Source: Pectobacterium polaris
GTDB lineage: Bacteria; Pseudomonadota; Gammaproteobacteria; Enterobacterales; Enterobacteriaceae
Length of the DNA stretch: 64,000 nt
Direction of reading: 5' to 3'
NCBI RefSeq assembly: GCF_002307355.1
Contig: NZ_CP017481.1
Coordinates: forward strand, 2,790,001-2,854,000
Part shown: positions 1-64,000 of the stretch, in pieces
How positions within the stretch are numbered: position 1 is the stretch's first letter
Layout of the letters: the number at the start of each line of letters is the position of its first letter
Program-made: the position numbers and the translations under genes
The notes under the pieces: generated by a model
Databases searched by the model: none
What the model was told of the DNA's origin: nothing
The model's input: only the letters and a program-made list of their open reading frames with translations

Positions 1-598
1 TCAGGGGAAGCTCGGTACAACCCAGAATAATTTTCTCAACGCCAGCCTGCAACAGGCGATCTTTTACCGGCGACAACATGCTATAGGCGCCGGCGATATC
101 ACCGGATTTATACGCGTAGATGCTTTCCATTACCTGGTGTTGGTCTGCATCATCCGGCGTGTAGCACTCAATATTATCGGTAGTCAGGTTGTCCTGATAA
201 ATTCTCGCTTTGACCGTCGCCGTCGTCGCTAACAGGCCGACGCGGGTGGTGTTGGCATTTTTAATCGCCTGACAGGTCACATCAATAATGCTGATCATTT
301 CTGCACGGCACTGTTTTTTTAAGTCATTAAACCAATAGTGCGCGGTGTTGCACGGGATAATGATGCATTCAGCGCCCGCGTTTTCGAGAATTTTCATATA
401 TTGCAGCATTTTATCCAGCGGTGACGCGCTGTGCTGGAGAATGCATTTCGTTCTGTCAGGGATATCAGGAATAGAAACCGCAATCATCGGAATATGGTCT
501 TGATCCCGATACGCTGGCGTGTTTTTGATCAGTTTTTGCATCGCATCGACGGTCGCACCCGGCCCCATACCACCAAGAATTCCCACGAGACTGTTCAT
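1..598 (-). CDS. Aspartate/glutamate racemase family protein (3' end outside window)
   Basis: The reverse strand reads an open frame from ATG at 598 to the window edge (199 codons, no stop), so the gene is cut. The N-terminus carries the family signature GILGGMGPGATVD. The two catalytic cysteines of cofactor-independent racemases are present: C83 in PCNTAHYW and C194 in GCTELPL. The family interconverts L- and D-aspartate or related acidic amino acids in the cytoplasm. It is divergent from a LysR regulator, with a dicarboxylate/amino-acid symporter just beyond, which suggests a role in uptake and racemisation of an acidic amino acid. Substrate is inferred only. A paralogue lies at 31521-32237. 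Confidence 0.85.
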   Translation of the reverse strand, partial: MNSLVGILGGMGPGATVDAMQKLIKNTPAYRDQDHIPMIAVSIPDIPDRTKCILQHSASPLDKMLQYMKILENAGAECIIIPCNTAHYWFNDLKKQCRAEMISIIDVTCQAIKNANTTRVGLLATTATVKARIYQDNLTTDNIECYTPDDADQHQVMESIYAYKSGDIAGAYSMLSPVKDRLLQAGVEKIILGCTELPL

Positions 599-700
599 GC
601 TGTTAACCCTGTAGCATTATGAAATTAAAAGGATAATCGCACACTGCCGGGCAATGTGAATTGCTAAATTCCCATCTGCTATGTATGATTTGCATAACTA

Positions 701-794
701 TTGGCATCCCTATGCTTTTATTGGTTTTAACCGCGTTTGGTGGGAAGCCTCTTTATTGGCGATGCAGGACGTTGGCAAATATAGAACGTTGGCA
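701..794. promoter_or_regulatory. Repeated TTGGCA/G motifs in the divergent racemase-LysR promoter region
   Basis: Four copies of TTGGC(A/G) in one orientation occur at 701-706, 756-761, 772-777 and 789-794. The last two sit in a 9-bp direct repeat, ACGTTGGCA, with 17-bp period (769-777 and 786-794). The last three are spaced 16-17 bp, about one and a half helical turns. They lie between the racemase start (598) and the LysR start (838), where a LysR protein would be expected to bind. Operator function is inferred. Confidence 0.35.
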
Positions 795-837
795 TAGGGA
801 GCGAAAACATGGCGCTGAGCGTTTTGAGTGAGGGACG

Positions 838-1737
838 ATGCTGAATAATATCGAAACCAAGTGGCTGTATGATTTTATCGTGCTGGAAGAGCACCGGAGT
901 TTTACGCTGGCGGCCGAGAAGCGGAATATCTCTCAGTCCTCATTCAGTCGGCGAATTCAGGCGCTGGAAGCGGCGGTTGGCTTTGATATTTTCGACCGTA
1001 GCGCGTTGCCACTACAGCTAACCGAGCAGGGGCGCGTGTTCCACGCCTATATCCGCAATACGCTGGATGACTTGGAGTATCAGCTCAATAAGCTGCACGG
1101 TGGAGACAATTACAAGAATAAGATCACCATCGCCGCGGCGCATTCGCTGTCGGTATTCATCATGCCTGAGCTGTTAAAAGACGTGCCGGATCCGCAGGAA
1201 AAAATCTTCTATGTCGAATCGATCGATGTCGATGAAGCGGTGCTGAATCTCAAAGAAGGGCGCAGTGACTTCATTTTCTCATTCTACAATGAGGATCTGA
1301 TGGGGGAGCCCTTCATGCATGAGAAGATACTGGAGTCCCGGCTTTATCCGGTCTGCGCGTGTGATAGTGCAGGGAAGCCGCTGTTTGATGTTAGCGCCTC
1401 ATCGGTACCGCTACTCAACTATACCGAGACGAGCTACATGGGGCGTCAGGTCAGCCGCTACTTATCTAGCGTCGACAGCGATAAGTTTACGGTCAATTTC
1501 GTCTCTTCCATGAGCGACTTGCTCAAACGTATGACGAAGAAAGGTTATGGTATTGCCTGGCTACCTGACTATTCCATTCAGGAAGAGCTGAAAAACAAAG
1601 AGCTGACGATCCTGAGCATGGAAAATGCCGTGATCCGCATGGGCGTTTATCTCTATCGCCTCGATGCGCGGTTGAACGTGGCTTCTGAGAAATTCTGGCG
1701 CTACATGAAAGGGCTGTCATCAGCATCTGGACTCTAA
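838..1737 (+). CDS. LysR-family transcriptional regulator
   Basis: A 299-aa protein with an N-terminal winged helix-turn-helix (about residues 5-65; FTLAAEKRNISQSSFSRRIQALE) and a C-terminal periplasmic-binding-protein-like effector domain. Length is typical for LysR regulators. ATG 838 is preceded by GAGGGAC at good Shine-Dalgarno spacing. It is divergent from the aspartate-racemase-family gene and convergent with the symporter at 1843-3147. The likely targets are therefore these two neighbours, and the effector may be an acidic amino acid or dicarboxylate. That assignment is inference; the LysR family call is firm. Confidence 0.9.
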   Translation: MLNNIETKWLYDFIVLEEHRSFTLAAEKRNISQSSFSRRIQALEAAVGFDIFDRSALPLQLTEQGRVFHAYIRNTLDDLEYQLNKLHGGDNYKNKITIAAAHSLSVFIMPELLKDVPDPQEKIFYVESIDVDEAVLNLKEGRSDFIFSFYNEDLMGEPFMHEKILESRLYPVCACDSAGKPLFDVSASSVPLLNYTETSYMGRQVSRYLSSVDSDKFTVNFVSSMSDLLKRMTKKGYGIAWLPDYSIQEELKNKELTILSMENAVIRMGVYLYRLDARLNVASEKFWRYMKGLSSASGL

Positions 1738-1789
1738 ACGTCGTGACCATGCAGATGATGAAACGAAACGTGGACTGGCAACGAGAGAT

Positions 1790-1818
1790 AAAAAAATAGC
1801 GGCCCGAAGGCCGCTATA
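1790..1818 (-). terminator. Rho-independent terminator with UUCG tetraloop
   Basis: A perfect 8-bp stem, TAGCGGCC/GGCCGCTA (1797-1804, 1809-1816). On the minus strand it closes a TTCG tetraloop and is followed by seven T residues. It lies downstream of the symporter gene (stop at 1843) and between convergent genes. Confidence 0.9.
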
Positions 1819-1842
1819 GATAACGAATTCACTCACTCAGCA

Positions 1843-3147
1843 TTAGCTATTTTGCGTAGCCTGCTGAGGTTCCTTATAGGCGACGACTTCGTCGGTAGCC
1901 TCTTCCTCATCATCGTGGATGTCTTTTTCCAGACTGGCCACAACAGCGGTAGAGATACTGTTACCGATGACGTTAGTTGCAGTACGACCCATATCCAGGA
2001 ACTGGTCGATACCGATAATCAGCAGGATACCGGCTTCCGGCAGGCTGAACATCGGCAGCGTTGCGGCAACTACTACGATAGAAGCACGCGCTACGCCTGC
2101 CATCCCTTTACTGGTGATCATCAGCGTCAGCAGGATCAGGATTTGCTCAGTAACGCTCAGGTCGATGTTGTAAGCCTGTGCGATAAACAGAATCGCAAAG
2201 GACTGGTACATCATAGAACCGTCGAGGTTGAACGAGTAACCGAGCGGCAGCACAAAGCTGGTGACTTTTTTCGGCACGCCGAATTTGGTCAGCGCTTCCA
2301 TGGTTTTCGGGTATGCAGATTCACTGCTCGCCGTGGCGAAAGCCAGCATGGTAGGTTCACGAATCAGCTTCGCCAGTCTAACAATGCCTTTGCCCAGGAA
2401 CAGGTAACCAACCAGGAACAGAACGCCCCACAGTACGGCCAGACCGAGGTAGAACTCACCGATCAGTTTACCGAAGTCGTAAAGCAGGCCCAGACCTTGC
2501 GTAGTAATCGCGGAAGCGATTGCGGCAAAGACAGCAATAGGGGCCAGCGCCATCACGTAGTCGGTCACGCGGAACATCACTTTGGTCAGTTCTTCGATCA
2601 GGGAGATGATCGTGGTCGCGTGCTTGTTTTTGCCTTTTACATAGGCAAGCGCGGAGCCGAAGAACAGAGAGAATACCAGAATTTGCAGGATCTCATTGTT
2701 CGCCATCGCTTCGACGATACTTTTCGGGAAGATATGGCTGATGAAGCTCTTAAGCGTAAAGCTGTCGGTGTTCAGGCCTGTTGCAATATGCTGTGCGGGG
2801 ATTTCGAGATTCATGCCTCCGCCAGGTTGGAACAGGTTGGCGAAGACCATACCGATGAGCAGGGAAATGAACGAGGCGCTGACAAACCAGATCATCGCTT
2901 TCATACCGATACGACCAACGGCAGAAGAGTTTCCTCCCATGCTTGCCAAGCCGGAAACCAGCGTAGCGAAGACCAGTGGCGCGATGATCATTTTAATCAG
3001 GCGCAGGAAGATATCGGTAACCATGTTGAAATAAGATGCAACTTCTTTTGCTCGACTGCCGTCAAGATATTGATGGCAAGCCCAGCCGATTAATATTCCC
3101 AGGACGATAGCCAAGACTATCTGTACAAGTAACTTCTGCCTTTGCAT
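1843..3147 (-). CDS. Dicarboxylate/amino acid:cation symporter (DAACS family)
   Basis: An inner-membrane secondary transporter of the GltP/DctA family with about eight transmembrane helices and two re-entrant hairpins. The serine-rich hairpin motif TASSE is seen in FATASSESAYPKT, the substrate/cation motif in GYSFNLDGSMMYQS, and the family DMGRTATNVIGN motif near the C-terminus. I chose ATG 3147 (434 aa, MQRQKLL...) because GAGG lies at correct spacing before it. An in-frame ATG 36 nt upstream has no such site. The C-terminus is acidic and soluble. Expected to import acidic amino acids or C4-dicarboxylates with H+ or Na+. It is a paralogue of GltP at 23521-24843, not its orthologue. Neighbours point to an aspartate-like substrate. 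Confidence 0.9.
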   Translation of the reverse strand: MQRQKLLVQIVLAIVLGILIGWACHQYLDGSRAKEVASYFNMVTDIFLRLIKMIIAPLVFATLVSGLASMGGNSSAVGRIGMKAMIWFVSASFISLLIGMVFANLFQPGGGMNLEIPAQHIATGLNTDSFTLKSFISHIFPKSIVEAMANNEILQILVFSLFFGSALAYVKGKNKHATTIISLIEELTKVMFRVTDYVMALAPIAVFAAIASAITTQGLGLLYDFGKLIGEFYLGLAVLWGVLFLVGYLFLGKGIVRLAKLIREPTMLAFATASSESAYPKTMEALTKFGVPKKVTSFVLPLGYSFNLDGSMMYQSFAILFIAQAYNIDLSVTEQILILLTLMITSKGMAGVARASIVVVAATLPMFSLPEAGILLIIGIDQFLDMGRTATNVIGNSISTAVVASLEKDIHDDEEEATDEVVAYKEPQQATQNS

Positions 3148-3813
3148 ATAAACCTCATGTTGATGAATTGATTCAGACAACACAATATTATTGCCGCGTG
3201 ATGGATGGTTGGTGCTTTCCCTGAATACACCAATTCCTCACCCGAACCTGTTATTGGGGTGTTGTGTCTGCCCGCCGATATTACAACGATTCTTGTTTTT
3301 TACATTTTTTTTCTGCGGATTGTTATGTAATTGTGATCTTTGTCATGCGAAAAATGCATGTCCATGTCGCTTGTAATGATAAATAGGGATGTGATGCGCA
3401 GATCGTGTAAATCGTGATATTTCTATTAAGTTATTATTAAACAATGGTTTAAGTTGGTTTTTTGCAGATAAAATCAGATGAGTCAAGGTGTTGAAGTAGT
3501 GTTGCTAATGATATGTGGCGATACATCAATAAAACAGATGGTGAATTACTTAAAGATTAAGTAAAAATAAAAGAACAATTAACGAAAAGTTTATATACAT
3601 GATTTTTTATAAAAAAATTAATTTTTTAATTATTTAAATCGTGACTTTGTTTTTTTGTCTCTATGTTTTATTTTTTCGTTGTTGATCTGAAGTTTAATTA
3701 TTGTTCTATGTGTTTCTGTTTGTAACTAATTGGGCGTTTAGGGCGTTTAAAATGGTGTTTTTTATTTTTTAAACATATGTTACTGATGATTTGAGACCTC
3801 GCTGTTGGTTATT
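3148..3813. other. AT-rich intergenic region, no gene seen
   Basis: About 670 bp of strongly AT-rich sequence between the symporter start and the end of the GntR-type regulator gene. I see no convincing ORF with a ribosome site. The only recognisable element is a weak CRP-like site at 3332-3347, so most of it is probably upstream regulatory sequence for the symporter. Confidence 0.6.
3332..3347. promoter_or_regulatory. Possible CRP site
   Basis: TGTGA-N6-TCATG resembles the CRP consensus TGTGA-N6-TCACA, with a perfect left half and three of five matches on the right. It lies about 185 bp upstream of the symporter start, far for class I/II activation, so this is tentative. Confidence 0.3.
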
Positions 3814-4707
3814 TCACCGAAAAAGATCGATGCTGACTTTATCGTGACACGCTTTCTCCAGATGTTTCTTCATCCAGTCTGCCGCTGTTTCGATCTCTCC
3901 CCGTTGCAGGAAATCCAGAATCGCCAGATGCTCTGCAATCTGTTCCAACCGCTTGGGATTGAAGGCTGGACTCCCTTGTCGATATTCCACCAAACGCCGT
4001 AACTGATTGATTCGTTGCAAACTATGGTGGGCGAAGCGGTTGCCGCTACAGGCAAGCAGCGTTTCATGAAAGTGCGTATTGGCATCGAACATTTCATGCG
4101 GTGTGAGCGTCAGGTAACCCCCATTGAGAATGTCTTCCTGCTGTTTACGACAGGCATTGAGCGTGTGCTGATCGATACGAAACTGCGGTGACAGCAGACT
4201 GAGCGGCTCGACCAGCAGGCGGAACGTAAAACTTTCCTCATAGGCCGTGACGGAATCGATAATCGGCGTGGTTCGCCAGCCTTGACCGGTGCGGAATTCC
4301 AGCCAACCTTCCTGTTGAATACGCGTTAGGACGTTACGCAGTACGGAGCGGGATACCTGACATTCTCGCATCAAATCCACTTCTGAAAACTGCTCCGGCA
4401 ACCGACGGGAGAGGCGCATATCGACAATCTTCCGGTAGAGCGGCTCTTCGCTGCTGGCGGCTAATTCGGTGACCAGATGCCCTAATTCATGGGCATGACG
4501 GTCGAGATAAAACCCCCGATTGCGGTGGTAATGCAGCATGCCTTTTTCCGTCAGATACAGCAGCGCAACCTTGACCGGCGTGCGCGAGGCGTTCAATACC
4601 TGCGCCAGCGACGATTCGATCAGATGAGCGCCAGGCGGCAGCTGCTCGCGGCGAATGTAGGCGACAATCTGTCTGACAATCCTTGTCTGTAGGGGAGTTA
4701 AAGCCAT
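3814..4707 (-). CDS. GntR/FCD-type regulator with two winged-helix domains
   Basis: A 297-aa cytoplasmic DNA-binding protein. Residues about 1-66 form a GntR wHTH (LAQVLNASRTPVKVALLYL). A second wHTH-like segment follows at about 90-150 (LMRECQVSRSVLRNVLTRI, then EGWLEFRTGQG). The C-terminal third looks like an all-helical FCD ligand domain, with putative metal-ligand residues in FDANTHFHETL and later histidines. Usual FadR/FCD regulators are about 220-250 aa with one wHTH, so the extra domain is unusual. ATG 4707 has AGGA at good spacing. It lies 108 bp downstream of the CitMHS transporter on the same strand and probably regulates it. Ligand unknown. Confidence 0.8.
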   Translation of the reverse strand: MALTPLQTRIVRQIVAYIRREQLPPGAHLIESSLAQVLNASRTPVKVALLYLTEKGMLHYHRNRGFYLDRHAHELGHLVTELAASSEEPLYRKIVDMRLSRRLPEQFSEVDLMRECQVSRSVLRNVLTRIQQEGWLEFRTGQGWRTTPIIDSVTAYEESFTFRLLVEPLSLLSPQFRIDQHTLNACRKQQEDILNGGYLTLTPHEMFDANTHFHETLLACSGNRFAHHSLQRINQLRRLVEYRQGSPAFNPKRLEQIAEHLAILDFLQRGEIETAADWMKKHLEKACHDKVSIDLFR

Positions 4708-4787
4708 GGCTATCCTGCTATGTCGTTTAGGGTGTTACGAGGAATCTTTATGTTCTTGTCAGCACGGCTTGCCTGCCAGTAGAGAAG

Positions 4788-4806
4788 GCTCCGGCCAAGC
4801 CGGAGC
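4788..4806. terminator. Inverted repeat between transporter and regulator
   Basis: A perfect 8-bp stem, GCTCCGGC/GCCGGAGC, with a CAA loop lies between the CitMHS transporter stop (4816) and the regulator start (4707). There is no clean T-tract on either strand, so it may be a weak terminator or an RNA-processing/stability hairpin that lowers regulator expression. Confidence 0.5.
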
Positions 4807-4815
4807 AACCCTGTT

Positions 4816-6129
4816 TTACTGGTGATAGAACGGAAATGCGCCGAAGACAATACCACCGACCAGCAGCGACAGGCTGACAAAAATCGCCCATTTGATTGCA
4901 AAGCGTTGGTGATCGCCGATGTCCACTTTTGCCAGACTGACCAGCAGATAGAGCGATGGCACTAGCGGGCTGAGAAGGTGGAACGGCTGGCCGACAATCG
5001 ACGCACGGGCGATCTCCTCTGGGGTAATACCATAGTTGACCGCCGTCTGGGCGATAACGGGTAAGATTCCGAAATAGAACGCATCGTTGGACATCAAGAA
5101 AGTAAACGGCAGGCTAATGAGCGCGGTGAACACCGCAAGATACGGGCCGAAACTTTCTGGTATCACCTGCAACAGGCTCTTCGCCATGGCATCCACCATG
5201 CCCGTACCGGATAAAATCCCGGTGAAGATCCCAGCGGCGAAAATAAGCGATGTCACCGCGAGCACGTTAGCGGCGTGTGAGCCGATCCGCGCTTTTTGCT
5301 CCTCCAACTTGGGATAGTTGAGCATGACGGCGATAGCGAAGCCGACCATAAACAGCACTTGAATAGGCAGAATGCCGATCACCAGAAACACCAGAAGTAG
5401 GGTGGTCAGAATAAAGTTAGGCCAGAACATTTTAGGGCGGCGATTGGCGTCGCTTTCTTCGTCACTGCCGTTGCCCAGATTGATCGAAGCATTCTGGAAG
5501 TTGCTGACATCAATGATTCCCAGCCGTTTGCGCTCCTGTAGACCCAGGAACACGGCCACGCCGACCAGCGTCAGGCTGGCTAAAATAATCGCTGGGAGCA
5601 TGGGGAGGAAAACATCCAGTGCATCAACGCGTAATGCGGCGGCGGCACGCGCCGTCGGGCCGCCCCAAGGGGAAAGGTTCATCACGCCGCTGGCGATGTT
5701 AACCAGACAGGTCAACCCGAGCACGTTCATCCCCAACCTCTGATAGAGCGGCAGGAAGGCGGCAATTGCGATCATATAGGTCGTCGTACTGTCGCCATCC
5801 AGCGCGACCATCAAGGTTAATACGGCGGTGCCGACCAACACTTTTAGCGGATCGCCTTTAACCAGGCGGAGAATGAAGCGCACCAGCGGATCGAACAGCC
5901 CCGCATCGATCATGATGCCGAAGTAGAGAATAGAAAATGTCAGCATAACGCCGGTTGGTGCCAGCGTTTTGATGCCGTCCAGCATCATCGCACCCAGCCC
6001 CTGATAGAAACCTGCGGCCAGTGCGAACAGCGTAGGGACAAGAATCAGCGCGATCAGCGCAGACATCCGCTTGGTCATGATCAGGTACATAAAGCAGATG
6101 ACCATAGAGAAACCGAGAATAGTGAGCAC
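4816..6129 (-). CDS. CitMHS-family citrate/metal-citrate transporter
   Basis: A 437-aa inner-membrane protein with about 12 hydrophobic segments. It matches the CitMHS family (Bacillus CitM/CitH type), with the conserved stretches ALDGDSTTTYMI, MNLSPWGGPTARAAAAL and SNDAFYFGILPV. The family imports citrate complexed with a divalent metal by proton symport. The start is GTG at 6129, supported by AGGAG seven bases upstream. The gene is followed by the tandem-wHTH regulator on the same strand. Its 5' leader (6130-6374) contains a short ORF and two hairpins, which suggests translational or transcriptional attenuation. The family call is strong; citrate specificity is inferred. Confidence 0.88.
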   Translation of the reverse strand: MLTILGFSMVICFMYLIMTKRMSALIALILVPTLFALAAGFYQGLGAMMLDGIKTLAPTGVMLTFSILYFGIMIDAGLFDPLVRFILRLVKGDPLKVLVGTAVLTLMVALDGDSTTTYMIAIAAFLPLYQRLGMNVLGLTCLVNIASGVMNLSPWGGPTARAAAALRVDALDVFLPMLPAIILASLTLVGVAVFLGLQERKRLGIIDVSNFQNASINLGNGSDEESDANRRPKMFWPNFILTTLLLVFLVIGILPIQVLFMVGFAIAVMLNYPKLEEQKARIGSHAANVLAVTSLIFAAGIFTGILSGTGMVDAMAKSLLQVIPESFGPYLAVFTALISLPFTFLMSNDAFYFGILPVIAQTAVNYGITPEEIARASIVGQPFHLLSPLVPSLYLLVSLAKVDIGDHQRFAIKWAIFVSLSLLVGGIVFGAFPFYHQ

Positions 6130-6206
6130 AGTGAATCTCCTGTTTTTTATTATATTCTGAATAACTTACTGCCTTTCTTTCGGCAAATTTAGGGTGAAAG
6201 AAGCCG

Positions 6207-6226
6207 TGCGGTTTTTTATAACCGCA
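6207..6226 (-). promoter_or_regulatory. Leader hairpin before the CitMHS gene
   Basis: TGCGGTT and AACCGCA form a perfect 7-bp stem with a TTTTAT/ATAAAA loop. It sits between the leader ORF stop and the CitMHS start, about 80 nt before the GTG. A smaller inverted repeat (ACGTC-AGC-GACGT) lies near 6260-6272. Both could take part in attenuation; function is inferred. Confidence 0.45.
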
Positions 6227-6299
6227 TATCGAAAGGGATGAAATTAGCTTATTTCCCGACGTCAGCGACGTTCAGGAGAATACGAATTAAAAGCGGGGG

Positions 6300-6374
6300 T
6301 TAGCTTCCAGGGTCGAGACGAATAATAAAGGATAGATAATGAGGGAGCGATAAGGTAACGGTAATCGGTAACAT
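6300..6374 (-). CDS. Putative 24-aa leader peptide upstream of CitMHS transporter
   Basis: A short ORF in the 5' region of the CitMHS transporter gene. ATG at 6374 is preceded by AGAGG at good spacing and the TAA is at 6300-6302, encoding a mostly hydrophobic peptide that begins MLPITVTLSLPHYLS. It ends about 170 nt before the transporter GTG, with two hairpins between. The arrangement resembles known leader peptides that control transporter genes through ribosome stalling. I do not recognise the peptide and cannot show it is translated. Alternatively it is a chance ORF. Confidence 0.45.
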   Translation of the reverse strand: MLPITVTLSLPHYLSFIIRLDPGS

Positions 6375-6818
6375 AAACGACCTCTATGCGAGCAATAATA
6401 ATATTCCTTTTATCCCCATCAGCGTTCATCTAACCGATTGTTTAATAATTATTTTAATCGACTTGATAACTGCCGCTACAAGGGGGCTCTTTTTGTTAAA
6501 AACAAATTAAAGCATTGTAAAATGAAACGCAAATTGCGCTAAATTGGAATAAAAAACAATTGGGCGAGGGAAAGGGCGGTGATAGCAACATAATTTTAAA
6601 AAATAAACAGAGGTGTGAAAATTTAATTGCTGCGTAGAAAATTATTATCGATTAACGGAAATTCATCCATTTTCATTAATGAAATTTTACAAGATGAGGC
6701 AGAGAATAAAGGCATTATCGGTGAGGAGAGTTAAACGGTGTCTAAACCCTCGGCATTTTCTAAGCCGCCACGGCTTTTATCTAATGACTTAGGCTCGCGG
6801 CGGCTCAGGTAAGAGAGA
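6375..6818. other. AT-rich intergenic region between CitMHS leader and fdhF
   Basis: About 440 bp of AT-rich sequence. The left part presumably holds the promoter of the leader ORF/CitMHS unit. The right part (6760-6818) lies downstream of fdhF and has an imperfect AGCCGCC/GGCGGCT inverted repeat with a wide loop, possibly part of its terminator. No further gene seen. Confidence 0.5.
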
Positions 6819-8969
6819 TTAACTGACGTTTTCTGCGGTGCTGCGCAGCCGATCTTTCAACTGGCTGTATTCCTGCTGTACATAATTTTCGGCTGCCTGC
6901 TGATCGTCAATAGCCCCCAGCTTAACGGCGCAGTGTTTGTATTCCGGTGTTTTAGATACCGGATCGAGATGATCCAGCGTCAGTTCATTGCAGGCACCGA
7001 TCCACCACTGGTAGGTCATATAGACGGCACCTTTATTGATGCGCTCGCTGACGGCAACGCGAGAGATCACTTTGCCGCGTCGTGACGAGATCCAAGCGAG
7101 CTGCTGGTCGTGGATGCCTAAACGTTCTGCGTCGTGCGGGCTAACCTGCACGTAGCCCGGTTCATCCGCCAGCGTTTGTAATGCCGTGCAGTTGCCCGTC
7201 ATGGAACGGCAGGAGTAATGGCCAACTTCGCGCACGGTGCATAAGACCAGCGGGTAATCCTCATCCACCAGCTCCATCGGCGGTCGCCATTCGGCCGTGA
7301 GCAGCAAGCCTTTCCCGCCGGGACGATCGAAGTGGTTGCCTGCGTACAACCACGGCGTGCCGGGGCTGTCTTCTGTCGGGCACGGCCACGGCACATAGCC
7401 CAGCCCCGCCATTTTCTCGTAGGTCGCGCCGTAATACAGCGGGCAGAGTTCTCGCAGCTCGTCCCAGATCTCCTGCGTGTTGTTATAGTGCATCGGATAG
7501 CCGAGCGCCGTTGCCATCAGGCTGATGATTTCCCAGTCGGGTTTGACATCGCCCTGTGGTTCCACGGCTTTATAAAAGCGCTGGAAGCCCCGATCGGCGG
7601 CGGTATAGACCCCTTCGTGCTCGCCCCAGGAGGTGGCGGGTAAAATCACATCGGCAATCGCGGCGGTCTTGGTCATGAAGATGTCCTGCACGATCAGCAA
7701 GTCCAGCTCGTTGAACGCATCGCGCAGCATCGACAGGTCCGGTTCAGTTTGCAGCGGATCTTCGCCCATCACATAGTTGGCGCGAATTTTCCCTTCTTTT
7801 ATCTTGTGCGGGAGATCCGTCAGCGAGTAGCCAATTTTGTCGGAGAGTGCAGGCACGCCCCAGGCATCGGCAAATTTCGCCAGCACCGTTTTATCCGTGA
7901 CGTTTTGATAACCGGGGAACATATTGGGCAGCGCACCCATATCGCAGGCGCCCTGCACATTGTTTTGCCCACGCACCGGCCCGACGCCAACGTTTGGACG
8001 GCCCAGGTTCCCAGTCAGCAGTGCTAAGCCAGACAGCCCTTTGACCACATCAACGCCTTGACCCCACTGCGTCACGCCCATTCCCCATAGAATGGTGGCG
8101 GACGGTGCGGCGGCATAGATCCGCATCGCGTCGCGAATCAATTTCGGCGGCAGTCCGGTGATGTCAGCGACGTACTCCGGCGTGTATTTCGCGACGGTCT
8201 GGCTGAATTCCTCGAAGCCTTCGGTATGGCGGGCGACGTACGCTTTATCGTAGTGGCCTTCGTTAATCAGTACGTTAGCGAACGCGTTGACCAATGCCAT
8301 GTTGGAGCCATTTTTCAACGGCAGCCACAGATCGGCGATGCGGGCGGTTTCAATATGGCGCGGATCGCACACGATGATTTTTGCCCCGCGTGCTTTGGCT
8401 TTCAGGATCCGCCGTGCCACGATGGGGTGTGAGTCTGCGGCGTTGTAGCCAAAAATCAGGATGCAGTCGGTTTTTTCGATTTCGCAGATAGAGTTGCTCA
8501 TTGCGCCGTTGCCCAGCGTAACCTGTAGCCCGGCAACCGAAGGGCCGTGGCAGAGTCGGGCGCAGCAGTCGACGTTATTATTCCCAGTGACCGCCCGGGC
8601 AAATTTCTGCATCACGTAATTGGTTTCATTACCGGGACCGCGTGACGAGCCGGTGTGCATAATCGACTCGGCACCGTACTTCTCTTTAATCGCTTTCAGA
8701 CGGGAACTGGCGAAGCCGATCGCTTCATCCCAAGATACGGCCTCAAAGGGCGCACCTTTCTGGCGTCGAATCAGCGGTTGCTTTAAACGCGGTGTCAGAA
8801 GTTTCGTGTCGTTGAGAAAATCCCAGCCGTAATAGCCTTTCAGGCACAGCTCACCTTCATTGGTGACGCCGTTTGCCCCTTCCGCACCAACCACTTTGCC
8901 GTTCTCTACCAGCAGGTTAATTTTGCAGCCTGACCCGCAATACGGACAGACGGTAAGCACTTTCTGCAT
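6819..8969 (-). CDS. fdhF: Formate dehydrogenase H-type alpha subunit, Cys variant
   Basis: A 716-aa molybdopterin oxidoreductase of the length of E. coli FdhF (715). The N-terminal [4Fe-4S] ligands are C8, C11, C15 and C42 (VCPYCGSGC then LCLKG), with the conserved Lys44. The active-site stretch VDCCARLCHGPSVAG has Cys140 (codon TGC at 8550-8552) exactly where E. coli FdhF has selenocysteine (UGA), followed by the conserved His141. It oxidises formate to CO2 in the cytoplasm, usually with hydrogenase 3 in formate hydrogenlyase, but no hydrogenase genes are in this window. ATG 8969 has GGAG upstream. A sigma-54-like element lies at 9032-9045. No selenocysteine machinery is needed for this copy. 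Confidence 0.93.
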   Translation of the reverse strand: MQKVLTVCPYCGSGCKINLLVENGKVVGAEGANGVTNEGELCLKGYYGWDFLNDTKLLTPRLKQPLIRRQKGAPFEAVSWDEAIGFASSRLKAIKEKYGAESIMHTGSSRGPGNETNYVMQKFARAVTGNNNVDCCARLCHGPSVAGLQVTLGNGAMSNSICEIEKTDCILIFGYNAADSHPIVARRILKAKARGAKIIVCDPRHIETARIADLWLPLKNGSNMALVNAFANVLINEGHYDKAYVARHTEGFEEFSQTVAKYTPEYVADITGLPPKLIRDAMRIYAAAPSATILWGMGVTQWGQGVDVVKGLSGLALLTGNLGRPNVGVGPVRGQNNVQGACDMGALPNMFPGYQNVTDKTVLAKFADAWGVPALSDKIGYSLTDLPHKIKEGKIRANYVMGEDPLQTEPDLSMLRDAFNELDLLIVQDIFMTKTAAIADVILPATSWGEHEGVYTAADRGFQRFYKAVEPQGDVKPDWEIISLMATALGYPMHYNNTQEIWDELRELCPLYYGATYEKMAGLGYVPWPCPTEDSPGTPWLYAGNHFDRPGGKGLLLTAEWRPPMELVDEDYPLVLCTVREVGHYSCRSMTGNCTALQTLADEPGYVQVSPHDAERLGIHDQQLAWISSRRGKVISRVAVSERINKGAVYMTYQWWIGACNELTLDHLDPVSKTPEYKHCAVKLGAIDDQQAAENYVQQEYSQLKDRLRSTAENVS

Positions 8970-9031
8970 GATTATTCTCCAAAGCCGAGTCTTGGATCGT
9001 TAAGAACTGCATTCCTATGGCGGGTGTTGAT

Positions 9032-9045
9032 GCAGTTGTCTAACC
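9032..9045 (-). promoter_or_regulatory. Possible sigma-54 promoter of fdhF
   Basis: On the minus strand GG-N10-GC spacing is present (GGTTAGACAACTGC), with -24 GG at 9044-9045 and -12 GC at 9032-9033. It would start transcription about 50 nt before the fdhF ATG. In E. coli fdhF is sigma-54/FhlA dependent. The rest of the consensus (TGGCAC...TTGC) is poorly matched. Confidence 0.3.
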
Positions 9046-9231
9046 TTCGATAATCACCGATAAAGAAAATTAATTTACTGATCGTGGTCATGCTCAGCGC
9101 GATGATAAATCGTCCTAACGCGTTGAGTGCCGCGACCTTTTTCCATAGGACATTTGTCTGGAAAATAGGTTATCGCGGATTCATCCTCTTTATCCGTTAA
9201 TGCCTATACTGTTTTTGACGATATTAACTCT

Positions 9232-9299
9232 ATGTCCTAAATAATTCGGGTGAGTGAACGCAGCCAACGCACACGCAACTTGAAGGATGACGGGCATAT
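9232..9299. repeat. ERIC element, internally deleted
   Basis: Both ERIC ends are present: TCCTAAATAATTCGGGT on the left, and GCCAACGCACACGCAACTTG plus ATGACGGGCAT on the right. The central palindromic part with the AAGTAAGTGACTGGGGTG-type core is missing, leaving about 68 bp instead of about 127. It lies in the fdhF-chemoreceptor intergenic region (8970-9570), which has no other recognisable gene. Confidence 0.85.
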
Positions 9300-9570
9300 G
9301 TGCCACCGACTGGGCTGGGGTAGCCATGCCTGTCGGCTGTTTAAAACAATGGAAATTGGCATCTCAAGGAAGATAACGCATTCTATTCGTTAATTTTTTT
9401 AGCGTAATTTCCCATCTAATGGGGCATGAATCAGGGAATTCCAGAACGTCTGTTAGATCGCGTGGGATAAAGGCGCGAGACAACGGGCGGCACCGTCATG
9501 AGTAAAAAGTAAATACTTTTCCGACAGAGCGTGCGGGCGGGAAATATTTGTTAACGTCGCGGAGTGCATT

Positions 9571-11250
9571 ATGGAATTTCTAAGAAATGCCAGCATAAAA
9601 GTAATGGTGCTGTTCATCGTCGCTTCCCTGCTAGTGGCGTGGGGAGTGGCATCAGGATTCAGTCTTTATTCGCTTTATCAGGTCACCCATTTACTTGATA
9701 AAAGTGAGACTCAGCGAAAAACGTATTCCCATCTGGTCTATGGAACCGATCAATATTTTCGGGCCGTAACTCGTATGGAAAGAACGATGGATTATTTACA
9801 GCGTAACGAGCCAGAAAACGCCCAAAAGACGTTGGAAATGGCACAGGTTGCGCTAAAAAATACCAAAGACTCGCTGGAGAAATTCCAGGCTGCGGAACAC
9901 GTTGGTGTTGAATCAGCCACGGTTGAGGCGGTAAACAAAACGTGGAGCATCCTGATTGCTACCGCGATTGATCCGATGAATGCGGCGCTACAACGCAATG
10001 ATTACGAAGGATTCCGACAGATATTTCGCTCTGTTTATCCGCCGATTAGCCTGACGTTTGGTGAAGATATCAAACGCTATTCGGACAACATTACCGCTTC
10101 CTCGTTGATTCCAACCGTGAATGAACACAATACCCAAAATCGTAATTCGTTAATTGCCGTGATGGTGATTGGCCTCATCGTGTTGATTTTCACTGAATAC
10201 TATTTGAGGAACTATCTGGTTATTCCGATTTCAGTACTCAAATCTCATCTGGCACAGCTTACTGCGGGGCGTTTAGGCTGTGAGCTGGCGGAGTTCGGCA
10301 AGAACTGTGCGGGCCGACTGATTCCCGATATTAAGAAATTGCAGAAAAGTTTGCGCGATACGGTGACGGTCATCCGGCAGAGCACGACGGAAATCAACAA
10401 CGGGACGTCGAGCATTAAGGATGGCAACGATAATCTTTCCAGCCGTACAGAACAGCAGGCCGCAGCACTACAGCAGACGGCGGCCAGCATGGAAGAGATT
10501 AGCTCCACGGTGCGGCAAACCACTGACCACGTGCATCAGGTGCGTAAGCTGGCGAAGGATGCGGCGGATATGGCGGAAAAAGGCGGGAATATCAGCAGCA
10601 ACGTGATGACGACGATGGATGGCATTAGCGCCAGTTCCCGACAAATTTCCGATATCACCTCGGTGATTAACAGCATCGCGTTCCAGACCAATATTCTGGC
10701 GCTGAATGCGGCGGTTGAAGCGGCGCGGGCAGGTGAACAAGGAAGAGGATTTGCCGTGGTGGCCGGCGAGGTTCGCACACTGGCACAGCGCAGTGCGCAG
10801 GCGGCGAAAGAGATTGAGGCGCTGATTGCGGAATCGGTTTCGCGCGTTGAAACCGGTGCAGGGCAGGTTCGACAGTCCGGTGAGGCGATGACGGCAATTA
10901 TCGCCTCCATTTCGCATGTGAACGATCTGATTGGTGAAATTGCGGCGGCAACGGATGAGCAAACGCGTGGTATTACGCAGATTAGTCAGGCGGTGCACGA
11001 AATGGACACCGTCACGCAGCAGAATGCGACGTTGGTGATGCAATCGGCAGAAGCGGCTGCGCGTCTGGACGAACAAAGCAGCGAGCTGTCCGCCGTGGTG
11101 GATGTGTTCGATCTGGATTCAGATTGCGATCCGACAATGTCTTTTTCCCGTCAGGCGGTCGCTGCCCCCGTTCATCGCGCGGTTGGGCAGGGCTCCACGC
11201 CGCTACTGTCGGCACATGGCCGTAACGGTGAGGGATGGGAAAAATTCTGA
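9571..11250 (+). CDS. Methyl-accepting chemotaxis protein
   Basis: A 559-aa transmembrane chemoreceptor. TM1 is about residues 11-32, a periplasmic four-helix-bundle-type sensor follows, and TM2 is about 193-213. HAMP (about 214-265) precedes a long cytoplasmic methylation/signalling hairpin with the tip sequence [19 protein letters not shown] near residues 368-386. The C-terminus ends GWEKF, resembling the NWETF-type pentapeptide that tethers CheR/CheB in Tar and Tsr. ATG 9571 has GGAG upstream. The ligand cannot be told from sequence. Its Tar/Tsr-like architecture makes an amino acid or small organic acid plausible. It appears monocistronic. Confidence 0.92.
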
Positions 11251-11690
11251 TCCACTGTGGGTTAAATGCGTGGCAGACGTTGAACGCAAGATTGCCATGA
11301 GGCTGGCCGAACTGGGCGGAAAGGAGTCTGCACGGTTCTGTTTATCGCGGATTATCGCTTGAACGTCAACACGTGTAATGCCTTGGATTACAGAGAGAAA
11401 AGGGCATTTCTCTCTGTAAATCTGACTGTGTTAATGTAAAGAAATGCTATTTTAAGACGGATGTCTCTGATCTTGGAATAGGTTGTTTTAAATATTGGCA
11501 TAATTATTGCTTTATTTTTGTGGCGATTTTTTGCCGTTTTTTAGATCAAAAAGCCATGCTTTTCTGGGGTTATAGAAATAAAGCGGAATTTATTGGCATT
11601 AAATCAAATTTGAAATCATTTGTTACATACTAAAGTGGTTGTTGCTTATATTTTCGTGACGTAAATCAAGACAGATAGCGACTTCAAAGT
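11251..11690. other. Intergenic region between chemoreceptor and iron operon
   Basis: About 440 bp with no convincing gene. It holds a perfect 13-bp hairpin (11388-11419) and then AT-rich sequence that presumably carries the promoter of the Fur-regulated iron operon. Confidence 0.55.
11388..11419. repeat. Perfect 13-bp inverted repeat
   Basis: TTACAGAGAGAAA pairs with TTTCTCTCTGTAA around an AGGGCA loop. It lies 138 bp downstream of the chemoreceptor stop and has no T-tract after it. It could be an RNA 3' end or a stability hairpin, but is not a standard terminator. Confidence 0.6.
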
Positions 11691-11709
11691 GATAATAAGA
11701 ATAAATATC
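11691..11709. promoter_or_regulatory. Fur box of the FTR1 iron operon
   Basis: The 19-mer GATAATAAGAATAAATATC matches the Fur consensus GATAATGATAATCATTATC at 15 of 19 positions. It ends 22 bp before ATG 11732, so bound Fur would block promoter clearance or the ribosome site. Confidence 0.75.
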
Positions 11710-11731
11710 ATTTGTGCTTCATTACTCGCTT

Positions 11732-13636
11732 ATGTCTATCTGGCAAAAAACGCTTCTCGTGTTGTGTTGGCTGTTGAGTTGTTCAGTGGCAGTTGCTGCG
11801 ACCGATTACGCCTCATTTATTCAAGATATCGAAACTCGGCTGGATAAAACGGCTCAGCTCTATGAGCAGCAAAAGCCGGATGATGCCCGCACCGAAGTTC
11901 AGATGGCCTATTTCGAGGTGTTTGAAAACCTTGAAGGCCCCATTCGTATCAACATTTCCGCGCAAAAAAGCTATCAGTTGGAAGCGACCTTCGGTGAAAT
12001 TCGCCGCATGATTGGCGAAGGAAAGCCGCAGGCCGAGGTACAGGCGAAAATCTCTTGGCTGAAGGGCGAACTGGATGCCGTTCTGCCGGTGCTGTCGGAA
12101 GGGCACAAGCTGGTCGCACAGGAGCAGCACGGTGCCTATGACAATGCTGAGATCGCGCCGTACTGGCAGCAGAGTTTCAAAATTATTGATGACCAACTCG
12201 CGCAGGCTGTGACTGAATATCAGGCTGGCGATTACAAAAAGGCCAGCCTGAGCGTGCAACAGGCGCACTATCAGGGCTTTAAAAACTCTGAAATGGAGAT
12301 GTCGGTCAGGCAGAATCGCTCAGCGCAGCAGGCAGCGTCCATTAATCAACAATTCTCCGCACTGATTACCCTAGCCAGTCAACCCGATCAACTGACGGAT
12401 GTCGCCTATCGGGTTACTACGCTGTTGCAGGATATCGAAGACGTCCTGCCGGGATTGCCGACAACGCGCGACAGCCAGCAGGCGACGGCAACACCTGCCG
12501 TGAACGCTGATAGCGGTGCCGTGCCGGATGCGAATTGGGCGAAAGTCGCCGACGATATTAATCAGGCTATTGCCGCTGCGATCGCGCAGTACCGTCAGGG
12601 TCAGGTCAAACCCGCCATCATGGCGGTGCAGGACACCTATTTCGATCTGTTTGAAGCCACTGGCATGGAGAACAAAATTGGTTCTCGCGATGCGGCGTTC
12701 AAATCGACGCTGGAAGGCTATTTCACCCGTCTGGTGAGCCTGATGAACGCCAAGCAGCCTGCGGAGCAGCTGCAAGGGCAGGCTGACGCGCTACAGCAGG
12801 AACTGGCCAAGGCAGTGACCATGCTGGGCGACGGCGGCGAAACCCACTGGAGCCTGTTGATCTACAGCCTGCTGATTATTGTGCGCGAAGGGCTGGAAGC
12901 CTTGCTGATTGTGGCGGCGATCGTGGCCTATCTGGTGAAAAACAATCAGCAGGACAAGCTGCCGCTGATTCGCCAGTCGGTTTACGTCGCGCTGCTGTGT
13001 AGCGTGATTACCGCCGTTATTTTCCAACTCGTGTTCACCAATTCCGGTGCCAGCCGTGAGCTGCTGGAAGGTATTACGATGCTGATTGCCGTCGTGATGC
13101 TGTTCTTCATGAGCTACTGGCTATTGTCCAAAGTGGAAGCGCGGCACTGGAAGGCTTATCTGGAAGGTAAGCTGTCCCATTCGCTAAGCAGCGGCTCCAT
13201 GATTGGCCTATGGCTAACCAGCTTTCTGGCCGTGTACCGCGAAGGCGCGGAGACGGTGTTGTTCTATTACGCGCTGGTCGGTGATGCCAGCAACATGGCG
13301 GGGCACCTTTCTATCTTGGCCGGGTTTGCCATCGGCTGTGTGATCCTGCTGATCGCCTATTTCGTGATGCGCTATACCATCGTCAAACTGCCGCTGAAGC
13401 CGTTCTTCATGTTTACCGGCTGCTTTATGTACCTGATGGCGTTTGTGTTTGCGGGTAAAGGCGTGCTGGAGCTGATCGAAGGCAAACTGTTTGAACCGAC
13501 GTTGCTGACCGGCGTGCCGGAAATCAGCGGGTTGGGGATTTATCCTTATGTGGAAACGCTGATTCCACAGGGTGTGCTGGTGGTCGCGGCGTTAATCGCT
13601 CTATGGGTGATGCGGCGCAGGGCGTCTGCCGTCTGA
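11732..13636 (+). CDS. FTR1-family iron permease with triplicated periplasmic domain
   Basis: First gene of a seven-gene iron operon, equivalent to FetM of uropathogenic E. coli and the C. jejuni permease beside P19. It starts with a signal peptide (MSIWQKTLLVLCWLLSC...) and then a periplasmic region of about 340 residues built from three related repeats of about 100 residues. Each repeat shows a pattern like A-x2-Y-x3-F-E. About seven membrane helices follow, with the two FTR1 signature motifs REGLEA (near residue 385) and REGAE (near 503) that bind iron in the pore. ATG 11732 fits the signal peptide; an in-frame GTG at 11714 is the alternative. Predicted to move iron into the cytoplasm with P19. 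Confidence 0.9.
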   Translation: MSIWQKTLLVLCWLLSCSVAVAATDYASFIQDIETRLDKTAQLYEQQKPDDARTEVQMAYFEVFENLEGPIRINISAQKSYQLEATFGEIRRMIGEGKPQAEVQAKISWLKGELDAVLPVLSEGHKLVAQEQHGAYDNAEIAPYWQQSFKIIDDQLAQAVTEYQAGDYKKASLSVQQAHYQGFKNSEMEMSVRQNRSAQQAASINQQFSALITLASQPDQLTDVAYRVTTLLQDIEDVLPGLPTTRDSQQATATPAVNADSGAVPDANWAKVADDINQAIAAAIAQYRQGQVKPAIMAVQDTYFDLFEATGMENKIGSRDAAFKSTLEGYFTRLVSLMNAKQPAEQLQGQADALQQELAKAVTMLGDGGETHWSLLIYSLLIIVREGLEALLIVAAIVAYLVKNNQQDKLPLIRQSVYVALLCSVITAVIFQLVFTNSGASRELLEGITMLIAVVMLFFMSYWLLSKVEARHWKAYLEGKLSHSLSSGSMIGLWLTSFLAVYREGAETVLFYYALVGDASNMAGHLSILAGFAIGCVILLIAYFVMRYTIVKLPLKPFFMFTGCFMYLMAFVFAGKGVLELIEGKLFEPTLLTGVPEISGLGIYPYVETLIPQGVLVVAALIALWVMRRRASAV

Positions 13637-13741
13637 TAAAGAAGGCATCCGACGTTAATTTAATACTGAAAGCAATAAGAGCAGCAAATAACCATAACAA
13701 CCCCAATCGCTTAGCAAAATAAGCGAGGAGGGACGACTGAG

Positions 13742-14284
13742 ATGAGGATGGGTTTGATGAATATGCAAAAAAGTCTGATTGCGGGTGCCGTTATTGCCGG
13801 TATTTTCACTGCGCCTGCCGCGCTGGCGTTTAAAGAATACCCAGCAGGTGAGCCGGTTTCCATGAACGAAATGGAAATTGCCGCTGTTTATCTGCAACCT
13901 ATCGATATGGAACCGCGTGGCATGGGGCTGCCAGCTGCGAAAGCGGACATCCATCTGGAAGCCGATATTCACGCCGCTGAAGGTAACAAGAATGGCTTCG
14001 GTGCCGGTGAGTGGATGCCGTTCCTGACCATCGCGTACACCCTGACTAACACCGATACCGGTGCGAAGCAGGAAGGCACCTTCATGCCGATGGTGGCCAG
14101 CGATGGCCCGCACTACGGCGCGAACATCAAAATGATGGGCGTGGGTAACTACAAAGTAACTTACCACATCGATCCACCATCAAAAGCCGGTATGCACCGT
14201 CACACCGATGGTGAAACGGGCGTAGGCCGCTGGTGGAAACCATTTGATGTCAGCTTTGATTTCAAATACGTCGGTTTAGAATAA
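13742..14284 (+). CDS. P19/FetP-type periplasmic iron-binding protein
   Basis: A 180-aa exported protein with signal peptide ending near ALA-FKEYP. It matches the P19/FetP/Tpd family, which binds Cu/Fe in the periplasm and works with the FTR1 permease. Visible candidate metal ligands are Met and His residues in DMEPRGMGL, DIHLEADIHA and GMHRHTDGE. GAGGAGG lies about 10 nt before ATG 13742, and in-frame ATGs at 13757 and 13763 are alternatives. It sits 105 bp after the permease and is followed by a hairpin (14324-14357). That hairpin may make P19 more abundant than the downstream membrane proteins. Confidence 0.9.
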   Translation: MRMGLMNMQKSLIAGAVIAGIFTAPAALAFKEYPAGEPVSMNEMEIAAVYLQPIDMEPRGMGLPAAKADIHLEADIHAAEGNKNGFGAGEWMPFLTIAYTLTNTDTGAKQEGTFMPMVASDGPHYGANIKMMGVGNYKVTYHIDPPSKAGMHRHTDGETGVGRWWKPFDVSFDFKYVGLE

Positions 14285-14323
14285 GGTCTTCTGTCCGCGA
14301 TGTTCTGTCGCGGCCATGTTCAC

Positions 14324-14367
14324 GCCTCTGTGGGTCGTTATCGCGGCTCGCAGAGGCGGCGATTTTT
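14324..14367 (+). terminator. Hairpin with short T-tract between fetP-like and DUF2318 genes
   Basis: GCCTCTG (14324-14330) pairs with CAGAGGC (14351-14357), followed by GGCGA and five T residues. The loop is about 20 nt. It lies inside the operon, so partial termination or mRNA 3'-end protection of the P19 message is likelier than full termination. Confidence 0.45.
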
Positions 14368-14438
14368 CGGTTCGTGTACTGATGCCACCCGGTATCACGC
14401 TCAACCAACGCACCTGCAACGTGAAGTATGACGAGAAT

Positions 14439-15836
14439 ATGAGTTATTTCTTTATCACGACACTTCAATCCTTCCTGCCGATAGCGCTATTGCTGGGGCT
14501 GAACTGGAGCCATCGTTCCACGCCGACAGTCAGATCGCTGGGTTGGACCACGCTGCTGGCGCTGTTCGCCGGTACGTTTATTGGCGTGCATTTTCCTAAC
14601 GGACAGGCGTTTCTGCTGGGCTTTACGGCGCTTCAGGCGCTGGCCTTGATCCTGTTTCTTGCCTGTCAGTGTTTTTCCCACCCGCGTATTGGCTATCTGT
14701 GGCAGGTGCTGCTGGTGGCGGGCGCGGCGGTGCATTGGGGCAACGATCCCAATCTGACCGCGCTGACGACCACCCATGTAGTGAATACCGATCTGCTGCT
14801 GAATTTCAGCGCCGTGCTGCTGGCGTTTGGCTGGCTGGTGTTCTGTGCTGCGCTGTGCGGCATGATCGTGCGCCGCATTCGTTTACTGCGCTGGCCACTG
14901 CTGGCGCTGCTGGTCGCACTTCTGCTGTTGCCGATAAGCGGCAACTTGCTACTGCTGTTGATGAAGTTACAGGCGCTGGGGCTCACCAAGCCGCGCCTGA
15001 GCTATGTGGCACACGTCACCAACAGCGCGTATTTATTAAATTACCTCAGTGCATTGTTCATGGCGGCGTTGGCTGCTGGGCTGGTTTTGCCGCTGCGGCA
15101 TGCGCATCGCCAGATGCTGGCCACGCACGAGGCGATTGAAAAGCGTAAAGCCACGGCAGGCTATCGCACGCTGCGCCGCACGCTGCTGGCGACGGTCACG
15201 GCGCTGCTGGTGGTGGTGTTGGCCCAGCTCTATTGGGACAAGGTCGCGTCGCAGCCGCCTCGTCTATCGGAAGCGCAGCCGGTGACACTGGCGGCCGATG
15301 GCAAAGTGCATATTCCGATTGAGCAAGTGCGTGATGGCAAGCTGCATCGCTTCGTATGGATTGCTGATGACGGCAAGGCCGTGCGCTTCTTCATCATTAA
15401 CCGCTATCCCGATCGCCTGCGTCTGGGCGTGGTGTTTGATGCCTGCCTACTGTGTGGCGATCAGGGCTACGTGATGGAAGGCAATCAGGTTATTTGTGTC
15501 GCCTGCGGCGTGCATATTTTCATTCCTTCTATCGGGAAAGCGGGCGGCTGTAATCCGGTGCCGATTGAAGGGTGGAGCAACGACGATAACGAACTGGTGA
15601 TTGGACGAGCGTCACTGGCGGCAGGTACTAACTACTTCTCGACGGTGGTGTCGATGGAGGTTATCGACCCGGTTGATGGCTCCAAACTGACCAACGTGAG
15701 TGCGGAACATAAATATCGCTACGGCGGTAAAACGTACTTCTTCTCGTCGGAGGCCAACTATAACCGCTTCCGCGAAAGTCCCGCGAAATTTGCCACTGCC
15801 AAAGCGGCGGCTGGCGAGCAGGCTGAGGAGGAATAA
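14439..15836 (+). CDS. DUF2318 iron-sulfur-type membrane protein with C-terminal YHS-like domain
   Basis: A 465-aa inner-membrane protein starting MSYFFITTLQSFLPIALLLG. ATG 14439 is chosen because the upstream 41 codons of open frame look non-native. About eight hydrophobic helices fill the first 290 residues. The soluble DUF2318 domain has paired cysteines C336/C339 (CLLC) and C353/C356 (CVAC) and a GGCNP motif, suggesting metal or Fe-S binding. The last 50 residues (YRYGGKTYFFSSEANYNRFR) resemble a YHS metal-binding domain. Relatives sit beside FTR1/P19 in C. jejuni and are thought to assist periplasmic iron handling. The precise reaction is unknown. Confidence 0.85.
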   Translation: MSYFFITTLQSFLPIALLLGLNWSHRSTPTVRSLGWTTLLALFAGTFIGVHFPNGQAFLLGFTALQALALILFLACQCFSHPRIGYLWQVLLVAGAAVHWGNDPNLTALTTTHVVNTDLLLNFSAVLLAFGWLVFCAALCGMIVRRIRLLRWPLLALLVALLLLPISGNLLLLLMKLQALGLTKPRLSYVAHVTNSAYLLNYLSALFMAALAAGLVLPLRHAHRQMLATHEAIEKRKATAGYRTLRRTLLATVTALLVVVLAQLYWDKVASQPPRLSEAQPVTLAADGKVHIPIEQVRDGKLHRFVWIADDGKAVRFFIINRYPDRLRLGVVFDACLLCGDQGYVMEGNQVICVACGVHIFIPSIGKAGGCNPVPIEGWSNDDNELVIGRASLAAGTNYFSTVVSMEVIDPVDGSKLTNVSAEHKYRYGGKTYFFSSEANYNRFRESPAKFATAKAAAGEQAEEE

Positions 15837-15838
15837 TC

Positions 15839-17128
15839 ATGCTGTGGCGACTGTTACGTCAGTCCTGGCGCAGAAATATTCGGCGTAAATCGCTGGCGGT
15901 GCTAACCGTGTTTTTGGCGGCAGGACTGATCTCCGCGCTGCTGGCGGTGTCCATCGACATCGGCGACAAAATGGCGCGTGAGCTGAAATCTTACGGCGCG
16001 AATATTTTGATTGAACCAGCAGGGCAAGCGGCACTACCCGCGCTGTTTGGCGAGCGCAGCAATCCGCTGGAAGGGCAGGATTTTCTCGATGAGGCCGAGT
16101 TGCCGAACATCAAAGATATCTTCTGGCGCAATAACATTGTCGGCTTTGCGCCACTGCTGAGTGGTGATGTCGAGATCAAGGGGCAGCCGGTTGCCGTGCT
16201 GGGCACCTTCTTTTCTCAGCCTGTCGCCGTGCCGGATGAAGAAGACTATCGCACGGGACAAATGACCGTTAGCCCTTACTGGCAGGTGGCCGGGCAGTGG
16301 CCGCAGGAACTGGTGACGACGGAAAAGGCGGCGCAAACGCTGGTAGGAAAACAGCTGGCGGCGCAAACGGGCTGGAAAGTCGGGGATAAACTTGCGCTGC
16401 ACGGTGCAAAAGGCGACGCAACGGTAGAGGTGAGCGGCATTCTGAGCAGCGGCGGTGATGAAGAAAGCCGTCTGGTGATGCCGCTGGCAACGGTGCAATC
16501 GCTACTGGGGCTAGCCGGTAAAATTCAGGCGATTCGCGTATCGGCGCTGACCGTGCCGGAAAACGAACTGTCGCGCCGAGCGCGGGAAAATCTGGAAGCG
16601 CTGAATGCCGAAGAGTACGACCTCTGGTACTGCACCGCGTATGTCTCTTCGATTGCGCACCAGTTGGAAGAAGCCATTTCTGGCTCGGTGGTGCGTCCTA
16701 TCTGGCAGGTCGCCGCGTCGGAAGGCGTGGTGATCGACAAGATCCAGCTGCTTCTGGCGGTGGTGACCTTCGCCGCGCTGGTGGCGGCAGCGATGGGGAT
16801 CGCCTCTCTGATGACCAGCACCATTATGGAACGGGCCAAAGAGATCGGGCTGATGAAAGCGCTAGGGGCGCGTCAGTGGCAGGTCATGCTGCTGTTTTAT
16901 CTCGAAGCGGCGCTGAGCGGGTTGGCTGGTGGGATCGCGGGCTGCGTTGCCGGCTGGGGGCTGGCGAAAGCCATTGGCCTGATGCTGTTCGGCGTACCGT
17001 TGAGCTTCGCGTGGATAGTGATTCCCTGCGTGTTGGTGATCTCAATGCTGATCGCCATCATCGGAACGTGGTTCCCGGCGCGCCGGATCGCCAAACTGTA
17101 TCCGGTGGAGGTGCTGTATGGGCGCTAA
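15839..17128 (+). CDS. MacB/FtsX-type ABC permease, first of pair
   Basis: A 429-aa permease starting two bases after the DUF2318 gene stop. One N-terminal helix (LAVLTVFLAAGLISALLAVS), a large extracytoplasmic domain, then three C-terminal helices form the MacB/LolC/FtsX topology. The conserved cytoplasmic loop TIMERAKEIGLMKALGA contacts the ATPase. Such permeases do mechanical work in the periplasm rather than moving a substrate through a channel. With 17118-18257 and 18262-18978 it forms a complete complex. Equivalent genes follow P19 in C. jejuni. Its role in iron uptake is not established from sequence. Confidence 0.88.
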   Translation: MLWRLLRQSWRRNIRRKSLAVLTVFLAAGLISALLAVSIDIGDKMARELKSYGANILIEPAGQAALPALFGERSNPLEGQDFLDEAELPNIKDIFWRNNIVGFAPLLSGDVEIKGQPVAVLGTFFSQPVAVPDEEDYRTGQMTVSPYWQVAGQWPQELVTTEKAAQTLVGKQLAAQTGWKVGDKLALHGAKGDATVEVSGILSSGGDEESRLVMPLATVQSLLGLAGKIQAIRVSALTVPENELSRRARENLEALNAEEYDLWYCTAYVSSIAHQLEEAISGSVVRPIWQVAASEGVVIDKIQLLLAVVTFAALVAAAMGIASLMTSTIMERAKEIGLMKALGARQWQVMLLFYLEAALSGLAGGIAGCVAGWGLAKAIGLMLFGVPLSFAWIVIPCVLVISMLIAIIGTWFPARRIAKLYPVEVLYGR

Positions 17129-18257
17129 TGGCTGGATGAACAGCATGTTCTGGCGGCTGGTGTTCCGCGCGCTGCGGCTGCGTATGCAGCGCGTTAGCGT
17201 GGTGTTCGCGGCGCTGATGGTCGGGGCGGCAATTGTGACGGCGATGTCTGCCGTCTATTTCGACATTAACGCCAAGATGAGTCAGGAACTGCGCACCTTC
17301 GGCGCGAATTTTTATATCGGTCCGGCGCGGGGCAATACGATTCCACAGAGTACGTTTCAGCCAATTATCGATAACGCACCGGTTGGGTTAATCAATGCGT
17401 CCAGCCCTTATCTATACGGTATGGCGCGTACGGAGCTGGAGAAAGTGGTGCTGATGGGTGTGTGGTTCGAATCGCTGCGACAGCTGGCACCGTACTGGCA
17501 GGTCACGGGTAACTGGATTGGCGTCAGCTTCGATGACCGTAATGCCATGATCGGGGTGAAGCTGGCGGAACGACTGAACGTCAAAGTTGGCGACAGCATC
17601 ACGCTGGTGGGGGACGGCGGGAAGCAGCGGTTGCAGATCAAAGGCATCGTGGAATCCGGCGATGCGACGGACAACATGCTGATCGTGAATCTGGATCTGG
17701 CGCAAAAGTGGCTGGATAAAGAGGGCGCGATCAGTAATGCGCTGCTGAGCGTCAGCAACGATCTGGGGCAGGTCGATCGCTTCGCTGCCCAACTTCAGCA
17801 GCAGTATCCGCAGTTGGAGATCCGCCCGATCCTGAAGGTGTCGGCGTCGGAAGGTCAGGTGCTGAATAAAATCAAAGGGCTGATGGGGCTAGTATCGGCG
17901 GTGATTCTCGTGCTGTCTTCCCTGTGTGTGAACACGACGCTGATGGCGATTGTCGGCGAACGCGCCCGCGAATTTGCGCTACAGAAAGCGCTGGGTGCGA
18001 GCGGACGAGACATCATCCGGCAGATGCTGGCGGAAACCGGCATCATCGCGCTGGCGGCCGTGTTATGCGGTTCGCTATTGGGCTATCTGCTGGCACAGGT
18101 GCTGGGGATGGCCGTCTTCAACGCGACGATCTCGCTGCGGTTACCAGTGTTCCCGCTCACGCTGGTGCTATCGTTATTGGTTGCTGCCGTTGCGGCTGTA
18201 GTTCCCACTCGGCGGGCGATCTACGTCGAACCAGCCAAAGTCTTGAAAGGAGAGTAG
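17118..18257 (+). CDS. MacB/FtsX-type ABC permease, second of pair
   Basis: A 379-aa permease, paralogous to the preceding gene and overlapping it by 11 nt. GGAGG lies at good spacing before ATG 17118, inside the upstream gene. It has the same topology: N-terminal helix (VVFAALMVGAAIVTAMSAVY), periplasmic domain, three C-terminal helices and the coupling loop VGERAREFALQKALGA. Shared N-terminal features with the partner (SQELRTFGANFYIGPA versus ARELKSYGANILIEPA) show an ancestral duplication. Probably a heterodimer with 15839-17128. Confidence 0.88.
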   Translation: MGANGWMNSMFWRLVFRALRLRMQRVSVVFAALMVGAAIVTAMSAVYFDINAKMSQELRTFGANFYIGPARGNTIPQSTFQPIIDNAPVGLINASSPYLYGMARTELEKVVLMGVWFESLRQLAPYWQVTGNWIGVSFDDRNAMIGVKLAERLNVKVGDSITLVGDGGKQRLQIKGIVESGDATDNMLIVNLDLAQKWLDKEGAISNALLSVSNDLGQVDRFAAQLQQQYPQLEIRPILKVSASEGQVLNKIKGLMGLVSAVILVLSSLCVNTTLMAIVGERAREFALQKALGASGRDIIRQMLAETGIIALAAVLCGSLLGYLLAQVLGMAVFNATISLRLPVFPLTLVLSLLVAAVAAVVPTRRAIYVEPAKVLKGE

Positions 18258-18261
18258 CTCG

Positions 18262-18978
18262 ATGTCTGTAGAGGTGAACGCGCAGGAAGGGGCGCAGGCA
18301 GCGGAGGCGGTGATTGAAACTCGCCAGCTCTATAAACGCTTTGGTCAGGTTACCGCGCTGGAGGACATCAATATCCGCATCGCGCGCGGCGAGTTTGTCG
18401 CCATCATGGGCGCGTCCGGCTCGGGTAAAACCACGCTGATGAATATTCTCACCTGTCTGGATACGGTGAGTGAAGGGCAGGTACTGCTGGACGGCGTCGA
18501 TGCCGCTGGGCTGGATGAAGAAGGGCGACGTCAGTTCCGGGCCGATAAAATTGGGCTGGTATTCCAGCAGTTCCACCTGATTCCGTTTCTGACCGCATTA
18601 GAAAACGTGATGCTGGCGCAGCATTACCACAGCGTGGTGGATGAAGCGGCGGCGCAGCGCGTGCTGGAACAGGTTGGGCTGGCGCATCGCGTCGATCACT
18701 TACCGAGCCAGCTTTCCGGCGGTGAGCAGCAGCGCGTGTGTATCGCCCGTGCGTTGGTGAATGAGCCTCCGGTGATTTTCGCCGATGAACCGACGGGGAA
18801 TCTGGATGAAGAGAATGAACGGCGGGTGCTGGATCTGCTGAAAGATCTGCATCGGCAGGGGCGCACCATTGTGATGGTGACGCACAATCCTGAGTTAGGT
18901 CGGTTTGCTGACCGCATTATCCGCCTGCAACACGGCAAGTATTTCGGTGAAGAGGTGAATCATCATGAAATGGCGTAA
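18262..18978 (+). CDS. ABC transporter ATPase, LolD/MacB type
   Basis: A 238-aa nucleotide-binding protein with Walker [10 protein letters not shown], signature LSGGEQQRV, Walker [13 protein letters not shown] and H-loop MVTHNPE. AGGAG precedes ATG 18262. The GNLD after Walker B is typical of the LolD/MacB/FtsE group and fits the MacB-like permeases just upstream. The last 14 nt overlap the TlpA-like gene, indicating translational coupling. Confidence 0.92.
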
Positions 18979-19462
18979 CGGGATTACTGCACTGTGCCTG
19001 CTGGGCGTAGTGGCGCTAAGCGGCTGTAAGGAAGAACAGGTTAGCGTCGGGGCGCAGGCACCGGCGCTGGCGGCCTACGATCTAGCAGGGCAGCAGGTGG
19101 ATCTGTCGCGCTGGCAGGGGAAAAGCGTGTACCTGAATTTCTGGTCATCGGGCTGTGGTGGCTGCATGATCGAAATGGGCGCGCTGGAGAAGCTGAGCAA
19201 GGAGTATGGCGATAAAGTCGTGGTGGTTGCGGTTAACACCGACCCTGACGGCGTAGATATCACTTCGATGCTGGCGCACCACAAGGTGACCTATCCGGTG
19301 GTGCGCGATCAGTTGGGCATTACCAAAGAGCGCTACCAGGTCAGCGGCACTCCAACCTCGTTTATTATTGATGCCAACGGCAAGGTGACCGATCAGCATC
19401 AGGGCGCAAGGGATGAAGCACAGCTGACCGAACTGTTTCAGAAGCTGGCAAGCCGGACATAA
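18965..19462 (+). CDS. TlpA-like thioredoxin-fold lipoprotein
   Basis: A 165-aa protein with a lipoprotein signal (LSGC lipobox, Cys about residue 20) and a TlpA/ResA-type thioredoxin domain. The redox motif is CGGC in SSGCGGCMIE, and the cis-Pro loop SGTPTSF follows. It would be membrane-anchored and face the periplasm, reducing or exchanging disulfides, perhaps keeping the DUF2318 cysteines in the right state. It is the last gene of the iron operon. The stop codon lies inside the terminator loop. Thioredoxin-like genes also end the C. jejuni P19 cluster. Confidence 0.88.
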   Translation: MKWRNGITALCLLGVVALSGCKEEQVSVGAQAPALAAYDLAGQQVDLSRWQGKSVYLNFWSSGCGGCMIEMGALEKLSKEYGDKVVVVAVNTDPDGVDITSMLAHHKVTYPVVRDQLGITKERYQVSGTPTSFIIDANGKVTDQHQGARDEAQLTELFQKLASRT

Positions 19463-19476
19463 AGACCGGCTATTTT
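19451..19476 (+). terminator. Terminator of iron operon, overlapping the stop codon
   Basis: AGCCGG (19451-19456) pairs with CCGGCT (19466-19471), then ATTTT. The TlpA-like gene's TAA (19460-19462) is in the loop. A short stem but a plausible intrinsic terminator. Confidence 0.6.
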
Positions 19477-19497
19477 CACAGCCTGTCAGGCGTGCGT

Positions 19498-20493
19498 TTA
19501 CTCTGTCCGTGAAGCCGGCATCGGGACTTCTACCACCGTTGATTTTTTCGCAACGACAGGTTCCGGTTTCACCCGCATGGCGTAGATCACCCCGACGATC
19601 AGGCAGGTGATGCCACAGAACGTCAACAGCGGCGGCCAGGATTGCCGGATGATGAAGGCGTAGGTCAGCCCCGCCAGCGTTTCAAACACAATCAACGGCC
19701 CTACCAGCACCGTCGGCAGACGCTGGCTGGCTTCGTTCCAGAACAGCGTACCGATCCACGAACAAAACAGCCCAATCGCCAGCATCAGCGGGATGAAAAC
19801 CTCAGGCCGTGGACCGAACGGCTGCGTAAAGGTGCCATCCGTTAGCGCCAGATGGCCGCACACCAGCAGATAACCCAACATTGCCAGCGGTAGCGTGACC
19901 AGCCCCTGCGCCGTAGCCCAGGTGGTCGGCGTATTGCCTTTGTGGTCGCGCAGCCAGCGGGCATTGCGCAGCGGATACCAGGTCCAGCAAACCACGGCGA
20001 GAAACGCCATCGCAATCCCGCTGGCGTAACGCCATAAATCGAATTCGACGGTGGTTCCTCTCAGTTCCGCAATATTGACGCAAACCAACCCCGCCGCAAT
20101 CAGCAGCAGCGAAGGCAACAGCCGACGCCAGGCCACGCGGCCATCGTGCTTGCTGTACAACACATTGGCGGTAACGGAAATCACCACGGGCAGAGTGCCG
20201 ATAATCATCGTCGAGATCGGCGCGCCCGTGCGCTGAATCGCGCTGGCAAGCAGAAAGTAGTACAGCAGATTACCGATGATGGTGAGTTTCGTGGCCTCCA
20301 GCCAGTCGCTGCGAGTCAGCTGGCGCAGACGACAGCGATCGAGCCACGCCAGCGGTAAGGCAATCAGCCCAAAAGCCAGATAGCGCCCGGTGGACTGCAA
20401 GGCCGCAGAGTAGTCCGGTACGATCAACGGCCCAACGAAAATCAGCCCCCACATCAATCCGGCGGCAAGCGCAAATAAAACCCCTATCAGCAT
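19498..20493 (-). CDS. DMT-superfamily (EamA-like) transporter
   Basis: A 331-aa inner-membrane protein with ten hydrophobic segments in two EamA-like halves, typical of drug/metabolite exporters. The start MLIGVLFALAAGLMWGLIFVGP has the family's Trp-Gly turn in the first helix. Substrate cannot be told. Its nearest same-strand neighbour is the AraC-family regulator at 20883-21716, separated by an enlarged ERIC. The regulator probably controls this exporter, since AraC-DMT pairs are common. Confidence 0.85.
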   Translation of the reverse strand: MLIGVLFALAAGLMWGLIFVGPLIVPDYSAALQSTGRYLAFGLIALPLAWLDRCRLRQLTRSDWLEATKLTIIGNLLYYFLLASAIQRTGAPISTMIIGTLPVVISVTANVLYSKHDGRVAWRRLLPSLLLIAAGLVCVNIAELRGTTVEFDLWRYASGIAMAFLAVVCWTWYPLRNARWLRDHKGNTPTTWATAQGLVTLPLAMLGYLLVCGHLALTDGTFTQPFGPRPEVFIPLMLAIGLFCSWIGTLFWNEASQRLPTVLVGPLIVFETLAGLTYAFIIRQSWPPLLTFCGITCLIVGVIYAMRVKPEPVVAKKSTVVEVPMPASRTE

Positions 20494-20574
20494 GATAAAC
20501 CCGTTTGTTCACAAGAGTGCATCGCGCCAGTCTAGGGAGAGTCGGTGTCGAATGATTGTAGGATATTGCTGTTT

Positions 20575-20842
20575 ATTCCCGTCATACTTCAAGCTGCTTG
20601 TGCGTTGGCAATACTCGACTCATTCTGAGCCTCGCCCTAGAGGGCCGCCGCAAGCGGCGTTCAAATCGGCTAAGCCAATTTGTCCTTACTCACCCCAGTC
20701 ACTTACTTGTGTAAGCTCCTGGGGATTCGCGCGGTTGCCGCGTTACAAGGCCCATAAATGAGCCTTGCCCTAAAGGGTCAACGCATAGCGTTGTTCAAAA
20801 CGCTAACGTTTTGTCACGCAACTCGAATTATTTAGGGTATAT
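20575..20842. repeat. Enlarged ERIC element with two related inserts
   Basis: Full ERIC ends and core are present (left CCCGTCATACTTCAAGCTGC; core CTCACCCCAGTCACTTAC and GTAAGCTCCTGGGGATTC; right AACTCGAATTATTTAGGGTA). The element is about 268 bp instead of about 127. The extra sequence is two related inserts in the same orientation at 20627-20684 and 20760-20815. Each starts GAGCCT(C/T)GCCCTA and ends TTTGTC, with small hairpins in between. It separates the DMT exporter from its likely AraC regulator. Confidence 0.88.
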
Positions 20843-20882
20843 CATCTGTGGGGTAACGGTGAAAGCATGCGTGCTGAAAGCG

Positions 20883-21716
20883 TTAGCGCTGAACCGGATA
20901 CACCTGTTTTTGGTAGCGAATGGGCGTGACGCCATAGCGTTGGGCGAAGGTACGGGTCAGATGTGCCTGATCGGTCAGTCCGACGGCGACGGCGATATGT
21001 GCGGCAGCCATACCGCGTGTCAGCATCTGTTTGGCCTCATACAGCCGGATCGCCATCAGCATCTGGTGCGGCGTGACGTGAAACTGAGCTTTGAACTGGC
21101 GCAGGAAATGATACGGACTCAGGGAAACCAGCGCCGCCAGCTCTTTTAAGGTAATCGTGTGGGCGAAATTCTCCCGCAGATAGGCTTTCACCACATCAAA
21201 GCGGTGCAGCGGCTCAATCCTCTGGCGCTGGGCAATGTGCGCGTGAGGCCGGAAAAGCGCAATCAGCGACAGCAGCAGGCTTTCACTCGCCAAGGGATCG
21301 GTCGTCTGCCACAGCGCGGCCAGCGTCATCGCCAACTGGCGTGCAGTTGCGGGATCGTGGCGCACGACGTCGGTAAACCACCAGCCTTTCTCGCCGGAGA
21401 CGTTCTCCAACACATCGGGTGGAATGTAGATCATGCGATAGCGCCAGCCGTCTTCCGTCGCGGATTCCCCCGTATGTAGTTCATCAGGGTTCATCAACAC
21501 TAACGAATCGACAGGCGCAATATGCTTGGCGCCACGATAGCGGAATCGCTCCGCACCGTCGTCGATGGTGCCGATACCAAACGCCTCATGCGTGTGCGGC
21601 TCAAAGGCATAACGGCAGATGTGCGCGTGGTAAAGCTCAATGCCGGGCAGCGTCGGCAAATGCCGGAACTGGGCATAGTCTCGTTCATCGGTAAAATGTT
21701 CCGGTACGCCCTGCAT
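20883..21716 (-). CDS. AraC-family transcriptional regulator
   Basis: A 277-aa protein. The N-terminal cupin-like ligand domain includes the FEPHTHEAFGIG and NPDELHTG motifs. The C-terminal double helix-turn-helix reads LKELAALVSLSPYHFLRQFK and then HIAVAVGLTDQAHLTRTFAQRYG. ATG 21716 (MQGVPEHFT) is chosen because GAGG precedes it; a longer open frame upstream has no ribosome site. It is divergent from cbl and followed, after an ERIC, by a DMT exporter it may regulate. AraC regulators of this build usually sense small amino acids or aromatic compounds; the ligand is unknown. Confidence 0.88.
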   Translation of the reverse strand: MQGVPEHFTDERDYAQFRHLPTLPGIELYHAHICRYAFEPHTHEAFGIGTIDDGAERFRYRGAKHIAPVDSLVLMNPDELHTGESATEDGWRYRMIYIPPDVLENVSGEKGWWFTDVVRHDPATARQLAMTLAALWQTTDPLASESLLLSLIALFRPHAHIAQRQRIEPLHRFDVVKAYLRENFAHTITLKELAALVSLSPYHFLRQFKAQFHVTPHQMLMAIRLYEAKQMLTRGMAAAHIAVAVGLTDQAHLTRTFAQRYGVTPIRYQKQVYPVQR

Positions 21717-21906
21717 GCTGCCACCTCGTCGCTGATTCTGATTGCCATCATAGCAGTGATAGCACGTCAGCTTGAAGTCGTGCGTTCTATTTAGCGTGTA
21801 CTGAAATAGCGAAAACAGAGAATAAAAGCGCTGAGATAAATAGACCAGAAAGGCATAAATCATAGCAAAATGGTTGATTGATGGCGTGCATGTCACAAAA
21901 ATGAGT

Positions 21907-21955
21907 TTATCTAACTTTTTGATTTTACTATTTATGTCTATTCCTTGTTAGATAA
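21907..21955. promoter_or_regulatory. 9-bp inverted repeat in the AraC-cbl divergent region
   Basis: TTATCTAAC (21907-21915) is mirrored by GTTAGATAA (21947-21955), with arm centres 40 bp apart, close to four helical turns. It lies between the AraC regulator (start 21716) and cbl (start 22078). Spaced half-sites of this kind suit a dimeric regulator binding one face of the DNA. Which protein binds is unknown. Confidence 0.45.
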
Positions 21956-22077
21956 GATCGCGTGACAGACATACCGTTAGTATAAAAAAATATAATCAAC
22001 TCCATTTGCTTATTTGTTCTGGCTCTCATTACTTGCATCAATATTGCTATCTGTAATAAAGGACAAGGGAGTGAAAG

Positions 22078-23031
22078 GTGAACTTTCAGCAACTGAAGAT
22101 TATTCGTGAATCAGCACGGTGCAATTACAACCTGACCGAGGTGGCGAATACGCTGTTTACCTCTCAATCCGGCGTGAGCCGCCACATCCGCGAGTTGGAA
22201 GAAGAGTTGGGGATTGAAATCTTCATCCGGCGCGGCAAACGCCTGTTAGGCATGACCGAACCGGGAAAAGAGCTGCTGGTGGTGGCAGAGCGCATTCTGA
22301 ATGACGCCAGCAATATTCGGCGGCTGGCGAATGTCTTCACCAATAACGACACCGGCCAGTTGGTGATCGCGACCACGCATACGCAGGCGCGTTACAGCCT
22401 GCCGCCGGTGATTAAAGCCTTCCGCTCTCTGTATCCGCAGGTGCGTCTGGTGCTGAATCAGGGCACGCCGGATGAAATCGTGACGATGCTCCATTCCGGT
22501 GAGGCCGATATCGGTATTGCCAGTGAACAGTTGATTAACGATCCCTCGCTGGCGGCGTTCTCCTACTATCGCTGGCACCATTCGGTGATTGTGCCGGAGC
22601 ACCATCCGCTGACGCAGGAACCAGTGATTACGCTGGAAATGCTCAATGCGGAGCCGTTGATTACCTATCGTCAGGGGATCACTGGTCGTTCGCGTCTGGA
22701 CCGCGCGTTTCAGGCGGTGGGCATGTCGCCGGATATTACGCTGAGCGCGCAGGATTCGGATGTGATTAAAACCTATGTCGAGCTGGGGCTTGGGGTGGGG
22801 ATTGTGGCCGATATGTCATTCGATCCGGTGCGAGACAAAGGTCTGGTACGGTTGAATGCCGAGCATTTGTTTGAAGCGAACACGGTCTGGCTGGGGTTAA
22901 AAAAGGGTCAATTACAACGTAACTATGCCTGGAAATTTATTCAGCTGTGTAATACAGAACTGTCGCTGGATGACATTAAAGACAAGGTGTTCTCTGATAA
23001 CGATGAAGCGGTGATTGATTACCAAATCTGA
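22078..23031 (+). CDS. cbl: LysR-family regulator Cbl (sulfonate utilisation)
   Basis: A 317-aa CysB-family LysR regulator. The start MNFQQLKIIRESARCNYNLTEVANTLFTSQSGVSRHI and the end (DIKD...IDYQI) match E. coli Cbl nearly throughout as I know it. Cbl activates genes for sulfonate uptake and desulfonation (tau, ssu) during sulfate starvation, with adenosine phosphosulfate as anti-inducer. The start is GTG 22078 with GGGAG upstream. A terminator follows. In this window it stands a few genes from a taurine/sulfonate-type ABC transporter and a CuyA-like enzyme, which fits a local regulatory role. Confidence 0.93.
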   Translation: MNFQQLKIIRESARCNYNLTEVANTLFTSQSGVSRHIRELEEELGIEIFIRRGKRLLGMTEPGKELLVVAERILNDASNIRRLANVFTNNDTGQLVIATTHTQARYSLPPVIKAFRSLYPQVRLVLNQGTPDEIVTMLHSGEADIGIASEQLINDPSLAAFSYYRWHHSVIVPEHHPLTQEPVITLEMLNAEPLITYRQGITGRSRLDRAFQAVGMSPDITLSAQDSDVIKTYVELGLGVGIVADMSFDPVRDKGLVRLNAEHLFEANTVWLGLKKGQLQRNYAWKFIQLCNTELSLDDIKDKVFSDNDEAVIDYQI

Positions 23032-23056
23032 CTGATAGCGCGGTTTCCTAACCCGA

Positions 23057-23096
23057 TGCCCAGCCAGCGTTTTTTCTGACTGGGCAGGTGTTTTCC
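23057..23096 (+). terminator. Terminator of cbl
   Basis: TGCCCAG-C-CAG (23057-23067) pairs with CTG-A-CTGGGCA (23076-23086), one mismatch, followed by GGTGTTTTCC. A second small hairpin, TCGCGAT/ATCGCGA, follows at 23108-23128. Confidence 0.65.
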
Positions 23097-23325
23097 TTTC
23101 GATTTTGTCGCGATTTTTTGTATCGCGATACCCGCCGTTTTCTGTGCTCGATTCAGCATAAATATGGTTTATCGTGCCGATAATCTGCTTGATCTGATCG
23201 TGCTGCAATAGTAGCATTCCCGCCATAACAATAACTTATGTCTGAATTTTTGTTAAGCGATACAAATACTTGTGCATTTTTATTGAATAATTATGTTAAT
23301 GATTTTGGTATCGCACTAGAACATT

Positions 23326-23404
23326 TATCCTAAATAATTCGAGTGGCAGGGCAAAACGTGTGCATTTTGAATCGCGCACATGCAGCTTGAAGTATGACGG
23401 GGTA
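23326..23404. repeat. ERIC element, internally deleted
   Basis: The left end (ATCCTAAATAATTCGAGTGGCAG) and right end (GCACATGCAGCTTGAAG then TATGACGGGGTAAT) are kept; the central palindrome is replaced by about 20 unrelated bases. Total about 79 bp. It lies 117 bp upstream of the gltP start. Confidence 0.85.
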
Positions 23405-23520
23405 ATCCATCAGACATCCTTCTCACTAGTCAGTCACCTCCACGTTGATTTTTTCGGTTCGTATTGCGCCGGAGTCGCGCTAGCGCCATGTTCGTGATGG
23501 CGGGGAGTTTAAAACGGAAA

Positions 23521-24843
23521 ATGACGATGAAAACACAAAAAATCAGCCTTGCCTGGCAAATCCTTATCGCGTTGGTTCTGGGTATTGCACTCGGTGCCGT
23601 GCTGCATGAACAGCAAGAAAGCCGCCAGTGGCTTATCAGCAATATTCTTAGCCCAGCAGGCGACATCTTTATCCGCCTGATTAAAATGATTGTTGTCCCG
23701 ATCGTGATTGCCACGTTGATTGTTGGGATTGCGGGCGTAGGGGATGCAAAGAAGCTCGGGCGCATCGGCTTCAAAACTATCCTCTATTTTGAAATCATCA
23801 CGACGGTAGCGATTATCCTTGGCATCACGCTGGCGAATGTCTTCCAGCCGGGTCACGGCATCGACATGTCGACGCTGACCGCCGTGGATATCTCGCAGTA
23901 CCAAAAGACCACCGAGCAGGTGCAGAGCGGTTCGCACAGTTTGGTGGGAACGGTGCTGTCGCTGATTCCGCCGAATATCTTCGCCGCGATGGCACACGGT
24001 GAAATGCTGCCGATTATCTTCTTCTCGGTATTGTTTGGTCTGGGGCTATCTTCGTTGCCGAAAGATCACCGTGAACCACTGCTGAACGTCTTCCGCGGCG
24101 TGTCGGAAACCATGTTCAAGGTGACGCACATGATCATGCGTTACGCGCCTGTTGGGGTGTTTGCGCTGATTTCCGTCACGGTGGCCAACTTCGGTTTTGC
24201 GTCGCTGTGGCCGTTAGCCAAGCTGGTTATGCTGGTTTATGCCGCGATTTTCTTCTTCGCGCTGGTGGTGCTCGGTATCGTCGCACGGCTGTGTAAGCTG
24301 CGTATCACCATCTTGATCCGTATCCTCAAAGATGAGCTGATCCTCGCGTACTCCACCGCCAGTTCCGAAACCGTGCTGCCGCGTATCATCGAAAAAATGG
24401 AAGCCTATGGCGCCCCGAAGTCGATTACCAGCTTTGTGGTGCCGACCGGTTACTCCTTTAACCTCGATGGCTCTACGCTGTACCAGAGTATTGCAGCGAT
24501 CTTCATCGCGCAGCTGTACGGCATCGAACTGTCGATTGGGCAGGAAATCGTGCTAGTGCTGACGCTGATGCTGACGTCTAAAGGCATTGCTGGCGTTCCG
24601 GGCGTGTCGTTTGTCGTACTGCTGGCGACGCTGGGAAGCGTCGGTATTCCGTTGGAAGGTCTGGCATTTATTGCGGGTGTTGACCGTATCCTCGACATGG
24701 CGCGTACCGCGCTGAACGTGGTGGGGAATGCGCTGGCGGTGCTGGTTATTGCCAAGTGGGAAAACCAGTTCGATGAGCAGAAAGCGCGGGCCTATGAGCG
24801 TGAGCTTAAAGGGATAAGCACGCAGCCTGCCCAGCAGGGATAA
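23521..24843 (+). CDS. gltP: Glutamate/aspartate:proton symporter GltP
   Basis: A 440-aa DAACS-family transporter that matches E. coli GltP almost residue for residue over long blocks (SPAGDIFIRLIKMIVVPIVI, AYSTASSETVLPRIIEKMEA, GYSFNLDGSTLYQS, DMARTALNVVGNALAVL). It imports L-glutamate and L-aspartate with protons, and cysteate is a known competing analogue of this substrate class. ATG 23521 (MTMKTQKISLAWQ) is chosen over the 19 codons of open frame upstream; ATG 23527 is equally possible. It is preceded by a deleted ERIC and followed by a strong terminator. Confidence 0.94.
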   Translation: MTMKTQKISLAWQILIALVLGIALGAVLHEQQESRQWLISNILSPAGDIFIRLIKMIVVPIVIATLIVGIAGVGDAKKLGRIGFKTILYFEIITTVAIILGITLANVFQPGHGIDMSTLTAVDISQYQKTTEQVQSGSHSLVGTVLSLIPPNIFAAMAHGEMLPIIFFSVLFGLGLSSLPKDHREPLLNVFRGVSETMFKVTHMIMRYAPVGVFALISVTVANFGFASLWPLAKLVMLVYAAIFFFALVVLGIVARLCKLRITILIRILKDELILAYSTASSETVLPRIIEKMEAYGAPKSITSFVVPTGYSFNLDGSTLYQSIAAIFIAQLYGIELSIGQEIVLVLTLMLTSKGIAGVPGVSFVVLLATLGSVGIPLEGLAFIAGVDRILDMARTALNVVGNALAVLVIAKWENQFDEQKARAYERELKGISTQPAQQG

Positions 24844-24870
24844 TCCCAGCCTATTCTAAATAGCCTATGC

Positions 24871-24908
24871 AACGGGCGCATCGAGTGATCGAGGCGCCCG
24901 TTTCTTTT
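24871..24908 (+). terminator. Terminator of gltP
   Basis: AACGGGCGC (24871-24879) pairs with GCGCCCGTT (24894-24902), followed by TCTTTTC. Convergent with the dehydrogenase gene ending at 24925. Confidence 0.8.
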
Positions 24909-24924
24909 CTTGCTCTAATACTGA

Positions 24925-26028
24925 CTATGCCGCGTGGCTATCTATCACGCGGGTTTCTAATGTTTGCGTGCGCCACAGTGCCCGTTCAATACTCTCGGCA
25001 TCTGTTGCAAAAGGAAGTCGCGCGGCAATTTTCGGTGCGATTTTCACGTTCTGTGCAATGCTTTCAACCAGCTGTGGGCGTTCGCTCAGGCCGAGGGCGT
25101 TCAGCGTGATCGGGCTACCGTAGCGGCGTAACTGGGCAAACAGCTCTTCGCGGTCGGCGTCGTTATCGTGTTCCAGAAACGCCTGCACGGCCAGCCCAAA
25201 ACCCACTTTCTCGCCGTGCAGCCAGTCATGCAGCTCTGGCAGGCGCGTCATGCTGTTGTGAATTGCATGGGCGACGCCGATGCGTGGCACTTCATCTTTC
25301 ATGCTGTTCGCCAGACCCGCCAATGCGATAACGGCATCGATCACGCTGCGTAGGGCTGGCGTGACCAGACCTTTCTCATTATCCGCAATGGCCTGCTCAC
25401 CATGCGTATTGAATGTCTCTACGGCCAGCCGTGCGGCCTGCGCTTTGAGTGCCAATGCCAGCCCGCTATCGCCGTGACGCAGATACGGTTGAAACTCGTA
25501 CCATTTTGCCAGTGCATCCACGATACCGGCTTTGAGATAACGCGAAGGACTGTGTGTGATGATCTCGCTGTCCACCAGTACCCACACCGGTAAACGTGTT
25601 AATGGGAATGGCCCATTATGCGCACCGCTGTCGCTATAAATCACACTGATCGGTGACCAGGCGGCGCAGGTGGCCGCAATGGTGGGCACGGCAATGACGG
25701 GGATCTGCCCCAGAATGTCGCCGACGGCTTTGGCGACATCCAGCACGCGCCCGCCGCCAATGCCTAAAATCAGTTCCGCACCGAATGCGCGCGCCTGTGC
25801 AGTCAGCGCTTCTATTGCGGGTTTGGTGCAATCACCCGGTAAAAATTCGACCTGATACCGTAAGCCATATTCACGGAGGCTGTGTTCGACGGCATCCGAC
25901 GTCGTTTTCCATGCCTGTGGGCTGGTAATAATCAATACGGTGTTGGCGTAGGGCGCTGCATATTCGCCGACAGAACGGATGACGCCATCACGATTCAGAT
26001 AGGTTTGTGGCGCTTGTATTGCAATCAT
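24925..26028 (-). CDS. Iron-containing alcohol dehydrogenase family protein (GldA/HcxA-like)
   Basis: A 367-aa oxidoreductase of the Fe-ADH/glycerol dehydrogenase fold. The NAD-binding region has GIGGGRVLDVAKAVGD, followed by the family PTIAATCAAWSPISV motif. Metal ligands are expected in GIVDALAKWYE (Asp), GVAHAIHNSM (His) and WLHGEKVGFG (His). It is most like E. coli HcxA (YbdH), which reduces 2-oxo acids to hydroxy acids. It lies 128 bp after the ABC permease on the same strand and may belong to that operon. If the locus serves organosulfonates, a sulfopyruvate/sulfolactate substrate is possible, but that is inference. Confidence 0.82.
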   Translation of the reverse strand: MIAIQAPQTYLNRDGVIRSVGEYAAPYANTVLIITSPQAWKTTSDAVEHSLREYGLRYQVEFLPGDCTKPAIEALTAQARAFGAELILGIGGGRVLDVAKAVGDILGQIPVIAVPTIAATCAAWSPISVIYSDSGAHNGPFPLTRLPVWVLVDSEIITHSPSRYLKAGIVDALAKWYEFQPYLRHGDSGLALALKAQAARLAVETFNTHGEQAIADNEKGLVTPALRSVIDAVIALAGLANSMKDEVPRIGVAHAIHNSMTRLPELHDWLHGEKVGFGLAVQAFLEHDNDADREELFAQLRRYGSPITLNALGLSERPQLVESIAQNVKIAPKIAARLPFATDAESIERALWRTQTLETRVIDSHAA

Positions 26029-26156
26029 GTTTGCGATCTCTCATCTCTGTGGGAAAAGATAAATCAGTTGTAGCAGCGATGCCGAACGCCGCAAAAGAAC
26101 AATTCTGGCTATGAATGGGCAGATTTCGCATAACCAGAACGGTCGTAACGCCCAAG

Positions 26157-27023
26157 CTAGCGCTGCATTCCCCAGCGTTTTATCGTGATCTTTTCGAGGG
26201 TAGAAAACACCAACCCTTCAACCAGTAGCCCGATAATGATGACGGAAGCCAGCCCGGCAAAAACGCGGTCAGTATAAAGCTCATTACGGTTCTGGAAGAT
26301 GTACCAGCCCAAACCGCCGTTGCCGCTGGAGGCACCGAACACCAGTTCAGCCGCGATCAGGGTGCGCCAGGCAAACGCCCAGCCGATCTTCAGGCCGGAG
26401 ATAATCGATGGTAGCGCCGCAGGAATCAGGATGGCATTGATGTAGCGAAAGCCCGTCAGGCCGTAGTTGCGGCCCGCCATACGCAGCGTTTCCGAGACGC
26501 CGAGGAAGCCAGAGTAGGTGTTCAGCGCCATCGGCCACATCACGGAGTGGACGAGCACGAATACCAGACTTTTTTCTCCCAGCCCAAACCACAGCAGTGC
26601 CAACGGCAGTAATGCAATCGCGGGTAGTGGATTGAACATGGAGGTTAATGTGCCTAAGAGATCGCGCCCGAAGCGGGTGGAAACCGCCAATGCGCTGAGG
26701 GCGAGAGCCAGCAGGCTACCAATGACATAACCTTTCAACAGCGTACCGAGCGAAATCACCATCTTATGCGGTAATTCACCACTGGCGACGTCATCACGAA
26801 AAGCCTGAAACGTTTGCAGAAAGCCGGGCAGCATCAGATCGTTGTTTTGCCAGCGAGCGGCGAACTCCCATAGGATAAGCAATCCGGCTAGCAGCACCAG
26901 CTTGCGCAGCCAGGTCTGATTCCACAGACGCGTCGTCAGCGGCAAAGGCTTGGTGAGCGTAAAATCTTTCAGTGGTGCCAGTTCACGCTGATACTCTGGC
27001 CGCACGGGGGGCTGAATGCTCAT
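26157..27023 (-). CDS. Sulfonate/taurine/nitrate-type ABC transporter permease
   Basis: A 288-aa inner-membrane permease with about six helices and the EAA-type coupling loop (AGRNYGLTGFRYINAILIPAALPSIISGLK) of the SsuC/TauC family. ATG 27023 (MSIQPPVRPEY) has AAGG at correct spacing and lies inside the 3' end of the ATPase gene (41-nt overlap). A 15-codon extension upstream is less likely. It forms a transporter with the ATPase (26983-27849) and binding protein (27906-28928). Exact substrate not readable; sulfonates are favoured by context. Confidence 0.9.
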   Translation of the reverse strand: MSIQPPVRPEYQRELAPLKDFTLTKPLPLTTRLWNQTWLRKLVLLAGLLILWEFAARWQNNDLMLPGFLQTFQAFRDDVASGELPHKMVISLGTLLKGYVIGSLLALALSALAVSTRFGRDLLGTLTSMFNPLPAIALLPLALLWFGLGEKSLVFVLVHSVMWPMALNTYSGFLGVSETLRMAGRNYGLTGFRYINAILIPAALPSIISGLKIGWAFAWRTLIAAELVFGASSGNGGLGWYIFQNRNELYTDRVFAGLASVIIIGLLVEGLVFSTLEKITIKRWGMQR

Positions 27024-27849
27024 AGGGTTTACCTTGCGTGGATGTGACGGGTGATGGTGCGTCGACATCGGTTGGAAAAAGAAGATGGTGAATACGTCGT
27101 GCGGTGGTTTGAAAGGCTTCGCTGCCTTGATCGCTCAGCGCAAATTGATGGCAGTTGATTTCTGCTCGCACACGACCCGGATGCGGTGAGAGCAGCAAAA
27201 TCCGGCTGCCGACAATCAGCGCTTCCTCAATCGAGTGGGTGACAAACAGCAGCGTGAAGCGTACCTCTTCCCACAGCGCCAGCAATTCTTCCTGCATTTT
27301 GCGGCGGGTCAGCGCATCCAACGCGGCGAAAGGCTCATCCATGAGCAGCACTTTCGGCTGCATAGTTAGCGCCCGCGCGATGGCGACGCGCTGCTTCATC
27401 CCACCGGATAACGTATGCGGATAGGCATCGGCAAATTTCGCCAGCCCGACCTTATCGAGAAAATAGCGGGCGCGTTCCTCTGCTTCAGCTCGTGTCGCCT
27501 GACGGCTGGCAACCAGCGGAAACAGCGTATTCTCCAGTACGGTTTTCCACGGTGGCAGTTGGTCAAATTCCTGAAAGACCATGATGCGATCCGGCCCCGG
27601 TTTTGTGACGCGCTGACCGTCGAGGCGGATTTCACCGTCTACCGGCGACAGAAAACCGCCGATAGATTTGAGCAAGCTGGATTTGCCGCAGCCGGAAGGC
27701 CCTAACAGCACAAAGCGTTCGGCGGGGAAGACGTCAAAACTTACATCATGGGTGGCGCGTACTAGACTGCGCCGCGTTCGGTATTCCAGTCCGACGCCGT
27801 CAACCTGCAACAGCGGCTGGTCAATCGTGCCGTGAGAAGGGTGTGTCAT
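26983..27849 (-). CDS. Sulfonate/taurine/nitrate-type ABC transporter ATPase
   Basis: A 288-aa ATPase with Walker A GPSGCGKSS, signature LSGGMKQRV, Walker B VLLMDEPFAALD and H-loop FVTHSIEEA, the standard SsuB/TauB pattern. About 30 extra C-terminal residues (DVDAPSPVTSTQGKPYEHS...) go beyond the usual end and overlap the permease start. It is 56 bp downstream of the binding-protein gene in one operon. Confidence 0.92.
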   Translation of the reverse strand: MTHPSHGTIDQPLLQVDGVGLEYRTRRSLVRATHDVSFDVFPAERFVLLGPSGCGKSSLLKSIGGFLSPVDGEIRLDGQRVTKPGPDRIMVFQEFDQLPPWKTVLENTLFPLVASRQATRAEAEERARYFLDKVGLAKFADAYPHTLSGGMKQRVAIARALTMQPKVLLMDEPFAALDALTRRKMQEELLALWEEVRFTLLFVTHSIEEALIVGSRILLLSPHPGRVRAEINCHQFALSDQGSEAFQTTARRIHHLLFPTDVDAPSPVTSTQGKPYEHSAPRAARVSA

Positions 27850-27905
27850 GCTTGTTCTCCTGCATAGCGACGAGATTCTCGTCGAATGGGCGTGACCTTG
27901 AGCAT

Positions 27906-28928
27906 TTAGCTGCCCGGCTGGTCGTGGATTTCAGCGAAGAAATAGTCTTTCCAAGAGGTGGCTTTGTTTTTCAGTACGCCAAGCTGGTGCAGCTTTTCAG
28001 CATAAACGTAGGTACGTTCTGGGGTGATCGTGAAATCGATCTCGGGATCGGCGACGATGCGTTTCACCAGTTCTGGGTCCAGCTTCGATTTCTCTACCCG
28101 AATGTAGGTGTCGGCCGCCGCGGCTTTATCTGCCTTGACGATCTGCGATGCTTCCTTCAGTGCTTCGTAGAAGGCGCGGTAGGTTTTCGGGTTCTCATCA
28201 TGGAATTTCTGCGTGGTATAAAGCACGTTGAACGTTGCCTGACCGCCCAGCACGTCATAAGAACTCAGAATTTTGTGCACATTGGCGTGTTCCAACGCCT
28301 GATATTGGAACGGTGGGCTGGAGAAGTGGGTATTAATTTCGGAACCGCCAGCGATAAGTGCCGCGCTGGCATCGGGATGCGGTAGGCTGACGGAAATCTT
28401 ATCGAAGCGTTTGAAATCCTCCACGCCATAGAGCTTCGCAGTTTCGATTTGCAGCGTGCGAGACTGGAAGCCAACACCAGCAGCAGGTACAGCGATACGA
28501 TCTTTATCGCTCAGGTCGCGAATGGTTTTCACCGCTGGGTTATTGCTGAGTAAATAGTTAGGCATGGAACCGAGTGAGGCAATGGCTTTTACATTCTGAC
28601 GGCCCTGAGTGCGATCCCATACGGTCAGCATCGGCGGAACACCGGCAGAGGCAACATCTAAGGCACCGGACAGCAGTGCTTCGTTGATCGCCGTTGCGCC
28701 AGAGAGCGTACGCCAGTCTACCTTGATATCCAGCCCTTGCTGCTTACCGTGCTTCTCTATCAGGTTTTGGTCGCGCACCACATCCAGAATCAGGTAACCA
28801 ATACCAAACTGCTGCGCAATGCTGATGGTGCCTTCCGCATTCGCGCCAAAGGCCGCTAACGTCAGGCCAATCATGGCGGCAAGGCGTGTGAAACGCGTCG
28901 ATTTTTTCGTGGGTAGTGAGTGATTCAT
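27906..28928 (-). CDS. Periplasmic binding protein, SsuA/TauA family
   Basis: A 340-aa exported solute-binding protein with a signal peptide (about 1-31, cleavage after GANA). The two-lobed NMT1/SsuA-like body starts TISIAQQFGIGYLILDVVRD and includes ALLSGALDVASAGVPPML. The family binds sulfonates, taurine, nitrate or similar small anions. It is the first gene of the operon with ATPase, permease and possibly the Fe-ADH-family enzyme, and is divergent from the Ldh_2-family gene across a 372-bp AT-rich gap. Confidence 0.9.
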   Translation of the reverse strand: MNHSLPTKKSTRFTRLAAMIGLTLAAFGANAEGTISIAQQFGIGYLILDVVRDQNLIEKHGKQQGLDIKVDWRTLSGATAINEALLSGALDVASAGVPPMLTVWDRTQGRQNVKAIASLGSMPNYLLSNNPAVKTIRDLSDKDRIAVPAAGVGFQSRTLQIETAKLYGVEDFKRFDKISVSLPHPDASAALIAGGSEINTHFSSPPFQYQALEHANVHKILSSYDVLGGQATFNVLYTTQKFHDENPKTYRAFYEALKEASQIVKADKAAAADTYIRVEKSKLDPELVKRIVADPEIDFTITPERTYVYAEKLHQLGVLKNKATSWKDYFFAEIHDQPGS

Positions 28929-29300
28929 TATCGTTTTCTCTCATTATTAATGGTAATCGATCAAGGTGGTAAATAGGGAATAACGACACGTTAATATTTC
29001 AATGAATAACATTTATTCAACAAATAACAATTTCCCAACAAATTAACGTATTTAAGGAAATAACGTGCCGTAAATAATGTATTAAAGAAGGAATCCTATT
29101 TTCTTGTCGCTTTATTGATAAAGTGTTTTTTGGAATAAGTTAGAATAAATACGCTTTTAAAACGGAATGAGTGCAGGAAAACAAGCAAATAACCGCCTTA
29201 GCTAAATATTCGCTATGGATAGTTTTATTTTTCACTTATGGATAAAAACCGGCGCGTTATAGTGGGCACTACATTTCTATTTCGGTATACAGAGAATTAT
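28929..29300. other. AT-rich divergent promoter region
   Basis: The region between the SsuA-like gene and the Ldh_2-family gene. It is very AT-rich with many ATAA/TTAT runs, the kind of sequence CysB-family proteins bind, but I cannot define a specific site. An ATG at 29238 in frame with the dehydrogenase has no ribosome site and is not used as start. Confidence 0.45.
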
Positions 29301-30323
29301 ATGCCTGTTTTTAGCCATCATTATTTACGTGATTATTTGCGCGACCGGCTGACGGATAATGACGTGAACGCGTCCATTGCAGGAACGGTTGCGGATAATC
29401 TCGTCGAATCCAGCCTGAAAGGGCATGACTCGCACGGCGTCAGCATGCTGCCGCGCTATATCGACGCTATTCAGGAAGGTGGGCTTTCTCCCCACGCACA
29501 GGCGGAAAAAACGCTGGATTTCGGTCCACTGATTTCGTTTGACGGGCAGCAAGGCTTTGGTCAGGTGGTAGCAAAGCAGGCGTTGGCGGAAGGCATTGTG
29601 CGTGCACAAACACATGGTCTGGCGGTGGTGAGTTTAGCTAATGCCCACCATCTGGGCCGCATTGGTGCGTGGGCAGAACAGGCGGCGGAGGTCGGGCTGG
29701 TGTCACTGCATTTTGCCAATGTGTATACCAAACCAGTGGTGCTGCCGTGGCATGGCCAGCAGGCGCGTTTCGGGACCAACCCGTTCTGTGCCGGTATTCC
29801 GGTGGAGCAGGATGACCCCGTCATTCTGGATTTTGCCACCAGCGTGATTGCGGGTAACAAAGCCCGTATCGCGTGGAATGAGGGCAAACAGGTTGCGCCT
29901 GGCTGCATTGTCGATAACGACGGTAATCCGACGGTGGATCCCCGCTGGCTGATGGAACAACCTCTGGGGGCGCTACTGCCGTTTGGCGAACATAAGGGGT
30001 CGGGGCTTTCGCTGGTTTGCTCGCTGCTTGGCGCGGCGCTGACCGGAGGGAAAACCGAACGCACGGCGAAGGGCGAGGGCAAACAAATTATTAACAGCAT
30101 GCTGTCGATTTTAATCGATCCGCAGAAATTAGGCGGTGCGGCAACCTATCAGCAGGAGATTCCTGCTTTATTAGAATGGGTGCGTCAGTCCCGTGATGAC
30201 GATGCGTTATTACTGCCGGGCGATAAAGAAAAACAAACCTATCGCCAACGACTGGAGAACGGCATTTTTGTCGATGATGTTAGCTGGGGGCAACTCTCTT
30301 ATTTAAATAATAAAGTGGCCTGA
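29301..30323 (+). CDS. Ldh_2-family (malate/L-lactate/sulfolactate-type) dehydrogenase
   Basis: A 340-aa NAD(P)-dependent dehydrogenase of the Ldh_2 family. Conserved blocks are LKGHDSHGVSMLPRYI, NAHHLGRIGAWAEQAA, RFGTNPFCAGIP and GEHKGSGLSLVCSLLGAALTGGKT. The family includes malate dehydrogenases, E. coli HcxB (YbiC), ureidoglycolate dehydrogenase and (R)-sulfolactate dehydrogenase ComC. ATG 29301 is chosen because AGAG precedes it and the protein then starts at the usual family point. It is divergent from the sulfonate-type ABC transporter and upstream of the CuyA-like gene. Oxidation of sulfolactate to sulfopyruvate is an attractive but unproven role. Confidence 0.85.
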   Translation: MPVFSHHYLRDYLRDRLTDNDVNASIAGTVADNLVESSLKGHDSHGVSMLPRYIDAIQEGGLSPHAQAEKTLDFGPLISFDGQQGFGQVVAKQALAEGIVRAQTHGLAVVSLANAHHLGRIGAWAEQAAEVGLVSLHFANVYTKPVVLPWHGQQARFGTNPFCAGIPVEQDDPVILDFATSVIAGNKARIAWNEGKQVAPGCIVDNDGNPTVDPRWLMEQPLGALLPFGEHKGSGLSLVCSLLGAALTGGKTERTAKGEGKQIINSMLSILIDPQKLGGAATYQQEIPALLEWVRQSRDDDALLLPGDKEKQTYRQRLENGIFVDDVSWGQLSYLNNKVA

Positions 30324-30395
30324 TAGTGGGGTAGTTGTTTTTTAATTTATTTAACTGATTTTTATTTATCTCAATACAGAAAAATAGATCCGATG

Positions 30396-30417
30396 TAGTG
30401 CACATATAGTGCACATA
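30396..30417. repeat. Perfect 11-bp tandem repeat upstream of the CuyA-like gene
   Basis: TAGTGCACATA occurs twice back to back (30396-30406, 30407-30417). Each copy contains the GTGCAC palindrome, and the period is about one helical turn. It lies 94 bp before ATG 30511 and 72 bp after the dehydrogenase stop, the likely promoter zone of the cuyA-racemase pair. Probably an operator. Confidence 0.55.
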
Positions 30418-30510
30418 AAATCGTGCCATAAATACGCACGCTGATGTTGCCTATTTCGTATCGCGGTATATCGTCACCTTAATCTGTAACCCGTATTCCA
30501 GGAGAATATT

Positions 30511-31524
30511 ATGCACCTTGCTCGATTCCCCCGTTTATCTCTGGGGCATTTTCCCACGCCGCTTGAGGCATTACCGAACCTGTCTGCCTATCTGGGTGGC
30601 CCGACGATTTACATCAAGCGCGACGACGCCACAGGGCTGGCGACCGGCGGCAATAAAACCCGCAAACTGGAGTTCCTGCTTGCTGATGCGCAGCAGCAGG
30701 GAGCGGATGTCATCATCACGCAGGGTGCGACGCAGTCTAACCATGTGCGACAAACCATTGCGGCGGCGGCAAAACTGGGGCTGAAAACCAAAGTGTTGCT
30801 GGAAAAACGCGTTGAGGACTACGGCGAAGACTACCAGCGCTCCGGTAACGTGCTGCTGGATAACCTGCTTGGTGGTGAAATTATCGATCATCTGCCCGCA
30901 GGTACGGATATGCAGCAGGCGATGGAAACGCTGGCAGAATCACTGCGTAAAGAAGGATTGAAACCTTATGTCATTCCCGGCGGCGGCTCCAGTCCGGTCG
31001 GCGCGCTGGGTTATGTTGCCTGCGCGGAAGAGTTGTTATTTCAGTCCAGCCAGCAGCGTCTGCGCATCGATCATATTGTCCATGCGACGGGTAGCACGGG
31101 AACACAGGCGGGGTTGGTGACCGGACTGACGGCAACACACAGCCAGATTCCACTGTTAGGTATCAGCGTCAGAGCGCCGAAAGCGAAGCAGGAAGAGAAT
31201 GTTTATGCGTTAGCACAGCGCACCTGGCAACTGCTGGGAATTCCGGGCGAATTGCCGCGTAGTGCTGTACAGGTGAATAGTGATTATGTCGGCAAAGGAT
31301 ACGGTATTCCAACCGAGGGAACGCTGGAAGCACTCAGACTGTTGGCTCAGTTGGAAGGGATTTTGCTCGATCCGGTCTATTCCGGCAAAGGAATGGCGGG
31401 GCTGATCGATCTGATTCGTCAGGGACGCTTTCGCGCGGATGAAAATATTGTCTTCATCCATACTGGCGGCTCGGCAGGGCTATTTGGCTATCGTCAACTA
31501 TTCGAACAAACGGCTGCGCAATGA
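30511..31524 (+). CDS. L-cysteate sulfo-lyase / D-cysteine desulfhydrase family (CuyA-like)
   Basis: A 337-aa PLP enzyme of the ACC deaminase/D-cysteine desulfhydrase family. The PLP lysine is K49 in [25 protein letters not shown] contacts substrate, and the phosphate loop is [11 protein letters not shown]. The opening [19 protein letters not shown] and the N-terminal third resemble L-cysteate sulfo-lyase CuyA of Ruegeria more than E. coli DcyD, as I recall them. CuyA converts L-cysteate to pyruvate, ammonia and sulfite; DcyD acts on D-cysteine giving sulfide. The stop overlaps the racemase start by 4 nt. Family sure; substrate uncertain. Confidence 0.85.
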
Positions 31525-32237
31525 GTACGACGCTGATTGGCGTGTTGGGCGGGATGGGGCCGCTGGCGACGGTCGACCTGTTACATAAGATTATTGAAGA
31601 AACGCCTGCCAGTTGCGATCAGGATCATGTGCCAGTAGTTGCCTGGAACGTGCCGCAGATTCCCGACCGCCAACAGGCGCTGGCAGGCACCGGTGAATCG
31701 CCGCTGCCGACGCTACTGCACGCCATCCGGCAGCTTAATCGCTTATCGGTTAGCCATATCGTGGTGCCGTGTAATACGGCACACCACTGGTTTGATGCGT
31801 TGGCTGAGGCAAGCGATGCACCGCTGCTGCACATTGCTGACGCTACGCTGCACGCGCTGACAGAGGTAGATGAGGCAAAGGCATCGCCACGTAAAATCGG
31901 GCTGATTGCGACTCACGGGACGCTAAATGCCGGATGGTATCAGCAGCGTTTCGCCGCGCAGCAAGGTGCCGAAACGGTGGTGCCGAACGAGCAGGAAATG
32001 GCGGCGCTCTTTGTACCGGGGTGCTATGCGGTAAAACGGGGAGAATTACAGCACGGCGGACGCTTGCTGGATCAGTTAGCGGCGCAACTGGTGGAGAGGG
32101 GAGCCGAACGACTGGTACTAGCCTGCACGGAAGTCCCTCCGGCGCTGGAGGTTGTGTCGTCACGCTGGCGGGACATCAGTATCGATCCAACACGCGCGCT
32201 GGCACAGGCCTGCGTTCGCATCTGGCAACAGAGATAA
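31521..32237 (+). CDS. Aspartate/glutamate racemase family protein
   Basis: A 238-aa cofactor-independent racemase. It has the [15 protein letters not shown] signature and catalytic cysteines C84 (PCNTAHHW) and the one in LACTEVP. Its ATG overlaps the CuyA-like stop (ATGA), so the two are translationally coupled. A racemase coupled to a stereospecific lyase suggests conversion of the wrong enantiomer of the substrate (cysteate, cysteine or similar) to the one the lyase uses. It is a paralogue of the gene at 1-598. Confidence 0.88.
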
Positions 32238-32268
32238 AAAAAGCCGTCCATTGCTGGACGGCTTTAGG
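32236..32268. terminator. Bidirectional terminator between racemase and dcuB
   Basis: AGCCGTCCA (32242-32250), TTGC loop, TGGACGGCT (32255-32263). On the minus strand it is followed by seven T residues, a strong terminator for dcuB. On the plus strand only TTT follows. Confidence 0.85.
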
Positions 32269-32282
32269 TGCAGAGAACCGAA

Positions 32283-33623
32283 TTACAGGAAGCCGTACAT
32301 CGCGGCAAACACCCACCCAAAGACGCAGGATGTGCTCACACCGATCAGACCCGGTAGAATGAAGCTGTGGTTGATAACGAAACGACCGATTTTGGTGGTG
32401 CCGGAGCGGTCAAACTGGATAGCCGCCAGATCGCTTGGGTAGGTCGGCAGAATGTAGTAACCATAACAGGCTGGTGCAGACGCCACGATATACGCGGGAT
32501 CCACCCCGATTGCCAGCGCAACGGGCACAATCGCCGCCAGCGCCGCCGCCTGCGAGTTCACGAACTTGGACACAATCAGCAGGATAATGGCGTAAGCCCA
32601 AGGGTAGACTTTCACCAGTGAACCGAGTGTGCCTTTGATTTCTTCCAGATGCGCGCCGAACATGGTTTCCGCCATCCAGGCGATACCGTATACCGCGACG
32701 ATGGCAATCATCCCTGAACGGAATACCTCATTCTTCGAGATCGAGGACGGATTGGTTTTGGTCGCAATAATGATGATGGCACCAGACAGCAGCATAAACA
32801 TCTGAATGACCAGCACCATCGATAGCGGCTTACCAGCAAAGACCGGACGCAGTTCTTCAACGGCACCCAGAATCGCTACCGCCGCGATGGTTGCCAGAAA
32901 GATCCACATGGCGACCCAGTTACTGCGCGGCAGTTTTCTGTCGAGCAGCGTGGCAGTATCGCCATACACATACTGTTTGTTTTCTGGGTCAGCGATGAAT
33001 GTCTGAAAGTCTTCATCTTTGTCCAGATCCTTGCCGCGGAACCAGCTGAAAATCCCAATCGCCAGAATACCCAGCAGGGTAGAGGGAATAGTAATCGACA
33101 GCAGATCGAGGAAGCCCAGATGCTTGCCCTGGAAGGTGAAATTAGCCAGCATGGCAACCAGCGACACCACCGCAACAGAGACCGGGCTGGCTATAATCCC
33201 CATTTGAGCGCCGATCGAACTAGCGGCCATTGGTCTTTCAGGACGGATATTATTCTTGATGGCGACATCATAAATAATCGGCAGAATGGTATACACCACG
33301 TGGCCTGTACCACAGAGGATGGTCAGAATACAGGTGACGAACGGCGCGATAATCGACACGTATTTCGGGTTACGCCGCAGCATACGCTCTGCGATTTGCA
33401 GCATTACATCCAGCCCGCCCGATGCCTGAAGCGTTGCCGATGCGGCCACCACAGCAATGATGACCAGCATAACGTCAACGGGCGGTTTACCCGGTTGTAG
33501 TTTAAAAATAAAGACCAGAATAACAAGTCCAATCCCGCCTAATAAACCCAGCGCGATCCCGCCTTTTCTTGCCCCGTAAAAAAGGCAGATCAAGACAATG
33601 ACTAATTGAATGATGAAGTCCAT
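32283..33623 (-). CDS. dcuB: Anaerobic C4-dicarboxylate transporter DcuB
   Basis: A 446-aa transporter, the same length as E. coli DcuB and nearly identical to it in long blocks ([60 protein letters not shown]). It exchanges fumarate and succinate across the inner membrane during anaerobic fumarate respiration. ATG 33623 gives the E. coli start point ([10 protein letters not shown]); 14 more codons upstream are open but unlikely. An ERIC lies 25 bp upstream and a near-consensus FNR site 230 bp upstream, fitting anaerobic induction. Confidence 0.94.
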
Positions 33624-33647
33624 AGTAGCCCCATTACATTGCTCAAT

Positions 33648-33772
33648 ATACCCGTCATACTTCAATCTGCTTGTGCGTTAGCTGCCTTTACTCACCTCAG
33701 TCACTTACCTGAGTAAGCTCCTGAGGATTCGCTCAGTTGCTGCCTTCACGCAACTCGAATTATTTAGGGTAA
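33648..33772. repeat. ERIC element, full length, upstream of dcuB
   Basis: About 125 bp with intact ends (ATACCCGTCATACTTCAATC; AACTCGAATTATTTAGGGTA) and the core palindrome (TCACTTACCTGAGTAAGCTC). It stops 25 bp before the dcuB ATG, so it is probably transcribed in the dcuB 5' leader. Confidence 0.92.
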
Positions 33773-34430
33773 TAAGATGAACTGATTAGTTAGAATTAAA
33801 ATAAGTGAGTTTTTACTGCGGGTACTATATGGACGGGTTGTTATTTATTTTCTTGATCTAAATCTATTAATTTTTACCTTTGCGCTATTTACTGAAAATA
33901 AAAGATCTCGCTCGCAATAATTGCGTCTCTCTGGTTTCTTTAGTTATTTAAGTGTAATTTTAATTTATTAATGGTTGGGTTGAGCGCCAGTTGGTGTGTT
34001 TGTTAATGATTGGGTGGGAATTTTTAAAAGTGATTAAATTTTCGTTCTTATTTTGTTGTGCTCAATGTTGTTCTGTTTTTTATTTTCGTTAATGATTGCC
34101 ATAAAAAATCCTACCTTAATGTCACTTTGGATACCCCCAATGAGGTATTTTTGCATATTGTGTTGTTTTTAAATGATTAGTTTAAAAATGATAAAACGAA
34201 TCCCTTTTTGATAATGAAGTCAACGTCAGGCCGCTGCGGAATAGCCGAGAAATAAAAAGGGCTGCTGCGACACTGCTATTCACGTCAGGAATATAGCTGA
34301 CTGACTTTCTGTTATTTTTACATCGGGTGCGAAGAAAGGCACCTTTTATAGTGTGATTGGTTATTAATATATTTTTTTTATAAATATTTTAGAATATATG
34401 GATGTCAGTTATTTTCCTTTCTAAACTGAG
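33773..34430. other. Intergenic region between dcuB-side ERIC and hasF
   Basis: About 660 bp, AT-rich, no convincing ORF. The left part should hold the dcuB promoter, including the FNR-like site at 33853-33866. The rest holds nothing I can name. Confidence 0.5.
33853..33866. promoter_or_regulatory. FNR-like site upstream of dcuB
   Basis: TTGATCTAAATCTA matches the FNR consensus TTGAT-N4-ATCAA at 9 of 10 defined positions. It is 230 bp from the dcuB ATG, or about 105 bp if the ERIC is left out. Confidence 0.5.
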
Positions 34431-34451
34431 CGTGGCCGAATACCGGCCACG
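34431..34451 (-). terminator. Inverted repeat downstream of hasF
   Basis: CGTGGCCG (34431-34438) and CGGCCACG (34444-34451) form a perfect 8-bp stem with a 5-nt loop, 37 bp past the hasF stop. The T-tract is weak (CTCAGTTTAG on the minus strand). Confidence 0.5.
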
Positions 34452-34487
34452 GCGTAATATTCTCTATCGTTTTCCGAACTTATGCCG

Positions 34488-35843
34488 CTAATTATGTACG
34501 AAATAGGTCGCTAACTGCCGCAGCGTCTGTTCATCCAGCGTACCGGCGTAGTAACGCAGCTGTAGCCAGGCCGTCAGCCAGGTATAACGCGCTTCGGTCA
34601 GATCGCGCCGTGCGCCGTAAAGCTGCTGTTCGGCATTCAGCACGTCAAGATTCACACGTTCCCCGCCCTGAACGCTCTTCTGTGTGGCGGTGACCAGCGC
34701 CAGCGCAGACTTTTCCGTCAGTTCATAGGCGCGGATTTTCGCCTGACTGCTGGTGACCAGATTAAACTGGCGACGCAGTTCCGTCTGGATTGTCGCCGTC
34801 TGTTCGTCCTTTTCCCGCGCGGTTTGCTGATAGCGCTCTTTTGCCTGACGCGTTGCGGCAGAGACGCCGCCGCCAGCAAAAATCGGTACGCTGACGCGGA
34901 TACCAATCGACCGCGTATCGTATTTCTGGTTGTAGCTGTTTTCGGTATCTGACTGCGTATTACGTGTGCTGGCGACCAGCGTGACCTGTGGCAGGTGACC
35001 TGCTCGATTACGCTCAATGCCGTATTTCGCTACGGCCAGCGACTGGTTTAGCGCTAATAGCTGTGCGTTGTGGCGCAGCGCCAGCGATTGCCAGTGCTGA
35101 TAGCCCGCCGGTTTAAGCGGCTGCGGCGTGAAGCGTGGCGTTAGCGCTGCAAGCTGATCCACGCCAACGGGCATTCCCAACAGCGTTTCCAGCTCACGCA
35201 GGCTGATATCCAGATTGTCCTGCGCTTCGATGAGCTGCGCCTCCGTCAGATTAACCCGCGCTTCGGTTTCCAGCATATCGGTGCGGGTGCCTTCTCCCTG
35301 CTGGAAGAGGCGTTGATTCAACTGATATTGCTCGCGATAAGCGCGCTGCTGTGCCTGAACCAGCGCAATCTGCTCGCGACTAAACAGCACGTTGGTATAA
35401 GCCTGAAATAGACGTACCAGCAACTGCTGGCTGGCATCGCGCAGCTGTTCGTCGGCCAGCACGGCGCTGGCTTCGCCCTGCTGATAGCGCGACCATGCCG
35501 CGTAGTCGATCAGCGGCTGTTGCATGGAAAAACTGGACGCACGGCTGGTGTAATCCCGCTCTGATTGTTGCCCACCCGCCGTCACCGTAGAGTCGTTACG
35601 GGACTGGCTGTAGTCATAGGTGACTTTTGGCAGCAGCCCAGCGCGCCCGATGTTCTTCTCTTCGCTGTCGGCATTGCGCGCGTGCACGGCGGCCTGAAAG
35701 GCTGGGTCGTGCGTCAGCGCCTGCTGCCAGGCTTCCATTAATCCCAATGCCTGACTTGGTGCGCTGTAGAGCAGCGTGAGAACAAACGGGACGGCATAGC
35801 TGGAGCGGATCGCCGCGCGATAAACGGATGAAAGGCGCAGCAT
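34488..35843 (-). CDS. hasF: TolC-family outer-membrane protein of hemophore secretion (HasF/PrtF type)
   Basis: A 451-aa outer-membrane efflux protein with a signal peptide (about 1-32, cleavage near SQA-LGL) and two OEP repeats of long coiled-coil helices, e.g. QGEGTRTDMLETEARVNLTEAQ and GGERVNLDVLNAEQQLYGARR. It forms the trimeric channel for type I secretion. It is two bases downstream of hasE. In Serratia the has operon ends with hasB and uses TolC encoded elsewhere; here a dedicated channel gene takes that place. It is also close to PrtF of Erwinia proteases, so it might serve other type I substrates. Confidence 0.88.
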   Translation of the reverse strand: MLRLSSVYRAAIRSSYAVPFVLTLLYSAPSQALGLMEAWQQALTHDPAFQAAVHARNADSEEKNIGRAGLLPKVTYDYSQSRNDSTVTAGGQQSERDYTSRASSFSMQQPLIDYAAWSRYQQGEASAVLADEQLRDASQQLLVRLFQAYTNVLFSREQIALVQAQQRAYREQYQLNQRLFQQGEGTRTDMLETEARVNLTEAQLIEAQDNLDISLRELETLLGMPVGVDQLAALTPRFTPQPLKPAGYQHWQSLALRHNAQLLALNQSLAVAKYGIERNRAGHLPQVTLVASTRNTQSDTENSYNQKYDTRSIGIRVSVPIFAGGGVSAATRQAKERYQQTAREKDEQTATIQTELRRQFNLVTSSQAKIRAYELTEKSALALVTATQKSVQGGERVNLDVLNAEQQLYGARRDLTEARYTWLTAWLQLRYYAGTLDEQTLRQLATYFVHN

Positions 35844-35845
35844 GA

Positions 35846-37204
35846 TTACTCCTCGGTCAATGCCAGATGCAGGCGGTCGGAAAGCGGTTTAAACAGATAG
35901 TTGAGCAGGGAGCGCTCCCCGGTACGAATAAAGGCTTGTACCGGCATGCCGGGACGCACGTCCAGCCCGGCGAGCTGTTGCTTACCTTGTTCATCAACGT
36001 GGATACGCAGTGCGTAATAGGGTTTTCCGGTCTGCTGCTCGACGAGCTGGTCGGCACCGATCAGGGCGACAACGCCGGAAATACGCGGGGTCGTGCTTTG
36101 GTTGAAAGCAGAAAACAGCAGCTCGACTGGCAGCCCGTTGCTGACTCTGTCCACCAGTTCGATAGGTAGCTGTGCGTCAATCAATAGCGGTTGTCCCTCG
36201 GGAACAATCTCCATCAGCATCTGCCCGCTATTCACTACGCCGCCTTCGGTGTGCAGCGCCAGCCCGACTATCGTGCCGCTGGCGGGGGCGCGAATGTGCG
36301 TGTGCTGAAGTTCATACTCCGCCGTTTTCAGCCGCTGGGTGAGATCCTGAATGGAACGCTGGGTATCGGCGAGCTGGGCGCGCACTTCTTTCTGGTATTC
36401 ATTCTGGCGCTGTTGGATCTTTTGCTCCAACTCGACAACCTGCTGCTGGAGCTGTACCTGATTATTCCGTTCCTGCGCGATCGCGCCCGCCAGTTGGGCG
36501 GCTTGCCGCTCGACGTCCAGCAGACGGTTACGGGCGATATAGCCTTCCTGCGCCAGCGGACGCAGCCCGCGTAGCTGTTCGCTGATAATCTGAAATTGCG
36601 TTTGGCTGCTGGCCAGCAGCGCCTGTGAACCCTGCGACTGCGCCTTTGCCCCGATGATGGCGGCCTGTATCGCGGCGCGTTCCTGTTGCAGCGCTGCACG
36701 ACGGCTGATGAAGAGCTGCTGTTGGGCAATCTGAATTTGTTGCGTGACGGTGCTGTGTTGCTCGGTGGGGGCAGGGAAGGCGATCGTATTCAGATCGTCG
36801 CGTTCCGCCAGTAGACGCGTTTCGCCTGCGTGCGCTTCCTGAAGCTGAGTGACGAGATTATCACGCTGTGCCTGAGAGGGCGTTTGGTCCAACGTGGCAA
36901 GGACTTGCCCGGCTTGCACACGGTCGCCGTCCCGCACGGTGAGCGAGGCGATGCGTCCGCTACTGACGGGTTGCACCGCTTTGCGGTTATCTGCGACGAT
37001 GACCCGACCGGATACGCCGACGCCTTTATCCAGCGGTGCCATGCCGGCCCACAGCAGTAGACCACCAAAGCCGATAAGCACCAGCCAGAGACCGTACTTC
37101 AAATAGCGTCCGGCGTCGGTGTGTAACGGCATCGCCGCGACGTTATCCGCCACCGGATGGAGGGGGGTTGTCGGCTGTGATGTGACTTCGCGTAACGCGG
37201 ACAT
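35846..37204 (-). CDS. hasE: HlyD-family adaptor of hemophore secretion
   Basis: A 452-aa membrane-fusion protein. It has a short cytoplasmic N-terminus, one transmembrane helix (about 36-56, YGLWLVLIGFGGLLLWAGMA), a biotinyl-lipoyl-like segment (SGRIASLTVRDGDRVQAGQVL), a long periplasmic coiled coil (about 110-290) and a C-terminal beta-rich region with PGMPVQAFI. It links HasD to the outer-membrane channel. AGAGG precedes ATG 37204. The gene is 64 bp after hasD. Confidence 0.9.
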   Translation of the reverse strand: MSALREVTSQPTTPLHPVADNVAAMPLHTDAGRYLKYGLWLVLIGFGGLLLWAGMAPLDKGVGVSGRVIVADNRKAVQPVSSGRIASLTVRDGDRVQAGQVLATLDQTPSQAQRDNLVTQLQEAHAGETRLLAERDDLNTIAFPAPTEQHSTVTQQIQIAQQQLFISRRAALQQERAAIQAAIIGAKAQSQGSQALLASSQTQFQIISEQLRGLRPLAQEGYIARNRLLDVERQAAQLAGAIAQERNNQVQLQQQVVELEQKIQQRQNEYQKEVRAQLADTQRSIQDLTQRLKTAEYELQHTHIRAPASGTIVGLALHTEGGVVNSGQMLMEIVPEGQPLLIDAQLPIELVDRVSNGLPVELLFSAFNQSTTPRISGVVALIGADQLVEQQTGKPYYALRIHVDEQGKQQLAGLDVRPGMPVQAFIRTGERSLLNYLFKPLSDRLHLALTEE

Positions 37205-37268
37205 GGTTATCCTCTTCTTTCCATGATGCTGTTCTGACGGCAGGCGTGCGTTATCAATGCGCTGAGCC

Positions 37269-39128
37269 TCATTTATCCGGTGCGGCTCGGCGCGGCGTTG
37301 GCGCGCTGTACACCATACTCAGCCCGGATGAACCGGGTTCTTTTGGGGTAAAGGCATTTGCGGCGTCGGCTGTTTTAACCGGTGCGGGTTTGGCGCTGGC
37401 GGGGGTCGTCACCGGCTTGGTAAGAGAAGGATTGGCGGGCTTGGCACGCTGTAACTCTTTCAACACCTGCTCGGTTGCGCCGAAATACTGGATCTGTCCG
37501 GCGCGCAGGACTAACAGCTTATTGGCGCAGGACAACAGGGCGGGTTTATGCGTGATCAGCACCTGCGTGCTTTGGGCTTCCTGCTGCGCGGCAATCGCGG
37601 CCAATAAGGCTTTCTCGCCGTCGTCATCCAGACTGGCATTCGGTTCATCCATCACAATCAGGCGCGGCTGGTTGTAAATGGCTCTGGCGAGGGCGACGCG
37701 TTGTTTCTGACCGCCGGACAGCCCGGCACCGCCTTCGCCCAGTGGCGTATCGTAGCCCTGCGGCAGCCGCAGAATCATCTCGTGAACGCCTGCCGTGATG
37801 GCAGCAGCAACGATCTTTTCTGCATCCGGCTGAGTGAAACGGGCGATGTTTTCGGCAATCGTCCCGCTGAAAAGCTGGACATCCTGCGGCAGATAGCCGA
37901 CGAAGCGACCTAAATCGCTTTTGTCCCACTGGTGCATGTCTGCGCCGTCCAGCCTGACTTTGCCACCAAGAGCGGGCATGGCGGCAACCAGCAGGCGGGC
38001 GAGGGTGGACTTACCGGAACCCGACGGGCCTAAAACGCCGAGCACATCGCCGGGAGCTAGTTCAAACGTGATATTGGCGAGTATGGGCGTGCGCGTGTTG
38101 GGTGCGTTGGCGCTGAGCTGTTCCACCTGAAGTTTACCCTCGGGGGCGGGCAACGCCATGCCAGCAGGGCGCGCCGGATGGTTGTCGAGCAAGATATTGA
38201 CACGCTGCCAGGCGAGACGCGCCTGCATCCACTGTTTCCAGACACCAATGATCTGATCGATCGGGCTGAGTACGCGGCTCACCAAAATGGAACCGGCAAT
38301 CATCATACCGGGCGTGATATCGCCGTTGACGGCCAGCAGCGCGCCCAGCCCCAGCATCAGCGACTGGAGCGCCAGTCGGGTGCTTTTCGTCAGCGAGGTA
38401 ATGTTGGCGCTTTTTTCGCTGGCAACGTTCTGATAATAGAGAAACGCGTTATGCTGCGTCAGCCAGCGTTCACGCATCGCAGGCAGCATCCCCATCGCTT
38501 CGATAGCATCGGCGTTACGCAGGTTGGCGTTAGCCTGCTGCGTCGCCTGAACGGTATTTTGTGCGGCTAAGGCCAAGGGTTCACGCGTGAGTTTTTGATT
38601 CAGCCAGGCCAGCACAATCAGTATGACAGCCCCCGCCAGCGCCATCACGCCCAGCCAGGGATGAAGTAAGAAGATCACCAGAAGATAAACCGGAAACCAC
38701 GGCGCATCAAAGAAGGCGAACAGCGCGTTCCCGGTGGCGAACTGGCGCAGGGCGGTCAGATCGTTTAAGGCTTGTCCGGCTCCTGCCGTGCCGTTTTTGA
38801 GATTGCTTTCAAACGCTGCATTGTAGATACGTTGATTCAGGCGCATATCCATCTGCGTACCGAGGCGGATCACTACGGCGCTGCGTATCCATTCCAGTAA
38901 TCCCATCAGTAAAAACAGACCCAGCATGATGATCGTCAGCATCGCCAGCGTCATGGTGCTGCTGGAAGGCAGTACGCGATCATAAACCTGAAGCATATAG
39001 ATCGCTGGTGCCAGCATCAGCAGGTTGATGACAGCGCTGAACAGGCCAATTCCCCAAAATCCCTGACGGTAGGCGGCCAGCGCGTCAATAATCTCCCGGC
39101 CTGATGACGCCGGATGGGATGCGGGCAT
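37269..39128 (-). CDS. hasD: Type I secretion ABC transporter of hemophore
   Basis: A 619-aa ABC exporter. The N-terminal membrane domain has about six helices ([20 protein letters not shown] is the family-typical first helix). The C-terminal ATPase has Walker [10 protein letters not shown], signature LSGGQKQRV and Walker [16 protein letters not shown], as in PrtD/HasD. ATG 39128 (MPASHPAS) has AAGGA at good spacing; a longer frame upstream runs into the intergenic hairpins. The last 65 residues are a Pro/Ala/Lys-rich tail beyond the ATPase domain, which is not typical. It recognises the C-terminal signal of HasA and exports it from the cytoplasm. Confidence 0.9.
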
Positions 39129-39252
39129 GGAATGTTCCTTCTTCAATAAAGTGCCATCGTTCTCACCGTGGTGTACCCACAAGGTGGAAGAGGGGAAGCG
39201 GTTAGCCGTCCCGCTATTGACGCGGTTTGCCAACGGTTATTACACTCACTAG

Positions 39253-39291
39253 ACCGTCGCGGTTCAGATGTTCTCTCCGTACCGCGACGGT
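39253..39291 (-). terminator. Second hairpin of hasA-hasD intergenic region
   Basis: ACCGTCGCGG (39253-39262) pairs perfectly with CCGCGACGGT (39282-39291), loop 19 nt. No T-tract. It lies between the hasA-proximal hairpin and hasD. Confidence 0.55.
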
Positions 39292-39300
39292 GTTCACTCA

Positions 39301-39330
39301 AACGGCTAAAAGCGTCATCTTTTAGCCGTT
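39301..39330 (-). terminator. 12-bp hairpin just after hasA
   Basis: AACGGCTAAAAG (39301-39312) pairs with CTTTTAGCCGTT (39319-39330), loop 6 nt, beginning three bases past the hasA stop. Only TTT follows on the minus strand. It probably works as an attenuator or 3' stabiliser giving far more hasA than hasDEF mRNA. Confidence 0.7.
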
Positions 39331-39333
39331 TTC

Positions 39334-39951
39334 TTATGCCGCCAGCAGATCGGCCGTTTCGGCGACGCCAACGACGTCAACCACGGTATCGGCAGAAAGC
39401 GCAGCATCGGCGGTCGCGGTGGCGAAGCTCAGGCTATCCAGGCTCGCATTAATATCGATACCTGCATTAGCCAGCGCATCCAGCAGCGGCTGAACCTGAC
39501 CGCCCATCAGACCGTAAATCACGTCATGCACCACGCCGCGATCGCTAACGGTCAGGTTGGCAACGTCCGTGGAGAGATCCAGCCCGCTGAAGGTCACTTC
39601 CGGCTCAACGAGTGAGTACGTGGTGCCCGCGGTGGTGCCGCCTTGCAGGACATTGCCGAAGGACAGAGTGTCCAGATCGCCGTACAGCGTGTGGGCAGGA
39701 GGGGTGAAGAGGCTATAGTTCAGATCGCCGCCTGCAATAAGTGCAGAAAAGTCGTTCTGCGCACTCGTGATCGCATACTGAGTACCGTCTATAAAGGTGT
39801 CGCCGCCGTAAAAGCCCCCGGTATTATTGCCACCGACTTGTGTATTACCCGCGGTATGATTAACGTCGCCAAATGCTGCAGACCATTCAGTCAGGTAGCT
39901 GGCAATGCTGTAATTGGCATAGTAGGCATCGTAGGTAATTGCAAAACTCAT
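39334..39951 (-). CDS. hasA: Hemophore HasA
   Basis: A 205-aa secreted heme-binding protein. It aligns by eye with Serratia HasA (188 aa): EWSAAFGDVNHT, GGFYGGDTFIDGTQYAI, FTPPAHTLYGDLDTLSFG and GVVHDVIYGLMGG. Heme ligands are predicted to be His32 (same number as in Serratia) and Tyr79 (Serratia Tyr75), with supporting His87 (Serratia His83). There is no N-terminal signal peptide. The C-terminus ends ETADLLAA, matching the ELLAA-type type I secretion signal. It captures heme outside the cell and delivers it to HasR. It lies between hasR and hasDEF, with strong hairpins downstream. Confidence 0.95.
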   Translation of the reverse strand: MSFAITYDAYYANYSIASYLTEWSAAFGDVNHTAGNTQVGGNNTGGFYGGDTFIDGTQYAITSAQNDFSALIAGGDLNYSLFTPPAHTLYGDLDTLSFGNVLQGGTTAGTTYSLVEPEVTFSGLDLSTDVANLTVSDRGVVHDVIYGLMGGQVQPLLDALANAGIDINASLDSLSFATATADAALSADTVVDVVGVAETADLLAA

Positions 39952-40068
39952 GATAGATTCCTCATTAACTAACGATCTACAGGCACGGTCATCCGTGTCT
40001 GTCGTAAAAGAGGATGAGCCATCCCATCCCCTTTGTTTTCCTGTCTCCCGCGTGGAGAAACAGAGAAA

Positions 40069-42747
40069 TTAGAATCGGTACTCCACGCCAGCCTGCACCG
40101 TTCTTCCCCGGCTTGGCGTGTAGCCCAGTGATTCGCCATAGCTCACGATGTAAGTACGGTTAGCGATATTCTCGACGGAACCACGTACCGTCAGGCTGTC
40201 AGTCAGACGATAGCTGGCGTACAGATCGTAAACTTCATACTTGGGCCAGTCGGCTAAATAGGCGGAGTTGGCTGGCGCGGCAGCGTCCTGATAGCCGGGA
40301 GCAAAACGCATCGTGACGCCCATATCCAGCTTGCGGTCGAAGACGCGCGTCCCCAGCGTGACGGAACCACGGTCGCCCGGCAGATAGGCGGCGTTGCTGA
40401 GTAACAGCGTTTTTTGGCAAGTGAAATCACTGGCCGTGGTATCGACAGGTGTGGAGTAGTAGTTTCTTCTGGTGCCGCCTACGGTCGTGACGCCACCCAT
40501 CCAGGCCATTGGCGCACAGAAATCGTTATTGCCGATCATGTGGGTGTAGGTGGCATCGACATACAGAAAGCCCGCGTCGTAATTAAGCTGGTATTCCATA
40601 CCGCGGAAGCGGCTCTTCGCCAGATTGTTCTGGAACACAGAGTTGCTGAGGGAATCGCCGTTATAGCCGGGTTTGGTGCGGGCACCATTCAGGCTGATGT
40701 AGTTATTTATCTTGGTGTCGAAATAGGACACCTTGGTGACCAGCCTGTCGCCGTCGACGAGCAGGTCGGGCTGCTGAATATTGAATCCGATCTCCCAGGC
40801 ACGGGAACGCTCCGGCTTGAGATTGGGGTTCGGATACAGGTAATAATTGCCCGCGCTGTAGCTGCCGTTAGCAAAGGTTTCGCTGACTGACGGCGGACGC
40901 CAGGATAGACCATAGCTGGTGTACAGCTGTAGCCATTCAACGCCGGGGCGGACACCAGCAAACAGCGTGGGGGATAGTTTGCCGTGCTCGTCATCGACAT
41001 TCCAATCCTGCGTGGTAGTCACGAACGGCGAGCAGAGCGCGATCGACCGTTCAGTGCAGGGGTCCGTAACGGTATAGGGGATTTCCCGATAGCTGATGCT
41101 GGTGGTGCCGCGTAACCGGTAGCGATCGTAACGCAGGCCACCTTGCAGCGTTACCCACTCGTCGTACGCGTAATTCAGATTCGCGAACAGGCTGGCCATC
41201 GCACGGTTCCCTTCCGGGGTCGCGTTACTGGCTGTGCTATTGCTGCTGTCTGTGGTGATCTTGTCGTAATAGAAGTCCAGCCCGTAGTCGGCTTTCAGAT
41301 CGTGCGCGCCCTGCTGCCACAGCGTCGAGGTATTCTGCGCTTGCGCCCCGTAGGTGCGTAACCGCGTGCTCTCGTGATAGGCGCTGTTATTAGAGGTAGC
41401 ATAGTTGTCGGTGTCGTTATTGGTATCGGCGTAATAAATCTTGGCCTTAAAATCCAGCCAGCGCTGGTTGTCCGGTTTCAGGCTGTAATCCAGCGCGGTA
41501 CTGCGCGCCATAATTTCGCTGTGCCCGCTAGCCTTCCAACCCAGTTCGGTATTGGAAAGGTTGGACAACGTCCCGGCATTTTCAGAAGAGGTTTGCGTTT
41601 GCATATAGCTGAGCTGGAAGCGCTGATTAGCTGGCAGATTCCAGCCGATTTTCGCCAGCCGCGAGCGCATGGTGTAAGCTGCGTTGGCCACTTTTTGATG
41701 CTTTAAGTTATTGGCCCATTCTTCGTAATTATTTGAATTGCCGGGGATACGGATATTACCGAGGTTGCCATCATTACCCGGCCAGTAGTCGCCCAGATGA
41801 CGTTCGCTGGCACCGACCAGAATATCGCCAGTTTCGTTACCCAGTGCGAGCACGCCGCTGCCGATAAAATGCGTTCCGTTGTCGCCCGTGCTGGCGTGCA
41901 GTTTTCCGCCCAGTTCTTTACCCGGAGCGAGAAAATCTTGAGCGCTGACGGTATTAAATGTAGCGACGCCGCCCAATGTACCCGCGCTGCCCATCACGTT
42001 TGTCGCGCCTTTTTCAATCGTTGCGCCAGAGAGCAGCTCTGAATCGATATACATCTGTCCATTGCGCTGGCCGTAGCCGGTTTTTTGAAAATTCTGCCGC
42101 ACGCCGTCGATGTTCATATTCACGCGACCGAAATCCTGTATGCCGCGGATGTTGACCGACAGCGACGGGTCCTGCTGGCTGACGCTGGAGTAAACGCCAG
42201 CGGACTGCTCCAGCAGATCGGCGGCGTGGCGGGAAGGGCGGTTATCCATCTGTTCGCGTGAAATAACGCTGATCGCGCGCGGCTGTTCGTAGATCCAGTC
42301 GCCGGGATTGGCGACGGTAAATGCGCGAACTGTCATGACGTCGTCTATTTTGGCCGTATCGACGTTGACTGGACGAGGGCGCAGGGTAATGACGCCATTG
42401 CTGCCGATCTGGAAATCGACCGGATTAGTGCCGATCAGCCTGCGCAGCCCTTGTTCTGGCGTGAAGCGCCCTTGAAGCGCAACGGCCTGCATATTTTCCA
42501 GTTTAACGTCGGCAAAAAAGACCTGTAACCCCGCCTGTTCGGTGAAACGCAGCAACGCGCTGCTCAACGGCTGCGCGCCGATGGAAAAGGCGGCGCTTTG
42601 ACGAGCCGCCTCCTGAACGCTGGCGGCCTGCGTTTCTGCTTGCGCATAGTGGAGCGAGCCAGACAACGACAGTGCGATGCCGACGGCAAGAGAAAGTGGA
42701 TTACGTTGTAACAAGCGGCTGTCTTGCTGTTGTGTTCTTTTAAACAT
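40069..42747 (-). CDS. hasR: TonB-dependent hemophore receptor HasR
   Basis: An 892-aa outer-membrane receptor. A signal peptide (cleavage near YAQA) precedes an STN signalling domain (about 50-105, SIGAQPLSSALLRFTEQAGL), then a TonB box region near DDVMTV. The plug domain includes QPRAISVISREQMDNRPSRH and SVNIRGIQDFGRVNMNIDG, and the 22-strand barrel ends with GVEYRF. It binds holo-HasA and free heme and signals through HasS to HasI. A Fur-like box (42827-42845) lies 80 bp upstream, suggesting its own promoter besides readthrough from hasIS. No hasB is present, so energy must come from TonB encoded elsewhere. Confidence 0.93.
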   Translation of the reverse strand: MFKRTQQQDSRLLQRNPLSLAVGIALSLSGSLHYAQAETQAASVQEAARQSAAFSIGAQPLSSALLRFTEQAGLQVFFADVKLENMQAVALQGRFTPEQGLRRLIGTNPVDFQIGSNGVITLRPRPVNVDTAKIDDVMTVRAFTVANPGDWIYEQPRAISVISREQMDNRPSRHAADLLEQSAGVYSSVSQQDPSLSVNIRGIQDFGRVNMNIDGVRQNFQKTGYGQRNGQMYIDSELLSGATIEKGATNVMGSAGTLGGVATFNTVSAQDFLAPGKELGGKLHASTGDNGTHFIGSGVLALGNETGDILVGASERHLGDYWPGNDGNLGNIRIPGNSNNYEEWANNLKHQKVANAAYTMRSRLAKIGWNLPANQRFQLSYMQTQTSSENAGTLSNLSNTELGWKASGHSEIMARSTALDYSLKPDNQRWLDFKAKIYYADTNNDTDNYATSNNSAYHESTRLRTYGAQAQNTSTLWQQGAHDLKADYGLDFYYDKITTDSSNSTASNATPEGNRAMASLFANLNYAYDEWVTLQGGLRYDRYRLRGTTSISYREIPYTVTDPCTERSIALCSPFVTTTQDWNVDDEHGKLSPTLFAGVRPGVEWLQLYTSYGLSWRPPSVSETFANGSYSAGNYYLYPNPNLKPERSRAWEIGFNIQQPDLLVDGDRLVTKVSYFDTKINNYISLNGARTKPGYNGDSLSNSVFQNNLAKSRFRGMEYQLNYDAGFLYVDATYTHMIGNNDFCAPMAWMGGVTTVGGTRRNYYSTPVDTTASDFTCQKTLLLSNAAYLPGDRGSVTLGTRVFDRKLDMGVTMRFAPGYQDAAAPANSAYLADWPKYEVYDLYASYRLTDSLTVRGSVENIANRTYIVSYGESLGYTPSRGRTVQAGVEYRF

Positions 42748-42826
42748 TTTTCGCCTGGTCTGCCATCTGTTAAATCATCAATAAGCATTAATAAATAAAG
42801 GGATAATTGGCCCTCTTTTTCTTAAT

Positions 42827-42845
42827 GAAAATGATAATAAAAATC
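42827..42845. promoter_or_regulatory. Fur-like box upstream of hasR
   Basis: GAAAATGATAATAAAAATC matches the 19-bp Fur consensus at 15 of 19 positions. It is 80 bp upstream of the hasR ATG. Confidence 0.7.
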
Positions 42846-43007
42846 ATTACCTAAATATGAAGACGGCTGAGATGACAGAACCCGTAAAAAAATATTTAAA
42901 TTTTTTTCTCCGGCGCGTTGCGGCCTTGTGAACGTAAAGGGAATTTATGCGTGATTACCACGCCTGAGCGGCGTGGCAAGAGTGGGGAAGACAGGTGGGA
43001 GAAAGAA

Positions 43008-43961
43008 TTAGTACAGAACCGTGACGCCGGGGAGTGAAACGGTTTTGGCACCCAGTTCGGTGGCAATGGTTTGCAGCGCGCCATCCAGCTCGTTCAGCGA
43101 AAAAATGCCGCTAACCTGACGCTGACGCAGGGCTGATGTAGGGATGACGATCGTCCCCGATCGATACTGATTGATACGTGAGATCACGATAGCCAGAGGT
43201 TGTTGATCGAAGATCAGCAGGCCGCGTCGCCAGTCGCCGCGCTCGCGGCTATTCCAGTCGGGGAGACGAGTCATCCCTTGTTCGGTGTAGCGTGCCGCCT
43301 GTTGCTCATCAAGCCGCAGTGTTTGCCCGTTTGCCGTGACCTGAACGCTGTGCTCCACCACGCCGACGGTCGTGGTCTGTGAGGAGTTTTGCACGATGAA
43401 CTGCGTGCCCAGCGCCTGTGTGGTGCCCGATGCAGCATCAACCAGGAAAGGGCGCTTTTCCTGTGCAGTCGTTGGGGCGACGGTGAACCAGGCGGAACCT
43501 TGCAGCAGCGTGACGCGTCGTTCTTGCGGCGTATAGGCGAGCGAAATGGCGCTGCCCGCATCCATATCGACTTCACTGCCGTCCGGCAGCGTAACGTGTT
43601 TGACCTGATGCGCCGCATGATAATCCGAGCGCAGCATGAGAATGCCGTCGGAAATCCACGTCGCGCCGAGACTGAAACCCAGTAGCAGCAAGGCGGCGAT
43701 TTTCCACTGTGTTGCGCGATTAACACGCCTGATGAGAAAGGTTGCCGGCGGCTGTGGTTGCAGCACCTGTTTTTGCTCGGCGCTGAGTGATCCGAGCCCG
43801 TGCCAGAGCCTCCCTGCCTGTTCCAACGCGTGACAATGGCGCGGATCCTGCGCCAGCCAGTGTTGGAATGTCAGTTCCTGTTCATCGTCCAGCGGCGCTT
43901 CGGCCAAACGGATGGCCCATCGTGCTGCCTGCTGTAGGATTTCAGGGGGATAATCGTTCAT
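43008..43961 (-). CDS. hasS: FecR-family anti-sigma regulator HasS
   Basis: A 317-aa protein. The N-terminal cytoplasmic anti-sigma segment includes QAARWAIRLAEAPLDDEQELTFQHWL, the family DUF4880-like motif, and there is one transmembrane helix (about 85-105, WKIAALLLLGFSLGATWIS). The periplasmic FecR domain has LPDGSEVDMDAGSAIS and VRVTLLQGSAWF-type features. It would hold HasI inactive until HasR, occupied by heme-HasA, signals through its STN domain. It is 99 bp after hasI. Confidence 0.9.
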   Translation of the reverse strand: MNDYPPEILQQAARWAIRLAEAPLDDEQELTFQHWLAQDPRHCHALEQAGRLWHGLGSLSAEQKQVLQPQPPATFLIRRVNRATQWKIAALLLLGFSLGATWISDGILMLRSDYHAAHQVKHVTLPDGSEVDMDAGSAISLAYTPQERRVTLLQGSAWFTVAPTTAQEKRPFLVDAASGTTQALGTQFIVQNSSQTTTVGVVEHSVQVTANGQTLRLDEQQAARYTEQGMTRLPDWNSRERGDWRRGLLIFDQQPLAIVISRINQYRSGTIVIPTSALRQRQVSGIFSLNELDGALQTIATELGAKTVSLPGVTVLY

Positions 43962-44060
43962 GTTGTAGGCCTGGAGTGTGTAGGGTCTCTAAATACGTAG
44001 ACGTCTGGCGGCAATAAACCCGTAAATAATTTGTGATTATTTCACGATGTGCGACGCGTT

Positions 44061-44570
44061 TCACGAGGCGCGGATCGTCATCATTGCATTCAGCGTCATG
44101 GCAAGATGCTTCTCAACAGTGCTGAGGGAAATCTCCAACTGCTGAGCAATTTGCGCCTGCGTCATGTGTTCAAACCGATGCAGATGAAATATCAACTGCG
44201 TGCGTTCAGGCAGCGTCGCCAGTACGTTTGCCAGACGTTCCAGCTCCTGCTGGGCGATGGCCGTTTGATCGAGCTGGGGTGCGGCATCCGGCAGGTATTC
44301 CAGCGTCGCCTCCGCGTCGTCAACGGATGTCGCCATCTGCCAGCGCTGCTGGTGGCGGACATGATCAAGCAGCAAATTATTTGCTGTCTTATAGAGATAC
44401 GCCTTCTTGTCGTCTACATCATCTTGCTGTTCCAGCCGTTGTGCCAACCGTAAAAAACTCTCTTGCACCAGATCTGCCGCTGCCTGAGGGTCGCGCAGTT
44501 TATGATTGAGATAGCGTTCTAACCGCTCTGCATAGTGGTTGAACAGCATTCTGAGTTCAGACTCTGACAT
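44061..44570 (-). CDS. hasI: ECF sigma factor HasI
   Basis: A 169-aa FecI-type sigma factor with region 2 (YLNHKLRDPQAAADLVQESFLRLAQ) and region 4 HTH (HMTQAQIAQQLEISLSTVEKHL). It should direct transcription of hasR and downstream genes when released by HasS. It is first in the operon and preceded by a perfect Fur box 137 bp upstream, so iron starvation gates heme signalling. Confidence 0.92.
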   Translation of the reverse strand: MSESELRMLFNHYAERLERYLNHKLRDPQAAADLVQESFLRLAQRLEQQDDVDDKKAYLYKTANNLLLDHVRHQQRWQMATSVDDAEATLEYLPDAAPQLDQTAIAQQELERLANVLATLPERTQLIFHLHRFEHMTQAQIAQQLEISLSTVEKHLAMTLNAMMTIRAS

Positions 44571-44706
44571 GCCAACGTCCCGTCAGGTGACCTTCCCGCC
44601 GACTCTGCGGCAACAGAACCCCTTTCCCTTGCCACGGCGCTCTCCATAGCGATCCTGTCCGTTGATATCGACGGGGTAAGGCCCTGAATAATAAATTTAA
44701 TGTAAT

Positions 44707-44721
44707 TGATAATTATTATCA
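44707..44721. promoter_or_regulatory. Perfect 7-1-7 Fur box upstream of hasI
   Basis: TGATAATTATTATCA fits TGATAAT-N-ATTATCA at every defined position. It lies between hasI (start 44570) and the divergent small ORF (start 44829), so it could control both. Confidence 0.85.
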
Positions 44722-44828
44722 CATATGACGAACCGGAAAGCAGAGTTAAATCTTCTTCAGATTGGCGGATTCTCGCCATCGACTACACTTATCTTTGCTG
44801 GCTTATTATTTAATCAGGAGATACAGAG

Positions 44829-44999
44829 ATGACTACGAAGGACTCAGAGCAGGATCCTAAAGCCGTGACGGTCAGCGAAGGGCTGGCAAAGGTGCATGAG
44901 GCATCAGAGCAGTTGACGGAAGAAGAGATTGAAGCGCTGGCGGAAGAAGCCAGACAGGCCGCCACGCAGACGCAGAAAGCATCGGGCAGCGCGCCCTAG
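44829..44999 (+). CDS. Small acidic protein, 56 aa, unknown function
   Basis: ATG 44829 is preceded by AGGAGA seven bases upstream, a near-ideal ribosome site, and the frame runs to TAG 44997-44999. The protein is hydrophilic and helix-prone, rich in Glu and Ala (QLTEEEIEALAEEARQAA), with no cysteine and no membrane segment. It is divergent from hasI across a perfect Fur box and 119 bp before patD. I do not recognise it. The strong ribosome site and codon use like its neighbours argue it is real. It may be iron-regulated. Confidence 0.65.
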   Translation: MTTKDSEQDPKAVTVSEGLAKVHEASEQLTEEEIEALAEEARQAATQTQKASGSAP

Positions 45000-45118
45000 T
45001 GTAATGCCGCGGGTTGCAGAACGGCGCGACAGGTAGCGCAACGTGGCAGGTTTTTTGCACAGACATTTTGCAGATAGTGATGAAAAACAAGATGGTTTTC
45101 TCTCTGTAAGGAAAATGT

Positions 45119-46543
45119 ATGCACGATAAATTACTCATAGAAGGCAAGCTGGTCGCGGGGAAAGGCGAGGCGTTAGCGGTATTTAATCCTGCCACAGGAG
45201 AGCAAATTGCCGCCATTGCGCAGGCCGATCTGCACCAGGTTGATGCAGCCGTGCTGGCCGCGGAGTCCGCTTTTGCACACTGGGGCCAGACCACGCCGAA
45301 AACGCGTGCGACGCTGCTACTACAGATTGCCGATGCCATCGAGGAAAACGCCGAGACGTTTGCCGAGCTTGAATCGCTGAACTGCGGTAAGCCCTACCAT
45401 GCGGCTCTGAATGATGAAGTGCCTGCGGTCGCCGATGTGTTTCGCTTTTTTGCCGGCGCGGCGCGCTGTCTGAGCGGTTCGGCGGCGGGAGAGTATCTCG
45501 AAGGGCACACCTCAATGATCCGGCGCGATCCAGTTGGCGTGGTGGCGTCCATCGCCCCGTGGAATTACCCGCTGATGATGGCGTCGTGGAAACTGGCACC
45601 GGCGCTGGCGGCGGGAAACTGTGTGGTGTTGAAACCGGCGGAGCAAACCCCGCTGACTACATTCTATCTGGCGCATCTGCTGGCGGAGATACTGCCTGTT
45701 GGCGTGGTGAATATTGTGTTCGGGCGTGGAGCGGATATCGGCGATGCGCTAACGGGACATGAGAAAGTGAATATGGTGTCGCTGACCGGTTCGATTGCGA
45801 CTGGCGCGCATATTCTGTCGCATACCGCCGCGAGCGTAAAACGGACGCATATGGAGCTGGGTGGCAAAGCACCAGTGATTGTCTTCGACGATGCTGATAT
45901 CGATCAGGTGGTTGATGGGATCCGCAGTTTCGGTTTTTACAATGCGGGGCAGGATTGTACCGCTGCCTGTCGGCTGTATGTCCAACGTGCGATTTACGAT
46001 GAGGTCGTAGAAGCATTAGGAAAAGCGGTGGCGACGCTGAAAATGGGCGATCCACACGATGAAACCACCGAGCTGGGGCCATTGATTACCGAGCCGCAGC
46101 TGGAACGCGTGATTGGCTTTGTCGAACGCGCCAAAGCGTTACCGCACATTACGGTGGTGACCGGTGGCGAGCGGGTAAAAGGGCAGGGATTCTACTTCCA
46201 GCCTACGGTGCTGGCGGGGGCAAAGCAGGAAGACGAAATCGTCCAGAAAGAGGTGTTTGGGCCGGTTATCTCCATCACGCCATTTGACGATGAAGCGCAG
46301 GTGATTGGCTGGGCTAATGCCTCGCATTACGGGCTGGCCTCGTCGGTCTGGACGCGCGATATCGGGCGGGCGCACCGTCTGGCTGCGTGCCTTCAGTACG
46401 GCTGTACCTGGGTAAACACCCACTTCATGCTGGTGAGCGAAATGCCACACGGCGGACAGAAGCTATCTGGCTACGGCAAGGATATGTCGATGTACGGTCT
46501 TGAGGATTACACCATCGTGCGCCATATCATGATCCGGCACTGA
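45119..46543 (+). CDS. patD: Gamma-aminobutyraldehyde dehydrogenase
   Basis: A 474-aa aldehyde dehydrogenase matching E. coli PatD (YdcW, 474 aa) across its length: [52 protein letters not shown]. The catalytic Cys is in [10 protein letters not shown] and the general base Glu in HMELGGKAP. It oxidises 4-aminobutanal to GABA with NAD, the second step of putrescine degradation through PatA, whose gene is next downstream. AAGG lies at correct spacing before ATG 45119. Confidence 0.94.
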
Positions 46544-46798
46544 GGATCTTCGGTCTGCTCAGGGATTCTGTTTGTCCTGCACGAGAAGCAGGCAATGATA
46601 TAGCGCGTTTGTCCAGCCTCGGCGTGCCCCAAAAAAGGGCGCGCTGGGCAAAAGCAGGGCATCACACGTTACTTTGATTTTTTTCATACTGGCATTTGCC
46701 ATTCTTGTTGGTTATTAATTCCATCCATTCGTATTTAGTTCAAATCATCTACTGAATTTTTGGATTAGATCGCGTTTTTGTATTTTATTTTGATTTGG

Positions 46799-46812
46799 GG
46801 CGGGCGACTGGC
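46799..46812 (+). promoter_or_regulatory. Possible sigma-54 promoter of patA
   Basis: GG (46799-46800) and GC (46811-46812) stand at the -24/-12 spacing (GG-N10-GC), about 59 bp before the TTG start. In E. coli patA (ygjG) is sigma-54 dependent under nitrogen limitation. Flanking matches to TGGCAC-N5-TTGC are poor, so this is tentative. The rest of the 46544-46870 gap shows nothing clear. Confidence 0.3.
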
Positions 46813-46828
46813 GTGTTATGTGCATTAA

Positions 46829-48277
<1,449 letters not shown>

Positions 48278-48320
48278 AAAACGAGACGGAAACACGCAGC
48301 ACCCCATTATGTTCATTCCG

Positions 48321-48354
48321 AAAGCCAGTCAGACCTTACTGACTGGCTTTTTTT
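48321..48354 (+). terminator. Terminator of patA
   Basis: AAAGCCAGTCAG (48321-48332) and CTGACTGGCTTT (48339-48350) form a perfect 12-bp stem followed by TTTT. Convergent with the methyltransferase. Confidence 0.92.
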
Positions 48355-48386
48355 ATCCGGTTCCCGACACGATTTTTCGACATGAC

Positions 48387-49373
48387 TCAATGGCCTTTAC
48401 GGGCGATCAGCACATTCAGCGGTGCCATGGGAAATGGCTGATGACGGTGGGTTTCGACAGAGCTAAAGTCGGCAGCCAGTAGCCACTGCGTCAGTTGACC
48501 TTCCCGCGTGACGTGGCGTCCACTCATTTGCATCGGCAGGTAGAACGGCAGAACCGGTGCGGCATCCTCCGGCGCTTCGGCAATTTCCGCCTGTGCCAGA
48601 ACCAGCGTGCCCTCCGGTGCCAGAGTATCGTGGAGCATGGTCAGCATGGCGGGGATGTCCTCGACAAAATGCAGGAACGAGGAACTCCAGATCAGATCGT
48701 ATTTCTCGCTGGACAATGCGCCGCTTTGCGCCGACAGACGTGCGGATAATCCGGCAGCGTCGATATTGCGTTGTGCCACGGCGGCGGTTTGCGGCAGATC
48801 ATACACCGTACCGGAGATCTGAGCGTGACGCAGCGCCAGCGTAATCGCCACCCAGCCGGGGCCGCCGCCCAGATCGAGAACGTGTTTGATTTGCGGGAAA
48901 TCCGGCAGGCCGGAGATAAGCTGCTCGGCACGGTCAGCCGTTATCGCCCGCTGTTCCTGAGCGATTTGCTGTTCCGCGGCGCTGGCCCACGCCGCATCGC
49001 GTGGCAACTCGCTCAACTGCGTCAGCAGCGGCTGATGCATACCGTCGCCGAGCCCCTGACCAAACTGACGCAGGCTGGTCAGGCGAAAACGCCAGGCGTC
49101 GCCCAGAAAACGTGAACTGCTGTGACAGAGCACGGCGGCGCAGGCCGGAGCGGTGCGATAGCCGTCGTGATGACGCGTCAATAGCTGCATGCTCCACAGC
49201 AGTTCAAGCAGAAAACCGGTTTTATCCGGCTGCCAGCCCAGCGCTTCCGCCAACTGTTTCGGTGTAGTGACCTCTTCCAGCCTGTCGAAAATCTGCTGTT
49301 CCAGCGCCAGATATAAGGCATCCACCTTCACGCTGCTGGCGGCAAGTTGCCATAACGTCTCTAATGGATTCAT
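48387..49373 (-). CDS. SAM-dependent O-methyltransferase-like protein
   Basis: A 328-aa protein. The N-terminal winged-helix dimerisation domain is typical of small-molecule O-methyltransferases (about 1-95, VDALYLALEQQIFDRLEEVTTPKQLAEALGW). A Rossmann methyltransferase domain follows with motif I VLDLGGGPGW and DLIWSSSFLHFVEDIPAMLTM. Substrate unknown; relatives methylate aromatic or polyketide-type metabolites. It is divergent from a PchR/YbtA-type AraC regulator with a Fur-like box between, suggesting iron-regulated secondary metabolism, though no biosynthesis genes are adjacent. Confidence 0.82.
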   Translation of the reverse strand: MNPLETLWQLAASSVKVDALYLALEQQIFDRLEEVTTPKQLAEALGWQPDKTGFLLELLWSMQLLTRHHDGYRTAPACAAVLCHSSSRFLGDAWRFRLTSLRQFGQGLGDGMHQPLLTQLSELPRDAAWASAAEQQIAQEQRAITADRAEQLISGLPDFPQIKHVLDLGGGPGWVAITLALRHAQISGTVYDLPQTAAVAQRNIDAAGLSARLSAQSGALSSEKYDLIWSSSFLHFVEDIPAMLTMLHDTLAPEGTLVLAQAEIAEAPEDAAPVLPFYLPMQMSGRHVTREGQLTQWLLAADFSSVETHRHQPFPMAPLNVLIARKGH

Positions 49374-49420
49374 AAGTGGTTTTTCCCATTGATGGTCAGT
49401 CGATAGGGAATATGCTATCT

Positions 49421-49439
49421 ATAAATGAGAATCGTTATT
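49421..49439. promoter_or_regulatory. Fur-like box between methyltransferase and AraC regulator
   Basis: ATAAATGAGAATCGTTATT matches the Fur consensus at 13 of 19 positions with a strong centre (ATGAGAATCGTTAT). It is 48 bp from the methyltransferase start and 55 bp from the regulator start at 49494. Confidence 0.6.
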
Positions 49440-49493
49440 ATGTTCATTGTTATGCGAGGCGGCGTTTTTCATATGCGAAACGGCGGGGGGAAG

Positions 49494-50432
49494 ATGGCGC
49501 AAAGACAGCAGCAGGTGCGAGAGGGATTATCATCGGGCGATCGGTGTCGGATGAGTGAGGTGAATCGTGCTGATTCGCGTCGAATACTGCCGGACGGCAT
49601 TGGCGAATGCTGGTCGGATTTCAGCCGTATTGATACGGATCTGTCGCTAGCTCGTTCGCAATATCGCCCGCGTCGTGCCTTGGTGGAGGAAACGCAGAAC
49701 CCGCACTCGCAGCCGATGCTGGTTATGACGTTTGCGCTGGCAGGGGAGTCTGCTTATTACGATTGCGGCGGTTCATCGATCTGGTTTCGCCAGCAGCATG
49801 TCACGATTACGACGTTTGGTGCCAGCGTGGGCGAGCGCCATTATCAGGCGCAGCAGCAGGTCGATCAGCTACGGCTGCTGGTGGGGAAAACGGCGGCGAC
49901 GCGCTATTTTGGCGCGGACTGTGCCGAGCAGTTGTTCAACGATGATGGGGTACAGCAGCGCGCATTTACGCCCGTCTCTGCGGCCAGTCAGGTTCACGTC
50001 AATGCGCTGTGCGGTGATAGCGATCCGCTAAATCGCCATATCCATGCCTTAAGCCTGCTGGCGCAGTATCGTCACTTCCTGCAACCGGAAGAGAAGCGCG
50101 GCGCTATTCACCCACAGGAACGGCAGCAATTGGAGCAGGTATGTTGCTGGATGCGTGAACATCTGGCTGAACCGCTGACGCTGGCCTGCATTGCGACTCA
50201 GGCGGGAATGAGTGAATCCAGACTTAAACTCGGGTTTCATCGCTGCTTTGCGACCACGCCGGGTCAGATGCTATTGCGGATGCGGATGGAGCGAGCGCAT
50301 CAGCTACTGGAACAGGGATTCCAGGTGGCGCAGACTGCCTGGCAAGTTGGCTATCGGCACCCCGCTAATTTCAGTCTGGCATTTACACGCTATTTTAACC
50401 GCAACCCGAAAATGATTACTTCGCGTAAGTAA
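49494..50432 (+). CDS. PchR/YbtA-type AraC-family regulator
   Basis: A 312-aa regulator from ATG 49494, chosen because GGGGGGAAG precedes it and the longer frame from 49425 starts inside the Fur-like box without a ribosome site. The N-terminal ligand domain is followed by an AraC double HTH (LACIATQAGMSESRLKLGFHRCFATTPGQML, then AQTAWQVGYRHPANFSLAFTRYFNRNP) typical of siderophore regulators such as PchR and YbtA. The predicted operator and the divergent methyltransferase are its probable targets. The effector may be a ferric siderophore. Confidence 0.85.
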   Translation: MAQRQQQVREGLSSGDRCRMSEVNRADSRRILPDGIGECWSDFSRIDTDLSLARSQYRPRRALVEETQNPHSQPMLVMTFALAGESAYYDCGGSSIWFRQQHVTITTFGASVGERHYQAQQQVDQLRLLVGKTAATRYFGADCAEQLFNDDGVQQRAFTPVSAASQVHVNALCGDSDPLNRHIHALSLLAQYRHFLQPEEKRGAIHPQERQQLEQVCCWMREHLAEPLTLACIATQAGMSESRLKLGFHRCFATTPGQMLLRMRMERAHQLLEQGFQVAQTAWQVGYRHPANFSLAFTRYFNRNPKMITSRK

Positions 50433-50706
50433 AAATACCCTACTGGCATTAATGTGATGATTTTGTCATAACTATTTACCATTATTTTCCTTTGATTATA
50501 TTCCCGTGCGTTATTTCGGCATGCGGTTCCTGAATCCGAGCTTTTGTCCAAATTCTTCTATACTTCATCCAGCAGTATCAACGTGTAATGAATATTGCGA
50601 CCAATAAGTTGTTCATTTTTCAGCGCGCAGTCGGGTGGTTCCCTGTGCATGAAAGTGAGCGTTGTATTTTTAATAAAGGGTCGCTTTTTAAGCAAAGGAA
50701 AAAAGA

Positions 50707-52209
50707 ATGAGATTAAAAAAGAAAAAAATTGAACCGATGAAAATTCAGGACATTACCATTATTGATAATGCCAGACTCAAAAAAGCCATTACCGCTGCCG
50801 CACTGGGTAATGCGATGGAGTGGTTTGATTTTGGCGTATATGGCTTTGTGGCGTATGCGCTCGGACAGGTCTTTTTCCCCGGAGCCGATCCCGGCGTACA
50901 AATGATCGCCGCGCTGGCAACGTTCTCGGTTCCCTTTTTGGTTAGGCCACTCGGCGGGATATTCTTTGGTGCGATGGGAGATAAATTTGGTCGCCAGAAA
51001 GTCCTGTCGATCACCATTATTATCATGTCGGTGAGTACATTCTGTATCGGCTTGATTCCGTCCTATGAGTCGATTGGTATTTGGGCACCGATATTACTGC
51101 TGTTGGCGAAACTGGCGCAGGGATTCTCCGTCGGGGGAGAATATACCGGTGCAGCGATTTTCGTTGCCGAATATTCCCCGGACAGACGACGCGGCTTTTT
51201 AGGGAGCTGGCTGGATTTCGGTTCTATTGCCGGGTTCGTAATGGGGGCAGGCGTCGTGGTGTTAATTTCTTCCATCGTGGGAGAAGAGAGTTTTCTGGAA
51301 TGGGGATGGCGTATTCCGTTCTTTATTGCCGCACCGCTCGGATTAATCGGGATTTATTTGCGCCATGCGCTGGAGGAAACGCCGACATTCCAACAGCACG
51401 TTGACAAGATTGATAAAGAATCAAAAGACAGCATCCAATCTCCACCGAAGATTTCTCTGCGTGAAATTGTGACTAAGCAATGGAGAGGTCTGCTGGTGTG
51501 TATTGGGATGGTGATTACCACCAATGTCACCTATTACATGCTGTTGACCTATATGCCGAGCTACCTTTCACACAGCCTGAATTACTCGGAAGATCATGGG
51601 GTGATGATTATTATCGCCGTCATGATCGGGATGCTGTTTGTGCAGCCGGTGATGGGGCTGATGAGCGACCGCTATGGGCGCAAGCCGTTTATTATTTGCG
51701 GCAGTATTGGGCTGCTGCTGCTGTCGGTGCCCAGCTTTATTTTGATTAACAGCGATGTGATTGGGCTGATTTTCTGCGGATTACTGATGCTGGCCGTACT
51801 GCTGAACTCTTTCACGGGCGTGATGGCTTCAACGCTTCCTGCCTTGTTCCCTACGCATATTCGCTATAGCGCGCTGGCGACCTCATTTAACGTTTCCGTG
51901 CTGATTGCGGGCTTTACGCCAACGGCGGCGGCGTGGCTGGTGGAGTCTACCGGTAACTTATATATGCCGGCGTACTACCTGATGGTGATTGGGCTGATCG
52001 GCTTGATTACCGGGATGTCGATGCGTGAAACCGCTAACCAGCCGCTGAAAGGCGCCACGCCAGCGGCATCGGATCGGACGGAAGCCAAAGAACTGTTGCA
52101 GGAACAGTACGACAATATTGAGCAGAAAATAGAAGAGATTGATGAGCAAATCGCCGAGCTGGAGAAGAAAAGAAAACGGCTGACCGAACAGCATCCTGAG
52201 ATTAATTGA
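50707..52209 (+). CDS. proP: Osmosensing proline/betaine transporter ProP
   Basis: A 500-aa MFS transporter, like E. coli ProP in length and sequence (LGNAMEWFDFGVYGFVAYALG, KMAQGFSVGGEYTG-like block, NPLKGATPAASD-like linker). It has twelve membrane helices and the C-terminal antiparallel coiled coil (DNIEQKIEEIDEQIAELEKKRKRL) that tunes osmotic activation. It imports proline, glycine betaine and other osmolytes with protons when medium osmolality rises. AAAGGA precedes ATG 50707. A strong terminator follows. I could not define CRP, Fis or RpoS promoter elements with certainty. Confidence 0.95.
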   Translation: MRLKKKKIEPMKIQDITIIDNARLKKAITAAALGNAMEWFDFGVYGFVAYALGQVFFPGADPGVQMIAALATFSVPFLVRPLGGIFFGAMGDKFGRQKVLSITIIIMSVSTFCIGLIPSYESIGIWAPILLLLAKLAQGFSVGGEYTGAAIFVAEYSPDRRRGFLGSWLDFGSIAGFVMGAGVVVLISSIVGEESFLEWGWRIPFFIAAPLGLIGIYLRHALEETPTFQQHVDKIDKESKDSIQSPPKISLREIVTKQWRGLLVCIGMVITTNVTYYMLLTYMPSYLSHSLNYSEDHGVMIIIAVMIGMLFVQPVMGLMSDRYGRKPFIICGSIGLLLLSVPSFILINSDVIGLIFCGLLMLAVLLNSFTGVMASTLPALFPTHIRYSALATSFNVSVLIAGFTPTAAAWLVESTGNLYMPAYYLMVIGLIGLITGMSMRETANQPLKGATPAASDRTEAKELLQEQYDNIEQKIEEIDEQIAELEKKRKRLTEQHPEIN

Positions 52210-52230
52210 CGCAATTTACTGGTAGTAAGC

Positions 52231-52254
52231 AAGCGCCACGGATGTGGCGCTTTT
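52231..52254 (+). terminator. Terminator of proP
   Basis: AAGCGCCAC (52231-52239), GGAT loop, GTGGCGCTT (52244-52252), then TT. Also lies downstream of the convergent small gene. Confidence 0.85.
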
Positions 52255-52271
52255 GCTATGCCACCTACAAC

Positions 52272-52511
52272 CTAGCGACCAATGAGCCGCAACTGGGTGC
52301 AAAATGGGCAACCACAGCCGTTAACGGAGGTTGCATCGCACTGGCCGGGGTGAATGGTTTCCAGCCCCATTGGCGTAAAACCAGAAAAGGTGCGCTTAAC
52401 CTCATCGATATTGCGCAATCCAGTCTCAGTAGACTGAGCTATCTTAGCCTGAAACGCCGAGGCTTGTGTCGCGACGAGGGAAAGAAACAGAACTGACAGA
52501 CCTTTTTTCAT
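52272..52511 (-). CDS. Small exported Cys-rich protein, unknown function
   Basis: A 79-aa protein with a clear Sec signal peptide (MKKGLSVLFLSLVATQASA, then FQ). The mature part is about 60 residues and ends with a cysteine cluster (QCDATSVNGCGCPFCTQLR), giving four cysteines in 14 residues. It would form disulfides or bind metal in the periplasm. A GGAT ribosome-like site stands before ATG 52511. It lies between proP and amn, convergent with proP. I do not recognise the family. The signal peptide and cysteine spacing make a real gene likely. Confidence 0.68.
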   Translation of the reverse strand: MKKGLSVLFLSLVATQASAFQAKIAQSTETGLRNIDEVKRTFSGFTPMGLETIHPGQCDATSVNGCGCPFCTQLRLIGR

Positions 52512-52571
52512 CGGGCTTATCCGCTATGGAATTTGGTCTGTTATAACATAACGTATTTGGCCGCGCCAGAG

Positions 52572-52599
52572 CAGCCGACCGTCCGAATGGGGTCGGCTG
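52572..52599 (-). terminator. Hairpin downstream of amn
   Basis: CAGCCGACC (52572-52580) and GGTCGGCTG (52591-52599) form a perfect 9-bp stem with a 10-nt loop, about 20 bp past the amn stop. There is no T-tract on the minus strand. Confidence 0.5.
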
Positions 52600-52618
52600 T
52601 CTGAACAATGTCGTTCGA

Positions 52619-54079
52619 TTAACGGAACGGTGGCTCGTTAAAGGTGCGCAGCTTACGCGAGTGCAGCTTATCGCTTTCCGCCCGCAGCAGATCGATAGCG
52701 CAGATGCCAATCTGCAAATGCTCCGAAATCGCCCCTTCATAGAAACGGTTTGCCTGCCCCGGCAGCTTGATTTCACCGTGCAACGGCTTATCTGAAACGC
52801 ACAGCAGCGTGCCGTAAGGGACACGGAAGCGATACCCCTGCGCGGCAATCGTCGCACTTTCCATATCTACCGCGACGGCGCGACTGAGGTTAAACCGCAG
52901 GGCAGAGGCCGCATAGCGTAGCTCCCAGTTGCGGTCATCAGTGGTGACAACCGTGCCGGTACGCAGGCGCTGTTTGACTTCTTCCCCCGGCATACCGCTG
53001 ACCATCTTGGTGGCGTCGTACAGCGCGCGCTGCACCTCGGCGATGCTGGGAATCGGGATATCCGGCGGCAAAACGGCGTCCAGTACGTGATCGTCACGCA
53101 GGTAAGCATGCGCCAGCACATAATCACCGATGGACTGGCTTTCGCGCAGGCCGCCACAGTGGCCGATCATCAGCCAGGCATGTGGACGCATCACCGCGAG
53201 GTGATCGCAGATGGTTTTCGCGTTGGATGGCCCGACGCCAATGTTGACCATCGTAATTCCTTTGCCCTGACGGGGAATCAGATGATAAGCCGGCATCTGG
53301 TGGTTCTTCCAGGCCAGATCGGACACCGTCTGCTCGGGATTAGGCGTCTCGGCGGTGATGTAAATACCGCCCGCGCAGGACAGCGCCTCATACGGGCTAT
53401 CGGGATCGGCAATCTGCGCACAGGCCCAGCGTACAAACTCATCGACATAGCGCGTGTAGTTGGTGAAGAGGATGAACGGCTGAATATGTTCCACCGGCGT
53501 GCCAGTGTAGTGGCGAAGCCGCGCCAGCGAGAAATCGGTACGCAGCGCGTCGAAGTGCGACAGCGGCGATGTGGTGGTGGCGTGAAACAGCCCATCCGCC
53601 GTCTCGTCCCCAATCTGCGACAGCTCTGTCGTAGGGAAATGCTTGGCGATACCAGCACTCATCGAACGGTCAAGAATCAGGTCGGAACCGTCGAGCACGT
53701 AGGGGAACGGGATTTCCTGCTGTGACGGGCTAACCTCGATGGTGACGTCATAATCGCCTTCCAGCAGCGCCAGCTGTTCCGCCAGATAAGCGCGTAGAAA
53801 TGCCGGGCGGGTAACGGTGGTGGAGTAGCTGCCGGGATGGGTAAAACGCCCATAGGCGCGATGGCGTGGATGGCCGGTTGAATTGCCACTCCAGCTAACG
53901 CGCAGGGCAGGGTAGGCAAATAGCCCCGCCGCGCGTGCGTTGGCATCAGGCAGCGTGCCATCATTGATGAAGTCCCCGATGGCATCGCGCAGTGCTGAGA
54001 CGGCCTCATCATACAGCGCTTCCAGTTTATCCAGAGTCTGAGTGACGGTAAGACTGACGTGGGATCCGCTGTTGTGCAT
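52619..54079 (-). CDS. amn: AMP nucleosidase
   Basis: A 486-aa enzyme of the length and organisation of E. coli Amn. The N-terminal regulatory domain is about residues 1-180. The C-terminal nucleoside-phosphorylase-fold catalytic domain includes GVGPSNAKTICDHLAVMRP, MIGHCGGLRESQSIGDYV and AVDMESATIAAQGYRFRVPYGTLLCVSDKP. It hydrolyses AMP to adenine and ribose 5-phosphate in the cytoplasm and helps balance the adenylate pool. ATG 54079 (MHNSGSHVS) has GGAG at good spacing; six more codons upstream are open but unlikely. An ERIC begins 29 bp upstream. Confidence 0.95.
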   Translation of the reverse strand: MHNSGSHVSLTVTQTLDKLEALYDEAVSALRDAIGDFINDGTLPDANARAAGLFAYPALRVSWSGNSTGHPRHRAYGRFTHPGSYSTTVTRPAFLRAYLAEQLALLEGDYDVTIEVSPSQQEIPFPYVLDGSDLILDRSMSAGIAKHFPTTELSQIGDETADGLFHATTTSPLSHFDALRTDFSLARLRHYTGTPVEHIQPFILFTNYTRYVDEFVRWACAQIADPDSPYEALSCAGGIYITAETPNPEQTVSDLAWKNHQMPAYHLIPRQGKGITMVNIGVGPSNAKTICDHLAVMRPHAWLMIGHCGGLRESQSIGDYVLAHAYLRDDHVLDAVLPPDIPIPSIAEVQRALYDATKMVSGMPGEEVKQRLRTGTVVTTDDRNWELRYAASALRFNLSRAVAVDMESATIAAQGYRFRVPYGTLLCVSDKPLHGEIKLPGQANRFYEGAISEHLQIGICAIDLLRAESDKLHSRKLRTFNEPPFR

Positions 54080-54107
54080 ACTCTCTCCTTTAATCACGCT
54101 CTACACC

Positions 54108-54232
<125 letters not shown>

Positions 54233-54361
54233 ATTCAATTTTGTACTTCGGCAGAGGTTAGCTCACAGCGTAACTGAAGATGCGCAGCCCCGCCATCGTG
54301 AAATCTGGCAGGGCTGTGAACGTGGAGAGAAGCGGGTGCTTAGGCTGTGTCCCATAATAGA

Positions 54362-56140
54362 TTAGTGCTTGTGGCGACCGGAGAGGTTCGCTGCGCTCAC
54401 CGCGAGTATCGACAGCACGCCGAGTGCCGCCGCCGGTGCCAGCACGCCCCAGAAGGCACGTTCGATATACGGGATCCCTTCAGCCAGCACGCGTCCCCAT
54501 TCCGGCGTCGGCGGTGAGGCGCCCAGACCTAAAAAGCCGAGCGAGGCCAGCGCCAGCGCGATGCCAGGCAGTTTCAGCATAGCGTGACGGAAAAGCGGGC
54601 CAATCAGCGCGGGCAGAATATAGAACAGGCTGCGCCGTATCGGACCGACGCCGAGAATCGGCAGCATCCGAATATAAGGGCGCGCATTGATTTCGGCGAC
54701 CAGCGCCGCTGTGTGGGCTGCGAGCGGTGCCCAACTGACGGCAATCACGGCAATCGCCGCGCCCGTTGCCGTCGGGCCATTGACCGCAGCAACCAGCAGC
54801 CCCGCAATGACTGGTGGCAGGGCGTTAGTCACTTCAATCGGGCCGGTGAGCAGGCGCGGAAAGAGTCCAACCAACAGGCCAATCGCCAGACAGGCCAGCG
54901 ACACCGCCAGCGCCAACAGACAGGTATTTAACGTACCGTGTGCGACGCGTGCCAGCAAATCACGCCCCATCGCATCCGCGCCAAAAGGCAGCAGGAACGA
55001 CGGCGGTTGCAGGCGCAGAAAGGCAGAAGTATAGGGATCGCGCGGCAGACCAGCCAGCAACAGAAGCGCCAGCAGCAGCACGCAGATAATCGGCAACCAG
55101 ATGGCATGACGAGACGCGGGGCTACCGCTCTCTTCCGGTACGGGCATCGCGCCGCTCCGCAGCGCGCGTCCGAGAATCAGCAGCCGCACACCGCTGGCGG
55201 CGATGCCAGCCAGCGAGGCGATGAGCAAGAGAATCAGCACGCCGATCTGCAAGGCGGGCAGATCCTGCGCAGCCGCTGCCCCCAGCGTTGCACGTCCCAA
55301 ACCGGGAATCGCGAACACTTTTTCGACGGCGATAGCACCGCCAGTTAGCGAGACCAGCACCAGCCCGACTAGCGGCATCACGCTGGGCAACGTGCGTTTC
55401 AGCACGGCCAGTGCGATATGACGACGGTTCACGCCCGCCACGCTCCAGGTAGTGAGCCAGTTTTCGCTAAAGGTAGCGGAGAGTGCATCGGCAATAATCC
55501 GGCCAAGGTAACCGCCAGCAGGAATACCGAGCGCCAGCGACGGCAGCACCGCGTAGTGCAAGCCCAGCCAGCCATAGGGTGGGAACCACTGTAGCCAGAC
55601 GGCACCGACGATTAGCAGAAACGACGCCAGTAGGAATTCGGGCAGTGCGGTAAACAAGGCGGCGAACAAACCGCCTGAACGATGAACCTGACCGCGCAAT
55701 CCCTGCCGAAAGGTAGGGGCGCACAGCACGGCAGCCAGCGTGAAGGCCACCAGCGCCGAGGACGCCATTAGCGTGAGCGAGACGCCCGCCGCTTGCAACA
55801 TCCCCGGAAGGACCGGCCGACCAGAAACCCAGGAGTTGCCTGCATCGCCGTGCAACAGGCCAGTCAGCCAGTTCAACAGCAATTGCAGCGGGCCTTGATC
55901 CAGCCCCAGAGAGTGACGAATCGCGTTTAGCGTTTCTGCCGTCGCTTCCTGCTCGCCGGAACGGGCGCGTAGCAGCGCCAGCGCCGGATCCTGGCCGGAT
56001 AACCACGGCAGCATACCAATCAGCACCACAATCCCCGCCAGCGTCAGCAGCCGCGAAAACAGCGGGATCAGCACGCCGTATCGCGGGCGTTGCGTCTGGT
56101 TGATGGTTGCACAGGTGCGGCAATACAGCGATTCGCTCAT
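54362..56140 (-). CDS. Opp/Dpp-type ABC permease, natural DppB-DppC fusion
   Basis: A 592-aa protein holding both permease domains that are normally separate. The DppB-like half (about 1-325) contains RHSLGLDQGPLQLLLNWLTGLLHGD and the coupling loop VNRRHIALAVLKRTLPSVMPLV. The DppC-like half (about 335-592) contains PFGADAMGRDLLARVAHG and SLGFLGLGASPPTPEWGRVL. Nothing at the junction suggests a sequencing error; the linker (RALRSGAMPVPEESGSPAS) is long and hydrophilic. It is the last gene of the operon with two ATPases, an MFS exporter and a lipoprotein binding protein. It probably imports a metal-ligand complex or peptide. Confidence 0.88.
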   Translation of the reverse strand: MSESLYCRTCATINQTQRPRYGVLIPLFSRLLTLAGIVVLIGMLPWLSGQDPALALLRARSGEQEATAETLNAIRHSLGLDQGPLQLLLNWLTGLLHGDAGNSWVSGRPVLPGMLQAAGVSLTLMASSALVAFTLAAVLCAPTFRQGLRGQVHRSGGLFAALFTALPEFLLASFLLIVGAVWLQWFPPYGWLGLHYAVLPSLALGIPAGGYLGRIIADALSATFSENWLTTWSVAGVNRRHIALAVLKRTLPSVMPLVGLVLVSLTGGAIAVEKVFAIPGLGRATLGAAAAQDLPALQIGVLILLLIASLAGIAASGVRLLILGRALRSGAMPVPEESGSPASRHAIWLPIICVLLLALLLLAGLPRDPYTSAFLRLQPPSFLLPFGADAMGRDLLARVAHGTLNTCLLALAVSLACLAIGLLVGLFPRLLTGPIEVTNALPPVIAGLLVAAVNGPTATGAAIAVIAVSWAPLAAHTAALVAEINARPYIRMLPILGVGPIRRSLFYILPALIGPLFRHAMLKLPGIALALASLGFLGLGASPPTPEWGRVLAEGIPYIERAFWGVLAPAAALGVLSILAVSAANLSGRHKH

Positions 56141-56177
56141 AAACTCGTCATCTTTCTGGTTGCGGGTGCGCTATCTG

Positions 56178-57689
56178 TTACTTTGCGCATATAACAATAT
56201 GCGTGGCTGAGTTAATCAGCGTGCGTTCACGCGGGTCGCGCAGTGCGTCTTTTACCTGTGCGCTTTCACCTTGAATCACGCGCTCATGCAGCATTGGGAT
56301 CGCGGCATCGCTGGCAAGAATTAGGTTTTCTGCCTGCATGATGGCCTGACGGCGAGCTTCGCCAGCAGGAATCGAGGCTGCTTTTTGCAGCGCCTGATCG
56401 ATCTCTGGTCGGCACAGCTGAGCGATATTGAATGACCCTTCGCAGGCGAAGTCGCTGTATAGATAAGCGACCGGATCGCCGGAATCCAGCACCGTCGCGC
56501 GCGATAAGATAAAGGCGTCAAACTTGCCAGCTAGCGCGTCGGACTCGATCTGTGAATATTCACGCACCACCTGCTTTACCGTAAATCCAGCGGCAGTGAG
56601 CTGCTGTGCCAGATAGACCGCCACTTCAGGCAGTTCGGCGCGATCGCTGAAGGTTGCCAGCGTAATGGTGGCACCCGCAGGCTTACTGGCTTTGACTGGG
56701 CTCGCTACTGGCTGACGCAGTTGCGCGGCCCACGGCAGGGCTGGACCTAACAGACCCTGCGCGATATCGGCGCGCTTCTCATACACGTTATCCACCAGCT
56801 GTTGGCGATTGATCGCATCGCGCACGGCTGCACGCATCGCGGGATCTTGCATCACGCCATGGCGCGTATTCAGATATAGTGTATTGGTGCGCGGCATCGG
56901 AACTTCATGCACCAGCGATTGATCCAGCAACGGTGCCTGAGAAACCGGAATGGCTTCGACAATATCAGCCGTGCCGGTACGTAATGCAGCGGCACGCGCC
57001 GCGCCGTCGGACACAAAGCTGACGTCGATACCGCTGGCCTGTGCTTTCTCACCCCAGTAACCGTCGAATCTATCCAATACCGCGCTGCTGGTGCCGGTGA
57101 CGGTACGCAGAACGAATGGGCCACTTCCGGTGTTGATCGGATTGACGACGCCATTTTTACCGTATGCCGCGGTGGAGAGAATCGCCAACTGTGGGCTGGA
57201 TAAACGCTGTGGCAGCAGCGGATCCGGTTTAGCGGTGGAGACAACGACGGCGTTATCGCCATCGGCTTTCACCGTTAACTGCACGCCGTCCAGAATGCGC
57301 GGTTTGGGGGCGGCGGTGGAGGCCACGGTGAGCGCATTCACTACCGTGGCGGCGTTTAAGGCGGTGTTATCGTGAAAATGGACGTTCGGGCGCAGTTCAA
57401 AACGCCAGGATTTATCATCGATCTGCTGCCATTTTGTCGCTAGCGCAGGCTGGGCTTCGCCGAGTTTGTCGAGTACCACCAGCGTTTCTGCCGTGCTCCA
57501 ACGCGACAGCTTAAAGGCATCATCGCTCAGCGGCGTCAGGCCGGAGCGCGGCGGCTGAAGCATCGCCAGTTTGATTCGACCGTCATGATGCGAGGTGTGA
57601 TTTTCCTCCGGCTCGTTGAAGCAGCCTGAAAGCAGCAGCGTGGCTGATAGCAAGCCAGAAACGGGCCACAGGCGATTACGCATATTCAT
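56178..57689 (-). CDS. Lipoprotein substrate-binding protein, Opp/Dpp/Nik family
   Basis: A 503-aa SBP_bac_5-family protein with a lipoprotein signal (lipobox LSGC), unusual for a Gram-negative periplasmic binding protein. Right after the lipidated Cys is a His-rich stretch (ENHTSHHDG) that could bind metal. The body has family features (WRFELRPNVHFHDNTALNAATVVNAL, NTGSGPFVLRTV, FDGYWG). ATG 57689 is chosen because AAGGA precedes it at seven bases; ATG 57707 would overlap the MFS gene. It delivers substrate to the fused permease. Relatives include NikA, DppA and CntA. Confidence 0.87.
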   Translation of the reverse strand: MNMRNRLWPVSGLLSATLLLSGCFNEPEENHTSHHDGRIKLAMLQPPRSGLTPLSDDAFKLSRWSTAETLVVLDKLGEAQPALATKWQQIDDKSWRFELRPNVHFHDNTALNAATVVNALTVASTAAPKPRILDGVQLTVKADGDNAVVVSTAKPDPLLPQRLSSPQLAILSTAAYGKNGVVNPINTGSGPFVLRTVTGTSSAVLDRFDGYWGEKAQASGIDVSFVSDGAARAAALRTGTADIVEAIPVSQAPLLDQSLVHEVPMPRTNTLYLNTRHGVMQDPAMRAAVRDAINRQQLVDNVYEKRADIAQGLLGPALPWAAQLRQPVASPVKASKPAGATITLATFSDRAELPEVAVYLAQQLTAAGFTVKQVVREYSQIESDALAGKFDAFILSRATVLDSGDPVAYLYSDFACEGSFNIAQLCRPEIDQALQKAASIPAGEARRQAIMQAENLILASDAAIPMLHERVIQGESAQVKDALRDPRERTLINSATHIVICAK

Positions 57690-57699
57690 CAATCTGTCC

Positions 57700-58947
57700 T
57701 TATTCATTCACGGTTGAAGCGGATTTAAACGGGCGGCAGATGACCATCATCGCCAGCGAACTGCACAACGGCACGGCGGCGAGCAGCACCCACGGAATGG
57801 CGGCCTGTGGCGACGGCGTCAGCGCGCGGTCAAGCTGGCTGCCGAGTACAAAGTTGCCGACGAGAACGGCGATGCCGCCCATCGACGCCAGCGCGCCATA
57901 GTGCGCACCCAAATTCTGGTTGTTGGCAAAGCGCGGAATAAGGTCCATCCCGACAGGAACGATCAGCATCTGCCCCAGCGTCAGCAGGGTAATCAGCGAG
58001 ATAGCGGGAAGCAGGCGCTGCCACCCGTCAGGCGGCGTGCTGGAGGCAAACAGCGCGACGCTAAAGAATGACGCGGCCAGCAGCGCGAAACCCAATGGCA
58101 GCATGCGCGCCGCGCCAACCCGGCGGGCGAAACGTGCCAACGGGAGCTGTAATCCAATTACCAGCAGAGAAGCGAGGACAAACAGCGGACCGAGATCTTT
58201 CTCGCTGCTGCCGGAGCGATGTAGTTCAACCGGCAGTGCCAGATAGAGCTGGTTGTAGCTGAACAGGTAAGCGCTGTAGGCGATGATGAACGCGACAAAG
58301 CGGCGCTGGCGGAAGGTTTCCCACCACGGAGCAATCTGTAATTCGCCCCGATTGCGCTGCGTTGGCGGCAGGTTGAAAAACAGAATGATGAGTGCAATCA
58401 CAAACACGCCCGCACCGGCTAGCGCCACGCGCTGGAATCCGTATCCCGCCAGCACCGAACCGAGTAACGGCCCCAGCACTGCGCCTAACTCGCCGCAAAT
58501 GGCAAACAGGGCGAACCACTCGGAGCGGCTACGTTTTCCCTCTTTTTCACTTTGCGTACCGGCCTGTGCCATCAGCGCTTCAATGGCGGGAGAGAACAGG
58601 GCACCGCCGACACCGGTTAGACAGGCACCGAGGATGATCGGCCACAGCGAGTCGCCTAATGCCAGCAGGAGATAGCCGCTGATACGCACAACGCAGCCGC
58701 ACAGGATGGTCACGCGTGCACCGAAGCGGTCAGCCAGCGCACCGCCGACTAAAAACATGCCCTGCTGAGAAAAGGTGCGTAAACCAATCACCAGCCCGAT
58801 GGCCCAGCCGGAAAGCAGCATGTCGTCGCGCAGGAAAATTGCCAGAAACGGCACGACGGCATAAAAGCCAATGTTGAAAACAAGCTGGCTACCCAGAAGC
58901 AACGGGGGATAAGGCCGTGGGGCGTGGTTGGCGGTAAGGTCTGACAT
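57700..58947 (-). CDS. MFS exporter (MdtH/CntE-like)
   Basis: A 415-aa MFS protein with twelve hydrophobic segments and the motif-A loop GGALADRFGARVTIL after helix 2. It is placed inside an ABC importer operon, as cntE (metallophore exporter) is in Staphylococcus cnt. That suggests it exports the ligand which the ABC transporter re-imports with metal, or an alternative drug-like substrate. It is 83 bp after the second ATPase gene and 10 bp before the lipoprotein start. Family certain; ligand inferred. Confidence 0.85.
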   Translation of the reverse strand: MSDLTANHAPRPYPPLLLGSQLVFNIGFYAVVPFLAIFLRDDMLLSGWAIGLVIGLRTFSQQGMFLVGGALADRFGARVTILCGCVVRISGYLLLALGDSLWPIILGACLTGVGGALFSPAIEALMAQAGTQSEKEGKRSRSEWFALFAICGELGAVLGPLLGSVLAGYGFQRVALAGAGVFVIALIILFFNLPPTQRNRGELQIAPWWETFRQRRFVAFIIAYSAYLFSYNQLYLALPVELHRSGSSEKDLGPLFVLASLLVIGLQLPLARFARRVGAARMLPLGFALLAASFFSVALFASSTPPDGWQRLLPAISLITLLTLGQMLIVPVGMDLIPRFANNQNLGAHYGALASMGGIAVLVGNFVLGSQLDRALTPSPQAAIPWVLLAAVPLCSSLAMMVICRPFKSASTVNE

Positions 58948-59030
58948 GTCATGATCCGTTATAAAAAGCCCGTGACGGGGAATGTGTTATTGATGCGATA
59001 TTTTATGGTAAAAAGCGCGTTTTCAGCGAG

Positions 59031-59867
59031 CTAATAGCCTGACGTCGATAGCGCGGGTACGGCCTGCAACAGATGGGCTGTGTGTGCCTGCTGCGGCGAA
59101 GCCAGCACCTCTGCGGTGGGGCGATCTTCAATAATGCGTCCGCCGTCCATGACCAGCATTCTGTCGCACAGCCCGGCGAGCATGGAAATGTCGTGCGAGA
59201 CCATCAGCAAGCCCATGTTGTTTTGTTCGGTGACCTGTTGAAGCAGGGCTTTAATCTGTTCGCGCAGCGGCAAATCCAGACCGCTGACAGGCTCGTCCGC
59301 CAATAAAAACTCGGGTCGAACAATCAACGCTCGCGCCAGCGCAACGCGCTGTGCCTGTCCTCCGGAAAGCTGTCCGGCGACCTTATCCAGAAGCGTGACG
59401 CTCAGTCCTACCTGATCCATGACTTCGCTCAGTCGGGCAGAACGATTTCTATCAGCGTGACGGATCTCATCAGGGCGGAGTCGCTTCAGCGGCTCGATGA
59501 GGAGATCGGCGACGCGCTGACGTGGCGCGAGCGAGCCTGCCGGATCCTGCGGAATGTACTGAACGCGGCGGCGATACCAGAGCAGCGAACGCACCGAACC
59601 GGGCTTAATCACGTTGCCGTCGCAGTACACCGCGCCACTCTCCGGCGCTTCAAGCGCGAGCAGGGTTTTTAGCAGCGTGGATTTGCCACAGCCTGATGCA
59701 CCAACCAGCCCGACGCGTTCGTGCTGTTGCAGGTTCAGCGACAGGTCGTGAAAAATCGCACTGACGGGATCGGCCTTTTGCCACGGCAAACGTGACGTCT
59801 GGCGATAACGGCTGACGTGCTCAAGACTTAAAAACGGTGAGGGAACCGCATGCAGGTGATGGTTCAT
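59031..59867 (-). CDS. Opp/Dpp-type ABC ATPase, DppF/CntF position
   Basis: A 278-aa ATPase with Walker A GASGCGKST, the family YIPQDPAGSLAPRQ motif after the Q-loop, signature LSGGQAQRV, Walker B FLLADEPVSGLD and H-loop MVSHDIS. The start overlaps the first ATPase stop by 4 nt (ATGA). It works as a heterodimer with 59864-60706. Confidence 0.92.
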   Translation of the reverse strand: MNHHLHAVPSPFLSLEHVSRYRQTSRLPWQKADPVSAIFHDLSLNLQQHERVGLVGASGCGKSTLLKTLLALEAPESGAVYCDGNVIKPGSVRSLLWYRRRVQYIPQDPAGSLAPRQRVADLLIEPLKRLRPDEIRHADRNRSARLSEVMDQVGLSVTLLDKVAGQLSGGQAQRVALARALIVRPEFLLADEPVSGLDLPLREQIKALLQQVTEQNNMGLLMVSHDISMLAGLCDRMLVMDGGRIIEDRPTAEVLASPQQAHTAHLLQAVPALSTSGY

Positions 59868-60706
59868 CCGGCGAGTGCTCCGGCAACGCGTGAAGGCAGT
59901 TCCTTCGTCGTCAGTAACACACTGTCAGATAAAAGCGTGTCAGCGCGACGAGCAGCAGCAACCAGACTGCGGGTATACGGCTGCTGTGGTGCATTCAGTA
60001 GTTGCTGCATACTGCCAGATTCAATGACTCGCCCGTTTTCCATCACTAGGCCACGTTGGCAGAGCTGGGCGGCAACGGCGATATCATGCGTAATAAACAG
60101 CAGGGCGGGAGCATCTGGCTGCACGCTACGTTCCTGTAAGACCTGCAATACCTGCTGCTGGGTCATGACATCAAGCGCGGTTGTGGGTTCGTCGGCCACC
60201 AGCAGGCGCGTCTTGCCGAGCAGCGCAAGGGTAATACAAATGCGCTGGCGCTGACCGCCGGATAATTCGGCAGGATAGCGTTGCAGCAGGTTGGGAATAT
60301 CATCCAGTTTCATAGCAGCCAGAAGGGCAGAAAGCTCAGCGGAAGAGGTGGTTTTCAACGCCAGAGACAGCTGTTTTCCCAACGGCATGAGGGGATTGAG
60401 CGCCGTTGCGGAGTCCTGGAATACAGCGGATACCCGGCTAACAGGTGGGCGTGCCAGCGCTTTCAGCTGACTGACCTCTTCGCTATTCACTCGAATACTG
60501 CCGCTAACCTGGCAGCCCGGCGGCGGTGTGCCGATTACTGCTTTAGCGGTGAGGGATTTGCCTGAACCGGATGCGCCGAGTAAACAGACACGTTCACCCG
60601 CAAACAGCGTAAAGCTGATATCACTGACTTTGGTTTCACCACCAATAGACAGGCTCAGATTCTCTACCTGAAGAATGGCGTCTGTGTGTCTGTTCCAGTT
60701 GATCAT
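59864..60706 (-). CDS. Opp/Dpp-type ABC ATPase, DppD/CntD position
   Basis: A 280-aa ATPase, first gene of the operon. Walker A is GASGSGKSL, signature LSGGQRQRI, Walker B LLVADEPTTALD and H-loop FITHDIA. The Q-loop AVFQDSATALNPLMPLGKQL is the Opp/Dpp type. It has a Zur-like operator 28-51 bp upstream. ATG 60706 has ATTATC rather than a strong ribosome site before it. GATCATGGATAATG upstream leaves the start fairly constrained. Confidence 0.9.
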   Translation of the reverse strand: MINWNRHTDAILQVENLSLSIGGETKVSDISFTLFAGERVCLLGASGSGKSLTAKAVIGTPPPGCQVSGSIRVNSEEVSQLKALARPPVSRVSAVFQDSATALNPLMPLGKQLSLALKTTSSAELSALLAAMKLDDIPNLLQRYPAELSGGQRQRICITLALLGKTRLLVADEPTTALDVMTQQQVLQVLQERSVQPDAPALLFITHDIAVAAQLCQRGLVMENGRVIESGSMQQLLNAPQQPYTRSLVAAARRADTLLSDSVLLTTKELPSRVAGALAG

Positions 60707-60733
60707 GGATAATGTATAGGGTCAGTGTAAATC

Positions 60734-60757
60734 GATATGTAATAACATAACAAAATA
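60734..60757. promoter_or_regulatory. Zur-like operator of the metal/peptide transport operon
   Basis: On the minus strand TGTTATGTTATTACAT fits the Zur core TGTTAT-N-N-TAT-N-ACAT, and over 22 positions it matches the enterobacterial znu-type consensus (AAATGTTATAATATAACATTTC) at 15. It lies 28-51 bp before ATG 60706, a repressor position. Not confirmed by alignment. Confidence 0.5.
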
Positions 60758-60889
60758 CAACAAGGTGATGCAAAGGAAATGTGATCCAGAACGTATAAAT
60801 TGGCGCATCAACGCGCTCTTAGTCGACCGCGTCGATGGTGAGACAGGGAGGGGAGAATAATCGCAGGGAAGCGCGACTATCTTTAGAGC

Positions 60890-61822
60890 CTAGTCATTCG
60901 GTGAATCAACCAGCTGTGCCAGTTCCGCCGCGCTCAACTGAGTAATCTGACAAACCTGAGCAGGTTCCATGCCGCTAAGCAGAAGCTGATGAGCAATGTT
61001 TCGAGCACTGGCTTTCATACCTTGTGCCATACCATGCTGTATCCCCTGCTGCATGCCATACTTGATGCCTTTTTCAAACCCGATTTTCTCAAGCTGCTGT
61101 GCGATAGTCATGATCGCCTCCCGATCCGTTGACAGAGACTGTGCGACGGCCTCAATAAACTCTGCTGGCATTGAGGTGTTGCCGCTCCGCGCGATGTAAA
61201 ACAGTATCGCTCTTTTTTGCGGCAGCGGTACCTGCCAGCGCTCAAATAATAGCCCGATATCCTGCGCCAGTTCCAGCATATCTCGCGTGCGGATGTGTTT
61301 TTGTACCAGTTCCAACAGCGCCACGCGGCGATGCGTCTTGATATCCTCATCCGGTATCACCGTGAGGTCAACCAAAGGAAAGGAGGCGTTGTAGAGTTTC
61401 TCAGCCTGAATAGCGTCAGCAAAACCATCGAGCCAGCGCAGCGTATAGGGATAAGGGCTACGCTGGCCGTGATAAAACAGCAAAGGAACGACGAGCGGCA
61501 ATGTATCGTGGCCTTGAGAGAGATGTTGCTGCATGGCCGCCAGCGCGTAGCGCAGCAGGCGAAATGGCATCAGCTTTTCTGGGCGACTCTGATGCTCAAT
61601 CACACAATAGATATAACCTTGCCCTGCGGTGGTCTGAATTGAGTACAGCATATCCGATATTCTTGCGCGTAATTCCTCGTCAACAAAAGAGGCCGATTGC
61701 AGTTGTAGCGAGCTGAAATCGCAGATAGTCCTGATTTCTTCTGGCAGATGGATGGCGAAGAAATCCTTTGCGACGGCTGGATCGCTGAGAAACTGTTTAA
61801 AAATCGCATCATGCGCGGCCAT
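60890..61822 (-). CDS. Rpn-family recombination-promoting nuclease/putative transposase
   Basis: A 310-aa protein of the Rpn/YhgA family (PD-(D/E)XK fold): MAAHDAIFKQFLSDPAVAKDFFAIHLPEEI at the start, DMLYSIQTTAGQGYIYCVIEHQS as the nuclease core (Asp57, then Glu-x-Gln), and LPLVVPLLFYHGQ. The C-terminal region has a GM-repeat (GIKYGMQQGIQHGMAQGMKA) typical of the family. These proteins cut DNA and promote RecA-independent recombination; many are orphan and copy-variable. No inverted repeats around it suggest a mobile unit. Confidence 0.85.
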   Translation of the reverse strand: MAAHDAIFKQFLSDPAVAKDFFAIHLPEEIRTICDFSSLQLQSASFVDEELRARISDMLYSIQTTAGQGYIYCVIEHQSRPEKLMPFRLLRYALAAMQQHLSQGHDTLPLVVPLLFYHGQRSPYPYTLRWLDGFADAIQAEKLYNASFPLVDLTVIPDEDIKTHRRVALLELVQKHIRTRDMLELAQDIGLLFERWQVPLPQKRAILFYIARSGNTSMPAEFIEAVAQSLSTDREAIMTIAQQLEKIGFEKGIKYGMQQGIQHGMAQGMKASARNIAHQLLLSGMEPAQVCQITQLSAAELAQLVDSPND

Positions 61823-61953
61823 GCTGTTTTTCCGTCCCTGAATAATCTGTAGGCAATGGTAAAAGAAGCAGATATGTGCAGGGAAGAAGCGCGGAGGACG
61901 ACTGCGTCGGTATGGAAGGATGTACGCAAGAAAAGTGAGAAATGAAAGTAACG

Positions 61954-61982
61954 ACGCGATCTCACCGGGAGCGAGATCGCGT
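61954..61982 (-). terminator. Hairpin downstream of the arylsulfotransferase-like gene
   Basis: ACGCGATCTC (61954-61963) pairs with GAGATCGCGT (61973-61982), loop 9 nt, 14 bp past the gene's stop. The minus-strand tail (CGTTACTTTCATTT) is only moderately T-rich. Confidence 0.6.
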
Positions 61983-61995
61983 TAAGGTGTGAGGT

Positions 61996-63789
61996 TTAGA
62001 TCTGCTGTGCGGCCAGCCACTGGCGCAGGCGTTCGGGCTGCTGTGCGCCGCTCAGGCGAGCCTGTTCTTCACCATTGACGAGCCATAGCAGGGTCGGTAG
62101 CGTCCTGACCGCCAATTGCTCCGCTAGCGCAATGTGATGATCGGCGTCCAGATAATTACTGGGTAGTTGTCGGTATTCCTCATTACCCAGAATCGCTTCT
62201 AACTGGCGGTAGAGGCTTTTGCAGTGGACGCAGCGTTCAGCGCCGACCAACAGCAGCTGTGGATCAGGTTGGGTTGCCAGCTCAGGCCAGTCGTCGGCGG
62301 TCAGCGGAGCAAAACGCTCGCGGTCGACGGCAAAGAGCTTCGGACTGCGCTTGAGGTCTTCACTGTCGGTCGCGACGCACAGGGCATCGCCGCCCTTTTT
62401 GTAGGGGCGTGTGCCGTCGATGCGAACCACGCTGGCGAAGCCGGGAGCGGCGGCACCGGGTTGACGTAGCTGGGTGTTGTCGGGGGCGAGCACCGGAGTT
62501 TCCTTTGGGCGCGGTAGCTGTGGCACCCACTCGTAGGGCACGCGGTAGGCGCGGTACAGCATGTTGGTATTCACCGTCTTGCCCCAGTAGGGGGAAATAA
62601 ACTCCCAGACAATTTCGTGATCGACGGTCACTTCAAACAGTCGACCATTGGCCCCTTCGTTAATCAGCGTATTGCCGTTCGGCAGACGTTGGATATTGCT
62701 GATGTACGGGCTGTAAAAACGGAAGGCGTCGGTCGGGTGCGGGATGCCCGCTTCGTACGGTGAATAGCGCCAGACAATATCCAGCGTTATCGGGTTGATT
62801 TCCAGCACGCGGGAATAGTCACGCCAGGCGTTTTTCACGCCGTCAGCCGATGCCGGGTTGGGCGCGCCGTAGCCTGCCCAACCGCCGTTATCAAACACCA
62901 GAATATTGCCCGCGCCCGGCAAGCCGGCAGGGATCATATGCGCGTGATGCTGGCCGATAATCCAGCCAATGTGTTTGAGTTCCGGTGTGTTGTAATTCGG
63001 ACCAAGCTGCCAGACGATATTGCCGCTCTGCTTGTCGATGATGGCGATGATGTTGGATTCGCGCGCGTCCCAGATGATGTTATCCGGGTGGAAACGGGTA
63101 TCGCCCTGATCGAACCACGGATTGGGGCCGAGTGCCGACATTGAGTTGATATGCATCCAGTCGCCCATCCCGCCGCCGCTTTTGCGCAGGTTAGGGTTGT
63201 TGTACAGCGCGGTTTTCGCGTCGTCATCAAAGCCCAGCTCATCGAAATGGTCGCTGCATCGCCATTCCCACAAAAGATTGCCCTCCCAGTCCACTTCGAT
63301 GATGGTGTCGTCGAGCAGCAGTTTGTCGCTAATGCGTTCATTGTGCAGGTTGGTATGCGCCAGCAATAGCGTGTTGCCGCCAATCGACTGAGGTTCCTGC
63401 CCCGGTGCGTAATAGCCTACCGGATTACCGCTGCGCTGGTAGTCATGATGGACGCGCGCCATCCATTCTGGCGGAAGGTCAGGATCGGTAATGTGCTCAT
63501 AGCCGTTGAATTTCCACACGACGTTGCCGTCCCAGTCCACCTGAATCAGATCGACCATGTCCTGCATGCCGTAGCGCGAGTCGCGTTCGCCGCTGTGCCC
63601 GAGGATGTAACCGCCGGGCAGGATTTTGTTGGGGAAGCCGTGCAGGCCTTCCCACAGGCGCAGTTCGGTGCCGTTCATATCCACCAGTACCGCGCCACGT
63701 TCCAGCGCCTGAAAGACGGTGTAGCCGCCCCAGGCTTTTTCCGGGTTGTAAATCGTTGTGCCGGTCGGGTAGACGGAAGGGTGTCCCAT
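61996..63789 (-). CDS. Arylsulfotransferase (ASST)-like protein fused to a thioredoxin-like domain
   Basis: A 597-aa protein. The first about 480 residues form an ASST-type beta-propeller (VQVDWDGNVVWKF-like blades, HHDYQRSGNPVGYY, GWIIGQHHAHMIPAGLPGAGNILVFDNGG). The last about 90 residues look like a thioredoxin fold with CVHC (520-523) and a TLPT cis-Pro loop. There is no signal peptide, whereas AssT of E. coli CFT073 is periplasmic. GGAGC precedes ATG 63789. It lies just after a sulfonate/sulfate-ester-type ABC ATPase gene, so a sulfate-ester or organosulfur substrate is likely. The real reaction is not known. Confidence 0.82.
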   Translation of the reverse strand: MGHPSVYPTGTTIYNPEKAWGGYTVFQALERGAVLVDMNGTELRLWEGLHGFPNKILPGGYILGHSGERDSRYGMQDMVDLIQVDWDGNVVWKFNGYEHITDPDLPPEWMARVHHDYQRSGNPVGYYAPGQEPQSIGGNTLLLAHTNLHNERISDKLLLDDTIIEVDWEGNLLWEWRCSDHFDELGFDDDAKTALYNNPNLRKSGGGMGDWMHINSMSALGPNPWFDQGDTRFHPDNIIWDARESNIIAIIDKQSGNIVWQLGPNYNTPELKHIGWIIGQHHAHMIPAGLPGAGNILVFDNGGWAGYGAPNPASADGVKNAWRDYSRVLEINPITLDIVWRYSPYEAGIPHPTDAFRFYSPYISNIQRLPNGNTLINEGANGRLFEVTVDHEIVWEFISPYWGKTVNTNMLYRAYRVPYEWVPQLPRPKETPVLAPDNTQLRQPGAAAPGFASVVRIDGTRPYKKGGDALCVATDSEDLKRSPKLFAVDRERFAPLTADDWPELATQPDPQLLLVGAERCVHCKSLYRQLEAILGNEEYRQLPSNYLDADHHIALAEQLAVRTLPTLLWLVNGEEQARLSGAQQPERLRQWLAAQQI

Positions 63790-63805
63790 AATAGTGCTCC
63801 AGTAT

Positions 63806-64000
63806 TTACGTGTTCAGAGAAGAGAGGGCCGCCGTATCGGCAGGCTGCGTCAGCAAGGCGAGCAGCTCGCTGCACTGCTGGTGAAAGGCCTTATTGTCAC
63901 GCTGGCGCGGATGCGGCAGCGAAATCGTCGCAATCTGGCGGATACGTCCCGGGCGCGGGGCCAGCACGACGACGCGATCGGCGAGATAGACCGCTTCCTC
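63806..64000 (-). CDS. ABC transporter ATPase, SsuB/TauB type (5' part outside window)
   Basis: The open frame runs from the window edge to TAA at 63806-63808, giving 64 C-terminal residues. EEAVYLADRVVVLAPRPGRI is the typical end of the SsuB/TauB/NrtD ATPases just past the H-loop. Walker motifs lie outside the window. It precedes the ASST-like gene by 16 bp on the same strand, so they share an operon. Confidence 0.8.
   Translation of the reverse strand, partial: EEAVYLADRVVVLAPRPGRIRQIATISLPHPRQRDNKAFHQQCSELLALLTQPADTAALSSLNT

Follow-up and report, generated by a model that had tools for sequence, protein, structure and literature searches.

Gene content and borders of the island

The window, a 64-kb stretch of Pectobacterium polaris DNA, carries a candidate C3-sulfonate island at approximately 24.91-32.27 kb, comprising genes for an Fe-ADH family dehydrogenase, an ABC importer (abcSAP), an Ldh_2 family dehydrogenase (ldh2), a lyase (cuyA) and a racemase (cuyB). 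For the window, 28 ORFs were scanned against NCBIfam or Pfam. All nine ORFs named in the initial annotation are genuine and lie at or near the positions where it had placed them. It had also reported no transaminase in the window, which does encode a putrescine aminotransferase (46844-48277; 974.5 against a cut-off of 659), although a role for it as a cysteate enzyme is not obvious.

On the left, the island is flanked by cbl, encoding a CysB-family regulator (22078..23031, plus strand; NCBIfam score 572.7 against a cut-off of 491), and gltP (23521..24843, plus strand; 865 against 638), which probably starts at the ATG at 23521 rather than at the TTG at 23464. The right flank is formed by a gene for a Dcu-type C4-dicarboxylate carrier (32283..33665, minus strand; assigned with NCBIfam). 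The cbl gene was found in all 25 Pectobacterium species compared, and CuyA above its cut-off in 18 of them. The seven cuyA-negative species keep in place cbl (7/7), the Dcu gene (7/7) and gltP (6/7), and the three flanking genes therefore belong to the chromosomal backbone. Since Cbl and GltP both stay in species without CuyA, their membership in the module, as initially proposed, was rejected for Pectobacterium.

The island itself is removable and is missing wholly or partly in 7 of the 25 species; dN/dS values of its genes relative to five congeners range from 0.005 to 0.087. Gene order within the module varies between genera. Among the loci fetched, cbl adjoins cuyAB in one other layout only, in Acerihabitans (L246). 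The genome sets compared below overlap in part, with the same genomes appearing under different handles (G064 is L212, and several Pectobacterium loci recur); L117, which ends inside the island, was left out when completeness of the Fe-ADH gene, abcP and abcA was scored.

The lyase and racemase genes

The cuyA gene (30511..31524, plus strand) encodes a PLP-dependent, predicted D-cysteate sulfo-lyase. The CuyA-like character first attributed to this protein was confirmed by the curated CuyA model (NF052482, 557.9 against 450) and by a tree of 59 loci, which included neither a biochemically tested CuyA nor an ACC deaminase by name. The phylogenetic check suggested earlier was thus carried through with respect to DcyD, whose 19 rows all fall to one side of a split with 100/100 support. 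The 18 CuyA rows from Enterobacteriaceae form one clade (98/99), and three rows slightly under the CuyA cut-off group with the CuyA rows.

The lyase might instead mainly destroy D-cysteine, with the racemase and the dehydrogenase serving cysteine or mercaptolactate turnover. The protein is identical in 331 of 337 residues (alignment, counted by eye) to PDB 7ysk, which was named D-cysteine desulfhydrase by its depositors, as was 7ysl; literature searches on this Pectobacterium structure gave no helpful result. The protein also passes TIGR01275, a broad model at the subfamily level entitled 'D-cysteine desulfhydrase family' (333 against 289), and its own genome contains no further close DcyD-like gene. 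However, three specific D-cysteine desulfhydrase models were missed (326 against 429, 316 against 610 and 312 against 469), whereas the CuyA model was passed. The tree, the motif GGNKTRK as opposed to GGNKLRK, and the association with TauD and Tau-like ABC partners also argue against a desulfhydrase, which we regard as improbable. Thus, family models and phylogeny support the prediction that the lyase is CuyA.

The cuyB gene (31521..32237, plus strand) overlaps cuyA, whose stop codon ends at 31524, by four bases. Its product, a predicted cysteate racemase, passes model NF052483 (261.1 against 190), which is unspecific, as a second racemase at the left edge of the window also passes it (220.9 against 190). 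At all 31 Enterobacteriaceae loci, the gene follows cuyA immediately and in the same orientation; at 8 of 19 loci from outside this family, it lies no more than 100 bases after cuyA. The protein contains Cys84 in a PCNT motif and Cys202 in an ACTE motif, which we take to be the catalytic residues. These features support a racemase of the CuyB type, predicted to be translationally coupled to CuyA.

The initial annotation knew of no described cysteate pathway with this combination including Cbl and an amino-acid racemase. In PMC11382572, however, CuyA and the cysteate racemase CuyB appear as a published cysteate route, with reference 20 of that paper (JBC 2024, 107371) as the source of the CuyB-CuyA pathway. 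Therefore, the core of the island is not new. The island resembles this pathway in that both enzymes score above their NCBIfam cut-offs and the racemase gene is coupled to the lyase gene. It differs in being joined to abcSAP, Ldh_2 and Fe-ADH, and P. polaris lacks the importer ABC2 that is found beside cuyAB elsewhere.

The abcSAP importer and the lost ABC2

Three genes on the minus strand that travel together encode a permease (abcP, 26157..27023; BPD_transp_1), an ATPase (abcA, 26983..27849; ABC_tran) and a substrate-binding protein of the NMT1_2 type (abcS, 27906..28928), the last being a predicted sulfonate binder based on Pfam, NCBIfam and its TauD neighbours. AbcS scored below the SsuA/TauA cut-offs (68 against 163.5 and 29 against 304). 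An ABC importer is thus present, but its earlier designation as SsuA/TauA-type is only loosely right, because its proteins fall under every sulfonate cut-off shown in NCBIfam.

The neighbourhood of abcS was analyzed at the loci of its best 80 matches (57 outside and 23 within Enterobacterales), counting as TauD-like any protein with at least 60% identity to the TauD-like dioxygenase of L045. Outside Enterobacterales, such a dioxygenase lies beside abcS at 32 of the 57 loci, or at 32 of the 36 that hold abcA; four loci have abcA without TauD, and 21 of the 57 have abcS without abcA. At L199, the absence of abcA is explained by the end of the contig. Since abcSAP often stands beside a TauD-like dioxygenase, its predicted substrate is probably a sulfonate.

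The TauABCD and SsuEADCB systems import sulfonates through ABC transporters as a sulfur source and are controlled by Cbl in E. coli. The island is predicted to share ABC sulfonate import for sulfur with these systems, but its substrate-binding protein is below the Ssu and Tau cut-offs and lyase chemistry takes the place of an oxygenase.

ABC2, a second, Tau-like importer, adjoins cuyA in 13 of the 17 other cuyA-bearing Pectobacterium species. Directly upstream of cuyA in the window (30472..30489, plus strand) lies a relic of the lost ABC2 ATPase gene, consisting of its last codons (RHLNL-stop), which match the abcA2 3' terminus of those species that retain the gene.

Ldh_2 and its co-occurrence with CuyA

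The ldh2 gene (29301..30323, plus strand), whose product likely starts at MPVFSHHYL, encodes an Ldh_2 family 2-hydroxyacid dehydrogenase, proposed here to act on sulfolactate. Its family membership, as initially annotated, was borne out by model PRK10098 (415.4 against 336) and a GHDSHG motif was found, but the protein failed the L-sulfolactate dehydrogenase model NF040650 (189 against 500). PRK10098 (malate/lactate/ureidoglycolate dehydrogenase) presumably represents the YbiC type, and the protein is nearer to PDB 2g8y (298 bits), which we take to be E. coli YbiC, than to the solved L-sulfolactate dehydrogenase 2x06 (146 bits). A second Ldh_2 gene in the same genome shares 42% identity with it.

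To survey the occurrence of these genes, a larger group was sampled evenly for 99 genera of Enterobacteriaceae, each represented by a single genome; 38 of these genomes are smaller than 3 Mb and 61 measure 3 Mb or more. CuyA scored above its cut-off in 13 genera, abcS was found at E 1e-30 or better in 10 (one copy broken), and an ldh2 orthologue of at least 58% identity in eight, the next best match having 48%. One of these eight (G048) has an in-frame stop in ldh2 and a split Fe-ADH gene; a ninth genus (G028) carries ldh2 in pieces. The eight ldh2 genera are exactly those with both an unbroken abcS and CuyA above its cut-off, and ldh2 lies less than 3 kb from abcS in all of them. In G043 and G067, the ldh2-abcS locus and cuyA are on separate contigs. 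If occurrence were independent and kinship is ignored, the chance of eight out of eight would be 7.5e-9 for the 99 genera and 4.4e-7 for the 61 with larger genomes.

Twenty of the best 80 abcS loci were followed to their genomes. Where ldh2-abcSAP had no cuyA nearby, CuyA was encoded elsewhere in the genome (5/5), and it was above its cut-off in none of the ten Pseudomonas and betaproteobacterial abcS genomes. These 20 also include a case of abcS and CuyA without ldh2 (L209) and two of abcS without CuyA (L212 and L256). What appears to be new is the link of CuyA to two further modules, Ldh_2 and abcSAP.

These distributions also bear on an alternative arrangement, in which cuyAB uses imported cysteate, and a different organosulfur compound or hydroxyacid of the same niche is handled by abcSAP, Ldh_2 and Fe-ADH. 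Both ldh2 and abcS are missing from five of the 13 genera with CuyA, which instead carry the Tau-like ABC2 beside cuyAB, and abcSAP occurs without CuyA in the eight Pseudomonas genomes tested from the best 80 loci, as this arrangement would predict. The presence of CuyA in all eight ldh2 genera, even with the genes on different contigs, and in all five further ldh2-abcSAP genomes speaks against it, and we consider it rather unlikely.

The Fe-ADH family dehydrogenase

The remaining island gene (24925..26028, minus strand) encodes a GldA-like Fe-ADH family dehydrogenase. Among NCBIfam models it is closest to glycerol dehydrogenase, though below the GldA cut-offs (255 against 336 and 209 against 700). 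Its stretches GIVDALAKW, VAHAIHN and HGEKV align with glycerol dehydrogenase structures and presumably hold the metal ligands; the TDAP of those structures, which we take to contain the glycerol-binding Asp, is replaced by TCAA.

This similarity raises the possibility that the Fe-ADH opens 2,3-dihydroxypropanesulfonate (DHPS), a sulfonated analogue of glycerol, and that Ldh_2 takes the product on. The replaced TDAP motif and the presence of the Fe-ADH (at least 50% identity) at only 12 of the 23 Enterobacterales loci among the best 80 abcS matches count against this scheme. The genome also has a single gene of PF00815, the family of HpsN and HisD, and offers no HpsN candidate beyond it; as this gene is presumably HisD, entry of DHPS through HpsN is unlikely. 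We judge the DHPS scheme very improbable. In the route proposed below, the Fe-ADH would be an optional extra, perhaps acting on the other sulfolactate enantiomer.

Proposed route from sulfolactate to sulfite

Taken as a whole, the evidence leads us to lean towards the island being an assimilatory C3-sulfonate module, in which sulfolactate would be used via sulfopyruvate, cysteate and CuyA. The abcSAP importer would take up a sulfonate, most likely 3-sulfolactate, which Ldh_2 would oxidize to sulfopyruvate; a housekeeping transaminase would convert this to L-cysteate, CuyB would turn L-cysteate into D-cysteate, and CuyA would cleave the latter, releasing sulfite along with pyruvate and ammonia. 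The normal cysteine pathway would then reduce the sulfite, so that no exporter would be needed. From the sulfolactate-to-cysteate route of the initial annotation, gene order and co-occurrence retain CuyA, the racemase, Ldh_2 and the ABC importer, but not Cbl or GltP.

According to PMC11382572, the marine DHPS degrader Ruegeria pomeroyi has a branch from sulfolactate through sulfopyruvate and cysteate to CuyA, which employs HpsNOP and SlcD. The proposed order of steps is the same as in the branch described there, but the island has a PRK10098-type Ldh_2 enzyme and no HpsN candidate, and would use the compound as a sulfur rather than a carbon source.

More tentatively, abcSAP may pair interchangeably with two unrelated desulfonation chemistries: a TauD-like dioxygenase in pseudomonads and some betaproteobacteria, and Ldh_2, a transaminase, CuyB and CuyA in plant-associated and other enterobacteria, making sulfolactate a sulfur source via cysteate. 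No enterobacterial sulfolactate-CuyA route was recognised in the literature searched, which did not extend to the full text of the JBC 2024 CuyB work. If correct, this route would explain what a so far unassigned importer and dehydrogenase do, and how a known lyase pair is supplied.

The abcS-ldh2 promoter region

Neither the alignment of a conserved promoter block nor scans for its copies allowed a regulator of the island, Cbl included, to be assigned; Cbl, encoded outside the island, may regulate it in trans. Matches in promoter and terminator scans were no more frequent than in shuffled sequence. Alignment of 20 sequences (L114 omitted) revealed a conserved block (29126..29148, plus strand) in the divergent abcS/ldh2 promoter region, which is a possible regulator site. 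Its 20-base core has no second copy in the genome at up to three mismatches, and none occurs near eight sulfonate loci of the same genome (two of them overlapping) at up to six. Within the window, apart from the block, the scan returned one weak match, at 34375. In a further 13 loci, copies of the block were found only at L041 and L048, both of which carry the same module.

Lyase and racemase of the island

Every gene named in the initial annotation, which had proposed a locus for cysteate and sulfolactate use, was found in the window, itself part of a single contig of 4,826,824 bases. NCBIfam assigns the protein encoded at 30511-31524 (+) to CuyA, "D-cysteate sulfo-lyase", at 557.9 bits against a cut-off of 450. 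The product of the overlapping gene at 31521-32237 (+) is assigned to CuyB, "cysteate racemase", at 261.1 against 190. The CuyB model alone is not specific, since a second Asp/Glu-type racemase at 1-598 (-) also exceeds its cut-off (220.9 vs 190). This gene, cut by the window edge, encodes a protein with 35% identity to CuyB and lies near a DctA/GltP-type symporter gene at 1843-3183 (-).

The window CuyA shares 96-99% identity with proteins source-named Pectobacterium carotovorum, odoriferum, polaris, parmentieri and others, 94% with P. cacticida and 89% with Pectobacterium sp. B1J-3. It has 331 of 337 residues in common with structure 7ysk, named D-cysteine desulfhydrase by its depositors. 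In a 59-row tree, the 19 rows of the D-cysteine desulfhydrase DcyD are set apart on one side with 100/100 support. The window lyase clusters with other CuyA proteins, among which three rows slightly below the CuyA cut-off are also placed. Within the family, CuyA rows carry the motif GGNKTRK, in contrast to GGNKLRK in DcyD. The initial annotation had allowed for a DcyD-type lyase; given the separate DcyD side and the different motif, the lyase does not branch there, which answers the phylogenetic half of that concern. No further close DcyD-like gene was found in the genome.

Limits and history of the island

Of 25 Pectobacterium species, 18 have a CuyA above the cut-off and all have Cbl. The seven CuyA-less species keep cbl and dcu (7/7) and mostly gltP (6/7); five carry no island gene between these flanks and two retain the Fe-ADH gene alone. 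At four empty sites, the match to the window ends at 24908-24912 and resumes at 32269-32281. Based on these gene contents and sites, the island unit consists of the Fe-ADH gene, the ABC importer genes abcP, abcA and abcS (permease, ATPase and binding protein), and the divergent ldh2 (Ldh_2 family dehydrogenase), cuyA and cuyB. Cbl and GltP, previously counted as members of the module, are neighbours only, as both stay in species without CuyA. Island genes are under purifying selection (dN/dS 0.005-0.087 against five congeners). Because cuyAB, ldh2 and abcS are likewise located between dcu and cbl in Samsonia, Brenneria and Lonsdalea, the island is probably old in this group and was repeatedly lost. 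One observation speaks against treating Cbl as a mere neighbour: in Acerihabitans a cbl gene immediately adjoins cuyB in a different layout, without gltP or dcu.

A second importer, ABC2, with binding protein SBP2, permease and ATPase, is encoded between ldh2 and cuyA in 13 of the 17 other CuyA-bearing Pectobacterium species, and is absent from the window and the remaining four. In the one species scanned, its proteins best match the TauA, TauC and TauB models, below cut-off. A stretch of 18 bases shortly before the window cuyA reads RHLNL-stop and matches the 3' end of the ABC2 ATPase gene, which points to a deletion. ABC2 stands beside cuyAB in 9 of 13 CuyA genera (eight in the genome drawn, plus Pectobacterium through its other species); in the other four, abcSAP and ldh2 adjoin cuyAB instead.

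The divergent abcS-ldh2 promoter region contains well-conserved blocks in a 20-sequence alignment; scans for further copies gave no tie of these blocks to Cbl. The window spacer (28929-29300) has 372 bases against 295-326 in the 19 other aligned sequences, owing to an extra A/T-rich stretch.

Co-occurrence with CuyA

Across 99 Enterobacteriaceae genera, CuyA exceeds the cut-off in 13 and abcS occurs in 10. Eight have an ldh2 orthologue, at 58-100% identity where the next best hit reaches 48%, and one of these (G048) carries an in-frame stop in ldh2. These eight are exactly the genera having both unbroken abcS and CuyA. In a ninth (G028), abcS and ldh2 are in broken pieces and only CuyA fragments below cut-off remain. 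Under independence, and ignoring kinship, 8/8 would arise with a probability of 7.5e-9 over 99 genera; counting only the 61 whose genomes reach at least 3 Mb gives 4.4e-7. All eight carry ldh2 within 3 kb of abcS, including two (G043, G067) with this pair and cuyA on separate contigs. Among the matches listed, 23 Enterobacterales abcS loci include ldh2 in 20 and cuyA in 15; in each of the five with ldh2 but no nearby cuyA, the genome encodes CuyA at another place, and of the three without ldh2, L209 has CuyA and L212 and L256 have none. On these occurrence patterns, Ldh_2 and abcSAP are placed with CuyA; the analysis directly supports the presence of the genes, their families and their linkage.

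Among the matches listed, none of 57 non-Enterobacterales abcS loci contains ldh2 or cuyA, and CuyA was over the cut-off in none of ten such genomes tested. A TauD-like dioxygenase is encoded in 32 of these 57 loci, all within the 36 having abcA; the four with abcA and without TauD are all from Herbaspirillum. The other 21 have no abcA in the locus, one being cut by a contig end. Twenty Pseudomonas loci among the matches listed (L221, L226, L239 and 17 others) have abcS orthologues (74-80%) and no abcA in the fetched locus; these proteins are possibly orphan binding proteins. In locus L045 of genus G087, a TauD-like gene (11736-12623, +) lies between abcS and abcA, and the genus also has ldh2 and cuyAB, so the two chemistries are able to coexist.

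Proposed route

Ldh_2 enzymes are 2-hydroxyacid dehydrogenases, and the window protein retains the GHDSHG motif. 3-Sulfolactate is a 2-hydroxyacid which, once oxidised and transaminated, gives a CuyA substrate. Independently, the TauD partners suggest a sulfonate as the abcSAP substrate. For these two reasons we favour a route in which sulfolactate would be oxidised to sulfopyruvate, a transaminase would yield L-cysteate, this would be converted to D-cysteate, and D-cysteate would be cleaved to pyruvate, ammonia and sulfite. Sulfite may then be reduced inside the cell, and Cbl may control the island.

The Fe-ADH protein retains the stretches in which the metal ligands of the family lie. It reads TCAA where glycerol dehydrogenases read TDAP, which makes glycerol an unlikely substrate, and any role in the island is a guess.

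The CuyB-CuyA core is already known: PMC11382572, citing JBC 2024, presents CuyB as a racemase yielding D-cysteate, the preferred CuyA substrate. The same paper describes, for marine bacteria, a branch running from sulfolactate through cysteate to CuyA. A literature search covering few subscription journals found no account of enterobacterial CuyA with abcSAP, a PRK10098-type Ldh_2 and Fe-ADH, nor of a swap of Ldh_2/CuyA partners for TauD beside abcSAP in other bacteria; the enterobacterial association is apparently new.

Other genes in and near the window

Aminobutyraldehyde dehydrogenase and putrescine aminotransferase are encoded at 45119-46543 (+) and 46844-48277 (+); in locus L052, similar genes appear by eye directly after cuyB. 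The region 34488-42747 (-), with a HasA heme-binding protein, a TonB-dependent receptor and, by eye, apparent type I secretion genes, is a predicted haem-acquisition locus. An Arylsulfotransferase (ASST) domain protein is encoded at 61996-63789 (-), and the stretch immediately past it outside the window (L053, 609-3596) holds an ORF that resembles a permease by eye, together with a gene for a binding protein of the SsuA family.
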